Assembly (NCBI GenBank): GCA_029027985.1
Contig: CP119076.1
Location: 4,214,422-4,278,421, forward strand
Reading direction: 5' to 3'
Length of the DNA stretch: 64,000 nucleotides
Origin: Klebsiella aerogenes
GTDB lineage: Bacteria > Pseudomonadota > Gammaproteobacteria > Enterobacterales > Enterobacteriaceae
Part shown: positions 1 to 64,000 of the stretch, one piece after another
Position numbering within the stretch: the stretch's first letter is position 1
Layout: each line of letters opens with the position of its first letter
The notes under the pieces: model-generated
What the model was told of the DNA's origin: nothing
Seen by the model: only the letters and a program-made list of their open reading frames with translations
Databases searched by the model: none
Program-made: the position numbers and the translations under genes

Positions 1-294
1 GACGACGATGATGACGCTAAAGAGGTCAGAGACGCTATAGATGAGCTGAAGGGTAACAACTTCACCACAGAGAGCGATGCGTATCATGCCCTCGATAGCG
101 CCTATTTTCCAGGCAATGTCAGTGCATTCGACATCTGGGATGGTATTGAAGGTCTCCAGGCGTACAGCGTCCACTATCTCTGGGTCTGTTATGCGATTGT
201 GTGGGGAGTTGAGCGTTACCGCACCGCCAAACTGACGGACAAAGCAATCAATACTTTGCTGGCCTTTCAGTTCGTTAACATGAAAAAGGAGTAA
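1..294 (+). CDS. Hypothetical phage early protein (5' end missing)
   Basis: An open frame runs from the first base to a TAA at 292-294, giving 97 residues with no start in view. The visible part begins with a run of five Asp and ends in FVNMKKE. It has a mixed hydrophobic stretch near the middle (YSVHYLWVCYAIVWGV) that could be one membrane-associated helix or a buried core helix. The next gene starts 3 bases after the stop, so it belongs to the early/middle operon. I do not recognise the family. Confidence 0.6.
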   Translation, partial: DDDDDAKEVRDAIDELKGNNFTTESDAYHALDSAYFPGNVSAFDIWDGIEGLQAYSVHYLWVCYAIVWGVERYRTAKLTDKAINTLLAFQFVNMKKE

Positions 295-296
295 TT

Positions 297-536
297 ATGA
301 GTCGGGAATATATTTCTACCGTCATGGGCAATGTTATTACCGATGCACTTGCGGTACATCTTGACCGGTTAGAGCTTCAAATAAACGAAGAACTCAAATC
401 CAGTAATTACATGATTACTTCTGAGCTAGCTAAAAATGCAGCAAACATCGAGTATTTGCGTACGCATATTGTAGTTAATCAGCGGGTAGAGTTATTTCAA
501 CTAGGGGATGACGATGATGAAGAGTCTCCTGCGTAA
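297..536 (+). CDS. Hypothetical phage early protein, 79 aa
   Basis: The ORF starts at an ATG three bases after the preceding stop, with AAGGAG at 286-291 as ribosome site. The protein is small and acidic, mostly predicted helix, and ends in an Asp/Glu-rich tail (DDDDEESPA). It overlaps the next gene by about 23 bases. No known domain is recognised. Its place between the transposition genes (outside the window) and gemA matches the block of short accessory early genes in Mu-like phages. Confidence 0.6.
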   Translation: MSREYISTVMGNVITDALAVHLDRLELQINEELKSSNYMITSELAKNAANIEYLRTHIVVNQRVELFQLGDDDDEESPA

Positions 537-732
537 TATGACCGCCGGTAACTTTAACCGGCGTTATCCGGTGGGCTCCCGTTTCCGGTATTACATCGTT
601 CCCGGGATGCCTGAAGTAGAAGAAGTCGTCACCACCTCTGAAGCCTGGCATGTACGCAGCGGCCGGCTGGTCGTCCGGGTTGCCGGGAAAATCGGGGGCG
701 TGTCGGTTAATAAACTCGAACCCATTCAGTGA
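514..732 (+). CDS. Hypothetical phage early protein, about 72 aa
   Basis: A basic protein with the look of a small beta-barrel (GSRFRYY, EVEEVVTTSEAW, GRLVVRVAGKIGGVSV). An ATG at 508 also exists, but AGGGG at 503-507 is directly against it and better spaced for the ATG at 514. The gene overlaps the end of the preceding one, which suggests translational coupling. Short proteins of this kind sit just upstream of gemA in other Mu-like phages. I cannot name a function. Confidence 0.55.
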   Translation: MMKSLLRNMTAGNFNRRYPVGSRFRYYIVPGMPEVEEVVTTSEAWHVRSGRLVVRVAGKIGGVSVNKLEPIQ

Positions 733-791
733 GTCATTCTTGCAGGCACTTTGCGGAGTGCCTGCCGTAATGGCAACCAACAGGAGGTAAT

Positions 792-1268
792 ATGTCCACT
801 CCAGCAAAACGCGGCCTTATCGGGGCCATCAAAGCCGGTCAGGCTCATCTGGGCTGGGATGACGCGACATATCGCGCTGTTCTGGCCCGCCTGTGTAACG
901 GCAAAACCTCATCCACAAAATGTTCTCTCGACGAACTGCAGGCCGTGCGTGAATACATGCATGAGCAGGGCTTCCCCCGCCAGTCAGCCCGTCACGGCAA
1001 GCGGCCAAATGTGGCCCGTTCGCGCAAAACGATGCTCAGCAAAATTGAAGCTTTGCTTGCAGATGCAAAACGCCCGTGGAATTATGCCGAGAAAATGTGC
1101 GATCATATGTTTCAGGTAAAGCGTGTGGAATGGTTGACGGATGAACAGTTAACCAAGCTGATGCAGGCGCTGGCCATAGACGCAAAACGGCGTAAAAAAC
1201 GGGAGACAACAGATGAATCTGCAACAGGTGACAGAACTACTGCCCCCGGCAGTAATACAGATAGCTGA
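792..1268 (+). CDS. gemA: GemA-like regulatory protein (Gp16/DUF1018 family)
   Basis: The N-terminus (KRGLIGAIKAGQAHLGWDDATYRAVLARL) is typical of the Gp16/GemA family of Mu-like phages. In Mu, GemA is an early protein reported to alter host gene expression and DNA supercoiling; its mechanism here is unknown. The start at 792 has a strong AGGAGG at 782-787. At 158 residues the length is normal for the family. Its 3' end overlaps the mor-like gene by 56 bases, the same coupling as gemA-mor in Mu, so the two are almost certainly co-expressed. Confidence 0.85.
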   Translation: MSTPAKRGLIGAIKAGQAHLGWDDATYRAVLARLCNGKTSSTKCSLDELQAVREYMHEQGFPRQSARHGKRPNVARSRKTMLSKIEALLADAKRPWNYAEKMCDHMFQVKRVEWLTDEQLTKLMQALAIDAKRRKKRETTDESATGDRTTAPGSNTDS

Positions 1269-1647
1269 CCTGATTGGCTTCCCGGCCACCGAGCAGCTGC
1301 TATCCGCGTTCGGTGGTACCACTTTCCCGATTGGTAAAGGTCTCCGCGCTCTCGGCGCTAACCGCGCCGCTCTTCTCCGCGATACCATCGGCGACCACAA
1401 TACCCAACTCCTGATCAAAAACTTTGGCGGTGAGGTGCTTTATCTTCCTCGTTGCGATCGGGCGTTACGTGAGTTGCGTAACCGTCGGTTCCTGGCTGAG
1501 TTTGACACCGTTCGTCAGGATGGGACGTCTTCACTGATGGCCATGACTCTGCTATGCCCGCGTTATGGTTTTAGTGATCGCTTTGGATGGGAATTGCTTA
1601 GCAAACGTAGGCAAGATTTATCAACCAGACAACAAGCACTTTTTTAA
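1213..1647 (+). CDS. mor: Mor/C-family transcription activator
   Basis: The 144-residue protein has the Mor family pattern: an N-terminal dimerisation helix region (LLPPAVIQIADLIGFPATEQLLSAFGG), a short beta-strand segment (GEVLYLPR) and a C-terminal helix-turn-helix. Mor activates the middle promoter of Mu and its relative C activates the late promoters; both bind dyads as dimers. Only one member of the family is visible here, so it may serve the late promoters directly (dyads at 2163, 10591 and 22218). The start has GGGAG at 1201-1205. It lies inside the end of gemA, as in Mu. Family assignment is firm; which of Mor or C it acts as is inference. Confidence 0.85.
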   Translation: MNLQQVTELLPPAVIQIADLIGFPATEQLLSAFGGTTFPIGKGLRALGANRAALLRDTIGDHNTQLLIKNFGGEVLYLPRCDRALRELRNRRFLAEFDTVRQDGTSSLMAMTLLCPRYGFSDRFGWELLSKRRQDLSTRQQALF

Positions 1648-1658
1648 AGGTTAATAAA

Positions 1659-2156
1659 ATGGAATTTTTAGTAGCACTGATTATTTTTGGACTTTCTGTC
1701 GCAGTGTACAAAGATGCTCTTGCGAAGAATATTGCACGTCCGGCACGATGGGGTATTGGCGTAGCTTTTATTTTTATTATTTTTTTACCCCTGTATCTTT
1801 TTAAACGAAAAAAAATAGCAGGTTCTGCTCTGGAGATTACAGACGCTCCGGGTATACAGGGAGGGAAAAATCTTAACCCCTTTGCCGCTTACATTTTGAT
1901 GTTCGTACTGTCTTTTATTGGGCCTTTTTTGGGTTTTGTCAAAGGTGATCTTCCTGGATGTAACTCGCCAGAAGTAGCCAGCGTCATTACCAAGCTTCTA
2001 AATGGTCAACAATTTAGCGATGCGGCACAGGTTAGTTACGATAAGGTAGATGAAATTAGACACTGTAACCTCACAACGTCAGAGCAAGTTTTTTCCTACA
2101 CAGTCAAATGGTACAGTGAAGATAAAGATCAGTTCGTTGTTAAATTCGATAATTAA
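1659..2156 (+). CDS. Membrane protein of unknown function, 165 aa (moron-like)
   Basis: There are three hydrophobic stretches (about residues 1-20, 28-48 and 74-92), the first two separated by a short charged loop, followed by a soluble C-terminal domain of about 70 residues with two Cys. The composition is clearly more AT-rich than the flanking phage genes, with many AAA, ATT and TTT codons. This suggests a recently acquired accessory gene between the activator and the lysis cassette. It could be a lysogenic-conversion or superinfection-exclusion protein, or a holin/antiholin, but nothing in the sequence decides between these. The spacer is 11 bases with AAAGG as a weak ribosome site. Confidence 0.6.
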   Translation: MEFLVALIIFGLSVAVYKDALAKNIARPARWGIGVAFIFIIFLPLYLFKRKKIAGSALEITDAPGIQGGKNLNPFAAYILMFVLSFIGPFLGFVKGDLPGCNSPEVASVITKLLNGQQFSDAAQVSYDKVDEIRHCNLTTSEQVFSYTVKWYSEDKDQFVVKFDN

Positions 2157-2160
2157 ACCC

Positions 2161-2212
2161 ACTGAACCCCTTCACCTGATTCCCTGATCCCCCTCCCGCG
2201 ATACTGACACCA
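2161..2212 (+). promoter_or_regulatory. Candidate late promoter upstream of the endolysin gene
   Basis: The dyad TGAA-CCCC-TTCA at 2163-2174 is followed by GATACT at 2200-2205. If the dyad centre (2168.5) is at -43.5, as for Mor at the Mu middle promoter, the start is at 2212 and GATACT falls exactly at -12 to -7. The same arrangement recurs before gene I and gene 46. No -35 hexamer is evident, as expected of an activator-dependent promoter. Confidence 0.6.
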
Positions 2213-2236
2213 CCTTTATTTTCCGTGGTGTCAGTA
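2202..2236 (+). promoter_or_regulatory. 12-bp perfect inverted repeat over the endolysin ribosome site
   Basis: TACTGACACCAC (2202-2213) and GTGGTGTCAGTA (2225-2236) are exact reverse complements around an 11-base T-rich loop, ending one base before the endolysin ATG. The only plausible ribosome site, GGTG at 2227-2230, is in the right arm. The predicted late start (2212) lies at the edge of the left arm, so only read-through RNA would form the stem. Confidence 0.7.
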
Positions 2237-2237
2237 C

Positions 2238-2891
2238 ATGAATCTCAACGACTTCCAGCGTGCCGCCGGCATTACGCAACAGCGAGCGCAGCAATGGCTT
2301 GATCCGCTGAATGCGGCCATGGCCGAATTCTTTATCAATACCCCGTTGCGTCAGGCTGGCTTTATCGCGCAGCTCGGCCATGAAAGCACCCGTTTTGCCG
2401 TCATCAGCGAAAACCTGAACTACCGTGACGCTGCGCGTCTGGCGCTGATTTTTCGCTCTGACTTCGACAGCAATAAAAACCGCAAGATTGATCCGGCTGA
2501 GCTGGAGTTTGCCAAGGGCTTTGTCGGTAAACCGCAGGCCACAGCTAACTTTGTCTATGCCAACCAGGGCGGGAACGGCCCGGAATCCTCCGGCGACGGC
2601 TGGCGCTATCGCGGCCGTGGCCTAATTCAGGTCACCCTCAAAAACAACTATCGGGCCTGCGGGCAGGCGCTGGGGCTGGACCTGCTGAACAATCCCGACC
2701 TGTTACTTGAACCGGTGAATGCCTCCCGTTCTGCCGCCTGGTACTGGTATCAGCACGGCTGTAATGCGCCGGCGGATGCGGCCAACGTGGTCGAAGTCAC
2801 GCGCAAGATTAACCCCGCGCTGGTCGGACTTAACGACCGCGCCATGCTCTTCGAGAAAGCCCGGAGGGCGTTATGTCCCTCAAAGAACTGA
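2238..2891 (+). CDS. Endolysin, glycoside hydrolase family 19 (chitinase-like lysozyme)
   Basis: This 217-residue protein degrades peptidoglycan at lysis. The GH19 signatures are clear: QLGHESTRF with the likely catalytic Glu49, the YRGRGLIQVT segment and the SAAWYWYQHGCN region. No signal peptide or signal-anchor is seen, so release through a holin is expected. It is the first gene of the lysis cassette (endolysin, DUF2644 protein, Rz/Rz1), whose members overlap or abut. Translation is probably regulated: the ATG follows a 12-bp inverted repeat and there is no strong purine-rich ribosome site. In Mu the equivalent gene lys is likewise the first gene after a late promoter. Confidence 0.9.
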   Translation: MNLNDFQRAAGITQQRAQQWLDPLNAAMAEFFINTPLRQAGFIAQLGHESTRFAVISENLNYRDAARLALIFRSDFDSNKNRKIDPAELEFAKGFVGKPQATANFVYANQGGNGPESSGDGWRYRGRGLIQVTLKNNYRACGQALGLDLLNNPDLLLEPVNASRSAAWYWYQHGCNAPADAANVVEVTRKINPALVGLNDRAMLFEKARRALCPSKN

Positions 2892-3121
2892 TTTCTAACC
2901 CGTCGGGCCGGCTCAGCACCAGCGACACTATTACGTTTTTTACCTTTCTGGTCACGTCCGCGATCGTCATCTGGTACGGCTACAGCCTGCAGCTGCAGGA
3001 GTGGATGTTTACCGCCTACATCGTCGCGTGGGCGGGCCATAACATCGGGTCAAAACTGGTGGCCATGAAGCGCGATCAGCCTGCCACCGGTACAAACGGA
3101 GGTTCTCCTGATGGTCAGTAA
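2873..3121 (+). CDS. DUF2644-type small membrane protein, holin candidate
   Basis: The protein has 82 residues, with a short N-terminal cytoplasmic part and two hydrophobic segments (FFTFLVTSAIVIWYGYSL and WMFTAYIVAWAGHNIG), then a basic tail. This shape and its position between endolysin and spanin genes fit a class II holin. The family usually appears as DUF2644 in Mu-like phages, and holin function is inferred. It overlaps the end of the endolysin gene, with GGAGG just upstream of its ATG, and its own end overlaps the start of the Rz gene. Confidence 0.7.
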   Translation: MSLKELISNPSGRLSTSDTITFFTFLVTSAIVIWYGYSLQLQEWMFTAYIVAWAGHNIGSKLVAMKRDQPATGTNGGSPDGQ

Positions 3122-3746
3122 ACTCTGGACGCTGGTTAAACCGCTGCTCCCCTGGCTGGTTGCTATAGCGCTGATTCTGTTTGCGGGGATCTGGATTGGT
3201 ATTCAGGTATGCGCCAGCCAGATGCGTGGAGATGTACAGACGGCGAACAACGCGACGGCGACCGTCCAGAAGGCGTTCGACGATTACAAGATTGAGCGCG
3301 AAAAAACGGATGCCGATCAGGCCAGGCAGAACCAGTCACAGCTGCAGGCTCAGGTAAATCTTGCTGAACACTACCGCCAGCAGGCGGACAAATTGTCCGG
3401 GGAGCTGCTGGCCAAAGGCAAAGCGCTGACGATCGCACAGCAAAAACTGAAGGAAAAAATTGATGAACTCGCACGCAAAGATGGTGTTGGCTGGACTGGC
3501 ATCGGTCCTGGCGCTTTGTGCCTGTACCAGCAGAACCTCGGCTATCCAGCCGGACCCGGTTGTAGTCAATACCTGTCAGCAGCCAACAGCGGAAATGCTG
3601 GATATTCCGGCGATGCCGGCAGCGCCGGCGGCGGACTCTCTCCCCGGGGAATCCTCGGCCACAGCAACGAATACGGCGAATGGTGCCAGCTCATCCGCAA
3701 CAAACTGAACACCATCCGCCAGCTCTACGGTAAGGAGCCACAATGA
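3111..3746 (+). CDS. Rz-like inner-membrane spanin (i-spanin)
   Basis: An N-terminal transmembrane anchor (PWLVAIALILFAGIWIGIQV) is followed by a long helical, Gln/Lys/Glu-rich periplasmic domain with coiled-coil character, the standard i-spanin plan. Spanins fuse inner and outer membranes in the last step of lysis. The C-terminal third changes character to Gly/Ala/Pro-rich, because the DNA there also encodes the Rz1 lipoprotein in the +1 frame (3463-3708). The start at 3111 has GGAGG upstream and overlaps the holin-like gene. At 211 residues it is somewhat longer than lambda Rz. Confidence 0.8.
   Translation: MVSKLWTLVKPLLPWLVAIALILFAGIWIGIQVCASQMRGDVQTANNATATVQKAFDDYKIEREKTDADQARQNQSQLQAQVNLAEHYRQQADKLSGELLAKGKALTIAQQKLKEKIDELARKDGVGWTGIGPGALCLYQQNLGYPAGPGCSQYLSAANSGNAGYSGDAGSAGGGLSPRGILGHSNEYGEWCQLIRNKLNTIRQLYGKEPQ
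3463..3708 (+). CDS. Rz1-like outer-membrane lipoprotein (o-spanin), nested in Rz
   Basis: This 81-residue product is read in a different frame from Rz and lies wholly inside it. It has a short signal peptide with a lipobox ending in L-C-A-C (near residue 20) and then a small Pro/Ala/Ser-rich periplasmic part, as in lambda Rz1. The ATG at 3463 follows AGGA at 3451-3454 at good spacing; a TTG one codon earlier is less likely. Embedded Rz1 genes are common in phages of enterobacteria. The partner is the surrounding Rz. Confidence 0.8.
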   Translation: MNSHAKMVLAGLASVLALCACTSRTSAIQPDPVVVNTCQQPTAEMLDIPAMPAAPAADSLPGESSATATNTANGASSSATN

Positions 3747-3988
3747 ACCCAGACCAGCTTTACCAGTTACTTCTCGGTCTTGTCACGTTGTTCGGCGGTA
3801 TCTGGATCCGCCGCCTGCAGCTCGATATCCGCGATCTGGAAGAATCGGTTGACCGTATCAGAACCGAATACCAGCGCCGGGACGATGCCTCGCGTGATTA
3901 CAGCCTGGTATCGGACAACATCCGGGACATCAAGAACTCACTGAACCGCATCCTCGACAAACTGGACAAGAAGGCAGACAGGACATGA
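3743..3988 (+). CDS. Small phage protein with membrane anchor and coiled coil (DUF2730-like)
   Basis: The 81-residue protein has one N-terminal hydrophobic segment (LYQLLLGLVTLFGGIWI) and then a highly charged helix likely to form a coiled coil (DIRDLEESVDRIRTEYQRRD). It resembles the DUF2730 proteins found at this place in Mu-like genomes, between lysis and terminase genes. Its start overlaps the Rz stop and has AAGGAG upstream. Function is unknown; a role in lysis or morphogenesis is only suggested by position. Confidence 0.55.
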   Translation: MNPDQLYQLLLGLVTLFGGIWIRRLQLDIRDLEESVDRIRTEYQRRDDASRDYSLVSDNIRDIKNSLNRILDKLDKKADRT

Positions 3989-4299
3989 AGGCCAGACAAA
4001 AGCGGCGGCAGCGTCGTATTACCACAGCAAACGTGACGCCGTCGGTCAGGCTGGCCAGCGATGACCCGTTAATGCTTCTGCAGCAGTTGCTGACGGAACA
4101 GCGCCGGCCGTTCTCCCCCGACATCATGCCGGAGCTGGAGAAAATATCCGGGGCGGTGATGCGTATCGATCGGCGTATTGATGCGATGGAAAGCCGGGTT
4201 ATCCGTCAGGGTGCTATCTCCGGCGGGCTGACCGGGGCGCTGTCGGGCGGGCTGGTCGTGACGACCATTTCCTTAATCAAGGCCAAGATGGGGTTCTGA
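3985..4299 (+). CDS. Hypothetical phage protein, 104 aa, C-terminal membrane segment
   Basis: The N-terminal part is very basic (KARQKRRQRRITT), the middle is helical and charged, and the C-terminus holds a Gly-rich hydrophobic segment (GAISGGLTGALSGGLVVTTISLI). The ATG overlaps the previous stop by four bases (ATGA). The one-segment design and position suggest it works with the preceding protein. No family is recognised. Confidence 0.55.
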   Translation: MKARQKRRQRRITTANVTPSVRLASDDPLMLLQQLLTEQRRPFSPDIMPELEKISGAVMRIDRRIDAMESRVIRQGAISGGLTGALSGGLVVTTISLIKAKMGF

Positions 4300-4300
4300 T

Positions 4301-4801
4301 ATGGCGCATCCGCCCGAGACAAGGGAAAAAGTACGGCGGCTTTATATTCAGAGCCAGCTGTCCCTGCAGATCGTTTCTTCGCAATGCGGCGTCAGTTTTG
4401 CGACGGCCGCCCGCTGGAAGAAAGACGCGCAGGACAGCGGCGACGACTGGGACAAGCTCCGTGCCGCGAACGTGCTGGCGGGTAATGGTATGGAGGACGT
4501 CGGCCGGGCCATCCTGATGGGGTTGCTGGTCCAGTATCAGACCACCATTGAACAGCTCAACGTTGATTCACAGCTGCCACCACAGGCCCGGGTTGAGCTG
4601 CTGGCCAGTCTCAGTGATGCCTTCAACAAAGCGACGGTGGCGAGCAAGCGCGTTTTGCCGGAGACCTCGCAACTGGCCACGGCAATGGAAGTGCTGACGA
4701 TGCTCAGTACCTTCATCAGTGAAAAATACCCTAAGCATATGGAAGCCTTTGTCCAGGTGCTGGAACCCTTTGGTAATGAGGTGCAAAAACACTATGGCTG
4801 A
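4301..4801 (+). CDS. DUF1804 protein, putative small terminase subunit
   Basis: The N-terminus is a helix-turn-helix of the kind used by terminase small subunits (YIQSQLSLQIVSSQCGVSFATAARWKKDAQ, about residues 15-45), followed by a long helical domain for oligomerisation. At 166 residues it matches the DUF1804 family of Mu-like phages. The protein would recognise phage DNA at the packaging start and present it to the large subunit, encoded 0.5 kb downstream. It starts one base after the preceding stop and overlaps the following small gene by eight bases. Confidence 0.75.
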   Translation: MAHPPETREKVRRLYIQSQLSLQIVSSQCGVSFATAARWKKDAQDSGDDWDKLRAANVLAGNGMEDVGRAILMGLLVQYQTTIEQLNVDSQLPPQARVELLASLSDAFNKATVASKRVLPETSQLATAMEVLTMLSTFISEKYPKHMEAFVQVLEPFGNEVQKHYG

Positions 4802-5003
4802 CAAATTAATCCGGGTGAATTCCCGCGTCAGCGTGATGGCCAGCCAGGTGGCTTACGTCATCGCGCCGGAGTTTAAGGATCGTATCGACGTTCACCTGCT
4901 CGATGGCCGCGTTGAAGAGCTGGAATACTCTATGCGTAACGAACGCTGGAGCGCTAAAGACCGCTTTGAACAGGCTGTTAACGACGCTTTAAAGGGGGAA
5001 TAA
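4794..5003 (+). CDS. Hypothetical phage protein, 69 aa
   Basis: The frame can be opened as far up as 4719, but the ATG at 4794 overlaps the DUF1804 stop and gives a compact protein (MADKLIRVNSRVSVMASQ). It is acidic in the second half (EELEYSMRNERWSAKDRFEQAVNDAL). No domain is recognised. Its place between the small terminase candidate and the DUF6527 gene makes a packaging or head role possible. Confidence 0.55.
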   Translation: MADKLIRVNSRVSVMASQVAYVIAPEFKDRIDVHLLDGRVEELEYSMRNERWSAKDRFEQAVNDALKGE

Positions 5004-5006
5004 ATC

Positions 5007-5336
5007 ATGTTTATTTCCGCCGTTGTGAAAAATGTGTCTCACGATCGCCTGTCTTTCATCTGCCCGGGCTGCGGTTTTCCCCATCAGGTGACCATTGGCC
5101 AGGGCGACGGCCCGCGCTGGGACTGGAGCCATGATTATGTTCGCCCGACTTTTAACCCCAGTATCCTGGTGACCTGGGAAGAGCCGAGCGATAACCCGGC
5201 ATTTTTTGATGACCGGGCTAAGGACCAGCACCGTGTCTGTCACAGTTTTGTGCGCGATGGCCTTATCCAGTATCTGGCGGACTGCACGCACGAACTGGCC
5301 GGGCAGACGGTCCCGCTTTCGCGTATCGGGGAATAA
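5007..5336 (+). CDS. DUF6527-type zinc-binding protein
   Basis: A CPGCGFPH motif near residue 20 and a later CHSFVRDGLIQYLADCTH segment supply Cys and His residues for a metal site. The WDWSHDYVRPTFNPSI stretch is characteristic of a widespread family (DUF6527) that is sometimes mislabelled as ammonia monooxygenase in phage annotations. The family occurs in phage and mobile-element genomes, and its function is not known to me. At 109 residues it is complete. It lies immediately before the large terminase gene, with AAAGGGGG as ribosome site. Confidence 0.65.
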   Translation: MFISAVVKNVSHDRLSFICPGCGFPHQVTIGQGDGPRWDWSHDYVRPTFNPSILVTWEEPSDNPAFFDDRAKDQHRVCHSFVRDGLIQYLADCTHELAGQTVPLSRIGE

Positions 5337-5338
5337 CT

Positions 5339-7042
5339 GTGGCGCGTAAAAAGAATGTCTCCCTGAACAAAAAGGAGTTTGAGGCCCAGCTCAACGAGCT
5401 GGCCGCATCGCTGCGCCGGTCCATCGAGGCGGAACAGGTCGGCTTTGACCCGTCTCAGGAGGCCGTCAATCAGCGCCGTGAGGCGGTCAGGGATCCGGTT
5501 AACGGCTTTCGTTACTTCGTGCAGAATTACTTCCCGCACTATATCCGCCATAAAGATGAGTCGGAGCTGCATAAGTTCCTGTTTCAGCGTCTGCCTGAAA
5601 TCGTCACCTCGACCGTCAGTCAGCAGGATGCCATAGCGGCCCCGCGCGGTGAGGCCAAATCGACCATTGTCAGCCAGCTCTGTACGCTTTGGTGCATCAT
5701 CCTGGAGCTGAAAAAATACCCGGTCATCATCATGGACAGTATCGACCAGGCGTATCCGATGCTGGAAGCCATTAAGGCTGAGCTCTGCTGGAACCCGCGT
5801 CTGAAGATGGATTTTCCCGAAGCGTGTGGGGCTGGCCGTGTCTGGCAGATGGGTACCATCCTGACCGCCACCGACATCAAGGTGCAGGTTGCCGGCAGCG
5901 GTAAAAAGCTGCGCGGCCTGCGTCATGGTCCGTATCGTCCCGATCTGGCTGTACTGGATGATATCGAGAACGATGAGCTGGTCCGCAACCCGGACCAGCG
6001 CGACAAGCTGGATAACTGGCTGAAAAAGACCGTCCTGCCGCTGGGTGGCGCGGGGGCCAAGTTCGATGTGATCTACATCGGGACTATTCTGCATTACGAC
6101 TCGGTGCTGTCACGCACCCTGAAGAATCCCCTGTGGAAACGTAAACGCTTTAAAGCGCTGATCACCTGGCCGTCAGACATGACACTGTGGGATAAGTGGG
6201 AAGAAGTCCTGCGTAACAATGACGAGGACGGCGAGCTGCTGGCCCGGGCGTTCTACGATGAACATCGGGAGGCAATGGAAGCCGGCGCGGTAGTTTCCTG
6301 GTCAGCGCGGCCACTCTATACCCTGATGTTGATCCGCGCCCGTGACGGTCACAGCACCTTCGACAGTGAATACCAGAATGACCCGGTCAGCGGCGATGAT
6401 GCGCCGTTCGCCACCTGTATCTCCTTCTGGGTTAACCGGCTGAAGGAATGGTCATTCTTTGGCAGCATCGACCCCAGCCTGGGTAAGAACGGCAATTCCC
6501 GCGACCCGTCGGCGATCCTGGTTGGCGGGTTTAACCGGATGACCGGAGTCCTGGATGTCGTCGAAGCCCGCATCAAAAAGCGTCTGCCGAGCGTGATTAT
6601 CAGCGACACCATCGCGCTACAGCGCGAATACGGATGCCTGTGCTGGTCGGTTGAGGCGGTCCAGTTTCAGGAGTTCCTGCGTACCGAGCTGGTCCGACAG
6701 TCGGCAGAACTCGGGGTCCCGGTACCGGCGATGCCGGTTATTCCGCACTCGGACAAAATCCTGCGTATCGAGTCGCTGCAGCCCTACGTGTTCAACCAAC
6801 TAATTCGGCTCAGCCCGACTCAGGTCACCCTGATAGAGCAGCTCCGCCATTTTCCGATGGCAGACCATGACGATGGCCCGGATGCCCTGCATATGCTCTG
6901 GGCGCTGTGCAATTCCTTTGGGACGCGCGACGGTTTCCGCCACGTTCCTCGCCGGCAGGACGATGACAGAGATGATGACAACAGACATTCAGGCCAGCAG
7001 CGCCAGCGTTCCCGCTCGCGCTTTGGTAACGGAGGATGGTAA
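5339..7042 (+). CDS. Large terminase subunit (Mu gp28-like)
   Basis: The 567-residue protein has an ATPase domain with a deviant P-loop (APRGEAKST, residues 101-109) and a Walker B strand (DLAVLDDIEND, near 203). A C-terminal nuclease domain has acidic residues in SIDPSLG and DDGPDALHML. It pumps DNA into the prohead and cuts it; in Mu-like phages packaging includes flanking host DNA. The start is GTG at 5339, three bases after the preceding stop, and the length agrees with Mu gp28. The C-terminus is a low-complexity Arg/Asp/Gln tail. The stop overlaps the portal ATG by one base. Confidence 0.9.
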   Translation: MARKKNVSLNKKEFEAQLNELAASLRRSIEAEQVGFDPSQEAVNQRREAVRDPVNGFRYFVQNYFPHYIRHKDESELHKFLFQRLPEIVTSTVSQQDAIAAPRGEAKSTIVSQLCTLWCIILELKKYPVIIMDSIDQAYPMLEAIKAELCWNPRLKMDFPEACGAGRVWQMGTILTATDIKVQVAGSGKKLRGLRHGPYRPDLAVLDDIENDELVRNPDQRDKLDNWLKKTVLPLGGAGAKFDVIYIGTILHYDSVLSRTLKNPLWKRKRFKALITWPSDMTLWDKWEEVLRNNDEDGELLARAFYDEHREAMEAGAVVSWSARPLYTLMLIRARDGHSTFDSEYQNDPVSGDDAPFATCISFWVNRLKEWSFFGSIDPSLGKNGNSRDPSAILVGGFNRMTGVLDVVEARIKKRLPSVIISDTIALQREYGCLCWSVEAVQFQEFLRTELVRQSAELGVPVPAMPVIPHSDKILRIESLQPYVFNQLIRLSPTQVTLIEQLRHFPMADHDDGPDALHMLWALCNSFGTRDGFRHVPRRQDDDRDDDNRHSGQQRQRSRSRFGNGGW

Positions 7043-8610
7043 TGGGCAAGATAGTTGATCAGTGGGGCCGCCCATTTGATAAGGCGGTAACCAAAGCGCC
7101 GCAGACAGCACGGATGATTCAGCTTAACAGCACGTATCCCGATCACCCGTCGCGGGGGCTGACGATTCGCCGTCTGCCCCGGCTACTGCAGGAAGCCGAG
7201 CAAGGTTATCTTTCCGCGCAGGCAGACCTTTTTGACGATATGGTTGAAAAGGACGGCCATATTTTCTCGGAGATGGCCAAGCGTAAGAATGCGCTGCTGG
7301 GTCTCGACTGGAGCATCGAGCCGCGCCGTAACGCGACAGCTGAAGAGAAGAACCTCGCGGCGATGGTTCAGGAGTGGTTCGACTCACTGGATAATCTGGA
7401 AGATATCATCCTGCAGGCAGCGGACGCGATCGGGCATGGTTTCAGCTGTCAGGAGCTGGAGTGGGAGCTTGAAGAGAATGTCTGGCTACCCAGCGAAGCC
7501 CACCTGCGGCCGCATCGTTGGTTCCAGGCTCGCCCCGACCGTGGCGATATTATCCGCCTGAATGATGGCAGCATCGAGGGTGCCGAGCTGATGCCGTTCG
7601 GCTGGATGGTACATAAGCATAACGCGAAAACAGGCTTTACCGGTCAGTCTGGCCTGTATCGCGTGCTGGTCTGGCCGTACCTGTTCAAGAACTTTGCGGT
7701 TCGTGATCTGGCGGAGTTTCTGGAGATTTATGGTCTGCCGGCACGAGTCGGTAAATATATGGCCGGCGCAACGGACCAGGACAAAGACGCTCTGTTCGAA
7801 GCGCTGGTCACCCTGGGCCATAACGCGGCCGGTATTATTCCGCAGGGTACTGATATTGACTTCAAATCGGCAGCATCCGGCCAGGCCGACCCGTTCGTCG
7901 CGATGATGGACTGGTGTGAACGCACCGAATCCAAAGTCATTCTCGGGGCCACGCTTACCAGCCAGGCCGATGGCAAGACCTCCACCAATGCGCTGGGTAA
8001 CGTCCATAACGACGTCCGCCACGATATCCTGGTCGCGGATGCCCGCCAGCTGGAGGGTTTCTTCCGCAACATGATTGATATGTTGCTGCGGATTAACGGG
8101 TATGAGGTTTCACGCCGCAAGCTGCCTAAACTGGTATTTGATACCCGGGATATCGAAGATATCGAAACCTTCTCTGCAGGGGTGAAAAACCTGGTGGAAT
8201 CGGGTGTGAAAACCATTCCGGCATCCTGGGTGCATACAAAGCTGGGTATTCCTGTTCCCCAGAAAGATGAGGCCGTACTGGTGGCCCCGGCCCAGACCGG
8301 CACACCGTTACCCGTTGCACTGAGTCAGCGGTTCCGGCGCATTGCTGCCCTGACCACCGCCGCAGAGCTGTCAGACCCGGCGCAGGAGGCGCTGGATAAC
8401 GGCCGTCCGGTGCCGGAGAAGATCGCCGCCGCCATGCAGAACCTCATTGCGCCGCTGGTCGCTGCCCTGCAGGATGGCCGCCTGCCTGATGAGGCTATGG
8501 ATATTATTGCCGGCAGTTACCCGGATCTGGACGACAGCGAGCTGGTGACCCTGCTGGAGCAGGCGCTTTTTGTCGCGGACGTATGGGGGCGGCTGAATTC
8601 CGATGCCTGA
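7042..8610 (+). CDS. Portal protein (Mu gp29-like, DUF935)
   Basis: This is the portal ring protein through which DNA enters and leaves the head. The long N-terminal helical domain, the DLYDDMVEKDGHIFSEMAKRKNALLGLDW-like block near residue 65 and the following wing/stem region fit DUF935 (Mu gp29). An upstream ATG at 7036 is excluded because GGAGG (7031-7035) touches it, whereas 7042 is correctly spaced and overlaps the terminase stop. At 522 residues the size is typical. The end overlaps the head morphogenesis gene by eight bases. Confidence 0.88.
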   Translation: MGKIVDQWGRPFDKAVTKAPQTARMIQLNSTYPDHPSRGLTIRRLPRLLQEAEQGYLSAQADLFDDMVEKDGHIFSEMAKRKNALLGLDWSIEPRRNATAEEKNLAAMVQEWFDSLDNLEDIILQAADAIGHGFSCQELEWELEENVWLPSEAHLRPHRWFQARPDRGDIIRLNDGSIEGAELMPFGWMVHKHNAKTGFTGQSGLYRVLVWPYLFKNFAVRDLAEFLEIYGLPARVGKYMAGATDQDKDALFEALVTLGHNAAGIIPQGTDIDFKSAASGQADPFVAMMDWCERTESKVILGATLTSQADGKTSTNALGNVHNDVRHDILVADARQLEGFFRNMIDMLLRINGYEVSRRKLPKLVFDTRDIEDIETFSAGVKNLVESGVKTIPASWVHTKLGIPVPQKDEAVLVAPAQTGTPLPVALSQRFRRIAALTTAAELSDPAQEALDNGRPVPEKIAAAMQNLIAPLVAALQDGRLPDEAMDIIAGSYPDLDDSELVTLLEQALFVADVWGRLNSDA

Positions 8611-9874
8611 CAGCGTTGACCTGAGCTATGCGATTGGCCTGAAGCCGGCGCAGGCCATCGAGTATTTCCAGTCCAAGGGCTACACCATAGGCTTTAACTG
8701 GCATGAGGTGGAGGCGCGGGCGCACGCGACGGCGTTCACCGTCGCCGGCATCCTTCGCCAGGATATCCTGCAGGACGTTCGCGCAGGACTGCAGGACTCA
8801 CTGGACAACGGGTTGACGCTGGAACAGTTCCGCCGGCAGATGACGCAGAAGCTGACGCAGAAAGGCTGGCTGGCCGATAAGGCGAAGCTGGTCGCCGATG
8901 AGGATGGCGTACTGGAGGGCAAGCAGTTAACCCCGCGCCGGCTACGCACCATCTTTGAAACCAATATGCAGTCCTCCTATGGTGCCGGCCGCTACGCCCA
9001 GCAGATGGAGAACGCCGCCGACCGCCCGTACTGGACGCGCGTGGCGGTCATGGACCTGCGCACACGGCCCGCACACGCGGCGCTGAACGGACTGACGGCC
9101 CGTTATGACGATCCCATCTGGCAGTTTGCCTATCCGCCCGATGGCTGGGGATGCCGCTGCCGCGTCCGGGCACGTTCGCAAAACGATATCGACAGCAAAA
9201 GCATCTCCGTCTGGTCGAGCGAGGGGCATCTGGAAACCGTGCAGCAGGCATGGGGGCCGCAGGATACCCGCGAGGTGCAGGCGTTCCGCTACAACGGCCA
9301 GCTCTATACCCCTGATGCCGGCTTTGGCCACAATCCGGGTCAGGGCTGGCTGGCTGGTCTCGGTCAACGCCTGATGGACCGCTCAACCACAGCACCACCA
9401 CAGATGGCCGCGCTGGCTGTTCAGCACACACTTTCGGAGCCGCAGCTGCTTGACGCGATCACGTCCGACATGCGCCGCTTCGTGAACCAGTCGCTGCTGC
9501 GTGAGCCCGCCGGTGCTTTCCGTCATGCCGGCGCACTCAGTACCCGCACGCTTGATGCGCTGGCCGGTCGTGGCCGAATGCCCGACGCCGCAGTGATGAC
9601 GGTGACCGACAGCGCGGTGGTACAGTCACCCGGGCCGCTCTGGGAGCTGTTGCCGGCACAGCTGCGCCAGCCTGCAGCGGTACTGGCTGATGGTGACGAT
9701 CTGCTTTATGTCATCCGCAATGGCGAGTCACTCCACCAGGTGCGGGCCGTTCCCGGGCAGAACGCTGCCGGTTACACGCTGCAGTTACCGGACGGCGGCG
9801 CAGAACTGACACCGACGTCCCTGCAGTCGCTGGCTGAATTACCGTTACTGGAGGGCGCGTTAAATGGCCTATGA
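8603..9874 (+). CDS. Head morphogenesis protein (Mu gp30-like, SPP1 gp7 family)
   Basis: The minor head protein signature is clear near residues 145-190: TRVAVMDLRTRPAHAALNGL, then PPDGWGCRCRVRA. Proteins of the SPP1 gp7/Mu gp30 family bind the portal and are needed for assembly or DNA ejection. It has 423 residues, matching Mu gp30. It overlaps the portal gene at its start and the gpG-like gene at its end, so the three are translationally linked. Confidence 0.87.
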   Translation: MPDSVDLSYAIGLKPAQAIEYFQSKGYTIGFNWHEVEARAHATAFTVAGILRQDILQDVRAGLQDSLDNGLTLEQFRRQMTQKLTQKGWLADKAKLVADEDGVLEGKQLTPRRLRTIFETNMQSSYGAGRYAQQMENAADRPYWTRVAVMDLRTRPAHAALNGLTARYDDPIWQFAYPPDGWGCRCRVRARSQNDIDSKSISVWSSEGHLETVQQAWGPQDTREVQAFRYNGQLYTPDAGFGHNPGQGWLAGLGQRLMDRSTTAPPQMAALAVQHTLSEPQLLDAITSDMRRFVNQSLLREPAGAFRHAGALSTRTLDALAGRGRMPDAAVMTVTDSAVVQSPGPLWELLPAQLRQPAAVLADGDDLLYVIRNGESLHQVRAVPGQNAAGYTLQLPDGGAELTPTSLQSLAELPLLEGALNGL

Positions 9875-10406
9875 AATCGTTTTTGACGTCACCGACTTTG
9901 AGCGCTCGCTGGGCGAGCTCATCAGGAGCTTTGAGGATCGTGCGCCACTGATGCGAATGCTGGCCGGGATGATGGAGGATGCCGTACAGGAGAACTTCGA
10001 GCAACAAGGCCGGCCTAAGTGGCTCGGATGGAGCCCACGTTATGCTAAGCGGCGGGGGCCAGGTCAGATACTGCAGCGGTCTGGTCGGCTGGCTTCGAGC
10101 ATCGTTCAGTACAGCGACAACGATATGGCGACCGTCGGGACCAATGTCATCTATGCCGGCATTCACCAGTCGGGTGGTAAGATTAGCATCCCTGCCCGTA
10201 GCCAGCAGGCTTATTACCACCAGAACAAGGACGGCACCCTGAACAATCAGTTTGCCCGCAAGAGTAAAGCTAATTACGCAGAGTGGAATACCATCCCGGC
10301 GTATGAGATTAAAATGCCTGCCCGCCCGTTTCTTTTTCTGGCCGAATCCGACGTCAGCGCTATGGAAGAAAAATCGGCGAATTATTTCAGTCAGATCTAC
10401 CGATAA
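9864..10406 (+). CDS. Virion morphogenesis protein (Mu gpG-like)
   Basis: The 180-residue protein belongs to the phage virion morphogenesis family that includes Mu gpG and P2 gpS. It shows the N-terminal FDVTDFERSLGELIRSFEDR block, then WLGWSPRYAKRRGPGQILQRSGRLASSI and a C-terminal RPFLFLAESD segment. This family works in head or tail completion. GGAGG precedes the ATG, which overlaps the head morphogenesis stop. It is the last gene before a terminator-like hairpin and a 235-base gap, so it closes the first structural transcription unit. Confidence 0.8.
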   Translation: MAYEIVFDVTDFERSLGELIRSFEDRAPLMRMLAGMMEDAVQENFEQQGRPKWLGWSPRYAKRRGPGQILQRSGRLASSIVQYSDNDMATVGTNVIYAGIHQSGGKISIPARSQQAYYHQNKDGTLNNQFARKSKANYAEWNTIPAYEIKMPARPFLFLAESDVSAMEEKSANYFSQIYR

Positions 10407-10421
10407 CCCGCGAAAACCAAA

Positions 10422-10455
10422 AACGCTCTGTAACGCATCACAGGGCGTTTCTTTG
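10422..10455 (+). terminator. Factor-independent terminator after the gpG-like gene
   Basis: AACGCTCTGT (10422-10431) pairs with ACAGGGCGTT (10440-10449) across an eight-base loop with one G-T pair, followed by TTCTTTG. It separates the lysis/packaging unit from the gene I unit. Confidence 0.75.
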
Positions 10456-10590
10456 TCTTAAACGGAACGGAACTACCTTCAAAGGGTGTTCAGGCGTTTT
10501 TAAAAGCGGTTTAAAAGCGTTTAGCGCTATTGCCCTGCACCCTGACAGAGTGACATGATGTTGACGCGGTTCCTTCCTTTATATACCCAC

Positions 10591-10640
10591 TGAAGTCCTT
10601 CAACTGAAATCGTCGCCGGCATCCCCGTAATGTCAGCGTC
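10591..10640 (+). promoter_or_regulatory. Candidate late promoter of gene I
   Basis: The dyad TGAA-GTCC-TTCA at 10591-10602 has the same CCCAC prefix as the endolysin site. At the same spacing, 10628-10633 reads TAATGT (-12 to -7) and the start is predicted at 10640, one base before the gene I ATG. The gap 10407-10640 otherwise holds only the terminator. Confidence 0.55.
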
Positions 10641-11726
10641 ATGAAAACTCGTATCGCGTCACTCTCACAGGTTATCAACGCCGCCACTCGCGGCGTGATC
10701 CAGCTGTTACCGGCCGGCACCTTCCGTGCCGGCGATGGTCGCCCGGCTGAATGCCCTGACGGCTGGTTTATTGACGGCACTATCGCGGCCGCGCTTATCG
10801 CGGCGGCTGACGCCCGCCAGACCCCCTATGTCATCGACTACGAACACCAGACCCTGCGATCGGCGAAGAACGGTCTGCCGGCTCCGGCTTCCGGCTGGTT
10901 CAAAAAGCTGGAATGGCGCGAGGGTGTGGGTCTGTTCGCGGTCGATGTCGAATGGACTGAGGCCGCCGCCGCCGCTATCGACGCCGGCGAATACAAATTT
11001 ATTTCCCCCGTATTTTTGTACGACACCAGTGGTCTGGTCACCACGTTAATCAACGCGGCCCTGACCAATACGCCCGCCCTGGACGGTATGGATGAGGCGA
11101 TGCTTGCCGCCGCGTCTCTGCTGGCCATCAATTCAACTGAGGATTCAACAATGGAAGATTTACTGGAGCAGCTCCGCTGGTTTCTGGGACTGCCGCTTTC
11201 GTCAACGGAAGCCGACATTTTAAACGAGCTGCAGAAGCTCATTAACAAAATTAAGGCTTCGGACAGCCAGGCTGCCGCCGGTCTTGCCTGGATTAATGGG
11301 CTGGAAGCCAGCGTCGCTGCGCTGACATCTCAGGTTGAAACTCCGGACCCGTCCCGCTGGGTCTCTGTTGAAGTCATGAATCAGGCTATCGAGCAGGCCC
11401 GCGCCTCTGGTGAAGAGCAGATTGCACAGCTGACGAACCAGCAGTCCGCTGACCTGATTCAGGCTGCATTGTCTGACGGCCGTCTGTTGCCGGCGCAAAA
11501 AGGATGGGCGGAGGCGTTGGCCAAATCCAGCCCCGACAAACTCCGTGATCATCTGAGTAAGCAGCCTCGCATCGCCGCGCTGACGACTACTCAGACTGGT
11601 GGCCGTGCTCCTGCAGGTCAGCCATCCCGCACTATTTCCGCCCCGGACGATGAGCTGAATCCGGCGATGCTCAGCATCATGGGGCTTGATCCGAACAACT
11701 TTAAAGAGGAATCCGGCAATGCCTGA
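10641..11726 (+). CDS. Prohead protease (Mu gpI-like)
   Basis: The 361-residue protein corresponds to Mu gpI. Its N-terminal half (to about residue 165) is the protease domain, with TPYVIDYEHQTL and the TNTPALDGMDEAMLAA segment that normally precedes the scaffold part. The C-terminal half is an acidic, helical scaffold that is also made alone from an internal start at 11151. The protease processes the scaffold and portal region during head maturation. There is no purine-rich ribosome site before the ATG at 10641 and no better in-frame start upstream, which agrees with a nearly leaderless transcript from the predicted promoter. Confidence 0.85.
   Translation: MKTRIASLSQVINAATRGVIQLLPAGTFRAGDGRPAECPDGWFIDGTIAAALIAAADARQTPYVIDYEHQTLRSAKNGLPAPASGWFKKLEWREGVGLFAVDVEWTEAAAAAIDAGEYKFISPVFLYDTSGLVTTLINAALTNTPALDGMDEAMLAAASLLAINSTEDSTMEDLLEQLRWFLGLPLSSTEADILNELQKLINKIKASDSQAAAGLAWINGLEASVAALTSQVETPDPSRWVSVEVMNQAIEQARASGEEQIAQLTNQQSADLIQAALSDGRLLPAQKGWAEALAKSSPDKLRDHLSKQPRIAALTTTQTGGRAPAGQPSRTISAPDDELNPAMLSIMGLDPNNFKEESGNA
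11151..11726 (+). CDS. Head scaffold protein, in-frame internal start (Mu gpZ-like)
   Basis: An ATG at 11151 (codon 171 of gene I) is preceded by GAGG eight bases upstream, a good internal ribosome site, and opens a 191-residue product beginning MEDLLEQLRWFLGLP. It is mostly helical and Gln/Glu-rich, as expected of a scaffold. In Mu the scaffold Z is made from the 3' part of gene I in the same way. The product would be co-produced with, and cleaved by, the protease. The internal start is seen in the sequence; its use is inferred from Mu. Confidence 0.7.
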   Translation: MEDLLEQLRWFLGLPLSSTEADILNELQKLINKIKASDSQAAAGLAWINGLEASVAALTSQVETPDPSRWVSVEVMNQAIEQARASGEEQIAQLTNQQSADLIQAALSDGRLLPAQKGWAEALAKSSPDKLRDHLSKQPRIAALTTTQTGGRAPAGQPSRTISAPDDELNPAMLSIMGLDPNNFKEESGNA

Positions 11727-12114
11727 TCGTAACACTCCCTGGCGTAACGGCGATCTGGTCGCCGTGCCTGTGGCTGCGGCCACGATGATTTATGGCGGAC
11801 ACCTGGTCGGCGTTAACGCCAGTGGTCTGGCCGTTCCGGGGGCAGCCACTGCGACCCTGACCATCTTCGGCGTCTCCGATGAGTATGCCGATAACACTGC
11901 CGGCGCGGCCGGGGCGACGTCTGTTCTCGTGCGTCGAGGTAAGGCGTGGAAGCTGGCGAACCTGTCCGGGGACGCCGTAACCCAGGCAGATGTCGGTAAG
12001 TCCTGTTATGTCGCCGACAGTATCACCGTGGCAAAAACCAGCAACACCGATGCACGACCGGTGGCCGGTAAAGTTATTGCCGTCGAGTCCGACGGCGTCT
12101 GGGTTGAAATTTAA
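11719..12114 (+). CDS. Capsid decoration-like protein (DUF2190 family)
   Basis: The real start is the ATG at 11719 (MPDRNTPWRNGDLVAVPV), with AAAGAGGA upstream; the frame is open further up inside gene I. The protein is a small beta-rich one of 131 residues, with repeated Gly/Ala/Val-rich strands (GGHLVGVNASGLAVPGA). This is the look of DUF2190 proteins, which sit next to major head protein genes and are thought to decorate the capsid. It overlaps the scaffold stop by eight bases. Confidence 0.7.
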   Translation: MPDRNTPWRNGDLVAVPVAAATMIYGGHLVGVNASGLAVPGAATATLTIFGVSDEYADNTAGAAGATSVLVRRGKAWKLANLSGDAVTQADVGKSCYVADSITVAKTSNTDARPVAGKVIAVESDGVWVEI

Positions 12115-12125
12115 GGAGAGCAGCC

Positions 12126-13034
12126 GTGATTGTTAACAAGCAGAACCTGAAAACCATTTTTATCGGTCTCAAGAAGACCTTTCAGAATGCGTTTGATCAG
12201 ACGCCAAACGACTGGCAGCAGATTGCGATGGTCGTGCCGTCCACCACCAAAGAAGAAAACTACGCCTGGCTTTCGCGCTTCCCGAAAATGCGCGAGTGGA
12301 TTGGTGAAAAAGTGGTGAAAGCCCTTGAAGGCTTCAGCTACACCATCCGTAACAAAGACTGGGAAGCGACCATTGAGGTCGAGCGTAACGACATCGAAGA
12401 CGACACTATGCTGGGCTATGCACAGCAGGCACAGGGCGCGGGCCAGTCGGCAGCAGAACTGCCGGCCGATATCATCGGGCGACTGATGAGTGGTGGTTTC
12501 ACCAACCTTTGCTATGACGGTCAGTATTTCTTCGATACCGATCATCCGGTGGGTAAAAACTCGGCTTCCAACAAAGGGACCAAAAAACTGTCTGCGGCGA
12601 CGTTCGCAGCGGCTCAGGCATCCTACGGTGCCGGTCGTTCAGCGATGCGTGATTTCAAGGACGATGAAGGGGAAAGTCTGCGTATCAATCCTGGCGTACT
12701 GGTTGTCCCGCCGGCGCTGGAAGATACCGCCAACTACCTGATGACGGCTGACCGATTCCCGGATAACACGCCGAACATCTACAAGGGGACAGCGAAAGTA
12801 CTGGTCTGGCCAGGGCTGGCGACGGATACCGAATGGTATCTCTTTGATACCACCAAGCCCGTCAAGCCGTTGGTCTACCAGGAGCGTAAAAAGCCGGTAT
12901 TCGTTGAGCAGACGAATATGGACAGCGACGACGTTTTCCTTTTGAAGAAATACAAATTTGGTGCCGAAGCCCGCTCCAACGGCGGTTATGGCTTCTGGCA
13001 GATGGCTTTTGGTTCAACCGGGGTGGATGCATAA
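12126..13034 (+). CDS. Major head protein (Mu gpT-like)
   Basis: The 302-residue protein matches Mu gpT: VNKQNLKTIFIGLKKTFQNAFDQTP at the N-terminus, DTMLGYAQQAQGAGQSAAELP in the middle and YGFWQMAFGSTG at the C-terminus. It forms the icosahedral shell. Start is GTG at 12126 with GGAGAG upstream. Its position after the scaffold and decoration genes is the Mu order. Confidence 0.9.
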   Translation: MIVNKQNLKTIFIGLKKTFQNAFDQTPNDWQQIAMVVPSTTKEENYAWLSRFPKMREWIGEKVVKALEGFSYTIRNKDWEATIEVERNDIEDDTMLGYAQQAQGAGQSAAELPADIIGRLMSGGFTNLCYDGQYFFDTDHPVGKNSASNKGTKKLSAATFAAAQASYGAGRSAMRDFKDDEGESLRINPGVLVVPPALEDTANYLMTADRFPDNTPNIYKGTAKVLVWPGLATDTEWYLFDTTKPVKPLVYQERKKPVFVEQTNMDSDDVFLLKKYKFGAEARSNGGYGFWQMAFGSTGVDA

Positions 13035-13391
13035 ATGCCTGAAATTACGATTACCTCCAAGCGCGACGGGTTCCGTCGCTGTGGCGTGGCACACCGTGAC
13101 GTGCCTGTGACCTGGCCGGATGGCAGTTTTACCGAAGAGCAGATCGCCATCCTGCGTGCCGAGCCTGCGCTGGTCGTGCATACCGGCGCGATCAGCGGCG
13201 ATGATGACAAGCTGAAGGCCGCACTGGGACGCATTCAGGAGCTGGAGACCCAGCTGGAGGAAGTGACCACTGACCGCGATCGTCTGCAGGCAGCGCTGGC
13301 ACTTCAGACGGCGAGCCTGTCACCGGAGGCGAAGGATAACGCTGCTGACGATACTGCAGCGGCTGAGTCTTCGGCTAAAGCGAAAAAGTAA
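13035..13391 (+). CDS. Mu gp35-like protein (HI1506-related)
   Basis: The protein has 118 residues. The N-terminal half (TITSKRDGFRRCGVAHRDVPVTWPDGSFT, then AILRAEPALVV) matches the HI1506-related proteins found after the major head gene in Mu-like phages. The C-terminal half is a charged coiled coil with an Ala/Asp/Ser-rich tail. Function is not established. It starts directly after the major head stop. Confidence 0.65.
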   Translation: MPEITITSKRDGFRRCGVAHRDVPVTWPDGSFTEEQIAILRAEPALVVHTGAISGDDDKLKAALGRIQELETQLEEVTTDRDRLQAALALQTASLSPEAKDNAADDTAAAESSAKAKK

Positions 13392-13403
13392 GTGGAGCCA
13401 GCT

Positions 13404-13832
13404 ATGTACGCAACCCGGGACGATATGGTCAGTCAGTTTGGTGAAACGGAATGTATCGCGCTTTCCGATCGTGACTATACCGGTGAGATTGACGACGACG
13501 TGCTGAACGGTGGCCTAGAACGGGCCACCGCCACCATCGACAGCTACCTTGCTGGCCGTTATCCGGTGCCATGGACCGATACGCCCGGGATCCTGACGGG
13601 TAAATGTTGCGATATCGCCCGGTACGAACTGACCGGCGCACAGACGCAGAACACGGAGGAGATACGTCAACGTTATGAAGACGCAATCAGGTATCTGGAG
13701 CGTGTGGCTGATGGCCGCATCACGCTGGGCCGTCTCCCGGATGGCTCAGTCGCTCAGGGCGGGAGTGTTTCCCGCTTTTCCTCGAATGGCCGGGTTTTCG
13801 GGCGCAGTGAAACGGATGGGGGTGCATTTTGA
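13404..13832 (+). CDS. DUF1320 neck protein (Mu gp36-like)
   Basis: The sequence MYATRDDMVSQFGETECIALSDRD is characteristic of DUF1320/gp36, a small helical protein thought to sit at the head-tail junction. A GTG at 13392 also opens the frame, but GGAG at 13394-13397 is spaced for the ATG at 13404. The protein has 142 residues. The last codons overlap the next gene by four bases. Confidence 0.78.
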   Translation: MYATRDDMVSQFGETECIALSDRDYTGEIDDDVLNGGLERATATIDSYLAGRYPVPWTDTPGILTGKCCDIARYELTGAQTQNTEEIRQRYEDAIRYLERVADGRITLGRLPDGSVAQGGSVSRFSSNGRVFGRSETDGGAF

Positions 13833-14479
13833 TTATCACGCAAATCGAATCCGCCATTATCGACAGGCTCACCCGGGGGCTCGGCAAACTGGTCCGCGAG
13901 GTGCGTTCCTACAGTGGCGAACTCGATGGCGAACCTGCTGAGGTGGTTCGCCAGTTGCCGGGGGTATGGGTCACGTTTGGCGGTGTACAGGGTTCAGAGC
14001 TGCTGAGCACCGCCCGTAATAAGTGGCGTGATACCGGGCGTTTTGTGGTCATCGCGGGCGCGCGAAGCGTGCGCAGTGACCAGGCTACCCGGCACGGTGG
14101 GCCGTCATTCAACGAGGTCGGCTCCTACCAGCTGGTTTACGCCATACGCCGGCTGCTGGCGCGGCAGGATTTAGGGTTACCGATTGACCACCTGATGCCC
14201 GGCAAGGTGCGAACCCTGTTTAACACGCAGGTCCAGAAGGCCGCTATGTCCGTATTTGCCTGCGAGTTCGACACCCGTTTTGATTCTGAATCACTGCAAA
14301 ATGGCCGCTTCCCGCTGGCTCCTGCAGACCTGCCGCCCGGCCATCCTGACCAGATTTTTGGCGAGTATGGCGGTGCAAGCAGCGAAGACGATCCGGCCTG
14401 GCTAACCACTGATTTGCAGTATTTCCTGAACGGCCGGGAGCCGTTCGCTGCTGAGGACATTATTCATCATGAAAGTTAA
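13829..14479 (+). CDS. DUF1834 protein (Mu gp37-like)
   Basis: This 216-residue protein belongs to the DUF1834/gp37 family, neck or tail-completion candidates in Mu-like phages. Features include IIDRLTRGLGKLVREVRSYSGEL near the start, a central beta-rich domain and a C-terminal acidic extension. The only start compatible with the upstream overlap is TTG at 13829, which would be translated by coupling to gp36. The 3' end overlaps the DUF2635 gene. Confidence 0.72.
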   Translation: MIITQIESAIIDRLTRGLGKLVREVRSYSGELDGEPAEVVRQLPGVWVTFGGVQGSELLSTARNKWRDTGRFVVIAGARSVRSDQATRHGGPSFNEVGSYQLVYAIRRLLARQDLGLPIDHLMPGKVRTLFNTQVQKAAMSVFACEFDTRFDSESLQNGRFPLAPADLPPGHPDQIFGEYGGASSEDDPAWLTTDLQYFLNGREPFAAEDIIHHES

Positions 14480-14639
14480 AGCCCGTGAAGGGATCCGAGT
14501 ACCGCGCGAGGATAACCCCCGCCGCTACATCGAGCAGGAGCCTGTAGAGGTTCCCGGGAGCACCTATTACCAGCGCCGTCTTAACGAGGGCGACCTGGTC
14601 GAAGTGACTGAAGCGACTACCGGCAAAGGAACTAAATAA
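14469..14639 (+). CDS. DUF2635 small protein, 56 aa (Mu gp38-like)
   Basis: This short frame begins MKVKAREGIRVPREDNPRRYI at an ATG inside the end of the gp37-like gene and stops at 14639, one base overlapping the sheath ATG. The PxEDNPRRYI pattern and the following VPxxxYYxRRLxxGDL are typical of DUF2635, always just upstream of the sheath gene in Mu-like phages. Its function is not known. Confidence 0.75.
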   Translation: MKVKAREGIRVPREDNPRRYIEQEPVEVPGSTYYQRRLNEGDLVEVTEATTGKGTK

Positions 14640-16057
14640 TGTCCAGCCCGAATATTTCTTTCGACAATATCCCGTCGAGCATCCGCAAGCCGGGGCAGTA
14701 TTTCGAGTTCAACACGCGACTTGCGGTACGCACGTTGCCGGCGAATGCGCAGAAGGTACTGATTGTCGCCCCGATGCTCGCCAGCGGTAGCCTTGATCCG
14801 CTTGTGGCTACCAGTGTCTTCAGCGGCGATGAGGCTGCGGTTTACTTTGGCTACGGGTCCGTTGCGCACCTTATGGTCGTGACGGCCATTAGCACCTATG
14901 CCTATCTTGACCTGACCGTTATCGGTGTCAGCGATGCGAGCGCAGGCGTTGCCGCCGCCGGTACGCTGACCATCACAGGGCCTGCCAGTTCGCAGGGCGT
15001 TGTCAGCCTGTGGGTCGGTAAAACCCGTGTGGATGTGGCCGTCAGTGCGGCAGACACTGCAACGGCCATCGCCGCAGCAATGAAAACTGCGATCGACAAT
15101 CAGCCGGAACTGCCAGTTACTGCTGCAGTGGCTGCTGGTGTCCTTACGCTGACCGCGAAGAACAAAGGTACCGCCGGCAACGATATTCGCCTGCGTGCAC
15201 AGACCAGCGCGTCAGGTACGACGACTGCCATCGTTGCGATGGCCAGCGGAGCGACTGACCCGGATATCGCGCCGGCGCTGGCGAACGTCGTGGCTGCAGG
15301 TCACAACATCATCATCAGTCCGTTCTGCACCCAGGCAACACTGACGGCACTGCGTACCCATCTGGATTTTGTTTCCGGCCCGATGGAGCAACGTGGCGCG
15401 GTGGGCGTCGCCGGCTGGTCGGGTACGCTTGCCGCCGGTACCACGCTGGCGTCACAAATCAACAGCGGACGTATTACGGTGGGCTGGCATAACGGTTCCG
15501 TCATGCTGCCGGCAGAGATTGCGGCGGCATATGGCGCACGTATTGCCAGTGAAGAAGACCCGGCCCGACCGCTGAACACCCTGACGCTCGCGCTGGATGT
15601 GACGGACCTCGCCAGCCGCCCGGGACGAACCGAGCAGGAAAACGCACTGCATAACGGCCTGACTCCGTTTGAAGTGGGTTCCGGTGAGACGGTGCAGATC
15701 GTCCGCGCCATCACGACCTATACCCGCAATGCCAGCGGCGTCGATGACGTGTCTCTGCTGGACCTGACGACCATCCGAACCCTGGATTACGTGCGTAAAG
15801 CCTGCCGTGAGCGCATTGCGTTGCGCTTCCCGCGTGAAAAGCTCTCTACGCGTACGCCGCCACTGGTCCGCAGCGAGCTCTATGACGTGCTGCTGAAGCT
15901 GGAAGAGCTCGAAATCATTGAGGAAGTTGACGCCAATAAGGATGCGCTGATTGTCGAACGCGACAGCCAGGATGTTAACCGCCTGAATGCCCGTATTCCG
16001 TCGGATGTGGTGAACGGTCTCCACGTCTTCGCCGGTCGTATCGATTTGCTTCTGTAA
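14639..16057 (+). CDS. Contractile tail sheath protein (Mu gpL-like)
   Basis: The 472-residue sheath protein starts SSPNISFDNIPSSIRKPGQYFEFNT, a strong gpL signature. The C-terminal conserved domain (TTIRTLDYVRKACRERIALRFPREKLS and the final VNGLHVFAGRIDLLL) is the part that forms the inner sheath core. A Thr/Ala-rich insertion (about residues 95-200) is the variable outer domain. With the tube gene directly downstream, the phage is a myovirus. Confidence 0.92.
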   Translation: MSSPNISFDNIPSSIRKPGQYFEFNTRLAVRTLPANAQKVLIVAPMLASGSLDPLVATSVFSGDEAAVYFGYGSVAHLMVVTAISTYAYLDLTVIGVSDASAGVAAAGTLTITGPASSQGVVSLWVGKTRVDVAVSAADTATAIAAAMKTAIDNQPELPVTAAVAAGVLTLTAKNKGTAGNDIRLRAQTSASGTTTAIVAMASGATDPDIAPALANVVAAGHNIIISPFCTQATLTALRTHLDFVSGPMEQRGAVGVAGWSGTLAAGTTLASQINSGRITVGWHNGSVMLPAEIAAAYGARIASEEDPARPLNTLTLALDVTDLASRPGRTEQENALHNGLTPFEVGSGETVQIVRAITTYTRNASGVDDVSLLDLTTIRTLDYVRKACRERIALRFPREKLSTRTPPLVRSELYDVLLKLEELEIIEEVDANKDALIVERDSQDVNRLNARIPSDVVNGLHVFAGRIDLLL

Positions 16058-16070
16058 GGAGAGCATGTAA

Positions 16071-16445
16071 ATGGCACTTGAAGAATACGTCGGCTCAATC
16101 GTCCTGTACGTGGACGGCCAGGAGATTGAGGTTACCGATATTCGTCCTCAGACGAACACCGGCCGCAAGCTGGTGAAGACCATGAACCGCACCGGCCGCG
16201 CTAAAGGTTACGCAAAAGGTATCGCCGAGCACCAGCTGCAGATCACCGTTGTGATGCCGAAAAACGTCGCGCAGCCGGACTGGGATGAAATGGTGGGCGC
16301 AAAACTGACCACCATGGATATGGACGGTAACCCGCTGTATAGCTACCTGGACTGCTTCTCCACCCAGACCGGCGAACAGTACACCGTGGATAACGAAGCC
16401 CGCCGCGATATCACGATCCAGTCACTGCGTAAGGTACAAGGCTAA
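16071..16445 (+). CDS. Tail tube protein (Mu gpM-like)
   Basis: This 124-residue beta-rich protein begins ALEEYVGSIVLYVDGQEIEV, with RTGRAKGYAKGIAEHQLQITVVMP in the middle; both blocks are conserved in Mu gpM. It polymerises into the inner tube under the sheath. GGAG lies upstream and the stop overlaps the chaperone gene start, so the next gene is translationally coupled. Confidence 0.88.
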   Translation: MALEEYVGSIVLYVDGQEIEVTDIRPQTNTGRKLVKTMNRTGRAKGYAKGIAEHQLQITVVMPKNVAQPDWDEMVGAKLTTMDMDGNPLYSYLDCFSTQTGEQYTVDNEARRDITIQSLRKVQG

Positions 16446-16840
16446 TGAAAGCATCAGGACAATTACTCTACGGCGTGCCTCACGGTGACGTCATCCTCTA
16501 CGACTACACCGTGACGGTTCCGGTAATACGGCATACCGTCAATGCCCTGGCGGCGACAAACGAAGCCTTTGGCGAAACGGAATCGCCTGCAGCCTCGATG
16601 TACTACCGCGTGGCGGTCATGGCTGAAGTCATCGAGTCTCTGGGCGACCTGAAAAAGGAAGACATCACGGCAGAGCTGTTACTGGATGGCCTGACCGATG
16701 ACGACATGGACCTCCTAGATGCAGAGCTGGCCGGGCTTAAAAAAAAGCGGATGCGCGTACCGCCGGTCTCTCAGGGCTCCGACGAGCCACCCTCATCCTC
16801 GGACGATTTGGCATCAGCGCAGACCGCATCGAAGGAATGA
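16445..16840 (+). CDS. Tail assembly chaperone, short form (Mu gp41-like)
   Basis: The 131-residue product of the zero frame belongs to the tail assembly chaperone family (Phage_TAC_7-like): PHGDVILYDYTVTVPVIRHTVNALAAT, then MYYRVAVMAEVIESLGDLKKEDI. It would bind the tape measure protein with the longer frameshift form. Its last 30 residues after the slip site are low-complexity Ser/Asp/Pro, consistent with a region under little constraint in this frame. The start overlaps the tube stop. Confidence 0.82.
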   Translation: MKASGQLLYGVPHGDVILYDYTVTVPVIRHTVNALAATNEAFGETESPAASMYYRVAVMAEVIESLGDLKKEDITAELLLDGLTDDDMDLLDAELAGLKKKRMRVPPVSQGSDEPPSSSDDLASAQTASKE

Positions 16841-16953
16841 CAGTCAGCGAGCTGACCAACTGGCTTGACGATCTCGACGGGTTGCACGGCAGGAAGCCGG
16901 CTTCCCGTACTCCTCATGTAAAATCCCGCAGGAAAAAGAAGGGGAAAAGGTAA
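16445..16953 (+). CDS. Tail assembly chaperone, -1 frameshift fusion (Mu gp41-gp42-like)
   Basis: At 16741-16747 the sequence A AAA AAG is in the zero frame at codons 100-101, the most efficient E. coli -1 slippery heptamer. After a -1 shift the frame stays open to TAA at 16951-16953, adding 68 residues (ADARTAGLSGLRRATLILGRF onward, ending in a very basic tail) for about 169 in total. The stop touches the tape measure ATG. Such fusions are a near-universal feature of long-tailed phages and are described for Mu gp41/gp42. The extension also contains an ATG at 16837, but it lacks a spaced ribosome site. Confidence 0.85.
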
Positions 16954-19104
16954 ATGCGTGCTCTACAGCTTGCCATGACCCTGATGGCAAAAGACCAGGG
17001 GTCTAAGGTACTGCGCCAGACTCTGGCCGACGTCTTAAAGCAGACCAATGCCAATAAGAAAGCCGAGGAAGAAGCCGCCCGCGTCCGTGAACAGTCGGCA
17101 CAGAGCGGCATCCGCGCATCCCGAACCCTGCAGCAGGAGTATCAGCGGGCAGCGAATGCCCGTTCTGTGCTGGGGATCCGTTCTGAACGCGACATCCAGC
17201 GCGAGATAGCGCAGACGCAGGCCGCCTATAATCGTCTGCTCCGAACCGGCACCCTCACCGCTAATGAACAGACCCGCGCGTTTCGTGCGATGACGAACCA
17301 GGTCGCGCAGCTGCGCACCGAGCTCAATGGTGCCGGTCAGTCAATGTCACGCATGGAACGCGCCCGTATGTGGGGTGGTAATGTCACAGCGTTCGCCGGC
17401 GGTATCGCAGCCGCGGGGGCTATTGTCGCCCCCTCAGTGCGTAACCAGATGACGTATCAGCAACGTCTGGCCATGATGGCCAACACTGCGTTTGCAGATG
17501 ATAACCTTGCCGGCCGTCAGGCAGGCATGCAGTCGATGGATAAGTTGATCCGCCGTGCCGTTTCTGTTGGTGGTGGTAGTAAGGAGACGGCTGCTGATAC
17601 GCTTGATACGCTCCTGGCCTCCGGGGCTGTTGATTACGGTTCAGCAGAACGTCTACTCCCCACACTGCAAAAATATTCAACGGCAACAGGTGCTGATTCT
17701 AAAGACCTCGCCATGATAGCGATTCGTCTGAAGCAAACTTTCGGCCTCAATGATGGTGATATACCTAAAGCTCTCAACATGGCGATAAGTGCTGGCCAGG
17801 CTGGCTCATTCGAGCTTGCCGATATGGCGAAGTTCTTACCGGCTCAGCTTGCGAATGCGAGTAATGCCGGCATGAGAGGCCTGGACGATTTCGCTTCCCT
17901 CCTGGGTTTTAATCAGGCAGCTGCTATTACTGCAGGTTCCAGTGATCAGGCGGGTACGAACGTAACTCAATTGTTGGCAAAAATAACGAGCCAGGATGCA
18001 GCAAATGCTGCTGCCCGTATCGTTTATAACGGTAAAGGTATTGATCTTCCGGGCTCCATTGTTGCCGCCCAGGGTAAGGGATTGAATGCTCTTGATGCAT
18101 TTAGTGGGATAGTAGACAAGATCGTCGCGAGTAATCCTGCATATCAGAAACTTGAGAAACAACTAGCGGGTACGACTGACGGGTCTACCCGCCAACAAAT
18201 AATGGCATCTCAGGCAAAAGTACTGGAAGGCTCTTCTGTTGGGCGAATTATCGCAGATCAGCAAGCACTGATGGCCCTGGTTGCCTACAGAGCGAATCGC
18301 AAATATGCCTACGATGTCCGAGATAGCGCCAACCTTCAGCGGGATTTGCCTGAAGGGCAGACAGCTGGTGAGCAGAACTTTGAGTTAATCAAAGGGACAA
18401 ACCTTTTCAAGGTCAACCAGCTCAACAATACCCGGGATTTTGCGCAGATGGACTCTATCCAGCCGCTGTCAGATGTGCTGGGTAAGCTCTCTGGCGAACT
18501 CAACGATTACGCTGGCGCGTATCCGGGCCTGACAAAAGCACTAGCTGGCGCTGAAACCGCAATCAAAGCAATGACGGCCGCAGCATGGGCGTTCGCCGGC
18601 ATCAAGTTTCTTTCCTCTGCAGGTGCGGCAGCAACAGCCGGCGGTACTGCAGCGGCAGGTGCTGGAGCAGCCAGCCGTATTCCGGGCTGGGCTGGCCGGC
18701 TCGGCCTCATCGGTGGTCGTGTACTGGCACCGTTTGCACTCTGGCAAGGTGCTGACGCCGCGCCACTGTTGCAGGTCAGTCGTGGTGATGCCGAGGCGCG
18801 CGCCCGGCTTGAAAAAGGTAATTACCCTAACGATCAGGCCAGGATGCTTGATGCACTGAAATCCCGCCCGGGGCTCATGGATGCATGGGATGAAGTAAAA
18901 GCCTGGTGGGCTTCACCATCAAGTATCAGCATCCCTCAGTCTGCCAACGGTTACCCGGTGCCTCCGTTCGCGCAGCAGCCAGCGGCGCAGCCCCTCATCA
19001 ACATCACCACCCAGCTACAGGTCGATGGCCGGGTACTGGCAGAGGTTGTTAACGAAGCTAACGGCCAGTCTGCTGCGCGTGGGCCGCAGGGAGGACCGCA
19101 CTGA
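16954..19104 (+). CDS. Tape measure protein
   Basis: The protein has 716 residues and directly follows the chaperone genes. It has a long helical N-terminal half (repeated QxxxxxxxRxxL patterns, AQTQAAYNRLLRTGTLT), then a TP901-like conserved core around MTYQQRLAMMANTAF to GSSDQAGTNVTQLLAKI (about residues 165-340). Hydrophobic Ala/Gly-rich helices lie near 540-600 (TAAAWAFAGIKFLSSAGAAATAGG). It sets tail length and is ejected with DNA. The stretch from about 17560 to 18440 is noticeably less GC-rich than the rest, suggesting recombination of the central domain. Confidence 0.88.
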   Translation: MRALQLAMTLMAKDQGSKVLRQTLADVLKQTNANKKAEEEAARVREQSAQSGIRASRTLQQEYQRAANARSVLGIRSERDIQREIAQTQAAYNRLLRTGTLTANEQTRAFRAMTNQVAQLRTELNGAGQSMSRMERARMWGGNVTAFAGGIAAAGAIVAPSVRNQMTYQQRLAMMANTAFADDNLAGRQAGMQSMDKLIRRAVSVGGGSKETAADTLDTLLASGAVDYGSAERLLPTLQKYSTATGADSKDLAMIAIRLKQTFGLNDGDIPKALNMAISAGQAGSFELADMAKFLPAQLANASNAGMRGLDDFASLLGFNQAAAITAGSSDQAGTNVTQLLAKITSQDAANAAARIVYNGKGIDLPGSIVAAQGKGLNALDAFSGIVDKIVASNPAYQKLEKQLAGTTDGSTRQQIMASQAKVLEGSSVGRIIADQQALMALVAYRANRKYAYDVRDSANLQRDLPEGQTAGEQNFELIKGTNLFKVNQLNNTRDFAQMDSIQPLSDVLGKLSGELNDYAGAYPGLTKALAGAETAIKAMTAAAWAFAGIKFLSSAGAAATAGGTAAAGAGAASRIPGWAGRLGLIGGRVLAPFALWQGADAAPLLQVSRGDAEARARLEKGNYPNDQARMLDALKSRPGLMDAWDEVKAWWASPSSISIPQSANGYPVPPFAQQPAAQPLINITTQLQVDGRVLAEVVNEANGQSAARGPQGGPH

Positions 19105-20417
19105 TGGCATGGGAAACAGACCTGCAGGACGCCAGCTTCCGGGGCGTCGCGTTCGATATCATTACCGCGCGTGACAGCGTGCAGCGCGATATCGCCCAAC
19201 ATGAATACCCGTATCGCAACGGGGCTAATATTGAAGACCTCGGCGGTAAACCCCGTAGCCTGCAGTGCCAGGCGGTGTTCTTTGGTGACGACTACGAAAG
19301 CAGGCTGCAGGCGTTTATCGCCGCCCTCGATACGCGTGGCCCGGGCGAGCTGATTCACCCTGTGTTCGGCTCCATGCCGGATATGTTGTGTTACGTCTAC
19401 CAGGTAAACCACGACGCGGAGAACCCCGATTACTGCACCGTTGATCTGCAGTTCCTGCAGGATGGTCTGGATGTCGAGTTCTTTGTACGCGAGTGGCCAC
19501 TCAGCCAGGCTGACGCCATCTTTAACCAGGCCCAGGGGATTCTCGATAACGCCGCGACGCTGCTGGATAACGCCATGAAGCCGCTACGAACGGCGCGGCA
19601 GTATCTGGCCCGGGCCAAAGCGCTGGGCGTGACGGCGCTGAATATGGTTGCTGTTCTGCGCGGCGATATCACCGGTTTTATCAGCAGCACCACCGATTTT
19701 GTGAATTTCCCGTCGGCCTTTATGAACGATATTCAGTCAGCCCTTAGCCTGCAGAGCTCAGCGGCGATGAGCTCTATCAGCAGCGACTCTGCCGTCTATG
19801 CGTCAGCGCCGGCCGTGGTCATCGCGGACTGGGCGGCGGTAAAAACACAGGCCGATGAAGTGGCCGCACTGCCGGCGGGTCTGGTCACTGGCGATGTAAC
19901 CGCATCAGTCGAGATGCCGGCGAACGTGACCACCAGTGATATCCGCGAGCTCATCGCGATGACCATGATCAGCGTGGCCATCGAGCTGGCGCAGCAGGCG
20001 TCAGACCTTCTTAGTGATGAGACCATCACGGCTTCACTCAGTCCCGCTGATATCAGTCTGATCGCCGGTGATGCCCGTCAGGCGGTACAGAACGCCATCG
20101 ACAGCGTGCGCAGTACCTGGGCGGCGGAGATGGAAAACGTCAGCAGTTCAGAGACGTCGATCGCCCTGCAGTATCAGCCGGTGATTGATGGCCTGCGCGA
20201 TACTGCGCTATCCCTGCAGTCGATGGCTGTGGCCCTGATTAATGCCCGGCCGCCGATGATTCAGCGCACTGTGGCCAGCGCCTCGAACCTGCACCTGCTT
20301 GCGCACCTGTGGTACGGCGACTACACCCGCGCCGGCGAGCTGAAGCTCCTGAATCCGTCCCTCCGGGACCCTAACAACATCATCCCGGGGGACGTGCTGA
20401 ATGGCTACGCAGAATAA
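19104..20417 (+). CDS. DNA circularisation / baseplate protein (Mu gpN-like)
   Basis: The N-terminal domain (WETDLQDASFRGVAFDIITARDSVQRDIAQHEYPYRNGANIEDLG) is the conserved DNA circulation family domain of Mu gpN. The middle is Ala/Ser-rich and helical, and the C-terminus has a LysM-like end (WYGDYTRAGELKLLNPSLRDPNNIIPGDVL). At 437 residues the size is normal. gpN is a baseplate component. It overlaps the tape measure stop and the gpP start. Confidence 0.87.
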   Translation: MAWETDLQDASFRGVAFDIITARDSVQRDIAQHEYPYRNGANIEDLGGKPRSLQCQAVFFGDDYESRLQAFIAALDTRGPGELIHPVFGSMPDMLCYVYQVNHDAENPDYCTVDLQFLQDGLDVEFFVREWPLSQADAIFNQAQGILDNAATLLDNAMKPLRTARQYLARAKALGVTALNMVAVLRGDITGFISSTTDFVNFPSAFMNDIQSALSLQSSAAMSSISSDSAVYASAPAVVIADWAAVKTQADEVAALPAGLVTGDVTASVEMPANVTTSDIRELIAMTMISVAIELAQQASDLLSDETITASLSPADISLIAGDARQAVQNAIDSVRSTWAAEMENVSSSETSIALQYQPVIDGLRDTALSLQSMAVALINARPPMIQRTVASASNLHLLAHLWYGDYTRAGELKLLNPSLRDPNNIIPGDVLNGYAE

Positions 20418-21636
20418 ACAGGCCGCGCAGGATATCGACCTCGACAAAGTCTCTGTGATCGTCGGTGGTAAGGTGCATTCCGACTGGTCCGGCTACGGTA
20501 TCGACAGCGACTTTCTTATCCCCGCCGATGCCTGGTCGATGCGTCTCGGTCTGCCGGCCGGCATCTTCCCTGAAGGCGTGGCCCGGGGTGTTCCTGTTCA
20601 GGTTCGCGTCGGGCCGGATGTTGTGATGTCCGGGCGCATAGACCGGGTTTCCCGTACAGTCAGCCGGGATCAGGTATCGCTGTCCGTCACCGGCCGTGAC
20701 GGTGCAGCCATCCTGGTGGACTGCGCATCACCTTTGCTGACCAGCCGTCAGGCCAGCCTGGAAGAAGTCATCGCCCAGGTCGTGCGGCCGCTGGGTATCA
20801 AAAACATCGAGCTGCACGCCGAGAGCTCGATCCGCAATGACAAAATCACCACCGAACCGGGCGAGCGTGCCTGGGATATCCTGTTGCGGGCCTGTGCCGG
20901 TCGCGGGCTCTGGCCGTGGTTCCGCCCGGATGGCACGCTGGTTATCGGTGGCCCGGATTACACCACTGCGCCGGTGGCCACGCTGGTGATGCGCCGTTCC
21001 GGCGAGGGCAATAACCTGCTCAGCCTCACCGATGAAAGCAGCATGGAGCGCAGCTTCTCCCGGCTCACCGTGCTGGCGCAGGGGCATGCACATTCGACTA
21101 ACAACAAGAAAGAACTGGGGATAGTTGATGTTGACAGTGTGACCACTGCGACTGTGGCAGAAGATGATGACACCGCGATCGAGATGGAAACCGGCATCGC
21201 CGAGACCGGACAGCACGGTCTGCAGTTTATCGTTGAGGATCCGACGGTCACGTATTACCGGCCGCAGGTGGTGGTTATGCATGACGCCGATGACCTGGAC
21301 CAGGTCCGCTACCGCGCCCGCAAGATGATGGCCGATGCTCGCCTGGAGGGTTACAGCCTGATTGCCCGGGTTCAGGGCCACCGTACCAGCGACGGCGTGT
21401 TATGGGAGCCCGGGCAGCGCATCCACGTTATCAGCGAGCCTCACGGCATCGATGCCGTCTATTTTCTGATGGGGCGGGAGTTCACCGGCGGACGTCCGGG
21501 CGGCGCGGTGACCACGCTCAGGCTGAAAGAAGACGGCGTCTGGATACCTGACGCGTGGCCGAAGAAGAAAAAGGCCCGTAAGGGACGGAAAAAGAAAAAA
21601 CTGGAAACGGGAATAGTCGATGTGGAACCAGGTTGA
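20401..21636 (+). CDS. Baseplate hub protein (Mu gpP-like)
   Basis: The 411-residue protein is related to the gp27/gpD-type hub proteins: VRVGPDVVMSGRIDRVSRTVSRDQVSLSVTGRDGAAILVDC near residues 60-110, LGIKNIELHAESS, and ARKMMADARLEGYSLIARVQGHR with VLWEPGQRIHV in the C-terminal half. It forms the hub that carries the spike. The C-terminus is an unusual Lys/Arg-rich tail (KKKKARKGRKKKKLE). The gene overlaps gpN by 17 bases and gp45 by 17 bases. Confidence 0.85.
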   Translation: MATQNKQAAQDIDLDKVSVIVGGKVHSDWSGYGIDSDFLIPADAWSMRLGLPAGIFPEGVARGVPVQVRVGPDVVMSGRIDRVSRTVSRDQVSLSVTGRDGAAILVDCASPLLTSRQASLEEVIAQVVRPLGIKNIELHAESSIRNDKITTEPGERAWDILLRACAGRGLWPWFRPDGTLVIGGPDYTTAPVATLVMRRSGEGNNLLSLTDESSMERSFSRLTVLAQGHAHSTNNKKELGIVDVDSVTTATVAEDDDTAIEMETGIAETGQHGLQFIVEDPTVTYYRPQVVVMHDADDLDQVRYRARKMMADARLEGYSLIARVQGHRTSDGVLWEPGQRIHVISEPHGIDAVYFLMGREFTGGRPGGAVTTLRLKEDGVWIPDAWPKKKKARKGRKKKKLETGIVDVEPG

Positions 21637-22201
21637 TCAACGTATCCGCTCCGCACTGCGCGGTATCAGGCTCGCTTTCAGGGGGCGTTTAACCCGTGTT
21701 AAAAGCGATTTAAGTATCCAGCAGGTGCAGGTTAACGGCCTCGCCGGCGAGAAGCTGCAGGACGCCGAACTGTTCCAGCACTTCGGGTTTACCAGTTGCC
21801 CGCCTGCCGGCACTCAGTGTATCGTGCTCCCTATCGGTGGCCAGACGTCCCATTCCATCATCATCGCCACGGAGAACGGCGCATACCGCCTGCAGGTGGC
21901 GAGCGGTGAAGTGGCCATCTACTCTGACGAAGGCGCTTTTGTGCATATCAAAAAGGGCCGTATTGTCGAGGTGGAGTGCGACGAGTACCACGTGAAGACA
22001 AAAAAATATACCGTGGACGCAGAGGACTATGGCGTCACCGCCACCGCCGGCGCAACATTTGAGACGCCATTACTCAAAGCCTCTGACCAGCTGGCCGACG
22101 GTAAATCGACGCTCGATGCGATACGCGAGACCTATGATGACCATGACCACGAACATGGCGGCGACGCCGGCACAACGGATAAACCGAACCAGCAGATGTA
22201 A
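21620..22201 (+). CDS. Membrane-piercing spike protein (Mu gp45-like)
   Basis: The N-terminal OB-like domain (RLTRVKSDLSIQQVQVNGLAGEKLQDAELFQHFGFTSCPPAGTQCIVLPIGG) is followed by a beta-helix region of short repeats and a C-terminal HDHEH cluster. That His pattern is the metal-binding apex of Mu gp45/P2 gpV spikes. It is a trimer at the baseplate tip that punctures the outer membrane. At 193 residues it matches Mu gp45. It is the last gene before the third late-promoter-like site. Confidence 0.87.
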   Translation: MWNQVDQRIRSALRGIRLAFRGRLTRVKSDLSIQQVQVNGLAGEKLQDAELFQHFGFTSCPPAGTQCIVLPIGGQTSHSIIIATENGAYRLQVASGEVAIYSDEGAFVHIKKGRIVEVECDEYHVKTKKYTVDAEDYGVTATAGATFETPLLKASDQLADGKSTLDAIRETYDDHDHEHGGDAGTTDKPNQQM

Positions 22202-22217
22202 CCCCCTCCGAACCCAC

Positions 22218-22267
22218 TGAACCTCTTCAGCTTAATCCGTGTATACCGCGCTGCCATCATGGCAGCG
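22218..22267 (+). promoter_or_regulatory. Candidate late promoter upstream of gene 46
   Basis: The dyad TGAA-CCTC-TTCA at 22218-22229 carries the same ACCCAC prefix as the other two. At the fixed distance, 22255-22260 reads CATCAT (-12 to -7) and the start falls on the GTG at 22267. A perfect GCTGCCAT-C-ATGGCAGC palindrome (22250-22266) covers the -10 region. Confidence 0.5.
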
Positions 22268-22623
22268 TGGACAGACTATTAGACCCGACAACCGGCGACT
22301 ACGCCGGCACGAGCACCAGCACCCTGGCTAACGCAGTGTATCTGCGTCTGACCATCCCGCTCGGCTCGTGGTGGGCGCAGCCGGCTGTCGGTTCAAAGCT
22401 TTACCTGCTGAGGAGAGAGAAAGATGTAACCCGCGTACATAAGCTCGCTCGCCAGTATGCCGAAGAGGCGCTGGCACCGCTGACGGCCGATACCGACGGT
22501 CGGGCAAAAAGTATCACAGTAGAAACCTTTCAGGGGGAGCCGGGCTGGCTCCTTTTGTTGATCACCGTTATTCAGGCCGATGGTATTACCGTCACCTTTA
22601 AGCATTTTGTGAGGGTTATTTAA
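22267..22623 (+). CDS. Baseplate protein (Mu gp46-like, GPW/gp25 family)
   Basis: A 118-residue protein of the family that includes Mu gp46, P2 gpW and T4 gp25, the wedge subunit that starts sheath assembly. It begins DRLLDPTTGDYAGTSTSTLANAVYLRLTIPLGSW, the usual gp46 opening, and contains KLYLLRREKDVTRVHKLARQYAEEAL. The only sensible start is GTG at 22267; the ATG at 22259 is in another frame and stops at once. No ribosome site precedes it. It abuts the gp47 gene. Confidence 0.82.
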   Translation: MDRLLDPTTGDYAGTSTSTLANAVYLRLTIPLGSWWAQPAVGSKLYLLRREKDVTRVHKLARQYAEEALAPLTADTDGRAKSITVETFQGEPGWLLLLITVIQADGITVTFKHFVRVI

Positions 22624-23684
22624 TGCCGTTTATCACGCCGACGTTTGACAATATCCGCAGTGATATTCTGCGCGATATTAAAAACCTGAATACAGACGCG
22701 GATATCGGCGTTGACAGCGACTTATATATCCGGGCCAGCGCAGTAGCCAGCGTGGCCACCGGTATTTATCAGTATCAGGGCTGGATAGTTCGCCAGATAT
22801 TTCCCGACACCGCCGATACCGAGTTTCTCGAATGGCACGCCCGCACACGCGGCTTGTATCGCAAGTCGGCCACTACGGCCAGCGGCACCCTGACGGTCAC
22901 CGGCGAACCCGGCGCGACGGCAGCGGCCGGCTACAGTGTGACGCGCGGTAGCCTGACGTATACCACCACGGCTGCCGTGACGCTTGATAGTGACGGTAAC
23001 GGCACGGTAGCGGCGAGCTATTCCACTGCCGGCGCTGCCGGTAATACCACGGCTATCACAACAGGCACGTTTACCAGCACGCCGACAGGGTTCGACAGTA
23101 CCGTTATTATCGGGATTATGTCCGGGGGGACTGACCAGGAATCGGATACCGAGCTGCTGGACCGTCTGCTTGACATTATTCGTCGCGCTCCAGCCGGCGG
23201 GAATAAGTACGACTACCGCCGCTGGGCGATGTCCGTGGATGGCGTCACGGCCGCTTATGTTTATCCTCTGCGGCGCGGTCTGGGTACCGTTGATGTGGTT
23301 ATTACCTCGGCCGACGGCTTACCCTCAGCCGAAATTATCGCCGCCACGCAGGCATATATCGACGATGTACGTCCGGTAACGGCAAAGAACTGCCTGGTAC
23401 TGGGGCCAACGATTAAAACGGTAGACCTCGTTATTCAGGTTTCGCTTGATGGTGTAACAATTGATGTGGCGCGTGAAAATATTATTTCCACGCTGACCGA
23501 CTATATCAATAAATTACCGCCGGGTGAGCCCTTTATTCGTTCTCAGGCCGAGATGTTAATTTCTATCGTGACCGGTGTCGTGGACCGTGTCATCGTCTCG
23601 CCGACGTCGAACGTATTTCCTGACGTCAGTGAAACCGTCGTGGAATGGATCCGTGTCGGCAGCATCGAGGTATCGCAGCTATGA
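22623..23684 (+). CDS. Baseplate J-like wedge protein (Mu gp47-like)
   Basis: The 353-residue protein belongs to the baseplate J family: PFITPTFDNIRSDILRDIKN at the start, DTAFLEWHARTRGLYRKSAT-like block near 60, GGTDQESDTELLDRLLDIIRRAPAGGNKYDYRRWAMSVDGVTAAYVYP at 165-210. It forms baseplate wedges with gp46 and gp48. The start overlaps the gp46 stop by one base and the end overlaps gp48 by four (ATGA). Confidence 0.88.
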   Translation: MPFITPTFDNIRSDILRDIKNLNTDADIGVDSDLYIRASAVASVATGIYQYQGWIVRQIFPDTADTEFLEWHARTRGLYRKSATTASGTLTVTGEPGATAAAGYSVTRGSLTYTTTAAVTLDSDGNGTVAASYSTAGAAGNTTAITTGTFTSTPTGFDSTVIIGIMSGGTDQESDTELLDRLLDIIRRAPAGGNKYDYRRWAMSVDGVTAAYVYPLRRGLGTVDVVITSADGLPSAEIIAATQAYIDDVRPVTAKNCLVLGPTIKTVDLVIQVSLDGVTIDVARENIISTLTDYINKLPPGEPFIRSQAEMLISIVTGVVDRVIVSPTSNVFPDVSETVVEWIRVGSIEVSQL

Positions 23685-24337
23685 GCAATGCGAAGAGCCT
23701 CTTATCCCTGTTACTGCCGCCGGTTGCCTACGATACGCAGCAGCCAGCCCTATCTGCTGAGTTATCGGCAGAAGGTAACGCATTCGATGCAACGGATGAA
23801 TCCGCAAATAATGCACTGAATGCTGTTGCACCATTTTTTGCTGATAACCTGCTGACAGACTGGGAGCGTGTTTTAGATGTCACGCCTAATGAGGATGACG
23901 GTTATCAGCAGCGTCTCGATCGCGTCCTGATTAAGCTGTCAGAAATTGGTGGTTTAAGTATTCCGTATTTCATCACCATGGCCAGCAGGATTGGTTACAC
24001 CATCACCATTGATGAATTACAGCCCTTCAGGGTCGGTTCCAGTCGCTGCGGTGACACGCTCTATATCGACGATATTATTTTTACGTGGCGGGTAAACGTC
24101 TATGGGTTAGAGGTTCCGCTTTATTATTTCCGCACCGGGACTTCCCGTGTTGGCGAACGGCTCATGACGCTGGGCGATAAAGTTCTTGAAACGACATTCA
24201 ATGAATTAAAGCCCGCACATACCCTTTGTTATTTCCTCTACGAATCCGAAATGACCTATCCGCTTTATCTGGATGGTTCATTTGCGCTGGATGGCGAACA
24301 GCCAATGACCGGCTACGTAGAAAAAACCAACGATTAA
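23681..24337 (+). CDS. Baseplate / tail protein (Mu gp48-like, DUF2313)
   Basis: The start at 23681 (MSNAKSLLSLLLPPVAYDTQ) overlaps the gp47 stop as ATGA; the frame is open slightly further up but without a ribosome site. The 218-residue protein fits the DUF2313/gp48 family: VLDVTPNEDDGYQQRLDRVLIKLSEIGGLSIPYFITMASRIGYTITI, then ELKPAHTLCYFLYE. It completes the wedge and connects to the fibre genes downstream. Confidence 0.82.
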   Translation: MSNAKSLLSLLLPPVAYDTQQPALSAELSAEGNAFDATDESANNALNAVAPFFADNLLTDWERVLDVTPNEDDGYQQRLDRVLIKLSEIGGLSIPYFITMASRIGYTITIDELQPFRVGSSRCGDTLYIDDIIFTWRVNVYGLEVPLYYFRTGTSRVGERLMTLGDKVLETTFNELKPAHTLCYFLYESEMTYPLYLDGSFALDGEQPMTGYVEKTND

Positions 24338-24348
24338 CGGAGTATTAT

Positions 24349-25092
24349 ATGCAAAGCCTGATGCCTCCGGTTGATGCGCCAAATAATGAATTCAGCGACG
24401 GTAACCCCTCGCTGGGGACGCTGGGAACCATTGTCAGAGCATTGTTCCTGAATAATGTGCAGGGTGCCATCCGGTCTGTACAAAGTGAACTGCTGTCTAT
24501 TCTGGCTGCTGCAAATATCAATCCTGATGGCGACAGTAATACGCAGGTTTTGCAGGCCATTAATAAAATCATGGTCGATTCAAATATGTCGGTACCTTAC
24601 GGCATACCGCTACCCTGGCCAACCAGTACACCGCCGACGGGATATTTAATCTGCAACGGTGCGTCATTCAGCGCGGCGACCTATCCGAATCTGGCTGCAG
24701 TTTATACCGGGGGCGTGTTACCTGATTTACGGGGACAAACCATCAAAGGGTTACCGGCCTCTGGCCGTGCGCTGCTCAGTCTTGAAGCTGACGGCAATAA
24801 AACGCATACCCATGGAGCATCAGCGTCCCAGACTGACCTGGGCACAAAAACCACCAGCGAAGACAACGAGCACGATCACGGCTGGGGGTCCGCGATGCAA
24901 AAACAAGGTGGCAGCGACCAGGAAGTTGGTAGCAATGGCGGTACTGGATTCGGGCGGACCTCTGTGCAACCCCCGCATTCACACACAGTTTATATCGGCC
25001 CACATGGTCACACGATAACTATTGATGCGTCCGGTAATTCCGAAACCACGGTTAAAAACATGGCATTTCATTATATTGTGAGGGCGGCATAA
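24349..25092 (+). CDS. Tail fibre protein with collar domain
   Basis: The 247-residue protein starts at ATG 24349 with CGGAG upstream. An N-terminal attachment part (residues 1-80) is followed by a tail-collar domain (PYGIPLPWPTSTPPTGYLICNGASF, PNLAAVYTGGVLPDLRGQTIKGL) and a His-rich tip (THTHG, DHG, HSHT, HGHT). That pattern resembles short receptor-binding fibres such as T4 gp12 and lambda side fibres, which bind metal at their tip. It would bind the host surface. A tail fibre assembly gene follows directly. Confidence 0.8.
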   Translation: MQSLMPPVDAPNNEFSDGNPSLGTLGTIVRALFLNNVQGAIRSVQSELLSILAAANINPDGDSNTQVLQAINKIMVDSNMSVPYGIPLPWPTSTPPTGYLICNGASFSAATYPNLAAVYTGGVLPDLRGQTIKGLPASGRALLSLEADGNKTHTHGASASQTDLGTKTTSEDNEHDHGWGSAMQKQGGSDQEVGSNGGTGFGRTSVQPPHSHTVYIGPHGHTITIDASGNSETTVKNMAFHYIVRAA

Positions 25093-25715
25093 TGTCTGGA
25101 GATATTAAAGCAGTATTTGACAGCAATCTGATTGCAACTCAGGCAGGTACTGTTCAGGTATTTCATTTTGATATGACTTCCCGTGAGTTTATCGGTACCG
25201 AGGATGTTTATATTCATTTTGGTGTCGGACTGCCTGCATTTTCATGCCTTGAAGAACCACCGGTACAAAGTGAATATCAGGTTGCTGTTCGTTCTGAAGA
25301 TAATTCGTCCTGGTCTGTTACTGATGATTATCGCGGTATCACCGTCTATGACATTCAGACGCTGGCCAGCCACGTTATTACCGAGCCCGGCCCCATACCT
25401 GACACTGTAACCACCTCTGCACCATCAACCCCATACGACAAATGGGACGGCTCTGCCTGGGTAACCGACGCAGACGCTCAGCATGCGGCTGATGTTGCTG
25501 TTGCTGATTTGCAGAAAAAAGAGCTGATTGCTCAGGCATCGGCTGATATTTCCATTCTTCAGGATGCAGTGGCTCTTAATATGGCGACTGATGAAGAAAA
25601 ATCCCGACTGACTTCTTTGCAGGCGTACCGAGTGCTAATTAACCGTGTTGATACTTCGCTTGCCCCTGATATTGTCTGGCCGCTTATTACCTATTCGGAG
25701 GTTGATAATGGCTAG
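25092..25715 (+). CDS. Tail fibre assembly chaperone
   Basis: The C-terminal half carries the Caudo_TAP family signature (TPYDKWDGSAWVTD, then DISILQDAVALNMATDEEKSRLTSLQAYRVLINRVD). The N-terminal half (FDSNLIATQAGTVQVFHFDM, YIHFGVGLPAFSCLEEPP) is the fibre-specific part. At 207 residues the length is typical. The chaperone helps fold or attach the preceding fibre. The gene overlaps the fibre stop and the start of the next fibre gene by eight bases. Confidence 0.83.
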   Translation: MSGDIKAVFDSNLIATQAGTVQVFHFDMTSREFIGTEDVYIHFGVGLPAFSCLEEPPVQSEYQVAVRSEDNSSWSVTDDYRGITVYDIQTLASHVITEPGPIPDTVTTSAPSTPYDKWDGSAWVTDADAQHAADVAVADLQKKELIAQASADISILQDAVALNMATDEEKSRLTSLQAYRVLINRVDTSLAPDIVWPLITYSEVDNG

Positions 25716-27936
25716 TTTACCTGAAACATCAGCATGGGAATCCGGTATTCATCAACTTGAAGAGTCAGAAAGAGCTAAAGCTGGTCCTGGTGGTATATTG
25801 AACCTTCAGGCGTTACAACTTGCCAATAGGACTAACTGGCTACGTAATCTGGTAGAATCAGCCAGTGATTACCGTGAATATACGTTCTATAAAACTGTAT
25901 CAGACCCGGATGGTACAATCACAGGCCTGGCTAATACGCCGCGTGGTAAAATATTTCGTGTTGCTGAGGGAGTTGGCAGCAGTTTGTCCTTCAATTATTA
26001 CCTCAATGATGATGGAGTGGCATTTAACATTGCATCCATGCCTGGCATGGGGTCAATAACTAATAACGTCCGCTTTTATACCATCTTGCCTGAGGCTCAA
26101 AATGATGTTCTTGTCGGCAATATTCTGAATGCTTCTAAATGCTGGGTAACGAGCATTGAAGATATCACCCTTGCAGACGAGTATATCAACAACGGCGGTA
26201 CGCTGGAGGCTACCGGGCGGAAAATTCCGTCGCAAGCGATCATTGACTTACTCCTGAGCATTATTCAGCAAATGCAAGGTCAGTCTCTCTATCGTGATGG
26301 TGTGGCCGGTTTTTCTGTCCCTGTTTTATCTGCAGACGGGACGGTGGTTGGATTCAAAGATGACGGGTCCCTTGCTGTCGGAGGCGTCGAAATACCGAGT
26401 TTCGAAAAAATCCCTCCTCGCGATGCCCCACTTTGTGTCCCCATCGTCGATTCGACACTGGATGGGTTCGTCGGTATCGGCTTTAACCCTAAAACAGGAT
26501 TAACGTTCGCGCTACTGGATGATGATTCCGTAGCGTATATCGCTGACCGAATCGGCGGAGGCGGAACTACTGTCCCAGACATCCGTGGGGAATGGGGGGC
26601 ACGTGTTTTTAATCCCCGGCACTATATCGGCGACGAATTCAATACGGCATCAATTTTAGATAAAGGCTCTCGCACTTTCGACGCGCGCCAACTGCGTGAT
26701 GGTGTACAGGATACGCTGGTTATGGCCTCGCCCCTGGCTACGGCAATCCGCATTGCGCTCGTATACGGGCAGTCAAATGCCGGGCTGGGAGGCTCAACCG
26801 GCCGCATTGTTGATACTGCACCCTGGGCTTTTTCTACATGGGGTTTTTCGGGAGTCAACGGCAGCAGCCAGCAGGGGACGGTTCATCTATCCCCTGCATC
26901 ACTCACCGATTTCGTACCAGCGCTGGATTACTCTGCGGCGCAGTCCCCGGCAATTTGCTCGGTGTACAGCATTACGCAACGAAACGCAGAGCTTGGACGG
27001 GATGACCCCGGCTATATTGCCGCAACAGCCTGGCATGGTAGTCAGCCAATCAGCTCATTTTACCCAAATGCACAGTCAGGCTACTGGAACTACGAGAATG
27101 CCGTGACGTTCCTGCAACGTGCTGTAGAGATTGCTGCGGAGTATGGGCGTACAGCTATTCTTGACGTGCTGCAATGGATTCAGGGAGAGGCAGGACCGAC
27201 CGGGCGGGAGAACTACGCCACGCAGCTGAATGATTTGTTCAATACGGTTCTTCCCGGTTTTAAAGCAGCAACTGGTCAGGCTGGTGACGTTAAGGTCGCT
27301 ATCTGGCAAACCAACATGAGCAAAGCAGCTAGCGGAGAGAACTACGCCAGCCAGGGACAATGGGACGTAGCCAACAACCGTTCTGATTGTTTCCTCGCAG
27401 GGCCTATGTATCAGTTTAAACTCGGCGACGAGTCAACAGGCCCGAGTACGGTCCACACCGGGCCTGAGGGTCGCCTGATGCTGGGTGAAACCTACGCGGA
27501 CGTTTACAGCAGTATCGTGGATAAAGGGGGATGGCAACCGGTACAGCCTGCATCTGCCGTACTGACCGGCAACGTTATTGATGTGACGTTAGAGGGGACA
27601 CCACTGGAGCAGTTCGGTGCGAAACTCGAAATCGATAGCGATTGGGTGCCTGATACGCTTAACCATGGATTTTCTTTCCCCGGCGCGACCATCACAGCTG
27701 TTGAAGTCACTGGAGTCAAAACAGCGCGCCTGACACTTTCGTCAGCGCCGGCGGCAGGTAACAGAACGCTGCGATATGCGATCGACGCATTTGATGATGT
27801 CACGTACTGGCCGACTCGCCGCGGTAACCTCATGGTCGAAACCAACCGAAAATCCTGGTGGAACGGGCAGGGGGTGAATATCCCGCGCAACGTTCGTCAC
27901 TATTTAATCCGATTTGAGATCACAGTTACGGAGTAA
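25708..27936 (+). CDS. Second tail fibre/spike with SGNH acetylesterase-like (SASA) domain
   Basis: The start is the ATG at 25708 (CGGAGG upstream), giving 742 residues. The N-terminus (SAWESGIHQLEESERAKAGPGGILNLQALQLANRTNWL) is a fibre attachment domain seen in enterobacterial phages. From about residue 345 there is a carbohydrate-esterase domain of the sialate O-acetylesterase type: VYGQSNAG with catalytic Ser356, IQGEAGPTG near 500 and His583 in TVHTGPEGR. The likely role is removal of acetyl groups from capsule or O-antigen. It sits after a complete fibre-plus-chaperone pair, like an added host-range module. The substrate is unknown. Confidence 0.78.
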   Translation: MASLPETSAWESGIHQLEESERAKAGPGGILNLQALQLANRTNWLRNLVESASDYREYTFYKTVSDPDGTITGLANTPRGKIFRVAEGVGSSLSFNYYLNDDGVAFNIASMPGMGSITNNVRFYTILPEAQNDVLVGNILNASKCWVTSIEDITLADEYINNGGTLEATGRKIPSQAIIDLLLSIIQQMQGQSLYRDGVAGFSVPVLSADGTVVGFKDDGSLAVGGVEIPSFEKIPPRDAPLCVPIVDSTLDGFVGIGFNPKTGLTFALLDDDSVAYIADRIGGGGTTVPDIRGEWGARVFNPRHYIGDEFNTASILDKGSRTFDARQLRDGVQDTLVMASPLATAIRIALVYGQSNAGLGGSTGRIVDTAPWAFSTWGFSGVNGSSQQGTVHLSPASLTDFVPALDYSAAQSPAICSVYSITQRNAELGRDDPGYIAATAWHGSQPISSFYPNAQSGYWNYENAVTFLQRAVEIAAEYGRTAILDVLQWIQGEAGPTGRENYATQLNDLFNTVLPGFKAATGQAGDVKVAIWQTNMSKAASGENYASQGQWDVANNRSDCFLAGPMYQFKLGDESTGPSTVHTGPEGRLMLGETYADVYSSIVDKGGWQPVQPASAVLTGNVIDVTLEGTPLEQFGAKLEIDSDWVPDTLNHGFSFPGATITAVEVTGVKTARLTLSSAPAAGNRTLRYAIDAFDDVTYWPTRRGNLMVETNRKSWWNGQGVNIPRNVRHYLIRFEITVTE

Positions 27937-27941
27937 CTATT

Positions 27942-28700
27942 ATGGCCGGTTTTAGAATTCCTCAACGATTTAACAATCCCGCATTACTGCCTGGGGGAAG
28001 TATCGCAGAGGCTTTAAAAGCCGATACGGGATTGCTTCACTGGTTTCAGGCTGACGCCAGCCATGTGACACTGAGTGGAAACGATATCCTTTCGTTTAAT
28101 GACAGAAAAGACACAGCCAGCAAACTTACTCGCTCATCCGATACCTCCGGGGCAACCTTGGTAAGTGAATTGTTCGGGGACTATTCTGGGGCCAGATTTA
28201 ATTCATCAGAGTCGGATCGCTCGATCTTCAATGGCGATGCACTGGATTTAACTCAGTCATTTAGTTGGGCTGGTGTTGCAACACTACGTACTCTGGCGGC
28301 AACCAGCAACCTTTGCGGTACTTTCACATCCCAATCAGTACGGGCCATTCTCAATGTATCGGTATCCGGTGGTAATGCAGGAAAATTAACGTTTCAGGTT
28401 GGTACGGCGACATGTGTTGGCCCGACGCTGGAGTTGGATACGCCGTTTGCGTTCGTATGTGGATACGACGGCACAAATATTTTCCTGCGCGTTAACGGCA
28501 TCGCCTCCTCTGTCGCCGCTGCCGGCAGTCCGTCATTATCAGCATTTGCCCTTGGCGCATTACCAGGCGGATCACAGTTCTGGGATGGTGATGTAGGTGA
28601 TTTATTTATGTGCAACGTTGCGCTGAATACAACAGATGGAGCCACTCTACTGAATAAAATTAAAGCATACCTTAAAGCCTGTTATGGAGTTACGCTTTAG
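27942..28700 (+). CDS. LamG/concanavalin A-like phage surface protein
   Basis: The 252-residue protein has an N-terminal Gly/Ser-rich lead and then a jelly-roll fold pattern: LLHWFQADASHVTLSGNDILSFNDRKD, SFSWAGVATLRTL, TPFAFVCGYDGTNIFLRVNG, QFWDGDVGDLFMCNVAL. These are typical of LamG-like lectin domains in phage adhesins. It is the last gene of the prophage, in the place that holds mom and com in Mu, and no modification gene is seen. It may decorate a fibre tip or act from the lysogen. Confidence 0.65.
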   Translation: MAGFRIPQRFNNPALLPGGSIAEALKADTGLLHWFQADASHVTLSGNDILSFNDRKDTASKLTRSSDTSGATLVSELFGDYSGARFNSSESDRSIFNGDALDLTQSFSWAGVATLRTLAATSNLCGTFTSQSVRAILNVSVSGGNAGKLTFQVGTATCVGPTLELDTPFAFVCGYDGTNIFLRVNGIASSVAAAGSPSLSAFALGALPGGSQFWDGDVGDLFMCNVALNTTDGATLLNKIKAYLKACYGVTL

Positions 28701-28733
28701 AGCGTATAGGGTAGTTACTTATTTGTTTTTGCA

Positions 28734-28805
28734 TAGTGCATTATCAGTAATGTTGGTAGTGCACTTTTTTGTGCGTTTTAATGCAAAAAAAATCGCCGCG
28801 CTACA
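28734..28805 (+). other. Putative right end of the prophage with transposase-site repeats
   Basis: Read inward from 28805 the sequence starts TGTAGCGCGGCG, similar in style to the Mu right end (TGAAGCGGCGC as I recall it). TAGTGCA occurs at 28734 and again at 28757, a 23-base period close to the 22-base transposase sites of Mu. AGTAC at 28806-28810 would be the five-base target duplication; the left copy is outside the window. Confidence 0.55.
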
Positions 28806-28835
28806 AGTACCATTATAAATAATCTGAAACCCCGT

Positions 28836-29699
28836 ATGGCCTATTCGATCGATATCATTTCCTGCATCACCGACCGCTTTATGGCGCTGACGGCGACCGA
28901 AAAACGCATCGCGCAATTTATTCTCGACGATGTCGCCGCCGCGGCGGAAATGCCGATTGCCGAACTGGCGCGCCTGACCCACGCCAGCCAGGCCTCAGTG
29001 ACCCGCTTCGCCCGCGCGCTGGGGTGTAAAGACGTACGTGAACTAAAAATGAAGCTCGCCCAGTCGCTGGCGATTGGTCAACGCTTTATTCTCGATGTGC
29101 CGGACCTGGAAGGGGTTCAGGGAATTTATGAATCCATCATCAGCGTGCTGGAGACCAACCGTCGGGCGCTGGATCTGGAGGCCCTGAAACGCGCGGTGGC
29201 CTGGATTAGCGACGCGCGCCAGGTGCTCGCCCTTGGCATGGGCGGCGGCTCGACCATCTGCGCGCAGGAGATCCAGTATCGCCTGTTCCGCCTCGGTTTA
29301 CCGGTCGTCAGCCAAAGCGATGGCCTGCTGGTGCGTATGATGAGCTCCGCGGTCACGGCGAAAGACGTGGTGATTGTGCTGTCGCTGGGCGGCTATACCA
29401 AAGAGATGATTGAAAGCGCCGCCATCGCCAGACAGTATGGGGCGAAAGTTATCGCCATTACCCCGCCGGATACGCCGCTGGCGGCGCAGGCCGATCTGCT
29501 GCTGCCGCTGCTGGTCAGCGAAAACGACTATATCTTCAAGCCCAGCGCCTCGCGCTACGCGATGCTGGCGATGGTCGATGTGCTGGCCACCGAACTGGCG
29601 ATGGCCAACAAACCGCAGGCGAAAGATCGTTTGCGCCGCATCAAACTGGCGCTCGACGACCACCGCGACGGCGTCGACCGCCTGCCGCTCGGCGACTAG
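28836..29699 (+). CDS. RpiR/MurR/HexR-family regulator with SIS domain
   Basis: An N-terminal helix-turn-helix of the RpiR type (MALTATEKRIAQFILDD, then IAELARLTHASQASVTRFARALG, about residues 16-70) is followed by a SIS sugar-phosphate-binding domain (ALGMGGGSTICAQEIQYRLFRLG, VIVLSLGGYTKEMIESA). Its 287 residues are complete. Such proteins sense phosphorylated sugars or sugar acids; HexR, for example, senses KDPG. It most likely controls the facing dgoA-dgoK-transporter genes. Its stop overlaps that of the aldolase gene by four bases. No ribosome site precedes the ATG, and the prophage end lies only 30 bases upstream, probably separating the gene from its own promoter. Confidence 0.85.
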   Translation: MAYSIDIISCITDRFMALTATEKRIAQFILDDVAAAAEMPIAELARLTHASQASVTRFARALGCKDVRELKMKLAQSLAIGQRFILDVPDLEGVQGIYESIISVLETNRRALDLEALKRAVAWISDARQVLALGMGGGSTICAQEIQYRLFRLGLPVVSQSDGLLVRMMSSAVTAKDVVIVLSLGGYTKEMIESAAIARQYGAKVIAITPPDTPLAAQADLLLPLLVSENDYIFKPSASRYAMLAMVDVLATELAMANKPQAKDRLRRIKLALDDHRDGVDRLPLGD

Positions 29700-30295
29700 T
29701 CGTCACAGGCGGCGATAAAGCGCTGCGCCTGCTGGCGTGTGCGCGCCAGCGACTGCCCGGCGCGGTACAGATCGCTGCCTAACCCAGCCCCCGCGCAGCC
29801 CGCCTGCCGCCAGCTAGCCAGATTCTCCGGCGTCACGCCGCCTACCGCCAGCACCGGAACCTCCGGCGGCAATACCGCTTTCAGCGCGCGAATATACTCC
29901 GGGCCGAATGCCGATGACGGGAAGATTTTCAGCCACTGCGCCCCGGCATCCAGCGCGCTAAACGCCTCCGATGCTGTCGCACAACCGGCGCAAACCAACA
30001 TCCCGCGGTCTACCGCACGGCGGATCACCGTCGGCGCCGTATTCGGCGTCACGATAAGCTTCGCCCCGGCGTCAGCCAGAAAATCGACCTGCTCAACCTT
30101 AAGCACCGTACCGGCGCCAATCACCGCGCGTTCGCCGAACTGGCGCACCATATCCGGAATACTGTGCTGCCAGTCCGGTGAGTTGAGCGGGATTTCGATA
30201 TAGCGGAAACCCGAATCGATCAGCGCCGCAATATGCTCCGCTGCCTCAACGGGAAGAATGCCGCGTAAAATCGCCACCAGTTTAACCTTGTCCAT
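29696..30295 (-). CDS. dgoA: 2-dehydro-3-deoxy-6-phosphogalactonate aldolase (DgoA-type)
   Basis: This is a class I aldolase of the KHG/KDPG family, about 200 residues. Glu34 lies in YIEIPLNSP, GAGTVLK is at 61-66 and the Schiff-base Lys123 is in WLKIFPSSAFGP. The EIPLNSP and FPSSAFGPEYI blocks are nearly identical to E. coli DgoA as I remember it, more so than to Eda. It splits a 6-phospho-2-keto-3-deoxy sugar acid into pyruvate and glyceraldehyde 3-phosphate. Start is the ATG at 30295; a TTG one codon earlier also exists. It overlaps dgoK. No galactonate dehydratase is present, so the true substrate may come from another sugar acid. Confidence 0.87.
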   Translation of the reverse strand: MDKVKLVAILRGILPVEAAEHIAALIDSGFRYIEIPLNSPDWQHSIPDMVRQFGERAVIGAGTVLKVEQVDFLADAGAKLIVTPNTAPTVIRRAVDRGMLVCAGCATASEAFSALDAGAQWLKIFPSSAFGPEYIRALKAVLPPEVPVLAVGGVTPENLASWRQAGCAGAGLGSDLYRAGQSLARTRQQAQRFIAACDD

Positions 30296-31154
30296 CAATC
30301 ATCCTCGCCATACCAGAAAGAAACGCCGCATCGCCGGTGCAGCAGGAAACCGTCATCCCACGCGCCAGCATCGCCCGCTGGTAGCGGGCATTCAGCGCCG
30401 GATCGCCAACCAGCGCCACGCGGCTGGCGCGGTAGCGCTCGCTAAAGGTCGCCACCTCCGCGCCAATCAGCAACCCGGAGAGATAATCGCTAACCGAAGT
30501 GGGCGCCAGCGCCCCCAACACCCGTGCGGCGCGGGCGCTAAACAGCCCGGCCAGCAGCGCTGGTTGAGTCAGCCCTTTTTCCAGGCCGAGTGCAAAAGCG
30601 GTCTCATCAATCTGCTGCGCGGGCAGCTGTTTACCCAGCAGCGAGTGGTTAAGCAGAAGGTGGTGCAGTTCGCCGGTCATTGCGGTGGCGAAATGACGCA
30701 CCACGCCATCCTGTACCTGTACCCATTTGCAGTGGGTGCCGGGCATCACGTAACACTCTGCGGGCATCAGTTGCCAGGCTCCCAGCAACTGCGTCTCTTC
30801 GCCGCGCATCACATCATAATCCCCGGCCTGCGCCACCTTGAGTCCCGGTACGATCCACACGTTTTCAGCCACCGCATACAGTTCGCCGCCAGGGGCGTCT
30901 ATCGCCAGCGGGCAAGCCAGATAGGGCACCGGGCGCCAGCCAGCGTCGCTGCCGATCATTCCCGCCATCACTACCGGCAGAGAATCATCGCCGCGCCAGG
31001 GCGCCAGATGTTGGTTGAAAATGGCCTCAGCGCTTTGCCCGTTCAGACGCGTCACCCCGTAGGGCAACTGTCGGCTATCAATACACTCCCCGTTACGGAT
31101 ACGCCAGGCGCGCAGCTGCGTCGAGCCCCAGTCAACGGCAATATACTCGTTCAT
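30282..31154 (-). CDS. dgoK: 2-keto-3-deoxy sugar acid kinase (DgoK-type)
   Basis: This 290-residue kinase is of the DgoK family: IAVDWGSTQLRAWRI at the N-terminus is the phosphate-binding motif, followed by VVMAGMIGSDAGW, VPYLACPL and MPGTHCKWV. It phosphorylates 2-keto-3-deoxygalactonate in the E. coli galactonate pathway. Here it lies between the symporter gene (10 bases upstream, AGGGG ribosome site) and the aldolase gene (14-base overlap), forming one operon. It therefore probably acts on the keto-deoxy acid made by this cluster. Confidence 0.87.
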   Translation of the reverse strand: MNEYIAVDWGSTQLRAWRIRNGECIDSRQLPYGVTRLNGQSAEAIFNQHLAPWRGDDSLPVVMAGMIGSDAGWRPVPYLACPLAIDAPGGELYAVAENVWIVPGLKVAQAGDYDVMRGEETQLLGAWQLMPAECYVMPGTHCKWVQVQDGVVRHFATAMTGELHHLLLNHSLLGKQLPAQQIDETAFALGLEKGLTQPALLAGLFSARAARVLGALAPTSVSDYLSGLLIGAEVATFSERYRASRVALVGDPALNARYQRAMLARGMTVSCCTGDAAFLSGMARMIDGQG

Positions 31155-31163
31155 CGTCGCCCC

Positions 31164-32651
31164 TTAACCACGCGAGGTGTGGCGTTTGCCGATCGGCAAC
31201 GGCGGCGGCGTTGGGCGGCTTTCACGCTCGCGGGTGATCATCTCCAGCGCCTGCTCGCGGCTCATGCTGCTGGCCGGCGTCAGCAGCGTCACCACAACCG
31301 ATGCCACCAGGCTGCTCAGTACCGCCGGAATGCACGGGTTGCCCCAGAAGGCCAACCAGTCGCTATCCATCAGCACCGCAATTGATGCCCCAGCGCCGCC
31401 AGCCAGTGCGGCGACCGCACCTTGCCAGTTAAAGCGGTTCCAGAAACGGCCAAGCATGGTGCAGATAAACATCCCGGACATAATCATCGAAATCATTTTG
31501 GTGATGTAACTGATGATGTCGTTGGAAGTCAGCGCGAACAGCAGCGCCAACGCAATCACCAGCACGAGGAAAATCCGCGACAGACGAATCGCCTTCTCCG
31601 GCGCAGGCATATGGCCAGTAACCAGGGTATAGAGGTCACGCAGCATAATGGATACCGCGGCGATAGCATCAGAGCTTCCGGAAGACATGTTCGCCGACAT
31701 CCCGGCAATCAGGATCGCCATCGCCAGCACCGGCGGCAGCACCTGAGTGGCAAACAGGAAAGCGAAACCGCTGTTTTCCAACTGCGGGTTCATGGTCCAT
31801 ACCGCCATGCCGATGATCGCCGGCAGGAAGGAGAAGCCCAGATACAGCAGGCCGGTAATAGTGAAGGACTGGCGTACCGACGAGACGGTTTTCGCCGAAT
31901 AAATACGCTGGCGATAGGAAGGGGTCGCCAGCACGCCGACGCCGATAACCATTGCCAGCGATAGCGCAGGCAGCACGCCTAATTTGTCGACCGCAAACAG
32001 GCTTTGCGCCGCCGGGTCTACCGCCTGCTGAATGTGGCTCCAGCCGCCAACATGATGCACCGCCAGTACCGCCATTAAAATAAAGCCTACGAACAATACG
32101 ATCGATTGAATGGTATCGATCCACACCACCGCGGAATAGCCGCCGATACCGACATAAACCACAAAGGCCAGCGCGATAATAATTTTCGCGACATTAATAT
32201 CAATGCCGCTGGCCCACGCCAGATATAAGCCGCCGCCTAATATATGCGCCCCCAGCCAACCGATAGAGGCAATAAAAATAAGCACCGCGACGAGGTTTTT
32301 AATAATTTTGCTGCCGCCGGTGTAATAAGACATTTCTTCACTCATGGTCATAAAGCGAAGTTTACGTACCGGGGCGAACAGCCATGCCACCAGCAGAATG
32401 CCCACCGCGCCGCCGAGGCCGTACAGCATTCCGGCCCAGCCGTTACTGTAGCCAAAGCCGACGGCGCCGACGCTGGAGCCGGTACCCACCATGGTGCCGA
32501 CCGTCGACCCGAGGGTCAGGATCATCGGCAGCGAACGGCCGCCAAGTAAAAAATCTTCACCGGTTTTTTGTTTACGCGAAACGTACCAGCCTAAGGTAAT
32601 CATCGCGCAGGCATAAATGGAAAACCAAATCAGAAATGACATATTATTCAT
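31164..32651 (-). CDS. Sodium:solute symporter (SSS family)
   Basis: The 495-residue membrane protein has about 13 hydrophobic segments and the SSS core motifs: GRSLPMILTLGSTVGTMVGTGSSVGAVGFGY near the N-terminus, GYSAVVWIDTIQS near 175 and ATPSYRQRIYSAK near 260. It imports an organic solute with sodium. As first gene of the transporter-kinase-aldolase unit, it likely takes up the sugar acid or its N-acetyl form. A 9-bp palindrome precedes the start by about 22 bases. The exact substrate cannot be read from the sequence. Confidence 0.85.
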   Translation of the reverse strand: MNNMSFLIWFSIYACAMITLGWYVSRKQKTGEDFLLGGRSLPMILTLGSTVGTMVGTGSSVGAVGFGYSNGWAGMLYGLGGAVGILLVAWLFAPVRKLRFMTMSEEMSYYTGGSKIIKNLVAVLIFIASIGWLGAHILGGGLYLAWASGIDINVAKIIIALAFVVYVGIGGYSAVVWIDTIQSIVLFVGFILMAVLAVHHVGGWSHIQQAVDPAAQSLFAVDKLGVLPALSLAMVIGVGVLATPSYRQRIYSAKTVSSVRQSFTITGLLYLGFSFLPAIIGMAVWTMNPQLENSGFAFLFATQVLPPVLAMAILIAGMSANMSSGSSDAIAAVSIMLRDLYTLVTGHMPAPEKAIRLSRIFLVLVIALALLFALTSNDIISYITKMISMIMSGMFICTMLGRFWNRFNWQGAVAALAGGAGASIAVLMDSDWLAFWGNPCIPAVLSSLVASVVVTLLTPASSMSREQALEMITRERESRPTPPPLPIGKRHTSRG

Positions 32652-32673
32652 TGCTCACATCCAGACGTAATAA

Positions 32674-32699
32674 ATAATATTCGTGCCGCTGAATATTAT
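32674..32699 (-). promoter_or_regulatory. Palindromic operator candidate upstream of the symporter gene
   Basis: ATAATATTC (32674-32682) and GAATATTAT (32691-32699) are perfect reverse complements with an eight-base spacer. The site lies 22 bases before the symporter start and is the best RpiR-type operator candidate of the unit. A related GAATAA dyad lies at 34777-34793. Confidence 0.55.
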
Positions 32700-32714
32700 G
32701 AGTTAACAGGAACC

Positions 32715-32820
32715 ATGCCTGAAAAAAGGCATAGCGAACCCAGTGGCACCGATTTATTTATTCACTCTGGTGCCGATATCACACTTTTTTGACGATCCCT
32801 CCCGGGAAGGGAGGGATTTA
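32715..32820 (-). terminator. Hairpins between the RidA and symporter genes
   Basis: Three inverted repeats fill the gap: ATGCCT/AGGCAT (32715-32732), GGCACC/GGTGCC (around 32745-32774) and ATCCCTCCC/GGGAGGGAT (around 32796-32817). The last has a T-run only on the plus side (TTATTTTT), so for the minus-strand genes it is at best an attenuator or RNA-processing site. Confidence 0.4.
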
Positions 32821-32836
32821 TTTTTGGCGTCGGACG

Positions 32837-33235
32837 CTACAGACGCGCGGCGCTAAAACAGGTCACATCAACTTCAACTTTACAATCCACCACCAGATCC
32901 GCCACGCAGCAAATACGCGCCGGCGGGTTATCGCCAAAGAACTCGCGGAATACTTTATTGAACGACTGGAAGTAGCGCGAATCAGTGAGGATCACTTTGA
33001 CGTGCACCACATCCGCCAGGCCGTAGCCTGCTTCGGTCATGATGTCGACGCAGTTCTGAATCGCCAGACGCGACTGCTCGACGATCCCGCCTTCCACCAC
33101 TTCGCCATTTTTCATCGGCGTTTGCCCGGAGACATACAACCAGCCGCCCGCTTCCACCGCGCGGGCGAAAGGCAGATGCTGACCGCCGGTTCCGGTACCG
33201 CCTTCTACGCCATAACGTTTAATACTCATACTCAA
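32837..33235 (-). CDS. RidA-family protein (imine/enamine deaminase-like)
   Basis: The 132-residue protein has the RidA/YjgF pattern: FARAVEAGGWLYVSGQTP, VKVILTDSRYFQSFNKVFREFF, and NPPARICCVADL with the conserved Arg, then CKVEVDVTCF. RidA proteins hydrolyse reactive enamine or imine intermediates released by PLP enzymes. Its place beside the deacylase gene and near the PLP enzyme at 34880 fits that job. AAGGAG precedes the ATG, and the deacylase gene ends four bases upstream, so the two are cotranscribed. Confidence 0.85.
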   Translation of the reverse strand: MSMSIKRYGVEGGTGTGGQHLPFARAVEAGGWLYVSGQTPMKNGEVVEGGIVEQSRLAIQNCVDIMTEAGYGLADVVHVKVILTDSRYFQSFNKVFREFFGDNPPARICCVADLVVDCKVEVDVTCFSAARL

Positions 33236-33239
33236 CTCC

Positions 33240-34679
33240 TTAGTCCATCCGACGGCGCAGGAAACGCCCTGCCCGCCCGGTAATTTTTTTGTCGCTGCCG
33301 TAGCTCATCACGCCATTTACCATCACCGCCTCAATACCGTCCGCCGGTCGTTTCGGGTCGGCGAAGCTGGCGACATCGCGCACCGTCTGCGGGTCAAACA
33401 GCACCAGATCGGCAAAGTAGCCGATTTTCACCAGCCCGCGATCCGCCAGCTGGAAGCGTGCCGCCGACAGCCCGGTCATCTTGTGCACTGCGGTCGTCAG
33501 CGGGAATAGCTGCTCGTCGCGACTGTAGTGGCCGAGCACGCGCGGGAAGGCTCCCCACAGGCGCGGATGCGGCATCGGATCGTTCGGTAGGCCGTCCGAA
33601 CCGATCATGGTCACCGGATAGCGCATCACTCTCCGTACATCCTGCTCGTCCATGTTGTAGTAGATAGCGCCAGCGGGCATCAGCCGCGCCGCGGCATCAT
33701 GCAGACTGACCTGCCACTCATCGGCGATCTGCCGCAGCGTTTTCCCCGCCTGCTCCGGCTGCGCTTCTGACCAGGTGATCACGATATCGAACTCATCGGT
33801 GACCTGCTTCATATCCAGCGTCGACGAGCTGGCGGAATAGGGGTAACAGTCGCAGGCGATATCCTGCTGCTGGCGCATCTCATCAAAGAACGCCAGCGTC
33901 TCTTTGGTACGCCCCCAGTTTTTCGCTCCGGCGCATTTGTGATGCGAGACCACCACCGGCACGTTGCCGTGACGACCGATGCGGAAGGCTTCGTCCAGCG
34001 CCTCAAGAATCGGCTCAAACTCCGAGCGTAAATGAGTCGTGTAAACGCCCTGTCCCGCGGCCAATTCTTCCGCCAGCGCCATCACCTCTTCGGTCGTCGA
34101 CTGGAAGGCGCTGGCGTAGGCCAGGCCGGTGCTCAGGCCCAGCGCGCCCTGGCGCAGCGCATCGCGCAATTGTACGCGCATACCGGCGATTTCCGTCTCG
34201 TTCGCCGGACGGAACAGGTCATCCATATGATTATTGCGCAGCGCGGTATGGCCAATCAGCGTGCCGACGTTTAGCGATGGCCGCGCCGCCTCCACCGCAT
34301 GGGCGTAAGCCTCCACGGTGGGATAGATAAAGTGCTGCGGCTCGCCGAGCAGATTCATCGGGTCCGGTACCTCGCCGCGCATGGTGGCGGTCGCCGCGCT
34401 GATCCCGCAGTTGCCGACGATCACCGTCGTCACCCCCTGACTGAGCTTCGGCAGATACTCCGGCATACGAATAACGTTGATATCGTCATGCGTGTGGACA
34501 TCGATAAAACCTGGTGCCAGTACCCGCCCCTGGCCGTCAATCTCCCGCTCCGCCGCGACGTCCAACGCCGGGGCGATAGCGATAATCCGATCGCCCTTCA
34601 CCGCCACATCAGCACGGTATTGCGGCCCGCCGCTCCCGTCGATCACCGTGACGTTTTTGAAAAGCCAGTCAACTTTCAT
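33240..34679 (-). CDS. N-acyl-D-amino-acid deacylase family amidohydrolase
   Basis: A 479-residue metal-dependent amidohydrolase of the D-aminoacylase family. The metal-binding HTH motif is at His62 and His64 (GFIDVHTHDD). VVVSHHKCAGAKNWG and SDGLPNDPMPHPRLWGAFPRVLGHY are both family hallmarks. It removes an acyl group (usually acetyl) from the nitrogen of a D-amino acid or an amino-sugar acid with the same stereochemistry. Start is the ATG at 34679 (MKVDWLF) with GGGAG upstream; the frame is open 13 codons further but without support. It is first in the RidA-symporter direction, divergent from the PLP enzyme gene. Confidence 0.85.
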   Translation of the reverse strand: MKVDWLFKNVTVIDGSGGPQYRADVAVKGDRIIAIAPALDVAAEREIDGQGRVLAPGFIDVHTHDDINVIRMPEYLPKLSQGVTTVIVGNCGISAATATMRGEVPDPMNLLGEPQHFIYPTVEAYAHAVEAARPSLNVGTLIGHTALRNNHMDDLFRPANETEIAGMRVQLRDALRQGALGLSTGLAYASAFQSTTEEVMALAEELAAGQGVYTTHLRSEFEPILEALDEAFRIGRHGNVPVVVSHHKCAGAKNWGRTKETLAFFDEMRQQQDIACDCYPYSASSSTLDMKQVTDEFDIVITWSEAQPEQAGKTLRQIADEWQVSLHDAAARLMPAGAIYYNMDEQDVRRVMRYPVTMIGSDGLPNDPMPHPRLWGAFPRVLGHYSRDEQLFPLTTAVHKMTGLSAARFQLADRGLVKIGYFADLVLFDPQTVRDVASFADPKRPADGIEAVMVNGVMSYGSDKKITGRAGRFLRRRMD

Positions 34680-34718
34680 AGCAATTACTCCCTTTCGACA
34701 TGCCGACAAGTTAACCAT

Positions 34719-34879
34719 TTACAAGCGCAAAAAACAGTGGAAAACTACGCAAAATCCAGATCATTTTGTGATACTTTTATTCAAAACGAATAACAATATT
34801 ATATTAAAACAATATTTATCAATTAGTTATAACTGATACCGCAATAACATCCGATTATAAACCCTGTAAGGATAGTGTT
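34719..34879. promoter_or_regulatory. Divergent control region between deacylase and PLP enzyme genes
   Basis: The AT-rich 160-base interval holds the dyad TTATTC-AAAAC-GAATAA (34777-34793) and two CAATATT repeats (34794 and about 34810). The GAATA half-site also occurs in the palindrome before the symporter gene, so one regulator, probably the RpiR protein, may bind both. Confidence 0.45.
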
Positions 34880-36100
34880 ATGAAATACCATTCCACTCCG
34901 CTCATCCCGCACAAATCCGCCGTCATGTCCGCACCTGCGAATCTGTTGGCCGAAGAGGTTTGTCTGCCCGCCGCGCTGCTCAAAAGAAAGGCGCTGGAAA
35001 ATAATATTTCCTGGATGCAACGCTATGCCGACGCCCGCGGCGTATCGCTGGCGCCGCACGGTAAAACCACGATGACGCCATGGATTTTTCAGGCGCAGCA
35101 ACAGGCGGGGGCGTGGGGGATCGGCGTCGGCAGCGCGTGGCAGGCCAGCGCGGCGATGGCCAGCGGCATTCATCGTGTTCTGATGGTCAATCAGCTGGTC
35201 GGCAAAGCCAATATGCAGGTCGTCGCCCAGCTAAAAGCGCACTACCGGGCGGTCGATTTTATCTGCTGCGTCGATAGCGAAAGCAACGTCCGCACCCTCT
35301 CAGCTTTCTTCGCCGATCGGGGCCAGACGCTGGATGTGTTGATCGAGCTTGGCGTACCGGGCGGGCGCTGCGGCTGTCGCAGCGTTGATGACGCGCTGGC
35401 GCTGGCGAATTTGGTTAGCGGCCTGCCGGGCCTGCGGCTACGCGGCCTGGAATTGTATGAAGGGGTGCTGCACGGCGACGATCCACAGCCGCAGGTGGAA
35501 GCGCTACTGCGGCAGGCCGCAGCGCTTGCCTGCCGTATGGAACCGCTAGTTGACGGCGAATTCATCCTCACCGGCGCGGGCACCGTGTGGTATGACGTGG
35601 TCTGCAACATCTGGCTGGCGGCGGAAAAACCGCGCCATTGCCGGATAGTGATCCGCCCGGGGTGTTATATCACTCACGATCGCGGGATCTACGATCTCGC
35701 TCAGCAGGAGTTGATCGCTCGCGATCCGATAGCCTGCGATCTCGCCGGCGATCTCACCTCGGCGCTGGAACTGATGGCAATGGTGCAATCGGTACCGGAG
35801 GCGGATCGTGCGGTGGTGAATTTCGGCAAGCGCGACTGCGCCTTTGACGCCGGGTTACCACAGCCGATCGCCCACTATCGCAACGGGCGGGCATTGCCGC
35901 TGCGGGCGGAGGCGATCGTCAGCATCGGTATTATGGATCAGCACTGTATGTTGCGTCTGGCGCCGGACAGCGATGTACAGGTCGGCGATATTCTGCTGTT
36001 CGGCACCTCGCACCCGTGCCTGACTTTTGACAAGTGGAAGACGCTGCTGCTGGTTGACGACGACTACAACGTGCTGGACGAGCTCGATACGCTGTTTTGA
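34880..36100 (+). CDS. DSD1-type PLP enzyme (D-threonine aldolase / D-serine dehydratase-like)
   Basis: A 406-residue fold-type III PLP protein. An alanine-racemase-like N-terminal domain has the PLP Lys62 in SLAPHGKTTMTPW. A C-terminal D-serine-dehydratase-like domain has the metal-binding pattern MDQHCML and SHPCLTFDKW. Relatives are annotated as amino acid deaminases, D-threonine aldolases or D-serine dehydratases. In this cluster the likely reaction is beta-elimination of ammonia from a D-amino acid or D-amino-sugar acid to a 2-keto(-3-deoxy) acid, with RidA helping the imine step. AAGGA lies before the ATG. Divergent from the deacylase gene; the substrate is inferred. Confidence 0.8.
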   Translation: MKYHSTPLIPHKSAVMSAPANLLAEEVCLPAALLKRKALENNISWMQRYADARGVSLAPHGKTTMTPWIFQAQQQAGAWGIGVGSAWQASAAMASGIHRVLMVNQLVGKANMQVVAQLKAHYRAVDFICCVDSESNVRTLSAFFADRGQTLDVLIELGVPGGRCGCRSVDDALALANLVSGLPGLRLRGLELYEGVLHGDDPQPQVEALLRQAAALACRMEPLVDGEFILTGAGTVWYDVVCNIWLAAEKPRHCRIVIRPGCYITHDRGIYDLAQQELIARDPIACDLAGDLTSALELMAMVQSVPEADRAVVNFGKRDCAFDAGLPQPIAHYRNGRALPLRAEAIVSIGIMDQHCMLRLAPDSDVQVGDILLFGTSHPCLTFDKWKTLLLVDDDYNVLDELDTLF

Positions 36101-36123
36101 TCAAGATCCCGGATAAGGTCAGG

Positions 36124-37131
36124 TTACCGCAAAGCGCAAATCTCATCATGCAATGAACGGCTGATGGTCACTCCCTGTCGTTCGCTCTGCTGGCGACAGG
36201 CGAAACGCCGCTCGCCCGGCAGCCGCGCCCCCTGCTCCTGCATGCCGCTAAACAGCGTTTCGGCGCGCGCCAGTTGCTCCTCCGCCTGCGCGCCCAGAAA
36301 ACGCTGCGGGTCCAGCGCCAGGATCAGCTCGCCGCCGTAGGGTAAACCGCCCGCGCCGTTATCCCACGCCAGCGATTCGGCGCTGGTCATATCGCCGATA
36401 AGCGGCCCGGCCAGCAGCTCGACCATCGCCGCCAGCGCCGAGCCCTTATGGCCGCCAAAGGTCAACATCGCGCCGTTCAGCACTTCAGCGGCTTCGGTCG
36501 TCGGCTGCCCCTGGCTATCGATGCCCCAGCCTTCCGGCAAGGGTTTACCGGCGCGCTGATGCAGCTGGATCTCGCCGCGCGCCGCGGCGCTGGTCGCCAT
36601 ATCAAAAATAAACGGCGGCTTTTCCCGCCGCGGCCAGCCAAAGGCGATAGGGTTAGTGCCGAACAATGGGCGAATGCCGCCCGCTGGCGCGACCCAGGCA
36701 TGGCTTGGCGTGCAGGCCAACCCCACCAGACCCGCGTCAGTCAGCGGTTCGATATCCGCAAACAGCGCGGAAAAATGGACGCAACGGTTAATCGCCAACG
36801 CCGCGATGCCGCTGTGCCGCGCCTTCTCCACCAGCAACGGCAACGCGCGTTCAAAGGCCAGCAGCGAAAAGGCGCCGTCGGCATCCGCCCGCACAATCGC
36901 CGGCGCCCGATCGTTAATCTGCGGTTCGGCGTCGGGCGATACCTTGCCTTTACGCAAGGTATCGACAATGCCCAATAACCGCCACAGACCGTGGGAAGCG
37001 CAGCCGTCGCGCTCCCCGGAGGCCACATTGCGGGCGATAGCCGCCGCATGGTCGGCGCTGAATCCATTGGCGCTTAGCACCTGCAACGCCAGGGCATAAG
37101 CTTCAGGTAACGAAAGGGTTACCGACTCCAT
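36124..37131 (-). CDS. Ldh/MDH2-family dehydrogenase, probable imine (pyrroline-2-carboxylate) reductase
   Basis: The 335-residue protein is of the malate/L-lactate dehydrogenase type 2 family: ARNVASGERDGCASHGLWRL, INRCVHFSALFADIEPL, GTNPIAFGWPR and FIFDMATSAAARGEI are the usual blocks. The group includes delta1-pyrroline-2-carboxylate/piperideine-2-carboxylate reductases, which use NADPH, alongside malate and ureidoglycolate dehydrogenases. It lies last in the operon after the permease gene, and the hydroxyproline context favours the imine reductase role. GGAGAG precedes the start. The stop faces that of the PLP enzyme gene 23 bases away. Confidence 0.75.
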   Translation of the reverse strand: MESVTLSLPEAYALALQVLSANGFSADHAAAIARNVASGERDGCASHGLWRLLGIVDTLRKGKVSPDAEPQINDRAPAIVRADADGAFSLLAFERALPLLVEKARHSGIAALAINRCVHFSALFADIEPLTDAGLVGLACTPSHAWVAPAGGIRPLFGTNPIAFGWPRREKPPFIFDMATSAAARGEIQLHQRAGKPLPEGWGIDSQGQPTTEAAEVLNGAMLTFGGHKGSALAAMVELLAGPLIGDMTSAESLAWDNGAGGLPYGGELILALDPQRFLGAQAEEQLARAETLFSGMQEQGARLPGERRFACRQQSERQGVTISRSLHDEICALR

Positions 37132-37142
37132 AGTGCTCTCCT

Positions 37143-38744
37143 CTACTCTTCTTCGTCTCCGCTAAAGTTAGCTTGCGGCAGGCAGCTACGCGCGCCCCAG
37201 TAGTAAATCCCTAACGACATCGCCGCCACCAGCACCGTATCCCAGGGGTGACCAATGACATTAAGCCCGCCGAAGCTTCCCAGCCAGGAAAAGAGGATAA
37301 TCAGCGCATAAAAAACAATCAGCCACAGCGACGACTTCACCTGCTGCGCCAGGCTAACGGTATGTTCCGGCACCTTACCTTTACACATTACGTACACCAC
37401 AAACATCACAATCTGCAGCCCCAGCAGCCAGGAGAGCGTACTCCAGCCGGACCAGTAGACAATCAACGCCGAGATCATAAACGACACCGGGCCGATGATG
37501 CCGAAGGCGCGCACGCGGAACGGACGCGGGAGATCGGGCGCATTGCGGCGTAACCCGGCGGCGGTCACCGGCGCGATGGCGTAACTTAGCACCAATGCCG
37601 CCGACACCACGCTGATCAGCTGCTCCCAGGAGGGGAACGGCAGCGTCCAGAAGATAGAAAGCGCGAAGGTCAGCCACAGCGCCGGGCGTGGAATACCGGA
37701 CGCTTTATCGATATGGGTAAAGGCCTTAAAGAAGGTTCCCGCCTTCGCCCAGCCGTAGATCACGCGCGGCGTCGCGTTCATATAAATATTGCCGGTACCG
37801 CTCGGCGAAATAATCGCGTCGCTAATGACCATAAAGGCCAGCCAGCCCATCCCGAGGGTAATGGCGATATCGCGATACGGCAGCGAGAACTGTTTGCTCA
37901 CCTCTGCCCAGCCGCCATGCAGCATCTCGCCAGGAATGCTGCCGAGAAACGCCAGCTGTAACAGCACATAGATAATCGTCGACAACACCACCGATAAAAT
38001 CAGCGCGATGGGAATAGTCCGCTGCGGTTTTTGCACCTCGCTTGCCACCGAGATAATCGGCGTCAGGCCAAGGTAGGCAAAGATAATACCGCCCGCGCTG
38101 ATCGCCGCTTCCACCCCGGACATGCCAAACGGCGCAATACCCTGAGCATGTAAGTTTTCTGGTTTAAAGAAGGTGAATAACGTCACCACCACCAGCAGCG
38201 GCACAAGAAACTTGAGCACGCTGATGAAGTTGTTCGAGCGGGCGAAGGTTTTCACGCTGTAGTAATTGAGCGCGAAGAAGAAGCACAGCAGCAGGAACTG
38301 CACCACCCACCCCAGTAGCGTCGGCGCGCTGGATCCCGGCTGGGTTAGCGCCGGGAACCAGGCGGCGGCATATTGTCGGGCGGCGACGATTTCAATTGAG
38401 ATCAGACTGGAGAAGGCGATCAGAGTGATAAACCCCAGCAGATAGCCCATCAGCTCGCCGTGGGAAAAAACCGGGTAGCGAATAATACCGCCAGCGCGCG
38501 GCAGGGCCGCCCCCAATTCGCAGTAGACAATCCCCAGCAGCAGCACCGCAAAACCACCGATCACCCACGAGGCAATACCGGCCGGGCCAGCTATCGACGC
38601 GACGTGGCTGGCGGCGAATAACCATCCGGAGCCAAAAATTGCCCCCAGGCCAATAAACGTGAGATCCGTTAGGGTCAGCTGTTTTTTAAACTTACCCGAC
38701 TCAACAACGCGGGTTTGACTGTTATGCGTAGAGTGAATGGTCAT
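37143..38744 (-). CDS. APC-family amino acid permease, probable hydroxyproline transporter
   Basis: The 533-residue membrane protein has about 12-14 hydrophobic segments and the APC superfamily opening (LTLTDLTFIGLGAIFGSGWLFAASHVAS). It resembles the aspartate:proton symporter/YhdG-type branch. It sits between the semialdehyde dehydrogenase and reductase genes in the hydroxyproline operon, so uptake of hydroxyproline or proline analogues is likely, by position only. The C-terminus is acidic (SGDEEE). The neighbouring genes are 11 and 15 bases away. Confidence 0.78.
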   Translation of the reverse strand: MTIHSTHNSQTRVVESGKFKKQLTLTDLTFIGLGAIFGSGWLFAASHVASIAGPAGIASWVIGGFAVLLLGIVYCELGAALPRAGGIIRYPVFSHGELMGYLLGFITLIAFSSLISIEIVAARQYAAAWFPALTQPGSSAPTLLGWVVQFLLLCFFFALNYYSVKTFARSNNFISVLKFLVPLLVVVTLFTFFKPENLHAQGIAPFGMSGVEAAISAGGIIFAYLGLTPIISVASEVQKPQRTIPIALILSVVLSTIIYVLLQLAFLGSIPGEMLHGGWAEVSKQFSLPYRDIAITLGMGWLAFMVISDAIISPSGTGNIYMNATPRVIYGWAKAGTFFKAFTHIDKASGIPRPALWLTFALSIFWTLPFPSWEQLISVVSAALVLSYAIAPVTAAGLRRNAPDLPRPFRVRAFGIIGPVSFMISALIVYWSGWSTLSWLLGLQIVMFVVYVMCKGKVPEHTVSLAQQVKSSLWLIVFYALIILFSWLGSFGGLNVIGHPWDTVLVAAMSLGIYYWGARSCLPQANFSGDEEE

Positions 38745-38759
38745 GGTGATGCCCTTGCG

Positions 38760-40364
38760 TCAATGAGAGGGGGAAATCGCTTCCCGGGTCCACTGGCCGT
38801 TGACCAGGCGCAGCAGGTTCAATGGGTTCGCATCCTGCAGCGCTGGTGGTAACAGGGCGGCGGGCGCGTTTTGCAGGCATACCGGGCGCAGAAAACGCTC
38901 AATCGCCCGACTGCCGACCGACGTCCCGCGTGCGTCGGTCGTCGCTGGCCACGGTCCGCCGTGCACCATCGCATCGCACACTTCCACCCCGGTGGGATAA
39001 CCGTTAAACAGCACCCGTCCGGCTTTTTCGCTCAGCAACGGCAGCAGGTTCGCCGCCAGCGGGCCGTCGTCCGCATCGGCATGCAGCGTGGCGGTAAGCT
39101 GCCCCTGAAGCCCTTTCACCACCGCCTGAAGCTGCGCGTCGTCATCCACTTCCACCAGCAGCGACAACGGGCCGAAGACTTCGGTTTGCAGCAGCGTATC
39201 CTGCGCCAGCAGATCCTCAGCCTGAGCCTGCCACAACAGGGTTTGCGCCTGTCCCTCGCTGGCGGCGAGACCGCTTGCCAACAACGCAACGCGCGGATGC
39301 GCCTGCAATGCCGCGACACCCTGGCGATAGTGACTGAGCGTTGGCGCATTGAGCAGCACCTGCGGCGCGGACGCCTCCACCGCGGTACACAGCGCCGATT
39401 TAAAGCGTTCCAGTCCTTCGCCGCGCAGCGCCAGAATCAGCCCCGGACGCGTGCAGAACTGTCCGCCGCCGAGGGTAAACGACGCCAGCAGATCTTTCGC
39501 CAGCACGTCGGCCCGCGTCCTCAGCGCCTGCGGCAGAATAATCAGCGGGTTAATCGCCGACATTTCGGCAAACAGCGGGATCGGCTGCGGGCGCTGCTGC
39601 GCCAGCTGATACAGCGCCTTGCCGCCAGCCAGCGAGCCGGTAAAGCCGACCGCCTGGATCGCCGGATGGCGCACCAACTCCGCGCCGATGTCGGTGCCGA
39701 AAATCATATTGAACACGCCGCCGGGCAACCCGCACCGCGCAACCGCCCGGGCGATCGCCTCCGCGGTCAGCTCGGCGGTCGCCATGTGGCCCGGATGGGC
39801 CTTCACCACCACCGGACAACCGGCCGCCAGCGCCGAGGCGGTATCGCCGCCCGCGGTGGAGAAGGCCAGCGGGAAGTTACTGGCGCCGAACACCGCCACC
39901 GGTCCCAGCGCGAATTGATACTGACGCAGATCCGGACGCGGCAACGGTTGGCGGTCGGGCAACGCGGTATCAATACGGGCGGCGAAGGTATCGCCACGCA
40001 GGATAACCTCGGCAAACATCCGCAACTGGCCGCTGGTACGCGCCCTTTCCCCCTGCAGCCGCGCCAGCGGCAGCGCGGTCTCCTGCCCGGCGATGGCGAA
40101 GAACGCCTCGCCCAGCGCATCCAGTTCATCGGCAATGGCGCAGAGAAAATGCGCCCGCTGCTGCGGCGTGGTGTGCGAATAGGCGGTAAAAGCGCTCTGC
40201 GCCGCTTGCGCCGCCAGCGCGGCCTCCTCACGGGAGGCCGGGTAAAAGCGGTGGCCGGTGGCTTCGCCGTCCACCGCCCGCAGGCTCAATAGCGTCGCCT
40301 CACCGCTGGCAATGCGGCGTCCGGCAATAAATTGCCGTCCCGCCGTGGTCTGAGATGAATTCAT
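38760..40364 (-). CDS. 2-oxoglutarate semialdehyde dehydrogenase (NADP-type aldehyde dehydrogenase)
   Basis: This 534-residue aldehyde dehydrogenase belongs to the long NADP-dependent branch that oxidises alpha-ketoglutarate semialdehyde (2,5-dioxopentanoate) to 2-oxoglutarate. The catalytic Cys304 is in GGGQFCTRPG, the general-base Glu267 in FAEMSAINP, and the cofactor loop FTGSLAGGKAL at 241-251. It completes hydroxyproline breakdown, feeding the TCA cycle. It follows the deaminase gene with AGGAGC as ribosome site, 14 bases downstream. Confidence 0.88.
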   Translation of the reverse strand: MNSSQTTAGRQFIAGRRIASGEATLLSLRAVDGEATGHRFYPASREEAALAAQAAQSAFTAYSHTTPQQRAHFLCAIADELDALGEAFFAIAGQETALPLARLQGERARTSGQLRMFAEVILRGDTFAARIDTALPDRQPLPRPDLRQYQFALGPVAVFGASNFPLAFSTAGGDTASALAAGCPVVVKAHPGHMATAELTAEAIARAVARCGLPGGVFNMIFGTDIGAELVRHPAIQAVGFTGSLAGGKALYQLAQQRPQPIPLFAEMSAINPLIILPQALRTRADVLAKDLLASFTLGGGQFCTRPGLILALRGEGLERFKSALCTAVEASAPQVLLNAPTLSHYRQGVAALQAHPRVALLASGLAASEGQAQTLLWQAQAEDLLAQDTLLQTEVFGPLSLLVEVDDDAQLQAVVKGLQGQLTATLHADADDGPLAANLLPLLSEKAGRVLFNGYPTGVEVCDAMVHGGPWPATTDARGTSVGSRAIERFLRPVCLQNAPAALLPPALQDANPLNLLRLVNGQWTREAISPSH

Positions 40365-40378
40365 ACTCGCTCCTGTGT

Positions 40379-41299
40379 TCAGAGACCGACATCCGGCAGC
40401 GTTGGGCGGGTCGCCAGCGCCTGTTCAACGATCGCCACCACCTGCTGGCGCGTTTCGCCTTCCAGCGCCAGACGCGGCGGACGAGTAATGGCGCCGCCGC
40501 GGCCAAGCAGCTCTTCGCACAGCTTGATGCACTGCACCAGATCCGGACGCGCATCGAGATGCAGCAGCGGCATAAACCAGCGATACAGCGCCATCGCCTC
40601 TTCGTAACGCTGCTGGCGCGCCAGACGGAACAACGTCTCGCCCTCGCGCGGGAAGGCGTTGGACATCCCGGAAATCCACCCTTCCGCGCCAACGGCGATA
40701 CTTTCCACGACCACATCGTCCAGCCCGGCAAACAGCACGAAGCGGTCGCCAACGGTATTACGCAGGTCAATGAAGCGACGGGTATCGCCGGAGGAATCTT
40801 TAAAACAGACGATGTTGTCGCAGTCGGTCAGGGTCGCAAGAATGTCCGGCGTCACGTCGTTTTTGTAAATCGGCGGGTTGTTGTAGACCATGATTGGCAA
40901 GTCGGTGGCAGTCGCCACGCTGCGGAAATGGGCGGCGGTCTCGTGGGGTTTTGATGAGTACACCAGCGCCGGCATCACCATGATCCCGTCAACGCCGACG
41001 CGCTCCGCCTCTTTCGCCATCTTTTGGGCAAAGGCGGTAGTAAATTCGGCGACCCCGGCGATGACCGGGATTTTGCCGCCAGCGGCATCCTTCGCCACTT
41101 CGATAATCTGCAATTTTTCATCGGTGCTCAGCGAGGTGTTTTCCCCTACGCTGCCGCACACCACCAGCCCGGAAACGCCATCTTTAACCAGGTTTTTCAT
41201 CACCGCGTGGGTGGCGTCTAAATCGAGGGAGTAATCGCTACGAAACTGCGTGGTGACCGCCGGGAATACGCCGCTCCAGTGAATCGCTTTTTTGCTCAT
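40379..41299 (-). CDS. DapA-family lyase, probable pyrroline-4-hydroxy-2-carboxylate deaminase
   Basis: This 306-residue TIM-barrel protein of the dihydrodipicolinate synthase family has the Schiff-base Lys167 in NIVCFKDSSGD, Tyr139 in MVYNNPP and the VCGSVGENTSLS loop near 48-57. In hydroxyproline catabolism such proteins convert delta1-pyrroline-4-hydroxy-2-carboxylate to 2-oxoglutarate semialdehyde and ammonia. Its place right before the semialdehyde dehydrogenase gene and near the epimerase and dehydrogenase genes supports this over other DapA functions. The start has AAGGA. First gene of the minus-strand operon. Confidence 0.85.
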   Translation of the reverse strand: MSKKAIHWSGVFPAVTTQFRSDYSLDLDATHAVMKNLVKDGVSGLVVCGSVGENTSLSTDEKLQIIEVAKDAAGGKIPVIAGVAEFTTAFAQKMAKEAERVGVDGIMVMPALVYSSKPHETAAHFRSVATATDLPIMVYNNPPIYKNDVTPDILATLTDCDNIVCFKDSSGDTRRFIDLRNTVGDRFVLFAGLDDVVVESIAVGAEGWISGMSNAFPREGETLFRLARQQRYEEAMALYRWFMPLLHLDARPDLVQCIKLCEELLGRGGAITRPPRLALEGETRQQVVAIVEQALATRPTLPDVGL

Positions 41300-41410
41300 G
41301 CTCGGTTCCTTGTCGTCATTTTGTTAAGTCGAGGTGAATGAATGGTGAATATTCACTGACAGATTGACGTTTCGCGGAACCGGCGGCTTGTCGGTTTTCC
41401 CTCAATACGA

Positions 41411-41436
41411 TGACGAAATTAGCACAGTCGACAAAA
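41411..41436. promoter_or_regulatory. Operator candidate upstream of the deaminase gene
   Basis: TGACGAAA at 41411-41418 is followed by GACAAAA at 41430-41436, an 18-base direct repeat of the kind AraC proteins bind. The same octamer forms the palindrome at 42495-42517 before the epimerase gene. Confidence 0.5.
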
Positions 41437-41450
41437 GTGTGAGCCAGCGT

Positions 41451-42275
41451 TTATCCCAGCAATGTCACGCGGAAATCACGCGGCGTCGAGCCGGTCATGG
41501 CCTTGAACTGACGGCTAAATGCGCTGTGATCGGTATAGCCGCACTGCAGCGCGATATCGGTAATCGGCGTATCGCCGGCCAGCAGCTCGGTGGCTTTTTC
41601 CAGGCGAACTTTATGGATCATCTGCCGCGGCGTGAGGTGAAAGATCCGTTTGCAGTAGCGTTCGATCTGCGCAATCGACATGCCGCTTAGCGCGGTCAAC
41701 TCCTCCATGGCGATCGGCCGATGATAGTGGCGGCGAATATGATCGTCGACGATCGCCAGCCGCTGCCACGCCGGGTGACGGGCATGAGCCTCCTGCAGAT
41801 CGTGCGAGATCCCAGCCATGCCGATCACCTGGCCGCTGACATCGCGCAGGGCCAGCTTTTGCGTCAGGCACCAGCCGCGTTCGCGGCCGTTATACAGATG
41901 CATTTCCAGCTGATCGCGCAGGGTCACGCCTTCCCGCAATACGCGCAGATCCTGTTCGGTATAGCCCTGGCCCAGCGCGGAAGGAAAGACATCGGCGGAG
42001 GTTTTCCCCAGCAGCGAAGAAACGGTTTTAAAACCGCAGCGACGAGCCAACGTCAGGTTCGCCAGCAGATAACGCGCCTGGCTATCTTTGATAAAAAAGA
42101 CCACGTTGGGGATGGCATTCAGCAGGGGCGCAATCAACGCCAACGCATTCAGCAGCGCTGGCATATTGTCCGGCCGTTGGCGCGCCAGACCTTCGCAGAT
42201 CTGGCTTAGTTCATCGACGGCCAGCTCCGGTTGGTTAACAGCACGCTGCGGCGCCGCATCAGAAACACCGATCAT
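41451..42275 (-). CDS. AraC-family regulator with PAS domain, probable hydroxyproline regulator
   Basis: The 274-residue protein has an N-terminal PAS-like sensor (ALLNAIPNVVFFIKDSQARYLLANLTLARRCG to SHDLQEA, about residues 45-165). The C-terminal AraC domain has two helix-turn-helix units (IAMEELTALSGMSIAQIERYCKRIFHLTPRQ and ITDIALQCGYTDHSAFSRQFKAMTG). It lies between the two divergent hydroxyproline operons and probably activates both. The start has AGGAGG. The PAS module suggests it senses a small ligand or redox state directly. Confidence 0.83.
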   Translation of the reverse strand: MIGVSDAAPQRAVNQPELAVDELSQICEGLARQRPDNMPALLNALALIAPLLNAIPNVVFFIKDSQARYLLANLTLARRCGFKTVSSLLGKTSADVFPSALGQGYTEQDLRVLREGVTLRDQLEMHLYNGRERGWCLTQKLALRDVSGQVIGMAGISHDLQEAHARHPAWQRLAIVDDHIRRHYHRPIAMEELTALSGMSIAQIERYCKRIFHLTPRQMIHKVRLEKATELLAGDTPITDIALQCGYTDHSAFSRQFKAMTGSTPRDFRVTLLG

Positions 42276-42585
42276 AAGGCCTCCTCATGGTAAGTGACCG
42301 AAGGATATTTATTCACTTTCCGTTAACACCTCAAGCGGCAACCGTCGGTTTTGCGATCCTGGATCCGCTTTACGTCTTCCCCTGGTTTATCTACTGGCGC
42401 GATAGCGACTTTCGGTTTACCACAACATTAACTGAATGATTAATAAGAAATAATGATGTTGCATGGGTAAATAGCAGGATCGCTATTATGCTGATTTCGT
42501 CATTTCCACTGACGAAAGCGCTCAAGCGGGCCAGGACAGGTTGCGCCAGCATGATGAAACATGTTGTTAACTTCCGGAGAGCCAG
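42276..42585. promoter_or_regulatory. Divergent control region of the hydroxyproline regulator and catabolic operon
   Basis: About 310 bases without a gene. It holds the perfect dyad TTTCGTCA-TTTCCAC-TGACGAAA (42495-42517), 69 bases before the epimerase start, and an AT-rich stretch around 42420-42470 that could carry the regulator's promoter. CGGAGAG (42572-42578) is the epimerase ribosome site. I saw no clear sigma54 or CRP site. Confidence 0.5.
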
Positions 42586-43533
42586 ATGACCGCGACACGC
42601 CCCCCTATTGCGTTGAGAGCCATTGATTCACACACCGGCGGCGAACCCACCCGCCTGATCGTTGACGGATTCCCCGACCTCGGCGGCGGCAGCATGGCGG
42701 AACGCCGCGAACGCTTCGCTCGCGACTTCGACCACTGGCGTCAGGCGACCATCCTCGAACCGCGCGGCAACGATGTGCTGGTGGGCGCGCTATTGTGCGA
42801 ACCGGTCTCCGCGGCGGCCACCGCCGGGGTCATTTTCTTTAACAACGCCGGTTTTCTGAATATGTGCGGCCACGGCACCATTGGACTTATCGCCTCGCTG
42901 GCCTGGCTTGGCCGTATCCAGCCCGGCGTGCATCTGATTGAAACCCCGGTTGGCGACGTTCGCGCCACGTTGCATGAAGATGGCAGCGTATCGGTGCAAA
43001 ACGTCCCTGCCCGCCGCTGGAAAAAGCAGGTCAGCGTCGAAACCGCGGTCGGCACCGTCATCGGCGATATCGCCTGGGGCGGCAACTGGTTTTTCCTGAT
43101 TAACGACCACCCGTTCAGCATTGCGCCTGCGCACATCCCACAGCTGACCGACTACGCCTGGGCAGTACGCGAAGGGCTGGAAGCGGCGGGGATCCGTGGC
43201 GACGACGGCGGCGTTATCGACCATATTGAGCTGTTTTCCGATGACGATGTCGCCGACAGCCGCAGCTTCGTACTTTGCCCGGGTAAAGCCTGGGATCGCT
43301 CGCCGTGCGGCACCGGCACCAGCGCCAAGCTCGCCTGCCTGGCGCAGGATGGCAAACTGCAACCGGGAGAAACCTGGCATCAGGCCAGCATCATCGGCAG
43401 CCAGTTCACCGCCAGCTACCAGCACGCCGCCGAGGGCATTATTCCGACGATCCGCGGCGAAGCCTGGGTGTGCGGCGACAACCGGCTGATCCTCAACCCT
43501 GACGATCCTTTCTGCTGGGGGATCGTGCCGTGA
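42586..43533 (+). CDS. 4-hydroxyproline 2-epimerase
   Basis: The 315-residue enzyme of the proline racemase family has both catalytic cysteines: Cys94 in [10 protein letters not shown] and Cys241 in [12 protein letters not shown]. The Cys/Cys pair marks an epimerase or racemase; the related trans-3-hydroxyproline dehydratases have Thr in place of the first or second Cys. It converts trans-4-hydroxy-L-proline to cis-4-hydroxy-D-proline. The [16 protein letters not shown] start is typical. It is first in the plus-strand operon and overlaps the dehydrogenase gene by four bases. Confidence 0.9.
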
Positions 43534-44639
43534 AGCAGAGCGATGTCATCGTGATCGGCGCCGGGATCATCGGCGCCGCCTGCGCGTGGCAGCTGGCGAA
43601 GCGGGGGCAGAACGTGGTGCTGATCGACAACGGTCAGCCCGGCGCGACGGCGGCTGGTATGGGTCATCTGGTGTGCATGGATGACGACCCCACCGAGCTT
43701 GCGCTATCAGCCTGGTCACTGGCGCGTTGGCGCGCCATCACCCCGCAGCTGCCGGACAGCTGTGCCTGGCGCGGCTGCGGCACGCTGTGGCTGGCGGAAA
43801 ACGATGAAGAGATGGCCGTCGCCCGCGAAAAACAGCAGCGGATGGCTGGCTATCAGGCGCACAGCGAATTACAAACCGCGCAGCAGATCGCCGGGCGCGA
43901 ATCGCTGTTGCGCAGCGGGCTGGCAGGCGGGTTGTGGGTTCCCGGCGACGGGATCGTCTACGCGCCGAATGTCGCCCGCTGGCTGATTGCCGATGCCGGA
44001 GACAATCTTACCTGCCTGAACGATAGCGCGCAGGCGATTGAAGAGCCGCAGGTGCTGCTCGCCAGCGGCAAACGACTGCAGGCGCGGGCGATTGTGGCGG
44101 CCTGCGGCCTTGAGGCCAATGCGCTGCTGGCGGAACACTGGTTGCGGCCGAAGAAGGGCCAATTGGCGATTACCGATCGCTACGGCCCGCTGGTACGCCA
44201 CCAACTGGTCGAACTGGGTTATGGCGCCAGCGCCCACGGCGGCGGCACTTCGGTGGCCTTCAATGTGCAACCGCGGCCAACCGGCCAGTTGCTGATTGGT
44301 TCTTCCCGCCAGTTCGATAATACCGATCGCCAGTTGGATCTACCGCTACTGGCGCAGATGCTTGACCGCGCCCGCCATTTCCTGCCCGCGCTGGCGACGC
44401 TGAATATCATTCGCTGCTGGAGCGGCCTGCGCGCCGCGTCACAGGACGGCAACCCGCTGATCGGCCCGCATCCCACGCGCCGTGGTGTGTGGCTGGCGCT
44501 GGGCCACGAAGGGTTGGGGGTGACCACCGCCCCGGCGACGGCAGAGCTGCTGGCCGCACAGATCCTCGGCGAACGCTGCCCACTGGCCCCCGAGCCCTGG
44601 CTACCCGCCCGTTTGTACAAACAGGAGGCGATCGCATGA
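43530..44639 (+). CDS. D-hydroxyproline dehydrogenase, FAD-dependent DAO-family subunit
   Basis: The 369-residue flavoprotein of the D-amino-acid oxidase family has an N-terminal FAD motif ([21 protein letters not shown]) and the [23 protein letters not shown] and [20 protein letters not shown] blocks. With the 2Fe-2S protein and the second flavoprotein encoded next it forms the HcnABC-like hetero-oligomer that oxidises cis-4-hydroxy-D-proline to delta1-pyrroline-4-hydroxy-2-carboxylate. It overlaps both neighbours as ATGA, giving coupled translation of all subunits. Confidence 0.87.
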
Positions 44640-44899
44640 ATACCCTGCTCAACATCACTATCGATGGCGACGCGCTGGCGGTGCCGGAAGGGATTAGCGT
44701 GGCGGCGGCGCTGGCGTTAACCGGTAACCCCACGACCCGCCAGGCGGTCAGCGGCGACGACCGCGCGCCATTTTGCGGCATGGGCGTATGCCAGGAGTGC
44801 CGGGTCACCGTCGACGGGCGGCGGGTATTGGCCTGCCAGACCCTGTGTCGGACAGGCATGCAAATAGAAAGGAGCAGTTATGCAAACGCTGCGTTGTGA
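44636..44899 (+). CDS. D-hydroxyproline dehydrogenase, [2Fe-2S] subunit
   Basis: This small ferredoxin-like subunit of 87 residues has the cluster ligands Cys47, Cys52, Cys55 and Cys67 (FCGMGVCQECRVTVDGRRVLAC). The frame is open far upstream, but the ATG at 44636 has AGGAGG just before it and overlaps the preceding stop. It passes electrons between the two flavoprotein subunits, as HcnA-type proteins do. Its end overlaps the third subunit gene by 20 bases. Confidence 0.87.
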   Translation: MNTLLNITIDGDALAVPEGISVAAALALTGNPTTRQAVSGDDRAPFCGMGVCQECRVTVDGRRVLACQTLCRTGMQIERSSYANAAL

Positions 44900-46142
44900 C
44901 ATGTTAATCCTCGGCGCGGGGCCTGCCGGCATGGCGGCCGCGCTCGCCGCTGCCGCTTGTCATAAACAGGTCATTATGCTGGACGATAACCCCTCCCCCG
45001 GCGGACAAATCTGGCGCGCCGGGCCGCAGGCGGCGCTACCCGAACTGGCCCGGCGATATCGCGATGCCGTCGCCGCCTCATCGGCTATCCGTGTTTTTAA
45101 CGGCGCGCGGCTGATTGCCCGCCCTTCAGCACACAGCGTGCTGTTTGAAACCGCCGACGCCAGCGGCATGATCGACTGGAACAAACTGATTATCTGCTGC
45201 GGCGCGCGCGAACTTTCGCTGCCGTTCCCCGGCTGGACCTTACCTGGCGTGACCGGCGCGGGCGGTCTACAAGCGCAAATCAAACATGGCCTGACCCTGA
45301 AAGGGGAAAACGTGGTGATTGCCGGTAGCGGCCCGCTGCTGCTGGCGGTGGCGGAGACGGTGAACAAGGCCGAGGCGCAGGTGGTGCAAATCGTCGAGCA
45401 AGCGCCGCTCGCTGCGCTGCTGCGCTTCGCCGCAGGACTCTGGCGCTGGCCGCAGAAACTGCGCCAGTTAGCGACGCTGGCGCCCACAGGCTATCTCAGT
45501 GGCGCGCAGGTGATCCGCGCCCACGGCACAACGCGGCTGGAAGCCGTCACGCTGCGCCAGCGCGGCGTTGAGCGGACCATCGCCTGCGATCGGCTGGCCA
45601 TCGGCTATGGGCTGGTGCCTAACATCGAGGTGGCACTGCTATTTGGCTGCGAGATAAGGCAAGACGCGATACAGGTTAACCGCTGGCAGCAAACCAGCGT
45701 CGCGGATGTTTACGCCGCGGGGGAATGTACCGGTTTCGGCGGTAGCGAGCTGGCGCTGGCGGAGGGGGAAATCGCCGGTTTTGCCGCCGCTGACGCCAGC
45801 CAACAAGCGCAGGCCGTATTTGCCCGCCGCGCCCGCTGGCAGCGTTTCGCCAATGCGATAAATCGCGCCTTCCAACTGCCGGAGTCCTTGAAAAACGCCG
45901 CCACGCCGGAGAGCCTGCTGTGCCGCTGCGAAGATGTGCGCTGCGGCGACGTATCCGCCGCCGACGGCTGGCAGCAGGCCAAGCTTCACCAGCGCTGCGG
46001 AATGGGCGCCTGTCAGGGGCGAACCTGCGCCACCAGCGCCCGCTGGCTGTACGGCTGGCCGCTGCCGCAGCCGAGAGAACCGCTGGCTCCCGCCCGCGCG
46101 GAAACGCTTATCGCCCTTGCTAACCTGAGGCCCGAGCCGTAA
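44880..46142 (+). CDS. D-hydroxyproline dehydrogenase, FAD/NAD(P)-type subunit
   Basis: The 420-residue protein is of the HcnB/OoxA type. It has an N-terminal dinucleotide-binding motif (DMLILGAGPAGMAAALAAAA), a second one (ENVVIAGSGPLLLAVAETV) near residue 140 and a C-terminal BFD-like 2Fe-2S motif (LCRCEDVRCGDV and CGMGACQGRTC). It links the dehydrogenase to the electron acceptor. The gene ends three bases before the convergent hpaR stop. The ribosome site GGAG lies inside the preceding gene. Confidence 0.86.
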   Translation: MQTLRCDMLILGAGPAGMAAALAAAACHKQVIMLDDNPSPGGQIWRAGPQAALPELARRYRDAVAASSAIRVFNGARLIARPSAHSVLFETADASGMIDWNKLIICCGARELSLPFPGWTLPGVTGAGGLQAQIKHGLTLKGENVVIAGSGPLLLAVAETVNKAEAQVVQIVEQAPLAALLRFAAGLWRWPQKLRQLATLAPTGYLSGAQVIRAHGTTRLEAVTLRQRGVERTIACDRLAIGYGLVPNIEVALLFGCEIRQDAIQVNRWQQTSVADVYAAGECTGFGGSELALAEGEIAGFAAADASQQAQAVFARRARWQRFANAINRAFQLPESLKNAATPESLLCRCEDVRCGDVSAADGWQQAKLHQRCGMGACQGRTCATSARWLYGWPLPQPREPLAPARAETLIALANLRPEP

Positions 46143-46145
46143 ACG

Positions 46146-46586
46146 CTACGCTTCTTCATCATTGCGCCCGGTAGGGACGCCGAGCGCAATAAACTCCTCC
46201 AGCAGCATCGTCAGTTGCTGCATCTTTTCCGCCGTAAACTGTGCTTCTATCTGCCGATACGCCTCTTCCACCTGCGCCTGCGCGCTTTCATACAACGTCA
46301 GTCCGGCAGGCGTCAGCGACAGATAGAGCTTGCGCTGATCGTTAACCGGCTTTAAGCGCAGCACTAAACCATCACGCTCCATGCGCGTCAGAATACCGGT
46401 CAGGCTGGGGCGCAGAATGCAGGCCCGCCACGCCAGGTCGTGGAAATCCATCGACGGATTTTCCGCAAGGATACGCACGATACGCCACTGCTGTTCCGTC
46501 AGGTTATGACGTTTCACAATCGGCCGAAAATGCCCCATCGCCGCTTCCCGCGCCTGCAGCAGCGCAATGGTTAATGAATCATGCAT
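46146..46586 (-). CDS. hpaR: Homoprotocatechuate degradation regulator HpaR (MarR family)
   Basis: The 146-residue MarR-type repressor has a winged helix (LTEQQWRIVRILAENPSMDFHDLAWRACILRPSLTGILTRMERDGLV, residues 28-75) between dimerisation helices. The sequence closely matches HpaR/HpcR of E. coli. It represses the divergent hpaG operon and its own gene until aromatic ligand binds. Two palindromes in the shared control region (46617 and 46817) are its likely operators. AGGGGATA precedes the ATG. Confidence 0.93.
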   Translation of the reverse strand: MHDSLTIALLQAREAAMGHFRPIVKRHNLTEQQWRIVRILAENPSMDFHDLAWRACILRPSLTGILTRMERDGLVLRLKPVNDQRKLYLSLTPAGLTLYESAQAQVEEAYRQIEAQFTAEKMQQLTMLLEEFIALGVPTGRNDEEA

Positions 46587-46874
46587 GGTATCCCCTCAAC
46601 AACGCTCACAAAAAACTTATTAACAATTTAATAATTAGCCGTCATCCTGCCATGTACAACCGGTTTCTGCACCTGAAAAGTACCAGTCACGCCGCAAAAA
46701 ACACATATTAAATTGAAATATAAATAATAAATTTTAATCATGTAAATATTGTGTTAATCAGATCACAAAACATTCACTTCCAGTTGCCAAACCGTTCGGC
46801 AAAGAATAAAAGATGATCATTAACATATTAATGAAATCCCTTCGAATCCGAAATCAGTACCAGAGGAGTGGTGA
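46587..46874. promoter_or_regulatory. hpaR-hpaG1 divergent control region
   Basis: This 288-base AT-rich interval contains two palindromes of one design: TTATTAA-CAAT-TTAATAA (46617-46634) by hpaR and TCATTAA-CATA-TTAATGA (46817-46834) by hpaG1, both ATTAA-N4-TTAAT, as expected for the two HpaR operators known in E. coli. Between them lie CACCTGAAAAGTACC (46670-46684), shared with the hpaB region, and a CRP-like site TGTTA-N6-TCACA (46752-46767). Confidence 0.7.
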
Positions 46875-47507
46875 ATGAAAGGTACCATCTTCGCCGTTGC
46901 GCTAAATCATCGCAGCCAGCTCGACGCCTGGCGCGAGGCGTTTCAACAGGCCCCCTACAAGACGCCGCCGAAAACCGCGGTGTGGTTCATCAAGCCCCGC
47001 AACACCGTGATTGGCAATGGCGATGCGATTCCCCATCCGCAGGGCGAAACCGTACAAAGCGGCGCGACCGTGGCGCTGATCGTCGGCAAAACCGCGCGTA
47101 AAGTGACGGCAGAAGAGGCGGCGGACTATATCGCCGGTTACGCGCTGGCCAACGATGTCAGCCTGCCGGAAGAGAGTTTTTATCGCCCGGCGATCAAAGC
47201 TAAGTGCCGCGACGGCTTCTGCCCCGTCGGCGCGCTCTCGGCGGTACGCAACGTCGATGACCTGACCATCATCACCGAAATCAACGGCCGCGAAGCGGAT
47301 AGCTGGCACACCGCCGATCTACAGCGCAACGCCGCGCAGCTGCTGAGCGCATTGAGCGAGTTTGCGACCCTCAATCCCGGCGATGCGATTCTGATCGGTA
47401 CGCCCCACTCTCGCGTCACGCTGCGCCCGGGCGATCGCGTACGTATTCTCGCCGACGGTTTCCCGGCGCTCGAAAACCCGGTTGTCGCAGAAGGAGAACT
47501 GGCATGA
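46875..47507 (+). CDS. hpaG1: HpaG N-terminal half as separate protein (HpaG1, decarboxylase/isomerase)
   Basis: The 210-residue protein is of the fumarylacetoacetate hydrolase fold and corresponds to the first half of the 429-residue E. coli HpaG: MKGTIFAVALNHRSQLDAW, KTAVWFIKPRNTVIG, YALANDVSLPEESFYRPAIKAKCRDGF. The HpaG halves perform decarboxylation of 5-oxopent-3-ene-1,2,5-tricarboxylate and the following isomerisation. The stop overlaps the next ATG by four bases, so the two halves are made in equal amounts. AGAGGAG precedes the start. Confidence 0.88.
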   Translation: MKGTIFAVALNHRSQLDAWREAFQQAPYKTPPKTAVWFIKPRNTVIGNGDAIPHPQGETVQSGATVALIVGKTARKVTAEEAADYIAGYALANDVSLPEESFYRPAIKAKCRDGFCPVGALSAVRNVDDLTIITEINGREADSWHTADLQRNAAQLLSALSEFATLNPGDAILIGTPHSRVTLRPGDRVRILADGFPALENPVVAEGELA

Positions 47508-48268
47508 AACAGGCACGCATTGAATGGCAGGGACAGGTTCGCGACGTACTGGTCGATGAACGCGACCAGGTACAGTTGAACGACGGCACCGTGCTGCAAG
47601 CTGGTGAATTCCGCTGGCTGCCGCCTGCCGACGGTACGTTGTTCGCGCTGGGACTGAACTACGCCGACCACGCCAGCGAACTGGAATTTAAGCCGCCAAC
47701 CGAGCCTTTGGTGTTTATCAAAGCGCCGAATACTTTTATTGGCCACCAGCAGCAGTCGGTGCGCCCGGATAACGTCGAGTACATGCACTACGAAGCCGAG
47801 CTGGTGGTGGTGATTGGGAAAACCGCGCGCCGCGTCAGCGAAGCCGATGCCATGGACTACGTCGCGGGTTATACCGTCTGCAACGACTACGCGATCCGCG
47901 ACTATCTGGAAAACTACTATCGCCCGAACCTGCGGGTAAAAAGCCGCGACACCCTGACGCCGATCGGCCCGTGGATCGTGGCGAAAGAGACGATCCCGGA
48001 TCCGCACAACCTGGCCCTGCGTACCTGGGTTAATGGCGAACTGCGCCAGCAGGGCACTACTGCCGATTTGATCTTCAGCGTGCCGTTCCTCATCGCCTAT
48101 CTCAGCGAATTTATGACCCTGCAACCGGGCGACATGATCGCCACCGGCACGCCGAAAGGGCTGTCCGATGTGGTGCCGGGCGACGAGGTGATCGTCGAAG
48201 TCGAGGGCGTGGGCCGCCTGGTCAACCATATCATCAGCCAGCAAGCGTATGAGGAGACACTGTCATGA
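47504..48268 (+). CDS. hpaG2: HpaG C-terminal half as separate protein (HpaG2)
   Basis: The 254-residue FAH-fold protein has LFALGLNYADHASELEFKPPTEPLVFIKAPNTF, then VEYMHYEAELVVVIGKTARRVSEADAMDYVAGYTVCNDYAIRDY with the metal-binding acidic residues, and GDMIATGTPKGLSDVVPGDEV. These match the second half of E. coli HpaG. It has its own 40-residue N-terminal lead, so it is a real gene and not the product of a recent frameshift. It overlaps hpaE by four bases. Confidence 0.9.
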   Translation: MKQARIEWQGQVRDVLVDERDQVQLNDGTVLQAGEFRWLPPADGTLFALGLNYADHASELEFKPPTEPLVFIKAPNTFIGHQQQSVRPDNVEYMHYEAELVVVIGKTARRVSEADAMDYVAGYTVCNDYAIRDYLENYYRPNLRVKSRDTLTPIGPWIVAKETIPDPHNLALRTWVNGELRQQGTTADLIFSVPFLIAYLSEFMTLQPGDMIATGTPKGLSDVVPGDEVIVEVEGVGRLVNHIISQQAYEETLS

Positions 48269-49731
48269 AAAAGATTAACCATTGGATCAACGGGAAAAAC
48301 GTTGCCGGCGCAGACTATTTTCATACCACCAACCCGGCCACTGGCGAGGTGCTGGCTGACGTCGCCTCCGGCGGTGAAGCCGAAGTTAACCAGGCGGTAG
48401 CGGCGGCGAAAGAGGCCTTCCCGAAGTGGGCTAACCTGCCGATGAAAGAGCGCGCGCGTCTGATGCGCCGTTTAGGCGATCTGATCGATCAGAACGTCCC
48501 GGAGATCGCGGCAATGGAAACCGCCGACACCGGCCTGCCGATCCACCAGACCAAAAACGTGTTGATCCCACGCGCGTCGCACAACTTCGAATTTTTCGCC
48601 GAAGTGTGCCAGCAGATGAACGGCAAGACCTATCCGGTCGATGACAAAATGCTCAACTACACCCTCGTACAGCCAGTCGGCGTGTGCGCGTTGGTGTCGC
48701 CGTGGAACGTACCGTTTATGACCGCCACCTGGAAGGTGGCGCCGTGCCTGGCGCTGGGCAATACCGCAGTACTGAAAATGTCCGAACTGTCGCCGCTGAC
48801 CGCCGATCGTCTGGGCGAGCTGGCGCTGGAAGCCGGGATCCCGGCAGGCGTGCTCAACGTCGTGCAGGGCTACGGCGCGACGGCGGGCGATGCGCTGGTA
48901 CGTCACCATGACGTGCGCGCGGTGTCGTTCACCGGCGGCACCGCCACCGGGCGCAACATCATGAAAAACGCCGGCCTGAAAAAGTACTCGATGGAGCTCG
49001 GCGGGAAGTCGCCGGTGCTGATTTTTGAAGACGCCGACATCGAGCGCGCGCTCGACGCCGCGCTATTCACCATCTTCTCGATCAACGGCGAACGCTGCAC
49101 CGCCGGTTCGCGCATTTTCATTCAGCAAAGCATCTATCCGGAATTCGTCAAACGCTTCGCCGAGCGCGCCAACCGCTTGCGCGTCGGCGACCCGACCGAT
49201 CCGAATACCCAGGTCGGCGCGCTGATTAGCCAGCAGCATTGGGAAAAAGTGTCCGGCTACATTCGCCTTGGTATCGAAGAAGGCGCGACCCTGCTGGCAG
49301 GTGGCCCGGATAAGCCGTCCGATCTGCCAGCACACCTCAAATCCGGCAATTTCCTGCGCCCGACGGTACTGGCGGATGTCGACAACCGGATGCGCGTCGC
49401 CCAGGAAGAGATTTTTGGCCCGGTCGCCTGTCTGCTGCCGTTCAAAGACGAAGCAGAAGGGTTACGCCTGGCCAACGATGTGGAGTACGGCCTGGCGTCG
49501 TACATCTGGACCCAGGACGTCAGCAAAGTGCTGCGTCTGGCCCGCGGCATTGAAGCCGGGATGGTGTTCGTCAACACCCAGAACGTGCGTGACCTGCGTC
49601 AGCCGTTCGGCGGCGTGAAGGCCTCCGGCACCGGCCGCGAAGGCGGCGAGTACAGCTTTGAAGTGTTCGCCGAAATGAAAAACGTCTGCATCTCGATGGG
49701 CGACCATCCGATCCCGAAATGGGGAGTCTGA
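48265..49731 (+). CDS. hpaE: 5-carboxymethyl-2-hydroxymuconate semialdehyde dehydrogenase
   Basis: The 488-residue aldehyde dehydrogenase has catalytic Cys278 (NGERCTAGSR), Glu244 (MELGGKSP) and a full cofactor-binding fold (SFTGGTATGRNIM). It oxidises the ring-cleavage product of homoprotocatechuate to the tricarboxylic acid, using NAD. The HWINGKNVAGADYFHTTNPATGE start is that of HpaE. Its GAGGAG site lies inside hpaG2 and the start overlaps that stop. Confidence 0.94.
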   Translation: MKKINHWINGKNVAGADYFHTTNPATGEVLADVASGGEAEVNQAVAAAKEAFPKWANLPMKERARLMRRLGDLIDQNVPEIAAMETADTGLPIHQTKNVLIPRASHNFEFFAEVCQQMNGKTYPVDDKMLNYTLVQPVGVCALVSPWNVPFMTATWKVAPCLALGNTAVLKMSELSPLTADRLGELALEAGIPAGVLNVVQGYGATAGDALVRHHDVRAVSFTGGTATGRNIMKNAGLKKYSMELGGKSPVLIFEDADIERALDAALFTIFSINGERCTAGSRIFIQQSIYPEFVKRFAERANRLRVGDPTDPNTQVGALISQQHWEKVSGYIRLGIEEGATLLAGGPDKPSDLPAHLKSGNFLRPTVLADVDNRMRVAQEEIFGPVACLLPFKDEAEGLRLANDVEYGLASYIWTQDVSKVLRLARGIEAGMVFVNTQNVRDLRQPFGGVKASGTGREGGEYSFEVFAEMKNVCISMGDHPIPKWGV

Positions 49732-49732
49732 T

Positions 49733-50590
49733 ATGGGTAAGTTAGCGTTAGCAGCAAAAATCACTCACGTACCGTCAATGTATCTTTCTGAGCTGCCGGG
49801 GAAAAACCACGGCTGTCGTCAGGGCGCCATCGACGGTCATAAAGAGATTGGCAAGCGGTGCCGCGAAATGGGCGTCGACACCATCATCGTGTTCGATACC
49901 CACTGGCTGGTGAATAGCGCCTATCACATCAACTGCGCTGACCATTTCCAGGGCATCTACACCAGTAACGAACTGCCGCATTTTATTCGCGACATGACCT
50001 ACGACTATGACGGCAACCCGGAGCTGGGCCACCTGATCGCCGACGAGGCCGTTAAGCTTGGCGTGCGCGCCAAGGCGCACAATATTCCGAGCCTGAAGCT
50101 GGAGTACGGCACCCTGGTGCCGATGCGCTACATGAATAGCGATAAGCATTTCAAAGTGGTGTCGATCTCCGCGTTCTGTACGGTTCACGACTTTGCCGAC
50201 AGCCGCAAATTGGGCCAGGCGATCCTCACCGCTATCGAGAAATATGACGGCACCGTGGCGGTGCTGGCCAGCGGTTCGCTGTCGCACCGCTTCATCGACG
50301 ACCAACGCGCCGAAGAAGGCATGAACAGCTATACCCGCGAATTCGATCACCAAATGGATGAGCGGGTGGTGAAGCTGTGGCGCGAGGGCAAATTCAAAGA
50401 GTTCTGCACCATGCTGCCGGAGTATGCCGATTACTGCTACGGCGAGGGCAACATGCACGACACGGTGATGCTGCTCGGCCTGTTGGGCTGGGATAAATAC
50501 GACGGCAAGGTGGAGTTTATCACCGAGCTGTTCGCCAGCTCCGGTACCGGCCAGGTCAACGCCGTGTTCCCACTACCGGCGCAGGCATAA
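49733..50590 (+). CDS. hpaD: 3,4-dihydroxyphenylacetate 2,3-dioxygenase
   Basis: The 285-residue class III extradiol dioxygenase cleaves homoprotocatechuate at the 2,3 bond using Fe(II). It has FDTHWLVNSAYHINC, with a His ligand region, NIPSLKLEYGTLVPMRYM and a C-terminal LLGLLGWDKYDGKVEFITELF typical of HpaD/HpcB. It is the ring-opening step between HpaBC and HpaE. The start follows the hpaE stop by one base. Confidence 0.93.
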   Translation: MGKLALAAKITHVPSMYLSELPGKNHGCRQGAIDGHKEIGKRCREMGVDTIIVFDTHWLVNSAYHINCADHFQGIYTSNELPHFIRDMTYDYDGNPELGHLIADEAVKLGVRAKAHNIPSLKLEYGTLVPMRYMNSDKHFKVVSISAFCTVHDFADSRKLGQAILTAIEKYDGTVAVLASGSLSHRFIDDQRAEEGMNSYTREFDHQMDERVVKLWREGKFKEFCTMLPEYADYCYGEGNMHDTVMLLGLLGWDKYDGKVEFITELFASSGTGQVNAVFPLPAQA

Positions 50591-50599
50591 GGAGGCCGC

Positions 50600-50980
50600 A
50601 TGCCGCATTTTATCGCCGAATGTAGCGACAATATCCGCGAACAGGCTGATTTACCGGGTCTGTTCGCCAAAGTTAACGAGGCGCTGGCCGCCACCGGCAT
50701 CTTTCCGATTGGCGGTATTCGCAGCCGTGCCCATTGGCTGGATACCTGGCAGATGGCCGACGGTAAGCATGATTACGCTTTCGTGCATATGACGCTGAAG
50801 ATCGGTGCCGGGCGCAGCCTGGAAAGCCGACAGGAAGTAGGCGAAATGCTGTTTACGCTGATTAAGGCCCACTTCGCCGCGTTGATGGAAAGCCGCTACC
50901 TGGCGCTGTCGTTCGCCATGGAAGAGCTGGATCCGACGCTCAACTACAAACAGAACAACGTGCACGCGTTATTTAAATAA
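50600..50980 (+). CDS. hpaF: 5-carboxymethyl-2-hydroxymuconate delta-isomerase
   Basis: The 126-residue protein is of the tautomerase superfamily. Pro2, which becomes the catalytic N-terminal proline after Met removal, starts PHFIAECSDNIREQADLPGLF. AHWLDTWQMADGKHDYAFVHMTLKIGAGRS is the rest of the active-site wall. It isomerises the unsaturated diacid after HpaE. GGAGG lies just before the ATG. Size and sequence agree with E. coli HpaF (CHMI). Confidence 0.92.
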   Translation: MPHFIAECSDNIREQADLPGLFAKVNEALAATGIFPIGGIRSRAHWLDTWQMADGKHDYAFVHMTLKIGAGRSLESRQEVGEMLFTLIKAHFAALMESRYLALSFAMEELDPTLNYKQNNVHALFK

Positions 50981-50998
50981 AACATTGGCACGGTCAGT

Positions 50999-51091
50999 CC
51001 CCTCGCCCTTTTGGGGAGAGGGTTAGGGTGAGGGGAGAGATCTCTGCGGCCTGATACCCTCACCCCGGCCCTCTCCCACAAGGGGAGGGAG
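50999..51091. repeat. Inverted intergenic repeat between hpaF and hpaH
   Basis: A copy of roughly 35 bases (50999-51035, with GGGGAGAGGG and GGGTGAGGGG) recurs in inverse orientation at about 51057-51091 (CCCTCACCCC, CCCTCTCCC). The two can fold into a long stem. Elements of this GGGTGAGGG type are scattered in many enterobacterial genomes. It interrupts an otherwise tightly spaced operon. Confidence 0.7.
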
Positions 51092-51115
51092 AAAACACAG
51101 CCACAGGAAACCATT

Positions 51116-51919
51116 ATGCTCGATAAACAGACCCGCACGCAGATCGCCCAGCGGCTGAATCAGGCCGAAAAGCAGCGTGAACAGATCCGCGCGATCTCGC
51201 TGGATTACCCGTCGATCACCATTGAGGACGCTTACGCCGTCCAGCGTGAGTGGGTCGAAATGAAGATCGCCGAAGGCCGCGTGCTGAAAGGCCACAAGAT
51301 CGGTCTGACATCGAAAGCGATGCAGGCCAGCTCGCAAATCAGCGAACCGGACTACGGCGCGCTGCTCGACGATATGTTCTTCCACGACGGCAGCGACATC
51401 CCGACCGACCGCTTCATCGTGCCGCGCATTGAAGTGGAGCTGGCCTTCGTACTGGCAAAACCGCTGCGCGGGCCGAACTGCACGCTGTTCGATGTTTACA
51501 ACGCCACCGACTATGTCATCCCGGCGCTGGAGCTGATTGACGCCCGCTGCCACAACATCGACCCGGAAACCCAGCGCCCGCGCAAAGTGTTCGACACCAT
51601 CTCCGATAACGCCGCCAACGCCGGGGTGATCCTCGGCGGCCGCCCGATTAAACCGGATGAGCTCGACCTGCGCTGGATCTCCGCCCTGCTGTACCGCAAC
51701 GGGGTGATTGAAGAGACCGGCGTCGCCGCTGGCGTACTTAACCATCCGGCGAACGGCGTGGCCTGGCTGGCCAACAAACTGGCGCCATACGACGTTCAAC
51801 TGGAAGCCGGGCAAATTATCCTCGGCGGCTCTTTCACCCGCCCGGTACCGGCGCGTAAGGGCGATACCTTCCACGTCGATTACGGCAACATGGGCGCGAT
51901 CAGCTGCCGTTTTGTCTGA
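51116..51919 (+). CDS. hpaH: 2-oxo-hept-4-ene-1,7-dioate hydratase
   Basis: The 267-residue protein is of the FAH/hydratase family: [30 protein letters not shown], the metal-binding [13 protein letters not shown], and [40 protein letters not shown]. It adds water to the 2-oxohept-4-ene-dioate to give the HpaI substrate. The upstream CAGGAAA is a fair ribosome site. It restarts the operon after the repeat. Confidence 0.93.
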
Positions 51920-51929
51920 GGAGAACACG

Positions 51930-52727
51930 ATGAACAACACCTTTAAAGAAGCGCTCAAGGCCGGGCGTCCGCAAATCGGCCTGTGGCTGGGGTTGTGCAG
52001 CAGCTACAGCGCCGAACTGCTGGCCGGCGCCGGGTTCGACTGGTTACTGATCGACGGCGAACATGCGCCGAATAACGTGCAGACGGTGCTAACCCAACTG
52101 CAGGCTATCGCCCCCTACCCCAGCCAGCCGGTGGTCCGCCCGTCGTGGAACGATCCGGTGCAGATTAAACAACTGCTGGACGTCGGCGCGCAGACCCTGC
52201 TGGTGCCGATGGTGCAGAATGCCGACGAAGCCCGGCTGGCGGTAAGAGCCACCCGCTACCCGCCTGCGGGCATCCGCGGCGTCGGCAGCGCCCTGGCCCG
52301 CGCCTCGCGCTGGAATCGCGTCCCGGATTATATCCATCAGGCCAACGACGCCATGTGCGTGCTGGTACAGATTGAGACCCGGGAAGCGCTGAAAAACCTG
52401 CCGCAGATCCTCGATGTCGAAGGCGTGGACGGCGTCTTTATCGGCCCGGCGGATCTCAGCGCCGATATGGGCTTTGGCGGTAATCCGCAGCACCCGGAAG
52501 TGCAGGCCGCCATCGAAAGCGCTATCCAGCAGATCCGCCAGGCTGGCAAAGCGCCGGGGATCCTGATGGCCAATGAGCAGCTCGCTAAGCGTTACCTCGA
52601 ACTGGGCGCGCTGTTCGTCGCGGTCGGCGTCGATACCACCCTGCTGGCCCGCGGCGCGGAAGCGTTAGCCGCCCGCTTTAACCACACAGCCACCACCACA
52701 ACAGATAACAATAAATCCGTCTACTAA
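51930..52727 (+). CDS. hpaI: 4-hydroxy-2-oxoheptane-1,7-dioate aldolase
   Basis: The class II aldolase of the HpcH/HpaI family starts at 51930 ([22 protein letters not shown]) with GAGGAGA upstream; the frame extends further up inside hpaH but is not used. It has 265 residues, with the metal ligands Glu and Asp in [10 protein letters not shown] and [13 protein letters not shown]. It yields pyruvate and succinate semialdehyde, the end products of the pathway. Confidence 0.93.
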
Positions 52728-52748
52728 ACGGATAATGTGGAGCGCACC

Positions 52749-54098
52749 ATGACCCTACAACACAATGATAATAAAGCCTCTGAAGTCGAAAACCGGGTGA
52801 TCAAAAAGCTGTTCCGCCGCCTGATCACGTTCCTGTTTGTTCTCTTTGTATTCTCATTTTTGGACCGCATTAATATCGGTTTCGCCGGTCTGACGATGGG
52901 CAAAGACCTCGGCCTGACCTCCACCATGTTCGGCCTGGCGGCGACGCTGTTCTACGTCACCTACGTGCTGTGCGGGATCCCCAGTAATATCATGCTGGCG
53001 AAGGTCGGCGCGCGCCGTTGGATCGCCGGGATTATGGTAGTCTGGGGGATAGCCTCGACCTGCACCATGTTCGCCACCAGCCCGCATACGCTGTACATCC
53101 TACGGATGCTGGTCGGCATCGCCGAAGCGGGCTTCCTGCCGGGGATCCTCGTCTATCTGACCTGGTGGTTCCCGGCCTACCATCGCGCCCGCGCCAACGC
53201 CCTGTTTATGATCGCCATGCCGGTCACCATGATGCTCGGCTCGATTCTTTCTGGCTATATTCTGGCGCTCGACGGCGTGTGGAATCTGAAGGGCTGGCAG
53301 TGGCTGTTCCTGTTGGAAGGCCTACCGTCAGTGGTGCTCGGCGTCGTCACCTGGTTCTTCCTCCACGACACGCCGGATAAAGCCAGTTGGTTGGATAACG
53401 AGGAGAAGCAGGCGCTGAAGTCAATGATCGATCGCGAACGAGAAAATGCGGCGATTGTCCCGGCGTCGCCGCGCTCGACGCTACGCGAAGTGCTGACGCC
53501 AGCGGTGCTGATGTATACCCTCGCCTACTTCTGCCTGACCAATACCCTCAGCGCCATTAACATCTGGACGCCGCAGATCCTGCAAAGCTTCAACACCGGC
53601 AGCAGCAACATTATGATCGGCCTGCTGGCGGCAATCCCGCAATTCTGTACTATCTTCGGCATGATCTGGTGGAGCCGCCGCTCCGACCGGCGCAAAGAGC
53701 GCAAGATGCACACCATCCTGCCCTACCTGTTCGCCGCCGCGGGCTGGCTGCTGGCCTCGGCAACCCATCACAGCCTGGTCCAGCTGATCGGCATTATTAT
53801 GGCCTCGGTGGGGTCTTTCACCGCGATGGCGATTTTCTGGACCACTCCGGATCGGGTGATCAGCCTGCAATCGCGCGCGGTAGCGCTGGCGGTAATCAAC
53901 GCTATCGGCAACGTCGGCTCTGCCGTCAGCCCGCTATTGATCGGCATTTTACGCGATACCACCGGCAGCTTTAGCTCCGGGTTGTGGTTTGTCGCCGGGT
54001 TGCTGATCGTCGGCGCGCTGGTACTCACCCGCATCCCGATGAGCCAGCGCGATAATGCCGCCGCCGCGCCTGGTTTAGCGGCGCAAAAGGGCCACTAA
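52749..54098 (+). CDS. hpaX: 4-hydroxyphenylacetate permease
   Basis: The 449-residue major facilitator has 12 membrane segments and the anion:cation symporter branch motifs (FLDRINIGFAG, GIAEAGFLPGILVYLTWWFPAYHRARANALFMIAMPV). It imports 4-hydroxyphenylacetate. A GTG at 52737 opens the frame, but GGAG at 52739-52742 is placed for the ATG at 52749. The next gene follows after nine bases. Confidence 0.92.
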   Translation: MTLQHNDNKASEVENRVIKKLFRRLITFLFVLFVFSFLDRINIGFAGLTMGKDLGLTSTMFGLAATLFYVTYVLCGIPSNIMLAKVGARRWIAGIMVVWGIASTCTMFATSPHTLYILRMLVGIAEAGFLPGILVYLTWWFPAYHRARANALFMIAMPVTMMLGSILSGYILALDGVWNLKGWQWLFLLEGLPSVVLGVVTWFFLHDTPDKASWLDNEEKQALKSMIDRERENAAIVPASPRSTLREVLTPAVLMYTLAYFCLTNTLSAINIWTPQILQSFNTGSSNIMIGLLAAIPQFCTIFGMIWWSRRSDRRKERKMHTILPYLFAAAGWLLASATHHSLVQLIGIIMASVGSFTAMAIFWTTPDRVISLQSRAVALAVINAIGNVGSAVSPLLIGILRDTTGSFSSGLWFVAGLLIVGALVLTRIPMSQRDNAAAAPGLAAQKGH

Positions 54099-54107
54099 GG
54101 AGCGAAC

Positions 54108-54998
54108 ATGTGCCAGCATTCAATCGCCAATATCGATATTAATAAAGATTACGACGAGAGTCTGGGCACTGAAGAGGTGCACTATCAGTCGTTTGCCCGC
54201 ATGGCGGCCTTTTTTGGCCGCGATATGCAGGCGCATCGCCATGACCGCTATTTTCAGATGCACTTTCTTGATACCGGGCAGATTGAGCTCCAACTCGATG
54301 ATCATCGCTATTCGGTACAGGCGCCGCTATTTGTATTAACGCCGCCCTCGGTGCCGCACGCGTTCATTACCGAGTCCGATAGCGATGGCCACGTGCTGAC
54401 GGTACATGAGGAGCTCATCTGGCCGCTGCTGGAGGTACTCTATCCCGGCACGCGGGAAACATTCGGCCTGCCGGGGATCTGCCTGTCACTGGCCGATAAA
54501 CCTGACGAACTGGCGGCGCTGGCGCACTACTGGCAGCTTATCAGGCGCGAATCTACCGCCCAATTACCGGGGCGCGAGCATACTCTGGCGTTGCTGGCGC
54601 AGTCGGTATTTACCCTGTTGCTGCGTAATGCGAAGCTCGACGATCACGCCGCCAGCGGCATGCGCGGCGAGCTGAAATTATTCCAGCGCTTTAACCAGAT
54701 GATCGATAGCCACTATCATCAGCACTGGACGGTGCCGGATTACGCCAACGAGCTGCACCTGACCGAATCGCGGCTGACCGATATCTGCCGCCGCTTCGCC
54801 AACCGCCCGCCGAAGCGGCTGATCTTCGACCGCCAGTTACGCGAGGCAAAGCGGCTGCTGCTGTTCTCCGATAGCGCGGTCAATGAGATTGCCTGGCAAC
54901 TGGGGTTTAAAGACCCCGCCTATTTCGCCCGCTTTTTTAATCGCTTAGTGGGATGTTCACCCAGCAGTTACCGGGCGCAGAAAGTACCGGTGTCGTAA
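54108..54998 (+). CDS. hpaA: 4-hydroxyphenylacetate-responsive AraC-family activator
   Basis: The 296-residue protein has an N-terminal cupin sensor (MQAHRHDRYFQMHFLDTGQIEL, APLFVLTPPSVPHAF) and a C-terminal AraC DNA-binding domain (WTVPDYANELHLTESRLTDICRRFANRPPKRLI, VNEIAWQLGFKDPAYFARFFNRLVGCSPSSYR). In E. coli HpaA activates the hpaBC promoter in response to 4-hydroxyphenylacetate. It is cotranscribed with hpaX, with AAGGAG upstream, and lies just before its target operon. Confidence 0.92.
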   Translation: MCQHSIANIDINKDYDESLGTEEVHYQSFARMAAFFGRDMQAHRHDRYFQMHFLDTGQIELQLDDHRYSVQAPLFVLTPPSVPHAFITESDSDGHVLTVHEELIWPLLEVLYPGTRETFGLPGICLSLADKPDELAALAHYWQLIRRESTAQLPGREHTLALLAQSVFTLLLRNAKLDDHAASGMRGELKLFQRFNQMIDSHYHQHWTVPDYANELHLTESRLTDICRRFANRPPKRLIFDRQLREAKRLLLFSDSAVNEIAWQLGFKDPAYFARFFNRLVGCSPSSYRAQKVPVS

Positions 54999-55000
54999 TT

Positions 55001-55070
55001 CCCCGCTGGCGCTACGCTTACCGGGGCGACGCTCCATAGGTCGGGTAAGCGCAGCGCCGCCCGCCGAAAA
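55001..55070. repeat. REP-type palindromic repeat between hpaA and hpaB
   Basis: CCCCG (55001-55005) and CGGGG (55022-55026) enclose GGCGCTACGCTTA. A second, inverted unit (GGGTAAGCGCAGCGCC) follows at about 55043-55058. The core GCGCTACGCT is the same as in the pair behind btsT (59801-59868), so they belong to one repeat family. It may also end hpaA transcription. Confidence 0.65.
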
Positions 55071-55076
55071 GCAGCA

Positions 55077-55111
55077 CAGATCACAAAACCCAAACCCACC
55101 TGAAAAGTACC
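55077..55111 (+). promoter_or_regulatory. Control elements of hpaBC shared with hpaG1
   Basis: CAGATCACAAAAC (55077-55089) and CACCTGAAAAGTACC (55097-55111) recur exactly in the hpaR-hpaG1 region (46759-46771 and 46670-46684). The 15-mer lies about 115 bases before hpaB and is a candidate HpaA site. An AT-rich stretch (55160-55205) follows, suitable for the promoter and IHF. Confidence 0.5.
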
Positions 55112-55224
55112 CGCCGTTGTCGCAAACGTCCCTTCACGAAAAGCGCAATAACCGCTTCAATTGAACAACAAAAACAAAACATATATTTAACATTATTATT
55201 CCGATAAATACTGAAGAGGCCCCT

Positions 55225-56787
55225 ATGAAACCTGAAGATTTCCGCGCCGATGCGAAACGCCCGTTAACTGGCGAAGAGTATTTAAAAAGCCTGCAGGATG
55301 GCCGCGAAATTTATATCTACGGCGAGCGCGTGAAGGATGTCACCACTCACCCGGCCTTCCGTAATGCCGCGGCCTCTGTCGCTCAGTTGTACGATGCGCT
55401 GCACAAACCGGACATGCAGGATTCTCTGTGCTGGGGTACCGACACCGGCAGCGGCGGCTACACCCACAAATTCTTCCGCGTGGCGAAAAGCGCCGACGAC
55501 CTGCGCCAACAGCGCGACGCCATCGCCGAATGGTCGCGTTTAAGCTACGGCTGGATGGGACGCACCCCGGACTATAAAGCCGCCTTCGGCTGCGCGCTGG
55601 GCGCTAACCCGGCGTTCTACGGCCAGTTCGAGCAGAACGCCCGCAACTGGTACACCCGTATTCAGGAAACCGGCCTGTACTTTAACCACGCTATCGTCAA
55701 CCCGCCGATCGACCGCCACAAACCGGCCGATGAAGTGAAAGACGTCTACATCAAGCTGGAAAAAGAGACCGACGCCGGGATCATCGTCAGCGGCGCGAAA
55801 GTGGTCGCCACCAACTCAGCGCTGACCCACTACAACATGATCGGCTTCGGCTCGGCGCAGGTGATGGGCGAGAACCCGGACTTCGCGCTGATGTTTGTCG
55901 CGCCGATGGATGCCGAAGGCGTCAAACTGATCTCCCGCGCCTCATATGAAATGGTCGCTGGCGCGACCGGCTCCCCGTACGACTATCCGCTCTCCAGCCG
56001 CTTCGACGAGAACGATGCGATTCTGGTGATGGATAAAGTGCTGATCCCGTGGGAAAACGTGCTAATTTATCGCGACTTCGACCGCTGCCGCCGCTGGACT
56101 ATGGAAGGCGGTTTCGCCCGCATGTATCCGCTGCAGGCCTGCGTGCGTCTGGCGGTGAAACTGGACTTTATCACCGCCCTGCTGAAGCGTTCTCTGGAAT
56201 GTACCGGCACCCTCGAATTCCGCGGCGTGCAGGCCGACCTCGGCGAAGTGGTCGCGTGGCGCAATATGTTCTGGGCGCTGAGCGATTCCATGTGTTCGGA
56301 AGCGACGCCATGGGTCAACGGCGCATGGTTGCCGGATCACGCCGCGCTGCAAACCTATCGCGTGATGGCGCCGATGGCCTACGCCAAGATTAAGAATATC
56401 ATCGAGCGCAACGTCACCAGCGGCCTGATTTATCTGCCGTCCAGCGCCCGCGATTTGAACAACCCGCAAATCGACCAGTATCTGGCGAAGTACGTGCGCG
56501 GCTCCAACGGCATGGATCACGTTGAACGCATCAAGATCCTGAAACTGATGTGGGATGCGATCGGCAGCGAATTCGGCGGCCGTCACGAGCTGTATGAAAT
56601 CAACTATTCCGGTAGCCAGGATGAGATTCGCCTGCAGTGCCTGCGCCAGGCACAGAGCTCCGGCAATATGGACAAGATGATGGCGATGGTCGACCGCTGC
56701 CTGTCCGAGTACGACCAGCACGGATGGACGGTGCCGCATCTGCACAATAACTCTGATATCAATATGTTGGATAAGCTGCTGAAGTAA
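55225..56787 (+). CDS. hpaB: 4-hydroxyphenylacetate 3-monooxygenase, oxygenase component
   Basis: The 520-residue FADH2-dependent hydroxylase converts 4-hydroxyphenylacetate to 3,4-dihydroxyphenylacetate. It matches E. coli HpaB through its full length: MKPEDFRADAKRPLTGEEYLKSLQDGREIYIYGERVKDV, FDRCRRWTMEGGFARMYPLQACVRLAVKLDF and GGRHELYEINYSGSQDEIRLQ. It uses reduced flavin supplied by HpaC, encoded 19 bases downstream. GAAGAGG is the ribosome site. Confidence 0.95.
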   Translation: MKPEDFRADAKRPLTGEEYLKSLQDGREIYIYGERVKDVTTHPAFRNAAASVAQLYDALHKPDMQDSLCWGTDTGSGGYTHKFFRVAKSADDLRQQRDAIAEWSRLSYGWMGRTPDYKAAFGCALGANPAFYGQFEQNARNWYTRIQETGLYFNHAIVNPPIDRHKPADEVKDVYIKLEKETDAGIIVSGAKVVATNSALTHYNMIGFGSAQVMGENPDFALMFVAPMDAEGVKLISRASYEMVAGATGSPYDYPLSSRFDENDAILVMDKVLIPWENVLIYRDFDRCRRWTMEGGFARMYPLQACVRLAVKLDFITALLKRSLECTGTLEFRGVQADLGEVVAWRNMFWALSDSMCSEATPWVNGAWLPDHAALQTYRVMAPMAYAKIKNIIERNVTSGLIYLPSSARDLNNPQIDQYLAKYVRGSNGMDHVERIKILKLMWDAIGSEFGGRHELYEINYSGSQDEIRLQCLRQAQSSGNMDKMMAMVDRCLSEYDQHGWTVPHLHNNSDINMLDKLLK

Positions 56788-56806
56788 TTCACAGCGGGAG
56801 GTCATA

Positions 56807-57319
56807 ATGCAATTAGATGAACAACGCCTGCGTTTTCGCGATGCCATGGCCAGCCTGTCGGCCGCGGTGAACGTTGTCACCACCGAAGGCGAAGCTGGCC
56901 GCTGCGGCATTACCGCGACTGCAGTCTGCTCCGTCACGGATACGCCGCCGTCGGTGATGGTTTGTATCAACGCCAACAGCGCGATGAACCCGGTATTTCA
57001 GGGGAACGGCAAGTTGTGCATCAACGTGCTGAACCACGAACAGGAAGTCATGGCCCGTCATTTCGCCGGGATGACCGGGATGACGATGGAAGAGCGCTTC
57101 GCTCTCAGCTGCTGGCAGCAAGGCGCGCTGGGACAACCGGTGCTGAAAGGCTCGCTGGCCAGTCTTGAGGGGGAAATTAGCCAGGTGCAAACCATCGGCA
57201 GCCATCTGGTGTATCTGGTGGAGATCAGGAACATTACCCTGAGCCAGCAAGGGCACGGCCTGATTTACTTTAAACGCCGTTTCCACCCGGTGATGATGGA
57301 AATGGAAGTCGCCGTGTAA
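56807..57319 (+). CDS. hpaC: 4-hydroxyphenylacetate 3-monooxygenase, flavin reductase component
   Basis: The 170-residue NADH:flavin oxidoreductase of the HpaC family has FRDAMASLSAAVNVVTTEGEAGRCGITATAVCSVTDTPPSVMVC at the N-terminus and INVLNHEQEVMARHFAG in the middle. It produces FADH2 or FMNH2 for HpaB. GGGAGG precedes the ATG. It is the last hpa gene and is followed by a hairpin. Confidence 0.94.
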   Translation: MQLDEQRLRFRDAMASLSAAVNVVTTEGEAGRCGITATAVCSVTDTPPSVMVCINANSAMNPVFQGNGKLCINVLNHEQEVMARHFAGMTGMTMEERFALSCWQQGALGQPVLKGSLASLEGEISQVQTIGSHLVYLVEIRNITLSQQGHGLIYFKRRFHPVMMEMEVAV

Positions 57320-57330
57320 TGACCTCTTCT

Positions 57331-57357
57331 GCTCCTCTCCGTATCGCGGGGAGGAGC
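57331..57357 (+). terminator. Hairpin after hpaC
   Basis: GCTCCTC (57331-57337) pairs with GAGGAGC (57351-57357), extended inward by TCC/GGG-type pairs. There is no T-run after it, so it may act as an RNA-stabilising stem or with Rho. Confidence 0.5.
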
Positions 57358-57415
57358 AGCGCCCTCCCGGCCCGATATCACCAGTATCCCTACGTTTTTA
57401 CTCTCAAAAATATCT

Positions 57416-57431
57416 TGTGATCTCAATCACA
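57416..57431. promoter_or_regulatory. CRP site upstream of btsT
   Basis: TGTGA-TCTCAA-TCACA is a perfect match to the CRP consensus. It lies about 30-75 bases upstream of the BtsR-type repeats in the 324-base hpaC-btsT interval; yjiY/btsT is known to depend on cAMP-CRP in E. coli. Confidence 0.8.
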
Positions 57432-57459
57432 TATTTATCTTCTGCTCACTTCATGGCCA

Positions 57460-57507
57460 ACCGCTTACCCCAGCTAGCGACCGCTTAACCCCGCATACAA
57501 CCACTCA
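57460..57507 (+). promoter_or_regulatory. Three BtsR-type direct repeats upstream of btsT
   Basis: ACCGCTTA (57460-57467), ACCGCTTA (57480-57487) and ACCACTCA (57500-57507) repeat every 20 bases. All fit the BtsR (YehT) motif ACC(G/A)CT(C/T)A as I remember it, for which two copies about 13 bases apart are described. Apart from the hairpin and CRP site, the rest of 57320-57643 shows only the AT-rich promoter stretch and leader. Confidence 0.75.
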
Positions 57508-57643
57508 CTGATTTACCCAACTTTACGCGCGCGACATTCTGGCAAGATCGGATGCAGCCTAGCTAATCAATACCTCTACCAACCCAAACACAAAACCCAA
57601 CGGCTTCGGCCAATGATTAATCTAATTAACGCCAGGTTTTACT

Positions 57644-59794
57644 ATGGATACCAAAAAACTATTCAAGCACATCCCTTGGGTGATTCTTGGAATCATCGGA
57701 GCATTTTGCCTCTCAGTCGTCGCACTGCGCCGCGGTGAGCACGTTAGTGCGCTGTGGATCGTCGTCGCGTCGGTTTCCGTGTACCTCGTCGCCTACCGTT
57801 ATTACAGCCTGTATATCGCGCAGAAGGTGATGAAGCTTGACCCGACGCGCGCGACGCCGGCGGTCATTAATAACGATGGCCTGAACTACGTGCCGACCAA
57901 CCGCTACGTGCTGTTTGGCCACCACTTCGCCGCCATCGCCGGGGCTGGTCCGCTGGTCGGCCCGGTACTGGCCGCCCAAATGGGTTACCTGCCGGGTACC
58001 CTGTGGCTGCTGGCCGGCGTGGTGCTGGCAGGGGCGGTACAGGACTTTATGGTGCTGTTTATCTCTTCGCGTCGTAACGGCGCCTCGCTGGGCGAGATGA
58101 TCAAACAGGAAATGGGGCCGGTTCCGGGGTCTATCGCCCTGTTCGGCTGTTTCCTGATTATGATCATCATCCTCGCGGTGCTGGCGTTGATCGTGGTGAA
58201 AGCGCTGGCGGAGAGCCCGTGGGGCGTCTTTACCGTCTGCTCGACCGTGCCGATCGCGCTGTTCATGGGTATCTACATGCGCTTCCTGCGCCCTGGCCGC
58301 GTGGGCGAGGTCTCGGTTATCGGTATCGTGCTGTTGGTGGCCTCTATCTGGTTCGGCGGCATCATTGCCCACGATCCGTACTGGGGCCCGGCGCTGACCT
58401 TTAAAGACACCACCATCACCTTTACCCTGATTGGCTACGCGTTCATCTCCGCGCTGCTGCCGGTATGGCTGATTCTGGCGCCGCGCGACTATCTGGCAAC
58501 CTTCCTGAAAATCGGCGTGATCGTCGGTCTGGCGCTGGGGATCGTTATCCTCAACCCGGACCTAAAAATGCCGGCAGTGACCCAGTACATTGATGGTACC
58601 GGCCCGCTGTGGAAAGGCGCGCTGTTCCCGTTCCTGTTTATTACCATCGCCTGTGGCGCGGTCTCTGGCTTCCACGCGCTGATCGCCTCCGGCACCACGC
58701 CGAAACTGCTGGCTAACGAAACTGACGCCCGCTTTATCGGCTACGGCGCGATGCTGATGGAATCTTTTGTTGCGGTAATGGCACTGGTCGCCGCCTCGAT
58801 TATCGAACCAGGCCTCTACTTCGCGATGAATACCCCGCCAGCAGGCCTGGGTATCACCATGCCGAACCTGCATGAAATGGGCGGTGAAAACGCGGCAATG
58901 ATCGCCGCGCAGCTGAAGGATGTAACGGCTCACGCAGCGGCAACCGTCAGTTCCTGGGGCTTTGTGATTTCACCTGAGCAGATCCTGCAGACGGCGAAAG
59001 ATATCGGCGAACCTTCGGTACTGAACCGCGCGGGCGGCGCGCCGACGCTGGCTGTCGGTATCGCCCACGTGTTCCACAAAATCATCCCGATGGCGGATAT
59101 GGGCTTCTGGTATCACTTCGGTATCCTGTTTGAAGCGCTGTTTATCCTTACCGCGCTGGATGCCGGTACGCGCGCAGGCCGCTTTATGCTGCAGGATTTA
59201 CTGGGCAACTTCGTACCGTTCCTGAAGAAAACCGACTCGCTGATCGCGGGGGTTATCGGTACTGCGGGCTGCGTCGGTCTGTGGGGCTACCTGCTGTATC
59301 AGGGCGTGGTCGATCCGCTGGGCGGCGTGAAGAGCCTGTGGCCGCTGTTCGGTATCTCTAACCAGATGCTGGCCGCGGTAGCGCTGGTGCTCGGCACCGT
59401 GGTGCTGGTCAAAATGCAGCGCACTAAGTATATCTGGGTCACCGTTATCCCGGCTGCGTGGCTGCTGCTGTGCACCACCTGGGCGCTGGGCCTGAAACTG
59501 TTTAGCACCAACCCGCAGATGGAAGGCTTCTTCTTTATGGCTCAGCAGTATAAAGAGAAGATTGCCGCTGGCGGCGAGCTGACCGCGCAACAAGTTGCCA
59601 ACATGAACCACATCGTGGTCAACAACTACACTAACGCCGGCCTGAGCATTCTGTTCCTGGTAGTGGTGTACAGCATCATCTTCTACGGCATCAAAACCTG
59701 GCTTAATGTCCGCAACAATAAAGTGCGCACCGACAAAGAGACCCCGTACGTGCCGGTACCGGAAGGCGGCGTGAAGACCTCGTCACATCATTAA
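57644..59794 (+). CDS. btsT: Pyruvate:proton symporter BtsT (CstA family)
   Basis: The 716-residue membrane protein has 18 or so hydrophobic segments and the CstA family blocks: VPTNRYVLFGHHFAAIAGAGPLVGPVLAAQMGYLPG, GAVQDFMVLFISSRRNGASLGEM, SGTTPKLLANETDARFIGYGAMLMES and TALDAGTRAGRFMLQDLLGN. The length equals E. coli BtsT (formerly YjiY), a high-affinity pyruvate transporter induced by the BtsS/BtsR two-component system. yjiX and yjiA follow, as in E. coli. CAGG precedes the ATG. Confidence 0.95.
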   Translation: MDTKKLFKHIPWVILGIIGAFCLSVVALRRGEHVSALWIVVASVSVYLVAYRYYSLYIAQKVMKLDPTRATPAVINNDGLNYVPTNRYVLFGHHFAAIAGAGPLVGPVLAAQMGYLPGTLWLLAGVVLAGAVQDFMVLFISSRRNGASLGEMIKQEMGPVPGSIALFGCFLIMIIILAVLALIVVKALAESPWGVFTVCSTVPIALFMGIYMRFLRPGRVGEVSVIGIVLLVASIWFGGIIAHDPYWGPALTFKDTTITFTLIGYAFISALLPVWLILAPRDYLATFLKIGVIVGLALGIVILNPDLKMPAVTQYIDGTGPLWKGALFPFLFITIACGAVSGFHALIASGTTPKLLANETDARFIGYGAMLMESFVAVMALVAASIIEPGLYFAMNTPPAGLGITMPNLHEMGGENAAMIAAQLKDVTAHAAATVSSWGFVISPEQILQTAKDIGEPSVLNRAGGAPTLAVGIAHVFHKIIPMADMGFWYHFGILFEALFILTALDAGTRAGRFMLQDLLGNFVPFLKKTDSLIAGVIGTAGCVGLWGYLLYQGVVDPLGGVKSLWPLFGISNQMLAAVALVLGTVVLVKMQRTKYIWVTVIPAAWLLLCTTWALGLKLFSTNPQMEGFFFMAQQYKEKIAAGGELTAQQVANMNHIVVNNYTNAGLSILFLVVVYSIIFYGIKTWLNVRNNKVRTDKETPYVPVPEGGVKTSSHH

Positions 59795-59800
59795 AAAAAT

Positions 59801-59877
59801 GGCGGGTGGCGCTACGCTAACCCGCCCTACAAGGTTCTGTAGGCCCGGTAAGCGTAGCGCCACCGGGCTTTTTCTTA
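59801..59877 (+). repeat. Inverted REP pair and terminator between btsT and yjiX
   Basis: GGCGGGT/ACCCGCC (59801-59807, 59820-59826) and GCCCGGT/ACCGGGC (59843-59849, 59862-59868) are two palindromic units. Their loops GGCGCTACGCT and AGCGTAGCGCC are exact reverse complements of each other. The second stem is followed by TTTTTCTT and should terminate or attenuate transcription before yjiX. Confidence 0.8.
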
Positions 59878-59889
59878 TCAGGATGCGTT

Positions 59890-60093
59890 ATGTTTGGTAA
59901 CTTAGGCGAAGCAAAAAAATATCTCGGCCAGGCGGCGAAGATGCTGATTGGCATTCCGGATTACGACAACTACGTCACGCATATGCAAACCAACCATCCG
60001 GATCAGCCGTACATGACTTATGAAGAATTCTTCCGCGAACGCCAGCAGGCCCGCTACGGCGGCGATGGCAAAGGCGGCGTACGCTGCTGTTAA
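59890..60093 (+). CDS. yjiX: YbdD/YjiX family small protein
   Basis: This 67-residue cytoplasmic protein of the DUF466 family reads [32 protein letters not shown], then [19 protein letters not shown], ending GGVRCC. It is always encoded next to CstA-type transporters (cstA-ybdD, btsT-yjiX) and is thought to support their activity. It lies between btsT and yjiA, 11 bases from the latter. Confidence 0.92.
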
Positions 60094-60104
60094 TGGAGGC
60101 AATA

Positions 60105-61061
60105 ATGGCACCGATTGCAGTGACCCTACTAACCGGTTTTCTCGGCGCAGGAAAAACCACCCTGCTGCGCCATATTCTCAATGAGCAACACGGCTTCAAA
60201 ATCGCCGTTATCGAAAACGAGTTCGGCGAAGTGTCGGTAGACGATCAGCTGATCGGCGATCGCGCCACGCAAATTAAAACGCTGACCAATGGTTGCATCT
60301 GCTGTACCCGTTCCAACGAACTGGAAGACGCGCTGCTCGATTTGCTCGACAGCCGCGATCGCGGTGACATTGCGTTCGACCGACTGGTGATTGAGTGCAC
60401 CGGCATGGCCGACCCGGGGCCCATTATTCAGACCTTTTTCTCCCATGAGGTGCTTTGCGAACGCTACCTGCTGGATGGCGTGATCGCGCTGGTGGATGCC
60501 GTCCATGCCGACCAGCAGATGAATCAGTTCACCATCGCTCAGTCGCAGGTCGGTTACGCAGACCGTATTCTGTTAACCAAAACCGACGTCGCCGGTGATA
60601 CCGAAAAGCTGCGCGAACGCCTGGCGCACATCAACGCCCGAGCGCCGATTTATACCGTCATCCATGGCGATATCGACCTGAGCCAACTGTTCAATACCCG
60701 CGGTTTTATGCTGGAAGAGAAGGTCGTCAGCGCCAAACCGCGTTTTCATTTCCTTGCTGAAAAACAAAACGACGTCTCGTCGATTGTGGTTGAACTCGAC
60801 TATCCGGTGGATATCAGCGAGGTATCGCGAGTGATGGAAAACCTGCTGCTCTCCTTCGCCGAACAATTGATGCGCTATAAAGGGATGCTGTGGATCGACG
60901 GCGAACCGAATCGCCTGTTGTTCCAGGGCGTGCAGCGCCTGTACAGCGCCGATTGGGATCGCCCGTGGGGCGACGAAACGCCGCACAGCACGCTGGTGTT
61001 TATCGGCATTCAACTGCCGGAAGATGAGATTCGCGCCGCATTTGCCAGCTTAAAACACTGA
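60105..61061 (+). CDS. yjiA: CobW/P47K-family GTPase YjiA
   Basis: The 318-residue G3E GTPase has its P-loop at residues 11-18 (GFLGAGKT), the metal-binding CxCC motif at Cys64, Cys66 and Cys67 (NGCICC) and LTKTDVAG for guanine recognition. E. coli YjiA binds zinc and cobalt and has a suspected metallochaperone role. The start at 60105 has GGAGG five bases upstream and gives the same length as E. coli; the ATG at 60093 overlaps the yjiX stop but is less well placed. Confidence 0.93.
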   Translation: MAPIAVTLLTGFLGAGKTTLLRHILNEQHGFKIAVIENEFGEVSVDDQLIGDRATQIKTLTNGCICCTRSNELEDALLDLLDSRDRGDIAFDRLVIECTGMADPGPIIQTFFSHEVLCERYLLDGVIALVDAVHADQQMNQFTIAQSQVGYADRILLTKTDVAGDTEKLRERLAHINARAPIYTVIHGDIDLSQLFNTRGFMLEEKVVSAKPRFHFLAEKQNDVSSIVVELDYPVDISEVSRVMENLLLSFAEQLMRYKGMLWIDGEPNRLLFQGVQRLYSADWDRPWGDETPHSTLVFIGIQLPEDEIRAAFASLKH

Positions 61062-61067
61062 ATGACG

Positions 61068-61095
61068 CTCCCCCTCGGCGGCAAGCGAGGGGGAG
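61068..61095. terminator. Stem-loop after yjiA
   Basis: CTCCCCCTCG (61068-61077) and CGAGGGGGAG (61086-61095) form a perfect 10-bp stem with an eight-base loop, seven bases after the yjiA stop. No T-run follows on the plus strand. Confidence 0.6.
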
Positions 61096-61218
61096 ACAAC
61101 CGACCGCGCGACGCTGACCCACAATTTCATCGTCCGGGATAACCGTGATATCCACCAGCGTTTTGGCAGCCCACTCGCAAGTTAGCCTTCAGGCTCAGGA
61201 TGCTCTGGCGATTTTTGC

Positions 61219-62532
61219 ATGACCTCGCCGTCAGGTTATATGCTTAGACTTATGGAAAAACTTGCTGAATTAAAGCGCGCTAAACTGCTGGCGCTGTCGC
61301 TGCTGCTGATTGCCGCAGCGCTATTTATTACCACGCTCCTGCTGCCGCCGACGCCGTGGGTCAGCGCGTTGAAAGCGATTTCCGAAGCGGCGATGGTGGG
61401 GGCGCTGGCCGACTGGTTTGCAGTTGTGGCGCTGTTTCGCCGCATCCCGTTGCCGTTTGTCTCCCGCCATACGGCGATTATCCCGCGCAATAAAGATCGC
61501 ATCGCCGACAATCTTGGCCGCTTCGTGCAGGAGAAGTTTCTCGATACGCCCTCGCTGGTCGCGCTGATCCGCCGCTACGAACCGGCCCTGATGCTCGGCA
61601 ACTGGTTCAGCCAACCCGACAATGCCCGGCGGGTCGGCCAGCATCTGCTACAGGTGATGAGCGGTTTTCTCGAACTGACCGACGATACCCGTATTCAGCG
61701 CCTGTTGCGGCGGGCGGTGCATAAGGCTATCGATAAGGTCGATCTGACACAAACCAGCGCCATGATGCTGGAGGGGCTAACCCGCGATAACCGCCATCAA
61801 AAACTGCTGGATTCGCTGATAAGCCAGCTTATCAGCCTGTTGCAACGCGACAGCTCCCGCGCCTTTATCGCCCGTGGCATTATTCATTGGCTGGAGACCG
61901 AGCATCCGCTGAAAGCTAAACTGTTACCGACTGAGTGGCTTGGCGAGCACAGCGCCGAAATGGTGACTGATGCGGTGAATACGCTGCTCGATGAAGTGAG
62001 CCAGGACCGCACGCATCAAATTCGTCAGGCCTTCGACCGCGCGGCGCAGAAGCTCATCGACAACCTGAAAGCCGACCCGCAAATGGCCCAAAAAGCCGAT
62101 AACGTCAAAGCTTATCTGAAGAACGATGAGACCTTTAACCGTTATCTCGGCGAGGTGTGGGCCGACCTGCGCGGCTGGGTGAAGACCGATATCAACAGCG
62201 ACGATTCGCGTATCAAACAGCGGATCGCTGAAGCCGGTCAGTGGTTTGGCGAAACGCTGGTGCGCGACGAGGCGCTGCGTGAATCGCTGAACGAACACCT
62301 GGAACAAGCGGCGCATCGGGTGGCGCCGGAATTCGCCGCCTTCCTGACTCGCCATATTAGCGACACGGTCAAAAGCTGGGACGCGCGCGATATGTCGCGG
62401 CAGATCGAACTCAACATCGGTAAGGACCTGCAGTTTATTCGCATCAACGGCACGCTGGTCGGTGGCACCATCGGCCTCGGCCTGTGGTTGCTATCGCAAA
62501 TTCCGTCGCTGCTGCACCTGCATATTGGCTGA
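61219..62532 (+). CDS. yjiN: DUF445 membrane protein YjiN
   Basis: The protein has one or two N-terminal membrane segments ([45 protein letters not shown]), a long helical soluble domain and a C-terminal membrane segment ([22 protein letters not shown]). It is very similar to E. coli YjiN along its length. Function is unknown. The start is uncertain: 61219 gives 437 residues, while ATGs at 61240 and 61252 would be nearer to the E. coli N-terminus (MxxLxELKRAK); none has a strong ribosome site. Confidence 0.9.
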
Positions 62533-62603
62533 AAATGGTAGCATCATGCTGACAGGTGGCGTATGAGTCCGGCAATCCTGAATCCCCACAGAGAAAACCA
62601 CGC

Positions 62604-62843
62604 ATGAGCGAGATTGAGATCGGCCCGGCGCAGCGCGACCTGCTGCGCGAAAAGCTAAGTAAGTACTGCGAAGAAACCTTTAGCCTTGAACTGGAACAGT
62701 TCGACGCCGAGTTTTTTGTCGACTTTATCGCCAAAGAGCTCGGGCCGCTGTTTTACAACGCCGGTATTGAAGAGGCCATCCGCACCCATCTCGCATGGAG
62801 CGAGCGGATCCAGGAAGAGATGGATTTGAAGAAGGTCTATTAA
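62604..62843 (+). CDS. DUF2164 family protein
   Basis: The 79-residue protein (MSEIEIGPAQRDLLREKLSKYCEETFSLELEQFDAEFFVDFIAKELGPLFYNAGIEEA) matches the DUF2164 family of small cytoplasmic proteins with unknown function. The frame is open to 62556, but the ATG at 62604 agrees with the family's usual start. It follows yjiN by about 70 bases and converges on the DUF2955 gene. Confidence 0.8.
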   Translation: MSEIEIGPAQRDLLREKLSKYCEETFSLELEQFDAEFFVDFIAKELGPLFYNAGIEEAIRTHLAWSERIQEEMDLKKVY

Positions 62844-62889
62844 CGCGCAGGGAAGCATGGCGCTGCCTCGCCAGCTTCCCGCAGAAGGC

Positions 62890-63954
62890 TTAATCGGTAA
62901 CCACGAAGCGCGTCGGCGCAAAGCAGTTCAGCAGGCGATGCACGAGGAACACCATGGTGAGCGTCGCCACCAGCGACACGGTGACCGAGGTAATACGGTA
63001 CAGATCGCTGAACACCAGATCCTGATCCGGGTGCAGGTTCTGGCCGAACATAATGCCGATGGTGGTGATACTGGCGAAACCCACGCCGGCACCCACCTTT
63101 TCCATCACATGCAGGCGAGCGCTAAAGGCCAGTCCAAGGCCGATCAGCGGCATCATCAGGACCATATGGTTACTGAAATTATAGATAACCAGTTGTACCA
63201 GCAGAATATACAAGCAGGCTAATACCACACCCACCACGCGCCAAACCGAGCTAATCACCGCGCCGCGATAGTGCATCGGGAACAGGATCAGAATTCCGGC
63301 CATCAGCGCTGACAGCGAGTCGCTCAGATCGCAGACCTGGAAGATCACGAAGATCATCGTCGCCACCGTACCGGAAAGCAGCGATTCATGGCGAATACGC
63401 GCGGCGTCTTTCTCAATACGCAGCGGCGGTTTACGCGGCTCGACGTCCGGGATCAGATAGTGCAACAACGCGCTCAACGCCACCGCCATCACGCAAGCCT
63501 CCATATTGGAGAACATCAACGTATGCCAATTGCTGGTGGAATAACTCATAAAATTGAGCATCGTGCTCTGGCAAACTACGCCCATCGACCCGAGAAGGAA
63601 CAGCGGCCCCTGGCTCATAAAGCGAAAACGCATCACATACAAGCCGAAGACCACCAGCGTCATGATCACCGGCCACTGCGACAAATAGCCGACGATCAGC
63701 ACCATTTCAACGCAGTTAACCGCCGCGCTGAACACGAACTGCCGCGCCACATGGCGGTTGAATACCGGCACCAGCGACAGCAGCATCAGCGGATAAACCA
63801 CGAAAAATACGCCGTACTGCACATCGTAGAAGGTCGAGATACTCAGCGCGATAGTCCCGGCGACGGCGATACGGACCGTCTGACGAAAATCATTAGCCGT
63901 GTAGACGATATTGCCGTGCGGAGTAAAGACGCGCGCCAGGGTATTAATAGACAT
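62890..63954 (-). CDS. DUF2955 inner-membrane protein (efflux-associated, FUSC-like)
   Basis: The 354-residue protein has about 10 hydrophobic segments in two blocks of five, separated by a cytoplasmic loop (DVEPRKPPLRIEKDAARIRHESL), the layout of the DUF2955/FUSC group. Relatives are encoded with HlyD-type membrane fusion proteins and are thought to take part in export. It overlaps the end of the preceding minus-strand gene by 11 bases, which agrees with such a pair. Confidence 0.8.
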   Translation of the reverse strand: MSINTLARVFTPHGNIVYTANDFRQTVRIAVAGTIALSISTFYDVQYGVFFVVYPLMLLSLVPVFNRHVARQFVFSAAVNCVEMVLIVGYLSQWPVIMTLVVFGLYVMRFRFMSQGPLFLLGSMGVVCQSTMLNFMSYSTSNWHTLMFSNMEACVMAVALSALLHYLIPDVEPRKPPLRIEKDAARIRHESLLSGTVATMIFVIFQVCDLSDSLSALMAGILILFPMHYRGAVISSVWRVVGVVLACLYILLVQLVIYNFSNHMVLMMPLIGLGLAFSARLHVMEKVGAGVGFASITTIGIMFGQNLHPDQDLVFSDLYRITSVTVSLVATLTMVFLVHRLLNCFAPTRFVVTD

Positions 63955-64000
63955 AGTGCAACAGGCTCACCAGATGGATCTGCAGGCCGGCAAAGGTACG
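63944..64000 (-). CDS. C-terminal end of the gene upstream of the DUF2955 gene (partial)
   Basis: On the minus strand an open frame enters from the window edge and ends at 63944-63946 after RTFAGLQIHLVSLLHYVY. The overlap with the DUF2955 start and the usual gene pairing suggest an HlyD/EmrA-type membrane fusion protein, but 18 residues cannot prove it. Confidence 0.4.
   Translation of the reverse strand, partial: RTFAGLQIHLVSLLHYVY

Follow-up and report, generated by a model that had tools for sequence, protein, structure and literature searches.

An ong-type gene cluster with a galacto-type kinase and aldolase in Klebsiella aerogenes

This analysis confirmed that seven intact genes form one compact cluster at positions 28836-36100 of the window, i.e. 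of the whole 64,000-nucleotide stretch of Klebsiella aerogenes DNA under study, as seen from its open reading frames and from profile searches (Table 1). Leaving the galacto substrate aside, we hold with high confidence that this cluster encodes an ong-type pathway. Its galacto-type lower half suggests N-acetyl-D-galactosaminate (GalNAc1A) as a substrate: since the dedicated kinase and aldolase are of galacto type (DgoK and DgoA), GalNAc1A, perhaps besides GlcNAc1A, appears the most likely substrate, a reading to which we give about an even chance. We infer the epimer from what was observed, namely gene content, gene order, residue signatures and the difference in kinase and aldolase.

Table 1. 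Genes and control region of the cluster, in window coordinates
Feature	Position	Strand	Basis
OngR-type RpiR/SIS regulator, probable repressor	28836..29699	+	HTH_6, SIS domains
DgoA-type 2-dehydro-3-deoxy-6-phosphogalactonate (KDPGal) aldolase	29696..30298	-	NF006600
DgoK-type 2-dehydro-3-deoxygalactonokinase	30282..31154	-	PF05035 311.9 bits
SSS-family symporter (OngIT-type)	31164..32651	-	PF00474 141 bits
RidA-family protein (OngD-type)	32837..33235	-	PF01042 81.9 bits
OngB-type N-acetyl-aldosaminate deacetylase, D-aminoacylase-like amidohydrolase	33240..34718, likely start 34679	-	PF07969
Gap between the divergent deacetylase and PLP-enzyme genes, probable control region	34719..34879	.	position only
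OngC-type fold-III PLP enzyme (deaminase), DSD1-type	34880..36100	+	PF14031 61 bits, PF01168 43.9 bits

Cluster content and the ong pathway

An earlier note on this DNA had described DgoA- and DgoK-type genes without a galactonate dehydratase, grouped with a D-aminoacylase-type deacylase, a RidA protein, a DSD1-type PLP enzyme, an SSS symporter and an RpiR/SIS regulator; all of these are indeed in place and intact, and no dehydratase was found among the cluster genes. The route that it drew from them, through import, deacetylation, PLP-dependent deamination, phosphorylation and aldol cleavage, is supported, in line with the ong pathway of Pseudoalteromonas prydzensis and with the PpOngB residues retained here, and is mostly known already (PMC9537276). 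That pathway was established on GlcNAc1A by genetics and biochemistry in P. prydzensis ACAM 620, the upper reactions and the kinase step being demonstrated in Pseudoalteromonas (PMC9537276), and it is the oxidised-chitin route of marine bacteria to which the note had rightly pointed.

On this scheme, an N-acetylated 2-amino-2-deoxy-aldonic acid would enter through the symporter and lose its acetate to the OngB-type zinc enzyme; the OngC-type PLP enzyme would then eliminate ammonia to yield a 2-keto-3-deoxy acid, which the kinase would phosphorylate and the aldolase would convert to pyruvate and glyceraldehyde 3-phosphate. KDG arising from GlcNAc1A may be handled by the KdgK and Eda encoded elsewhere in the genome, RidA may clear the imine, and the RpiR/SIS protein would repress the cluster, its SIS domain possibly sensing the phospho-keto acid. 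The D-glucosaminate route of Salmonella likewise joins PLP-dependent deamination of a glucosaminate to a subsequent aldol cleavage, but there phosphorylation comes first, the substrate carries no acetyl group and other enzyme families are involved.

As in the P. prydzensis ong cluster, homologues of OngB, OngC, OngD (RidA), OngR and the SSS transporter are present, with the kinase after the transporter. The Klebsiella cluster differs in that its kinase is a DgoK (PF05035) and not a PfkB-type KdgK, that a DgoA-type aldolase is added, that the cluster holds neither a GH20 (OngA) nor a TonB receptor (OngOT-1), and that no LPMO match was found in this genome; one GH20 frame lies elsewhere in it. 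Because no PfkB-type KdgK occurs in the cluster, it is classed as an ong variant. Concerning single genes, the best NCBIfam match of the regulator was HexR (194.7 bits, below its cut-off of 296), OngR being a repressor in Pseudoalteromonas (PMC9537276). Besides the RidA gene of the cluster, the genome has five others of this family. For the PLP enzyme, the nearest solved chain is 3gwq (362.6 bits), which bears the name D-serine deaminase. An operator palindrome common to the ongB-ongC gaps was also considered and rejected, as the loci examined shared none.

Wherever tested, the GlcNAc1A-contact, metal and catalytic residues of the window deacylase are identical to those of PpOngB, whose GlcNAc1A-binding residues are known from its crystal structure (PMC12017989); the contacts retained include Ser290-292, Gln298 and Glu226. 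Differences were seen at positions 253, 347 and 348, which are His, Tyr and Asn here and Leu, His and Gly in PpOngB. The window enzyme is also nearly identical to 9g5m, of the K. pneumoniae amidohydrolase 9g5m/9gv8, and the 9g5m chain starts at Met14 of the window enzyme; 9g5m carries no functional name, and we found no paper naming either entry.

Occurrence across related genomes

The association of these genes exceeds chance. The earlier note had asked for a search of the same families in other genomes. In such a search, with loci picked by the deacylase, the PLP enzyme, RidA and the regulator accompanied it in 53 of 56 further enterobacterial loci, which were found with the window's own deacylase and are not a random sample, and in 24 of 25 loci belonging to other families within the order. 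The latter 25 stem from 28 fetched regions; apart from the present genome, 33 genomes of the order had a match, of which G430, G479, G633, G681 and G699 were not fetched. The symporter lay at the same place in 41/56 and 20/25 loci, respectively. In the slot that follows it, DgoK and DgoA were found in 32/56 enterobacterial loci and KdgK/Eda in none (0/56), the class "none" being set by BLAST thresholds on stretches of about 7-20 kb, in which diverged kinases or aldolases may be hidden. In the other families, KdgK followed the symporter in 14/25 loci, directly so in all 14 KdgK rows; Eda accompanied it in 10 of them, and no locus had DgoK there (0/25), so that the two groups did not mix in kinase or aldolase type.

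The KdgK/Eda clusters of other families, such as L136 and L134, share the core genes and the order of kinase then aldolase after the symporter, but unlike the Klebsiella cluster they have the gluco-type pair (KdgK, NF052444, 390.3 bits, just below the cut-off of 400; Eda, NF004325, 303.4 bits, cut-off 241); in L136 a GH20 gene follows this pair, with no counterpart in the window cluster. The galacto variant may have arisen as a dgoK-dgoA pair of opposite C4 specificity took the place of kinase and aldolase in a GlcNAc1A cluster, a proposal that we regard as evenly poised.

Genome-wide counts of DgoK covered 50 of the 56 loci (L009, L050, L055, L058, L061 and L062 were left out), this genome and 29 others. 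No DgoK was found anywhere in 22 of 23 marine genomes examined, which favours the galacto reading. Against that reading, none was found either in 9 of 24 enterobacterial genomes with a cluster lacking DgoKA, some of these nine being drafts and one having a broken deacetylase frame. Their OngB pocket is the same, so the product there should be KDG. That such clusters rely on a DgoK encoded elsewhere was considered but not demonstrated, 15/24 of these genomes having one; it was present in 8/9 of those with a symporter in the cluster and in 7/15 of those without (Fisher p 0.08, relatedness ignored). No link between symporter clade and kinase was seen either, both enterobacterial clades of a quick tree (SH-aLRT support only, as for all trees here) holding loci with and without DgoKA.

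Kinase, aldolase and the choice between epimers

The cluster aldolase matched NF006600 with 298.8 bits (cut-off 207), and among solved chains it is nearest to 2v81, the KDPGal aldolase of E. coli (283 bits); DgoK is nearest to 3r1x, a 2-oxo-3-deoxygalactonate kinase (306 bits). The two frames overlap by 17 bases. The aldolase has Ile12 and Val154, at the two sites that determine KDPGal/KDPG stereoselectivity (PMC4915726). Both residues occur in 36/36 cluster DgoA rows, and the DgoK-DgoA pair stands immediately after the symporter in 35/35 DgoK rows, both counts including L143 and L144, rows that derive from the same genomes as L054 and L020, or from near copies of these (identical DgoK rows in both cases and, for L143/L054, matching places). 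At the same two sites, 10/10 cluster Eda rows have Val and Thr, the KDPG type. The earlier note had called the galacto-type DgoK/DgoA its weak point: this similarity turned out to be a consistent feature of enterobacterial clusters.

It is quite possible, if on balance doubtful, that the same pathway takes GlcNAc1A only, the captured DgoK and DgoA now acting on KDG/KDPG in place of KdgK and Eda. Conserved GlcNAc1A contacts in OngB are in line with this, as are the nine DgoKA-less relatives without any DgoK and the LPMO found in 9/28 DgoKA-type genomes; carriers of both ong and lpmo are mentioned in PMC9537276, where Klebsiella and Serratia are already listed as ong carriers and GlcNAc1A users and their aldolase gene is called kdgA. 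The preference of the E. coli KDPGal aldolase is moreover finite (tabulated log E -2.3; PMC4915726). Against a GlcNAc1A-only pathway, both KDPGal determinants are kept in every cluster DgoA row, and this genome, with its lack of an LPMO match, already encodes KdgK (522.8 bits, cut-off 400) and Eda elsewhere, which would make a further KDG pair superfluous. We know of no natural source of GalNAc1A, which counts against the galacto reading.

The deacetylase pocket also speaks against the galacto reading, since its residues are the same in enterobacterial clusters whether or not DgoKA is present, Asn348 and His253 occurring in both. Position 348 is Gly or Cys in KdgK-type rows, and Asn348 was tried as a galacto marker; it was rejected, since every one of the 36 DgoKA rows has it, as do all 23 DgoKA-less enterobacterial rows that were readable, and also L083 and L084, the last with KduI and an enolase-type dehydratase nearby, which points to KDG.

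We found no description of a galacto-type lower half of an ong cluster and, in the open-licence literature, no paper on the breakdown of GalNAc1A. If GalNAc1A is indeed the substrate, Klebsiella, Raoultella, Buttiauxella and relatives would gain one for which no breakdown paper was found, and this would be a pathway that switches epimer by way of its two final enzymes together. Otherwise, galacto-type DgoK and DgoA would serve a gluco pathway while retaining their galacto stereo-determinants. Under both outcomes a likely function can be assigned to the unnamed structures 9g5m/9gv8, and the answer is relevant to calling the Klebsiella and Serratia gene kdgA.

Amino acid and galactonate readings

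A plain catabolic route for N-acyl-D-amino acids, with a D-aminoacylase followed by a D-serine-type deaminase, would fit the family names, and Pseudoalteromonas OngC also deaminates D-serine and D-threonine (PMC9537276). We rejected it as very unlikely. Indeed, the window deacylase scored higher against PpOngB (9kb1, 552 bits) than against the A. faecalis D-aminoacylase (473 bits), and it has Ser292 and Gln298, which distinguish GlcNAc1A deacetylases from D-aminoacylases (PMC12017989), the D-aminoacylase signature (Thr at 292, non-Gln at 298) being absent. For PpOngB itself, no activity could be detected with N-acetyl-D-amino acids (PMC12017989), and the sugar-acid kinase and aldolase of the cluster would be left without a role.

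The earlier note was also right that this is not a plain galactonate cluster, as neither the dehydratase nor the galactonate transporter is found at 28836-36100, and a full dgo operon lies elsewhere, near G000:C1:9.6-14.5 kb (GntR-type regulator, dgoK, dgoA, galactonate dehydratase NF010624 with 689.5 bits, galactonate transporter TIGR00893). A broken or split dgo cluster with chance neighbours is scarcely credible: DgoK and DgoA do stand in the same order and with the same 17-base overlap as in that operon, but the dehydratase, MFS transporter and GntR-type regulator are missing here, the cluster DgoK rows separate from dgo-operon rows on the tree, and the arrangement recurs in 32/56 related loci.

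An ong-type cluster with a DgoK-DgoA pair

Every gene of the set named in the earlier note was indeed present in the window, which covers positions 4,214,422-4,278,421 of contig 1 in a host genome of 5.0 Mb. Spacing is tight, with 4 bases between deacylase and RidA, 9 between symporter and kinase, and a 17-base overlap of kinase and aldolase.

Genes of the cluster, with positions in the window
Feature	Position	Strand	Remark
PLP enzyme	34880-36100	+	divergent from deacylase
Deacylase	34718-33240	-	likely start 34679, the first residue of the 9g5m chain
RidA	33235-32837	-	
SSS symporter	32651-31164	-	
DgoK	31154-30282	-	
DgoA	30298-29696	-	
RpiR/SIS regulator	28836-29699	+	convergent with DgoA

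The marine route for oxidised chitin mentioned in that note is encoded by the Pseudoalteromonas prydzensis ong cluster: N-acetylglucosaminate (GlcNAc1A) is imported via an SSS protein and deacetylated by OngB, glucosaminate is converted by OngC into KDG and ammonia, and KDG is phosphorylated by KdgK; growth requires the RidA protein OngD, and the RpiR protein OngR acts as repressor (PMC9537276). Ong clusters of Klebsiella and Serratia, with an additional aldolase gene named kdgA, were described there, so that the general idea of the pathway is already in print (PMC9537276). The proposed import, deacetylation and deamination of an amino-sugar acid is thus supported, as a mostly known kind of pathway in an already reported lineage. 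The cluster is real; what is new about it is that its lower half is consistently of galacto type. In the open-licence literature we found no paper linking dgoK to the GlcNAc1A/OngB route (the available text of PMC9537276 lacks dgoK) and nothing on-topic on N-acetyl-D-galactosaminate (GalNAc1A) by its names, earlier descriptions of either being possible. The available part of an Aeromonas chitin paper does not report a clear OngB or OngC (PMC11653859).

The deacetylase and its pocket

The deacylase scored 552 bits against PpOngB and 473 against the A. faecalis D-aminoacylase, and is 98% identical to the copy of Klebsiella pneumoniae ATCC 13883. A structure of the PpOngB-GlcNAc1A complex is available; PpOngB and two homologues are active on GlcNAc1A and inactive on N-acetyl-D-amino acids, two D-aminoacylases show the reverse, and Ser292 and Gln298 distinguish the two kinds of enzyme (PMC12017989). 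The available text of that source does not list GalNAc1A as a substrate of PpOngB or related enzymes. The window protein has the same residues as PpOngB at positions 68, 70, 97, 116, 194, 222, 226, 252, 254, 285, 290, 291, 292, 298, 368, 370 and 379. Its best PDB match is the crystal structure pair 9g5m/9gv8, where the sole name is "amidohydrolase family protein"; chosen 9g5m stretches differing from the window were all found (7/7) in the K. pneumoniae copy L007, and none, two and one of these seven in three other tested copies.

Galacto-type lower half and choice of epimer

Among 56 enterobacterial loci, the symporter occurs in 41 and DgoK with DgoA in 32, and neither KdgK nor Eda was found in the examined stretch of any. 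The other families of the order contributed 25 clusters. A PfkB kinase directly follows the symporter in 14 of these, 10 of which also have an Eda-type aldolase; by the thresholds used, 11 clusters lack both, and DgoK was found in none. In one checked cluster (L136), which also holds GH20, KdgK scored 390.3 bits (cut-off 400) and Eda 303.4 (over 241). The closely spaced order symporter, DgoK, DgoA was kept in all 35 DgoK rows (the 32 loci plus L142-L144). The enterobacterial clade of the OngB tree is made up of 34 rows with the pair and 23 without it, and every KdgK row lies outside that clade.

KDG and its galacto-type counterpart KDGal differ solely at C4. Ile12/Val20 and Val154/Thr161 are the sites separating the KDPGal from the KDPG aldolase of E. 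coli (PMC4915726). Ile12 and Val154 were present in 36/36 cluster DgoA rows, and Val and Thr in 10/10 cluster Eda rows; all 25 dgo-operon DgoA rows from other genomes had Ile, and 24 of them had Val, with a gap at that site in the remaining row. The DgoK tree needs two label changes between cluster and dgo-operon copies, and leaves room for a single origin. The kinase/aldolase overlap is identical in the cluster and in the host's own dgo operon, which suggests that the two genes may have been captured as a pair.

Since the host already carries KdgK (522.8 bits, cut-off 400) and Eda, retention of a galacto-type pair makes most sense with a galacto acid as substrate, a reading to which we give even chances. 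Three observations count against it. The OngB pocket is the same in enterobacterial clusters with and without the pair. Of the 24 enterobacterial genomes with a DgoKA-less cluster, nine lack DgoK altogether, so the route there should end in KDG. Loci L083 and L084, of another order, weigh the same way, as they share Asn348 with the enterobacterial clusters, and KduI and enolase-type genes lie close by in L084. The same pathway might serve GlcNAc1A only, with no galacto substrate, which we hold possible but somewhat doubtful. The view that best fits all results is that the upper half would take the gluco acid, perhaps both epimers, and that DgoKA would add a galacto branch.

Substrate source, transport and surroundings

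No LPMO match was found in the host genome. LPMO carriers make up 9/28 DgoKA-type genomes, 8/24 enterobacterial genomes without DgoKA and 16/23 of other families (the last versus the first, Fisher p 0.012, kinship ignored). A single GH20 frame lies elsewhere in the host genome. The host also encodes three membrane PQQ dehydrogenases, which, at a guess, may oxidise amino sugars outside the cytoplasm.

Enterobacterial symporters are deeply divided into one clade of 15 rows and another of 28. Those of the window and of L007 fall in different clades (about 75% identical) despite 98% identical deacylases, so the symporter seems to have been exchanged on its own. Fifteen of the 56 enterobacterial loci lack it in the stretch (including L022, L029, L032, L045 and L051), keeping just deacylase, PLP enzyme, RidA and, if the contig extends that far, the regulator; L022 has PTS EIIC and GH4 genes nearby. 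In L085 and L086, from one other family of the class, frames that we take, from frame starts, to resemble a gluconate-type permease and an FAD oxidase occupy the SSS symporter's place beside the deacylase. The deacylase frame of L060 (Kluyvera genomosp. 3 YDC799) is split, and this copy is probably broken.

Phage tail genes (22623-28700; PHROGs matches to baseplate wedge, tail fibre assembly and tail fibre) stop about 130 bases short of the RpiR regulator, and the cluster probably adjoins a prophage directly; no tRNA gene was found within the 64-kb window. Beside the PLP enzyme, 36124-44639 encodes an Ldh_2 dehydrogenase, an amino-acid permease, an aldehyde dehydrogenase, a DHDPS-family protein, AraC/PAS, proline racemase and an FAD oxidase, which we take, from family roles, to be a hydroxyproline-type catabolic set. 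Five of these genes adjoin the cluster in loci L015, L055 and L058 too.
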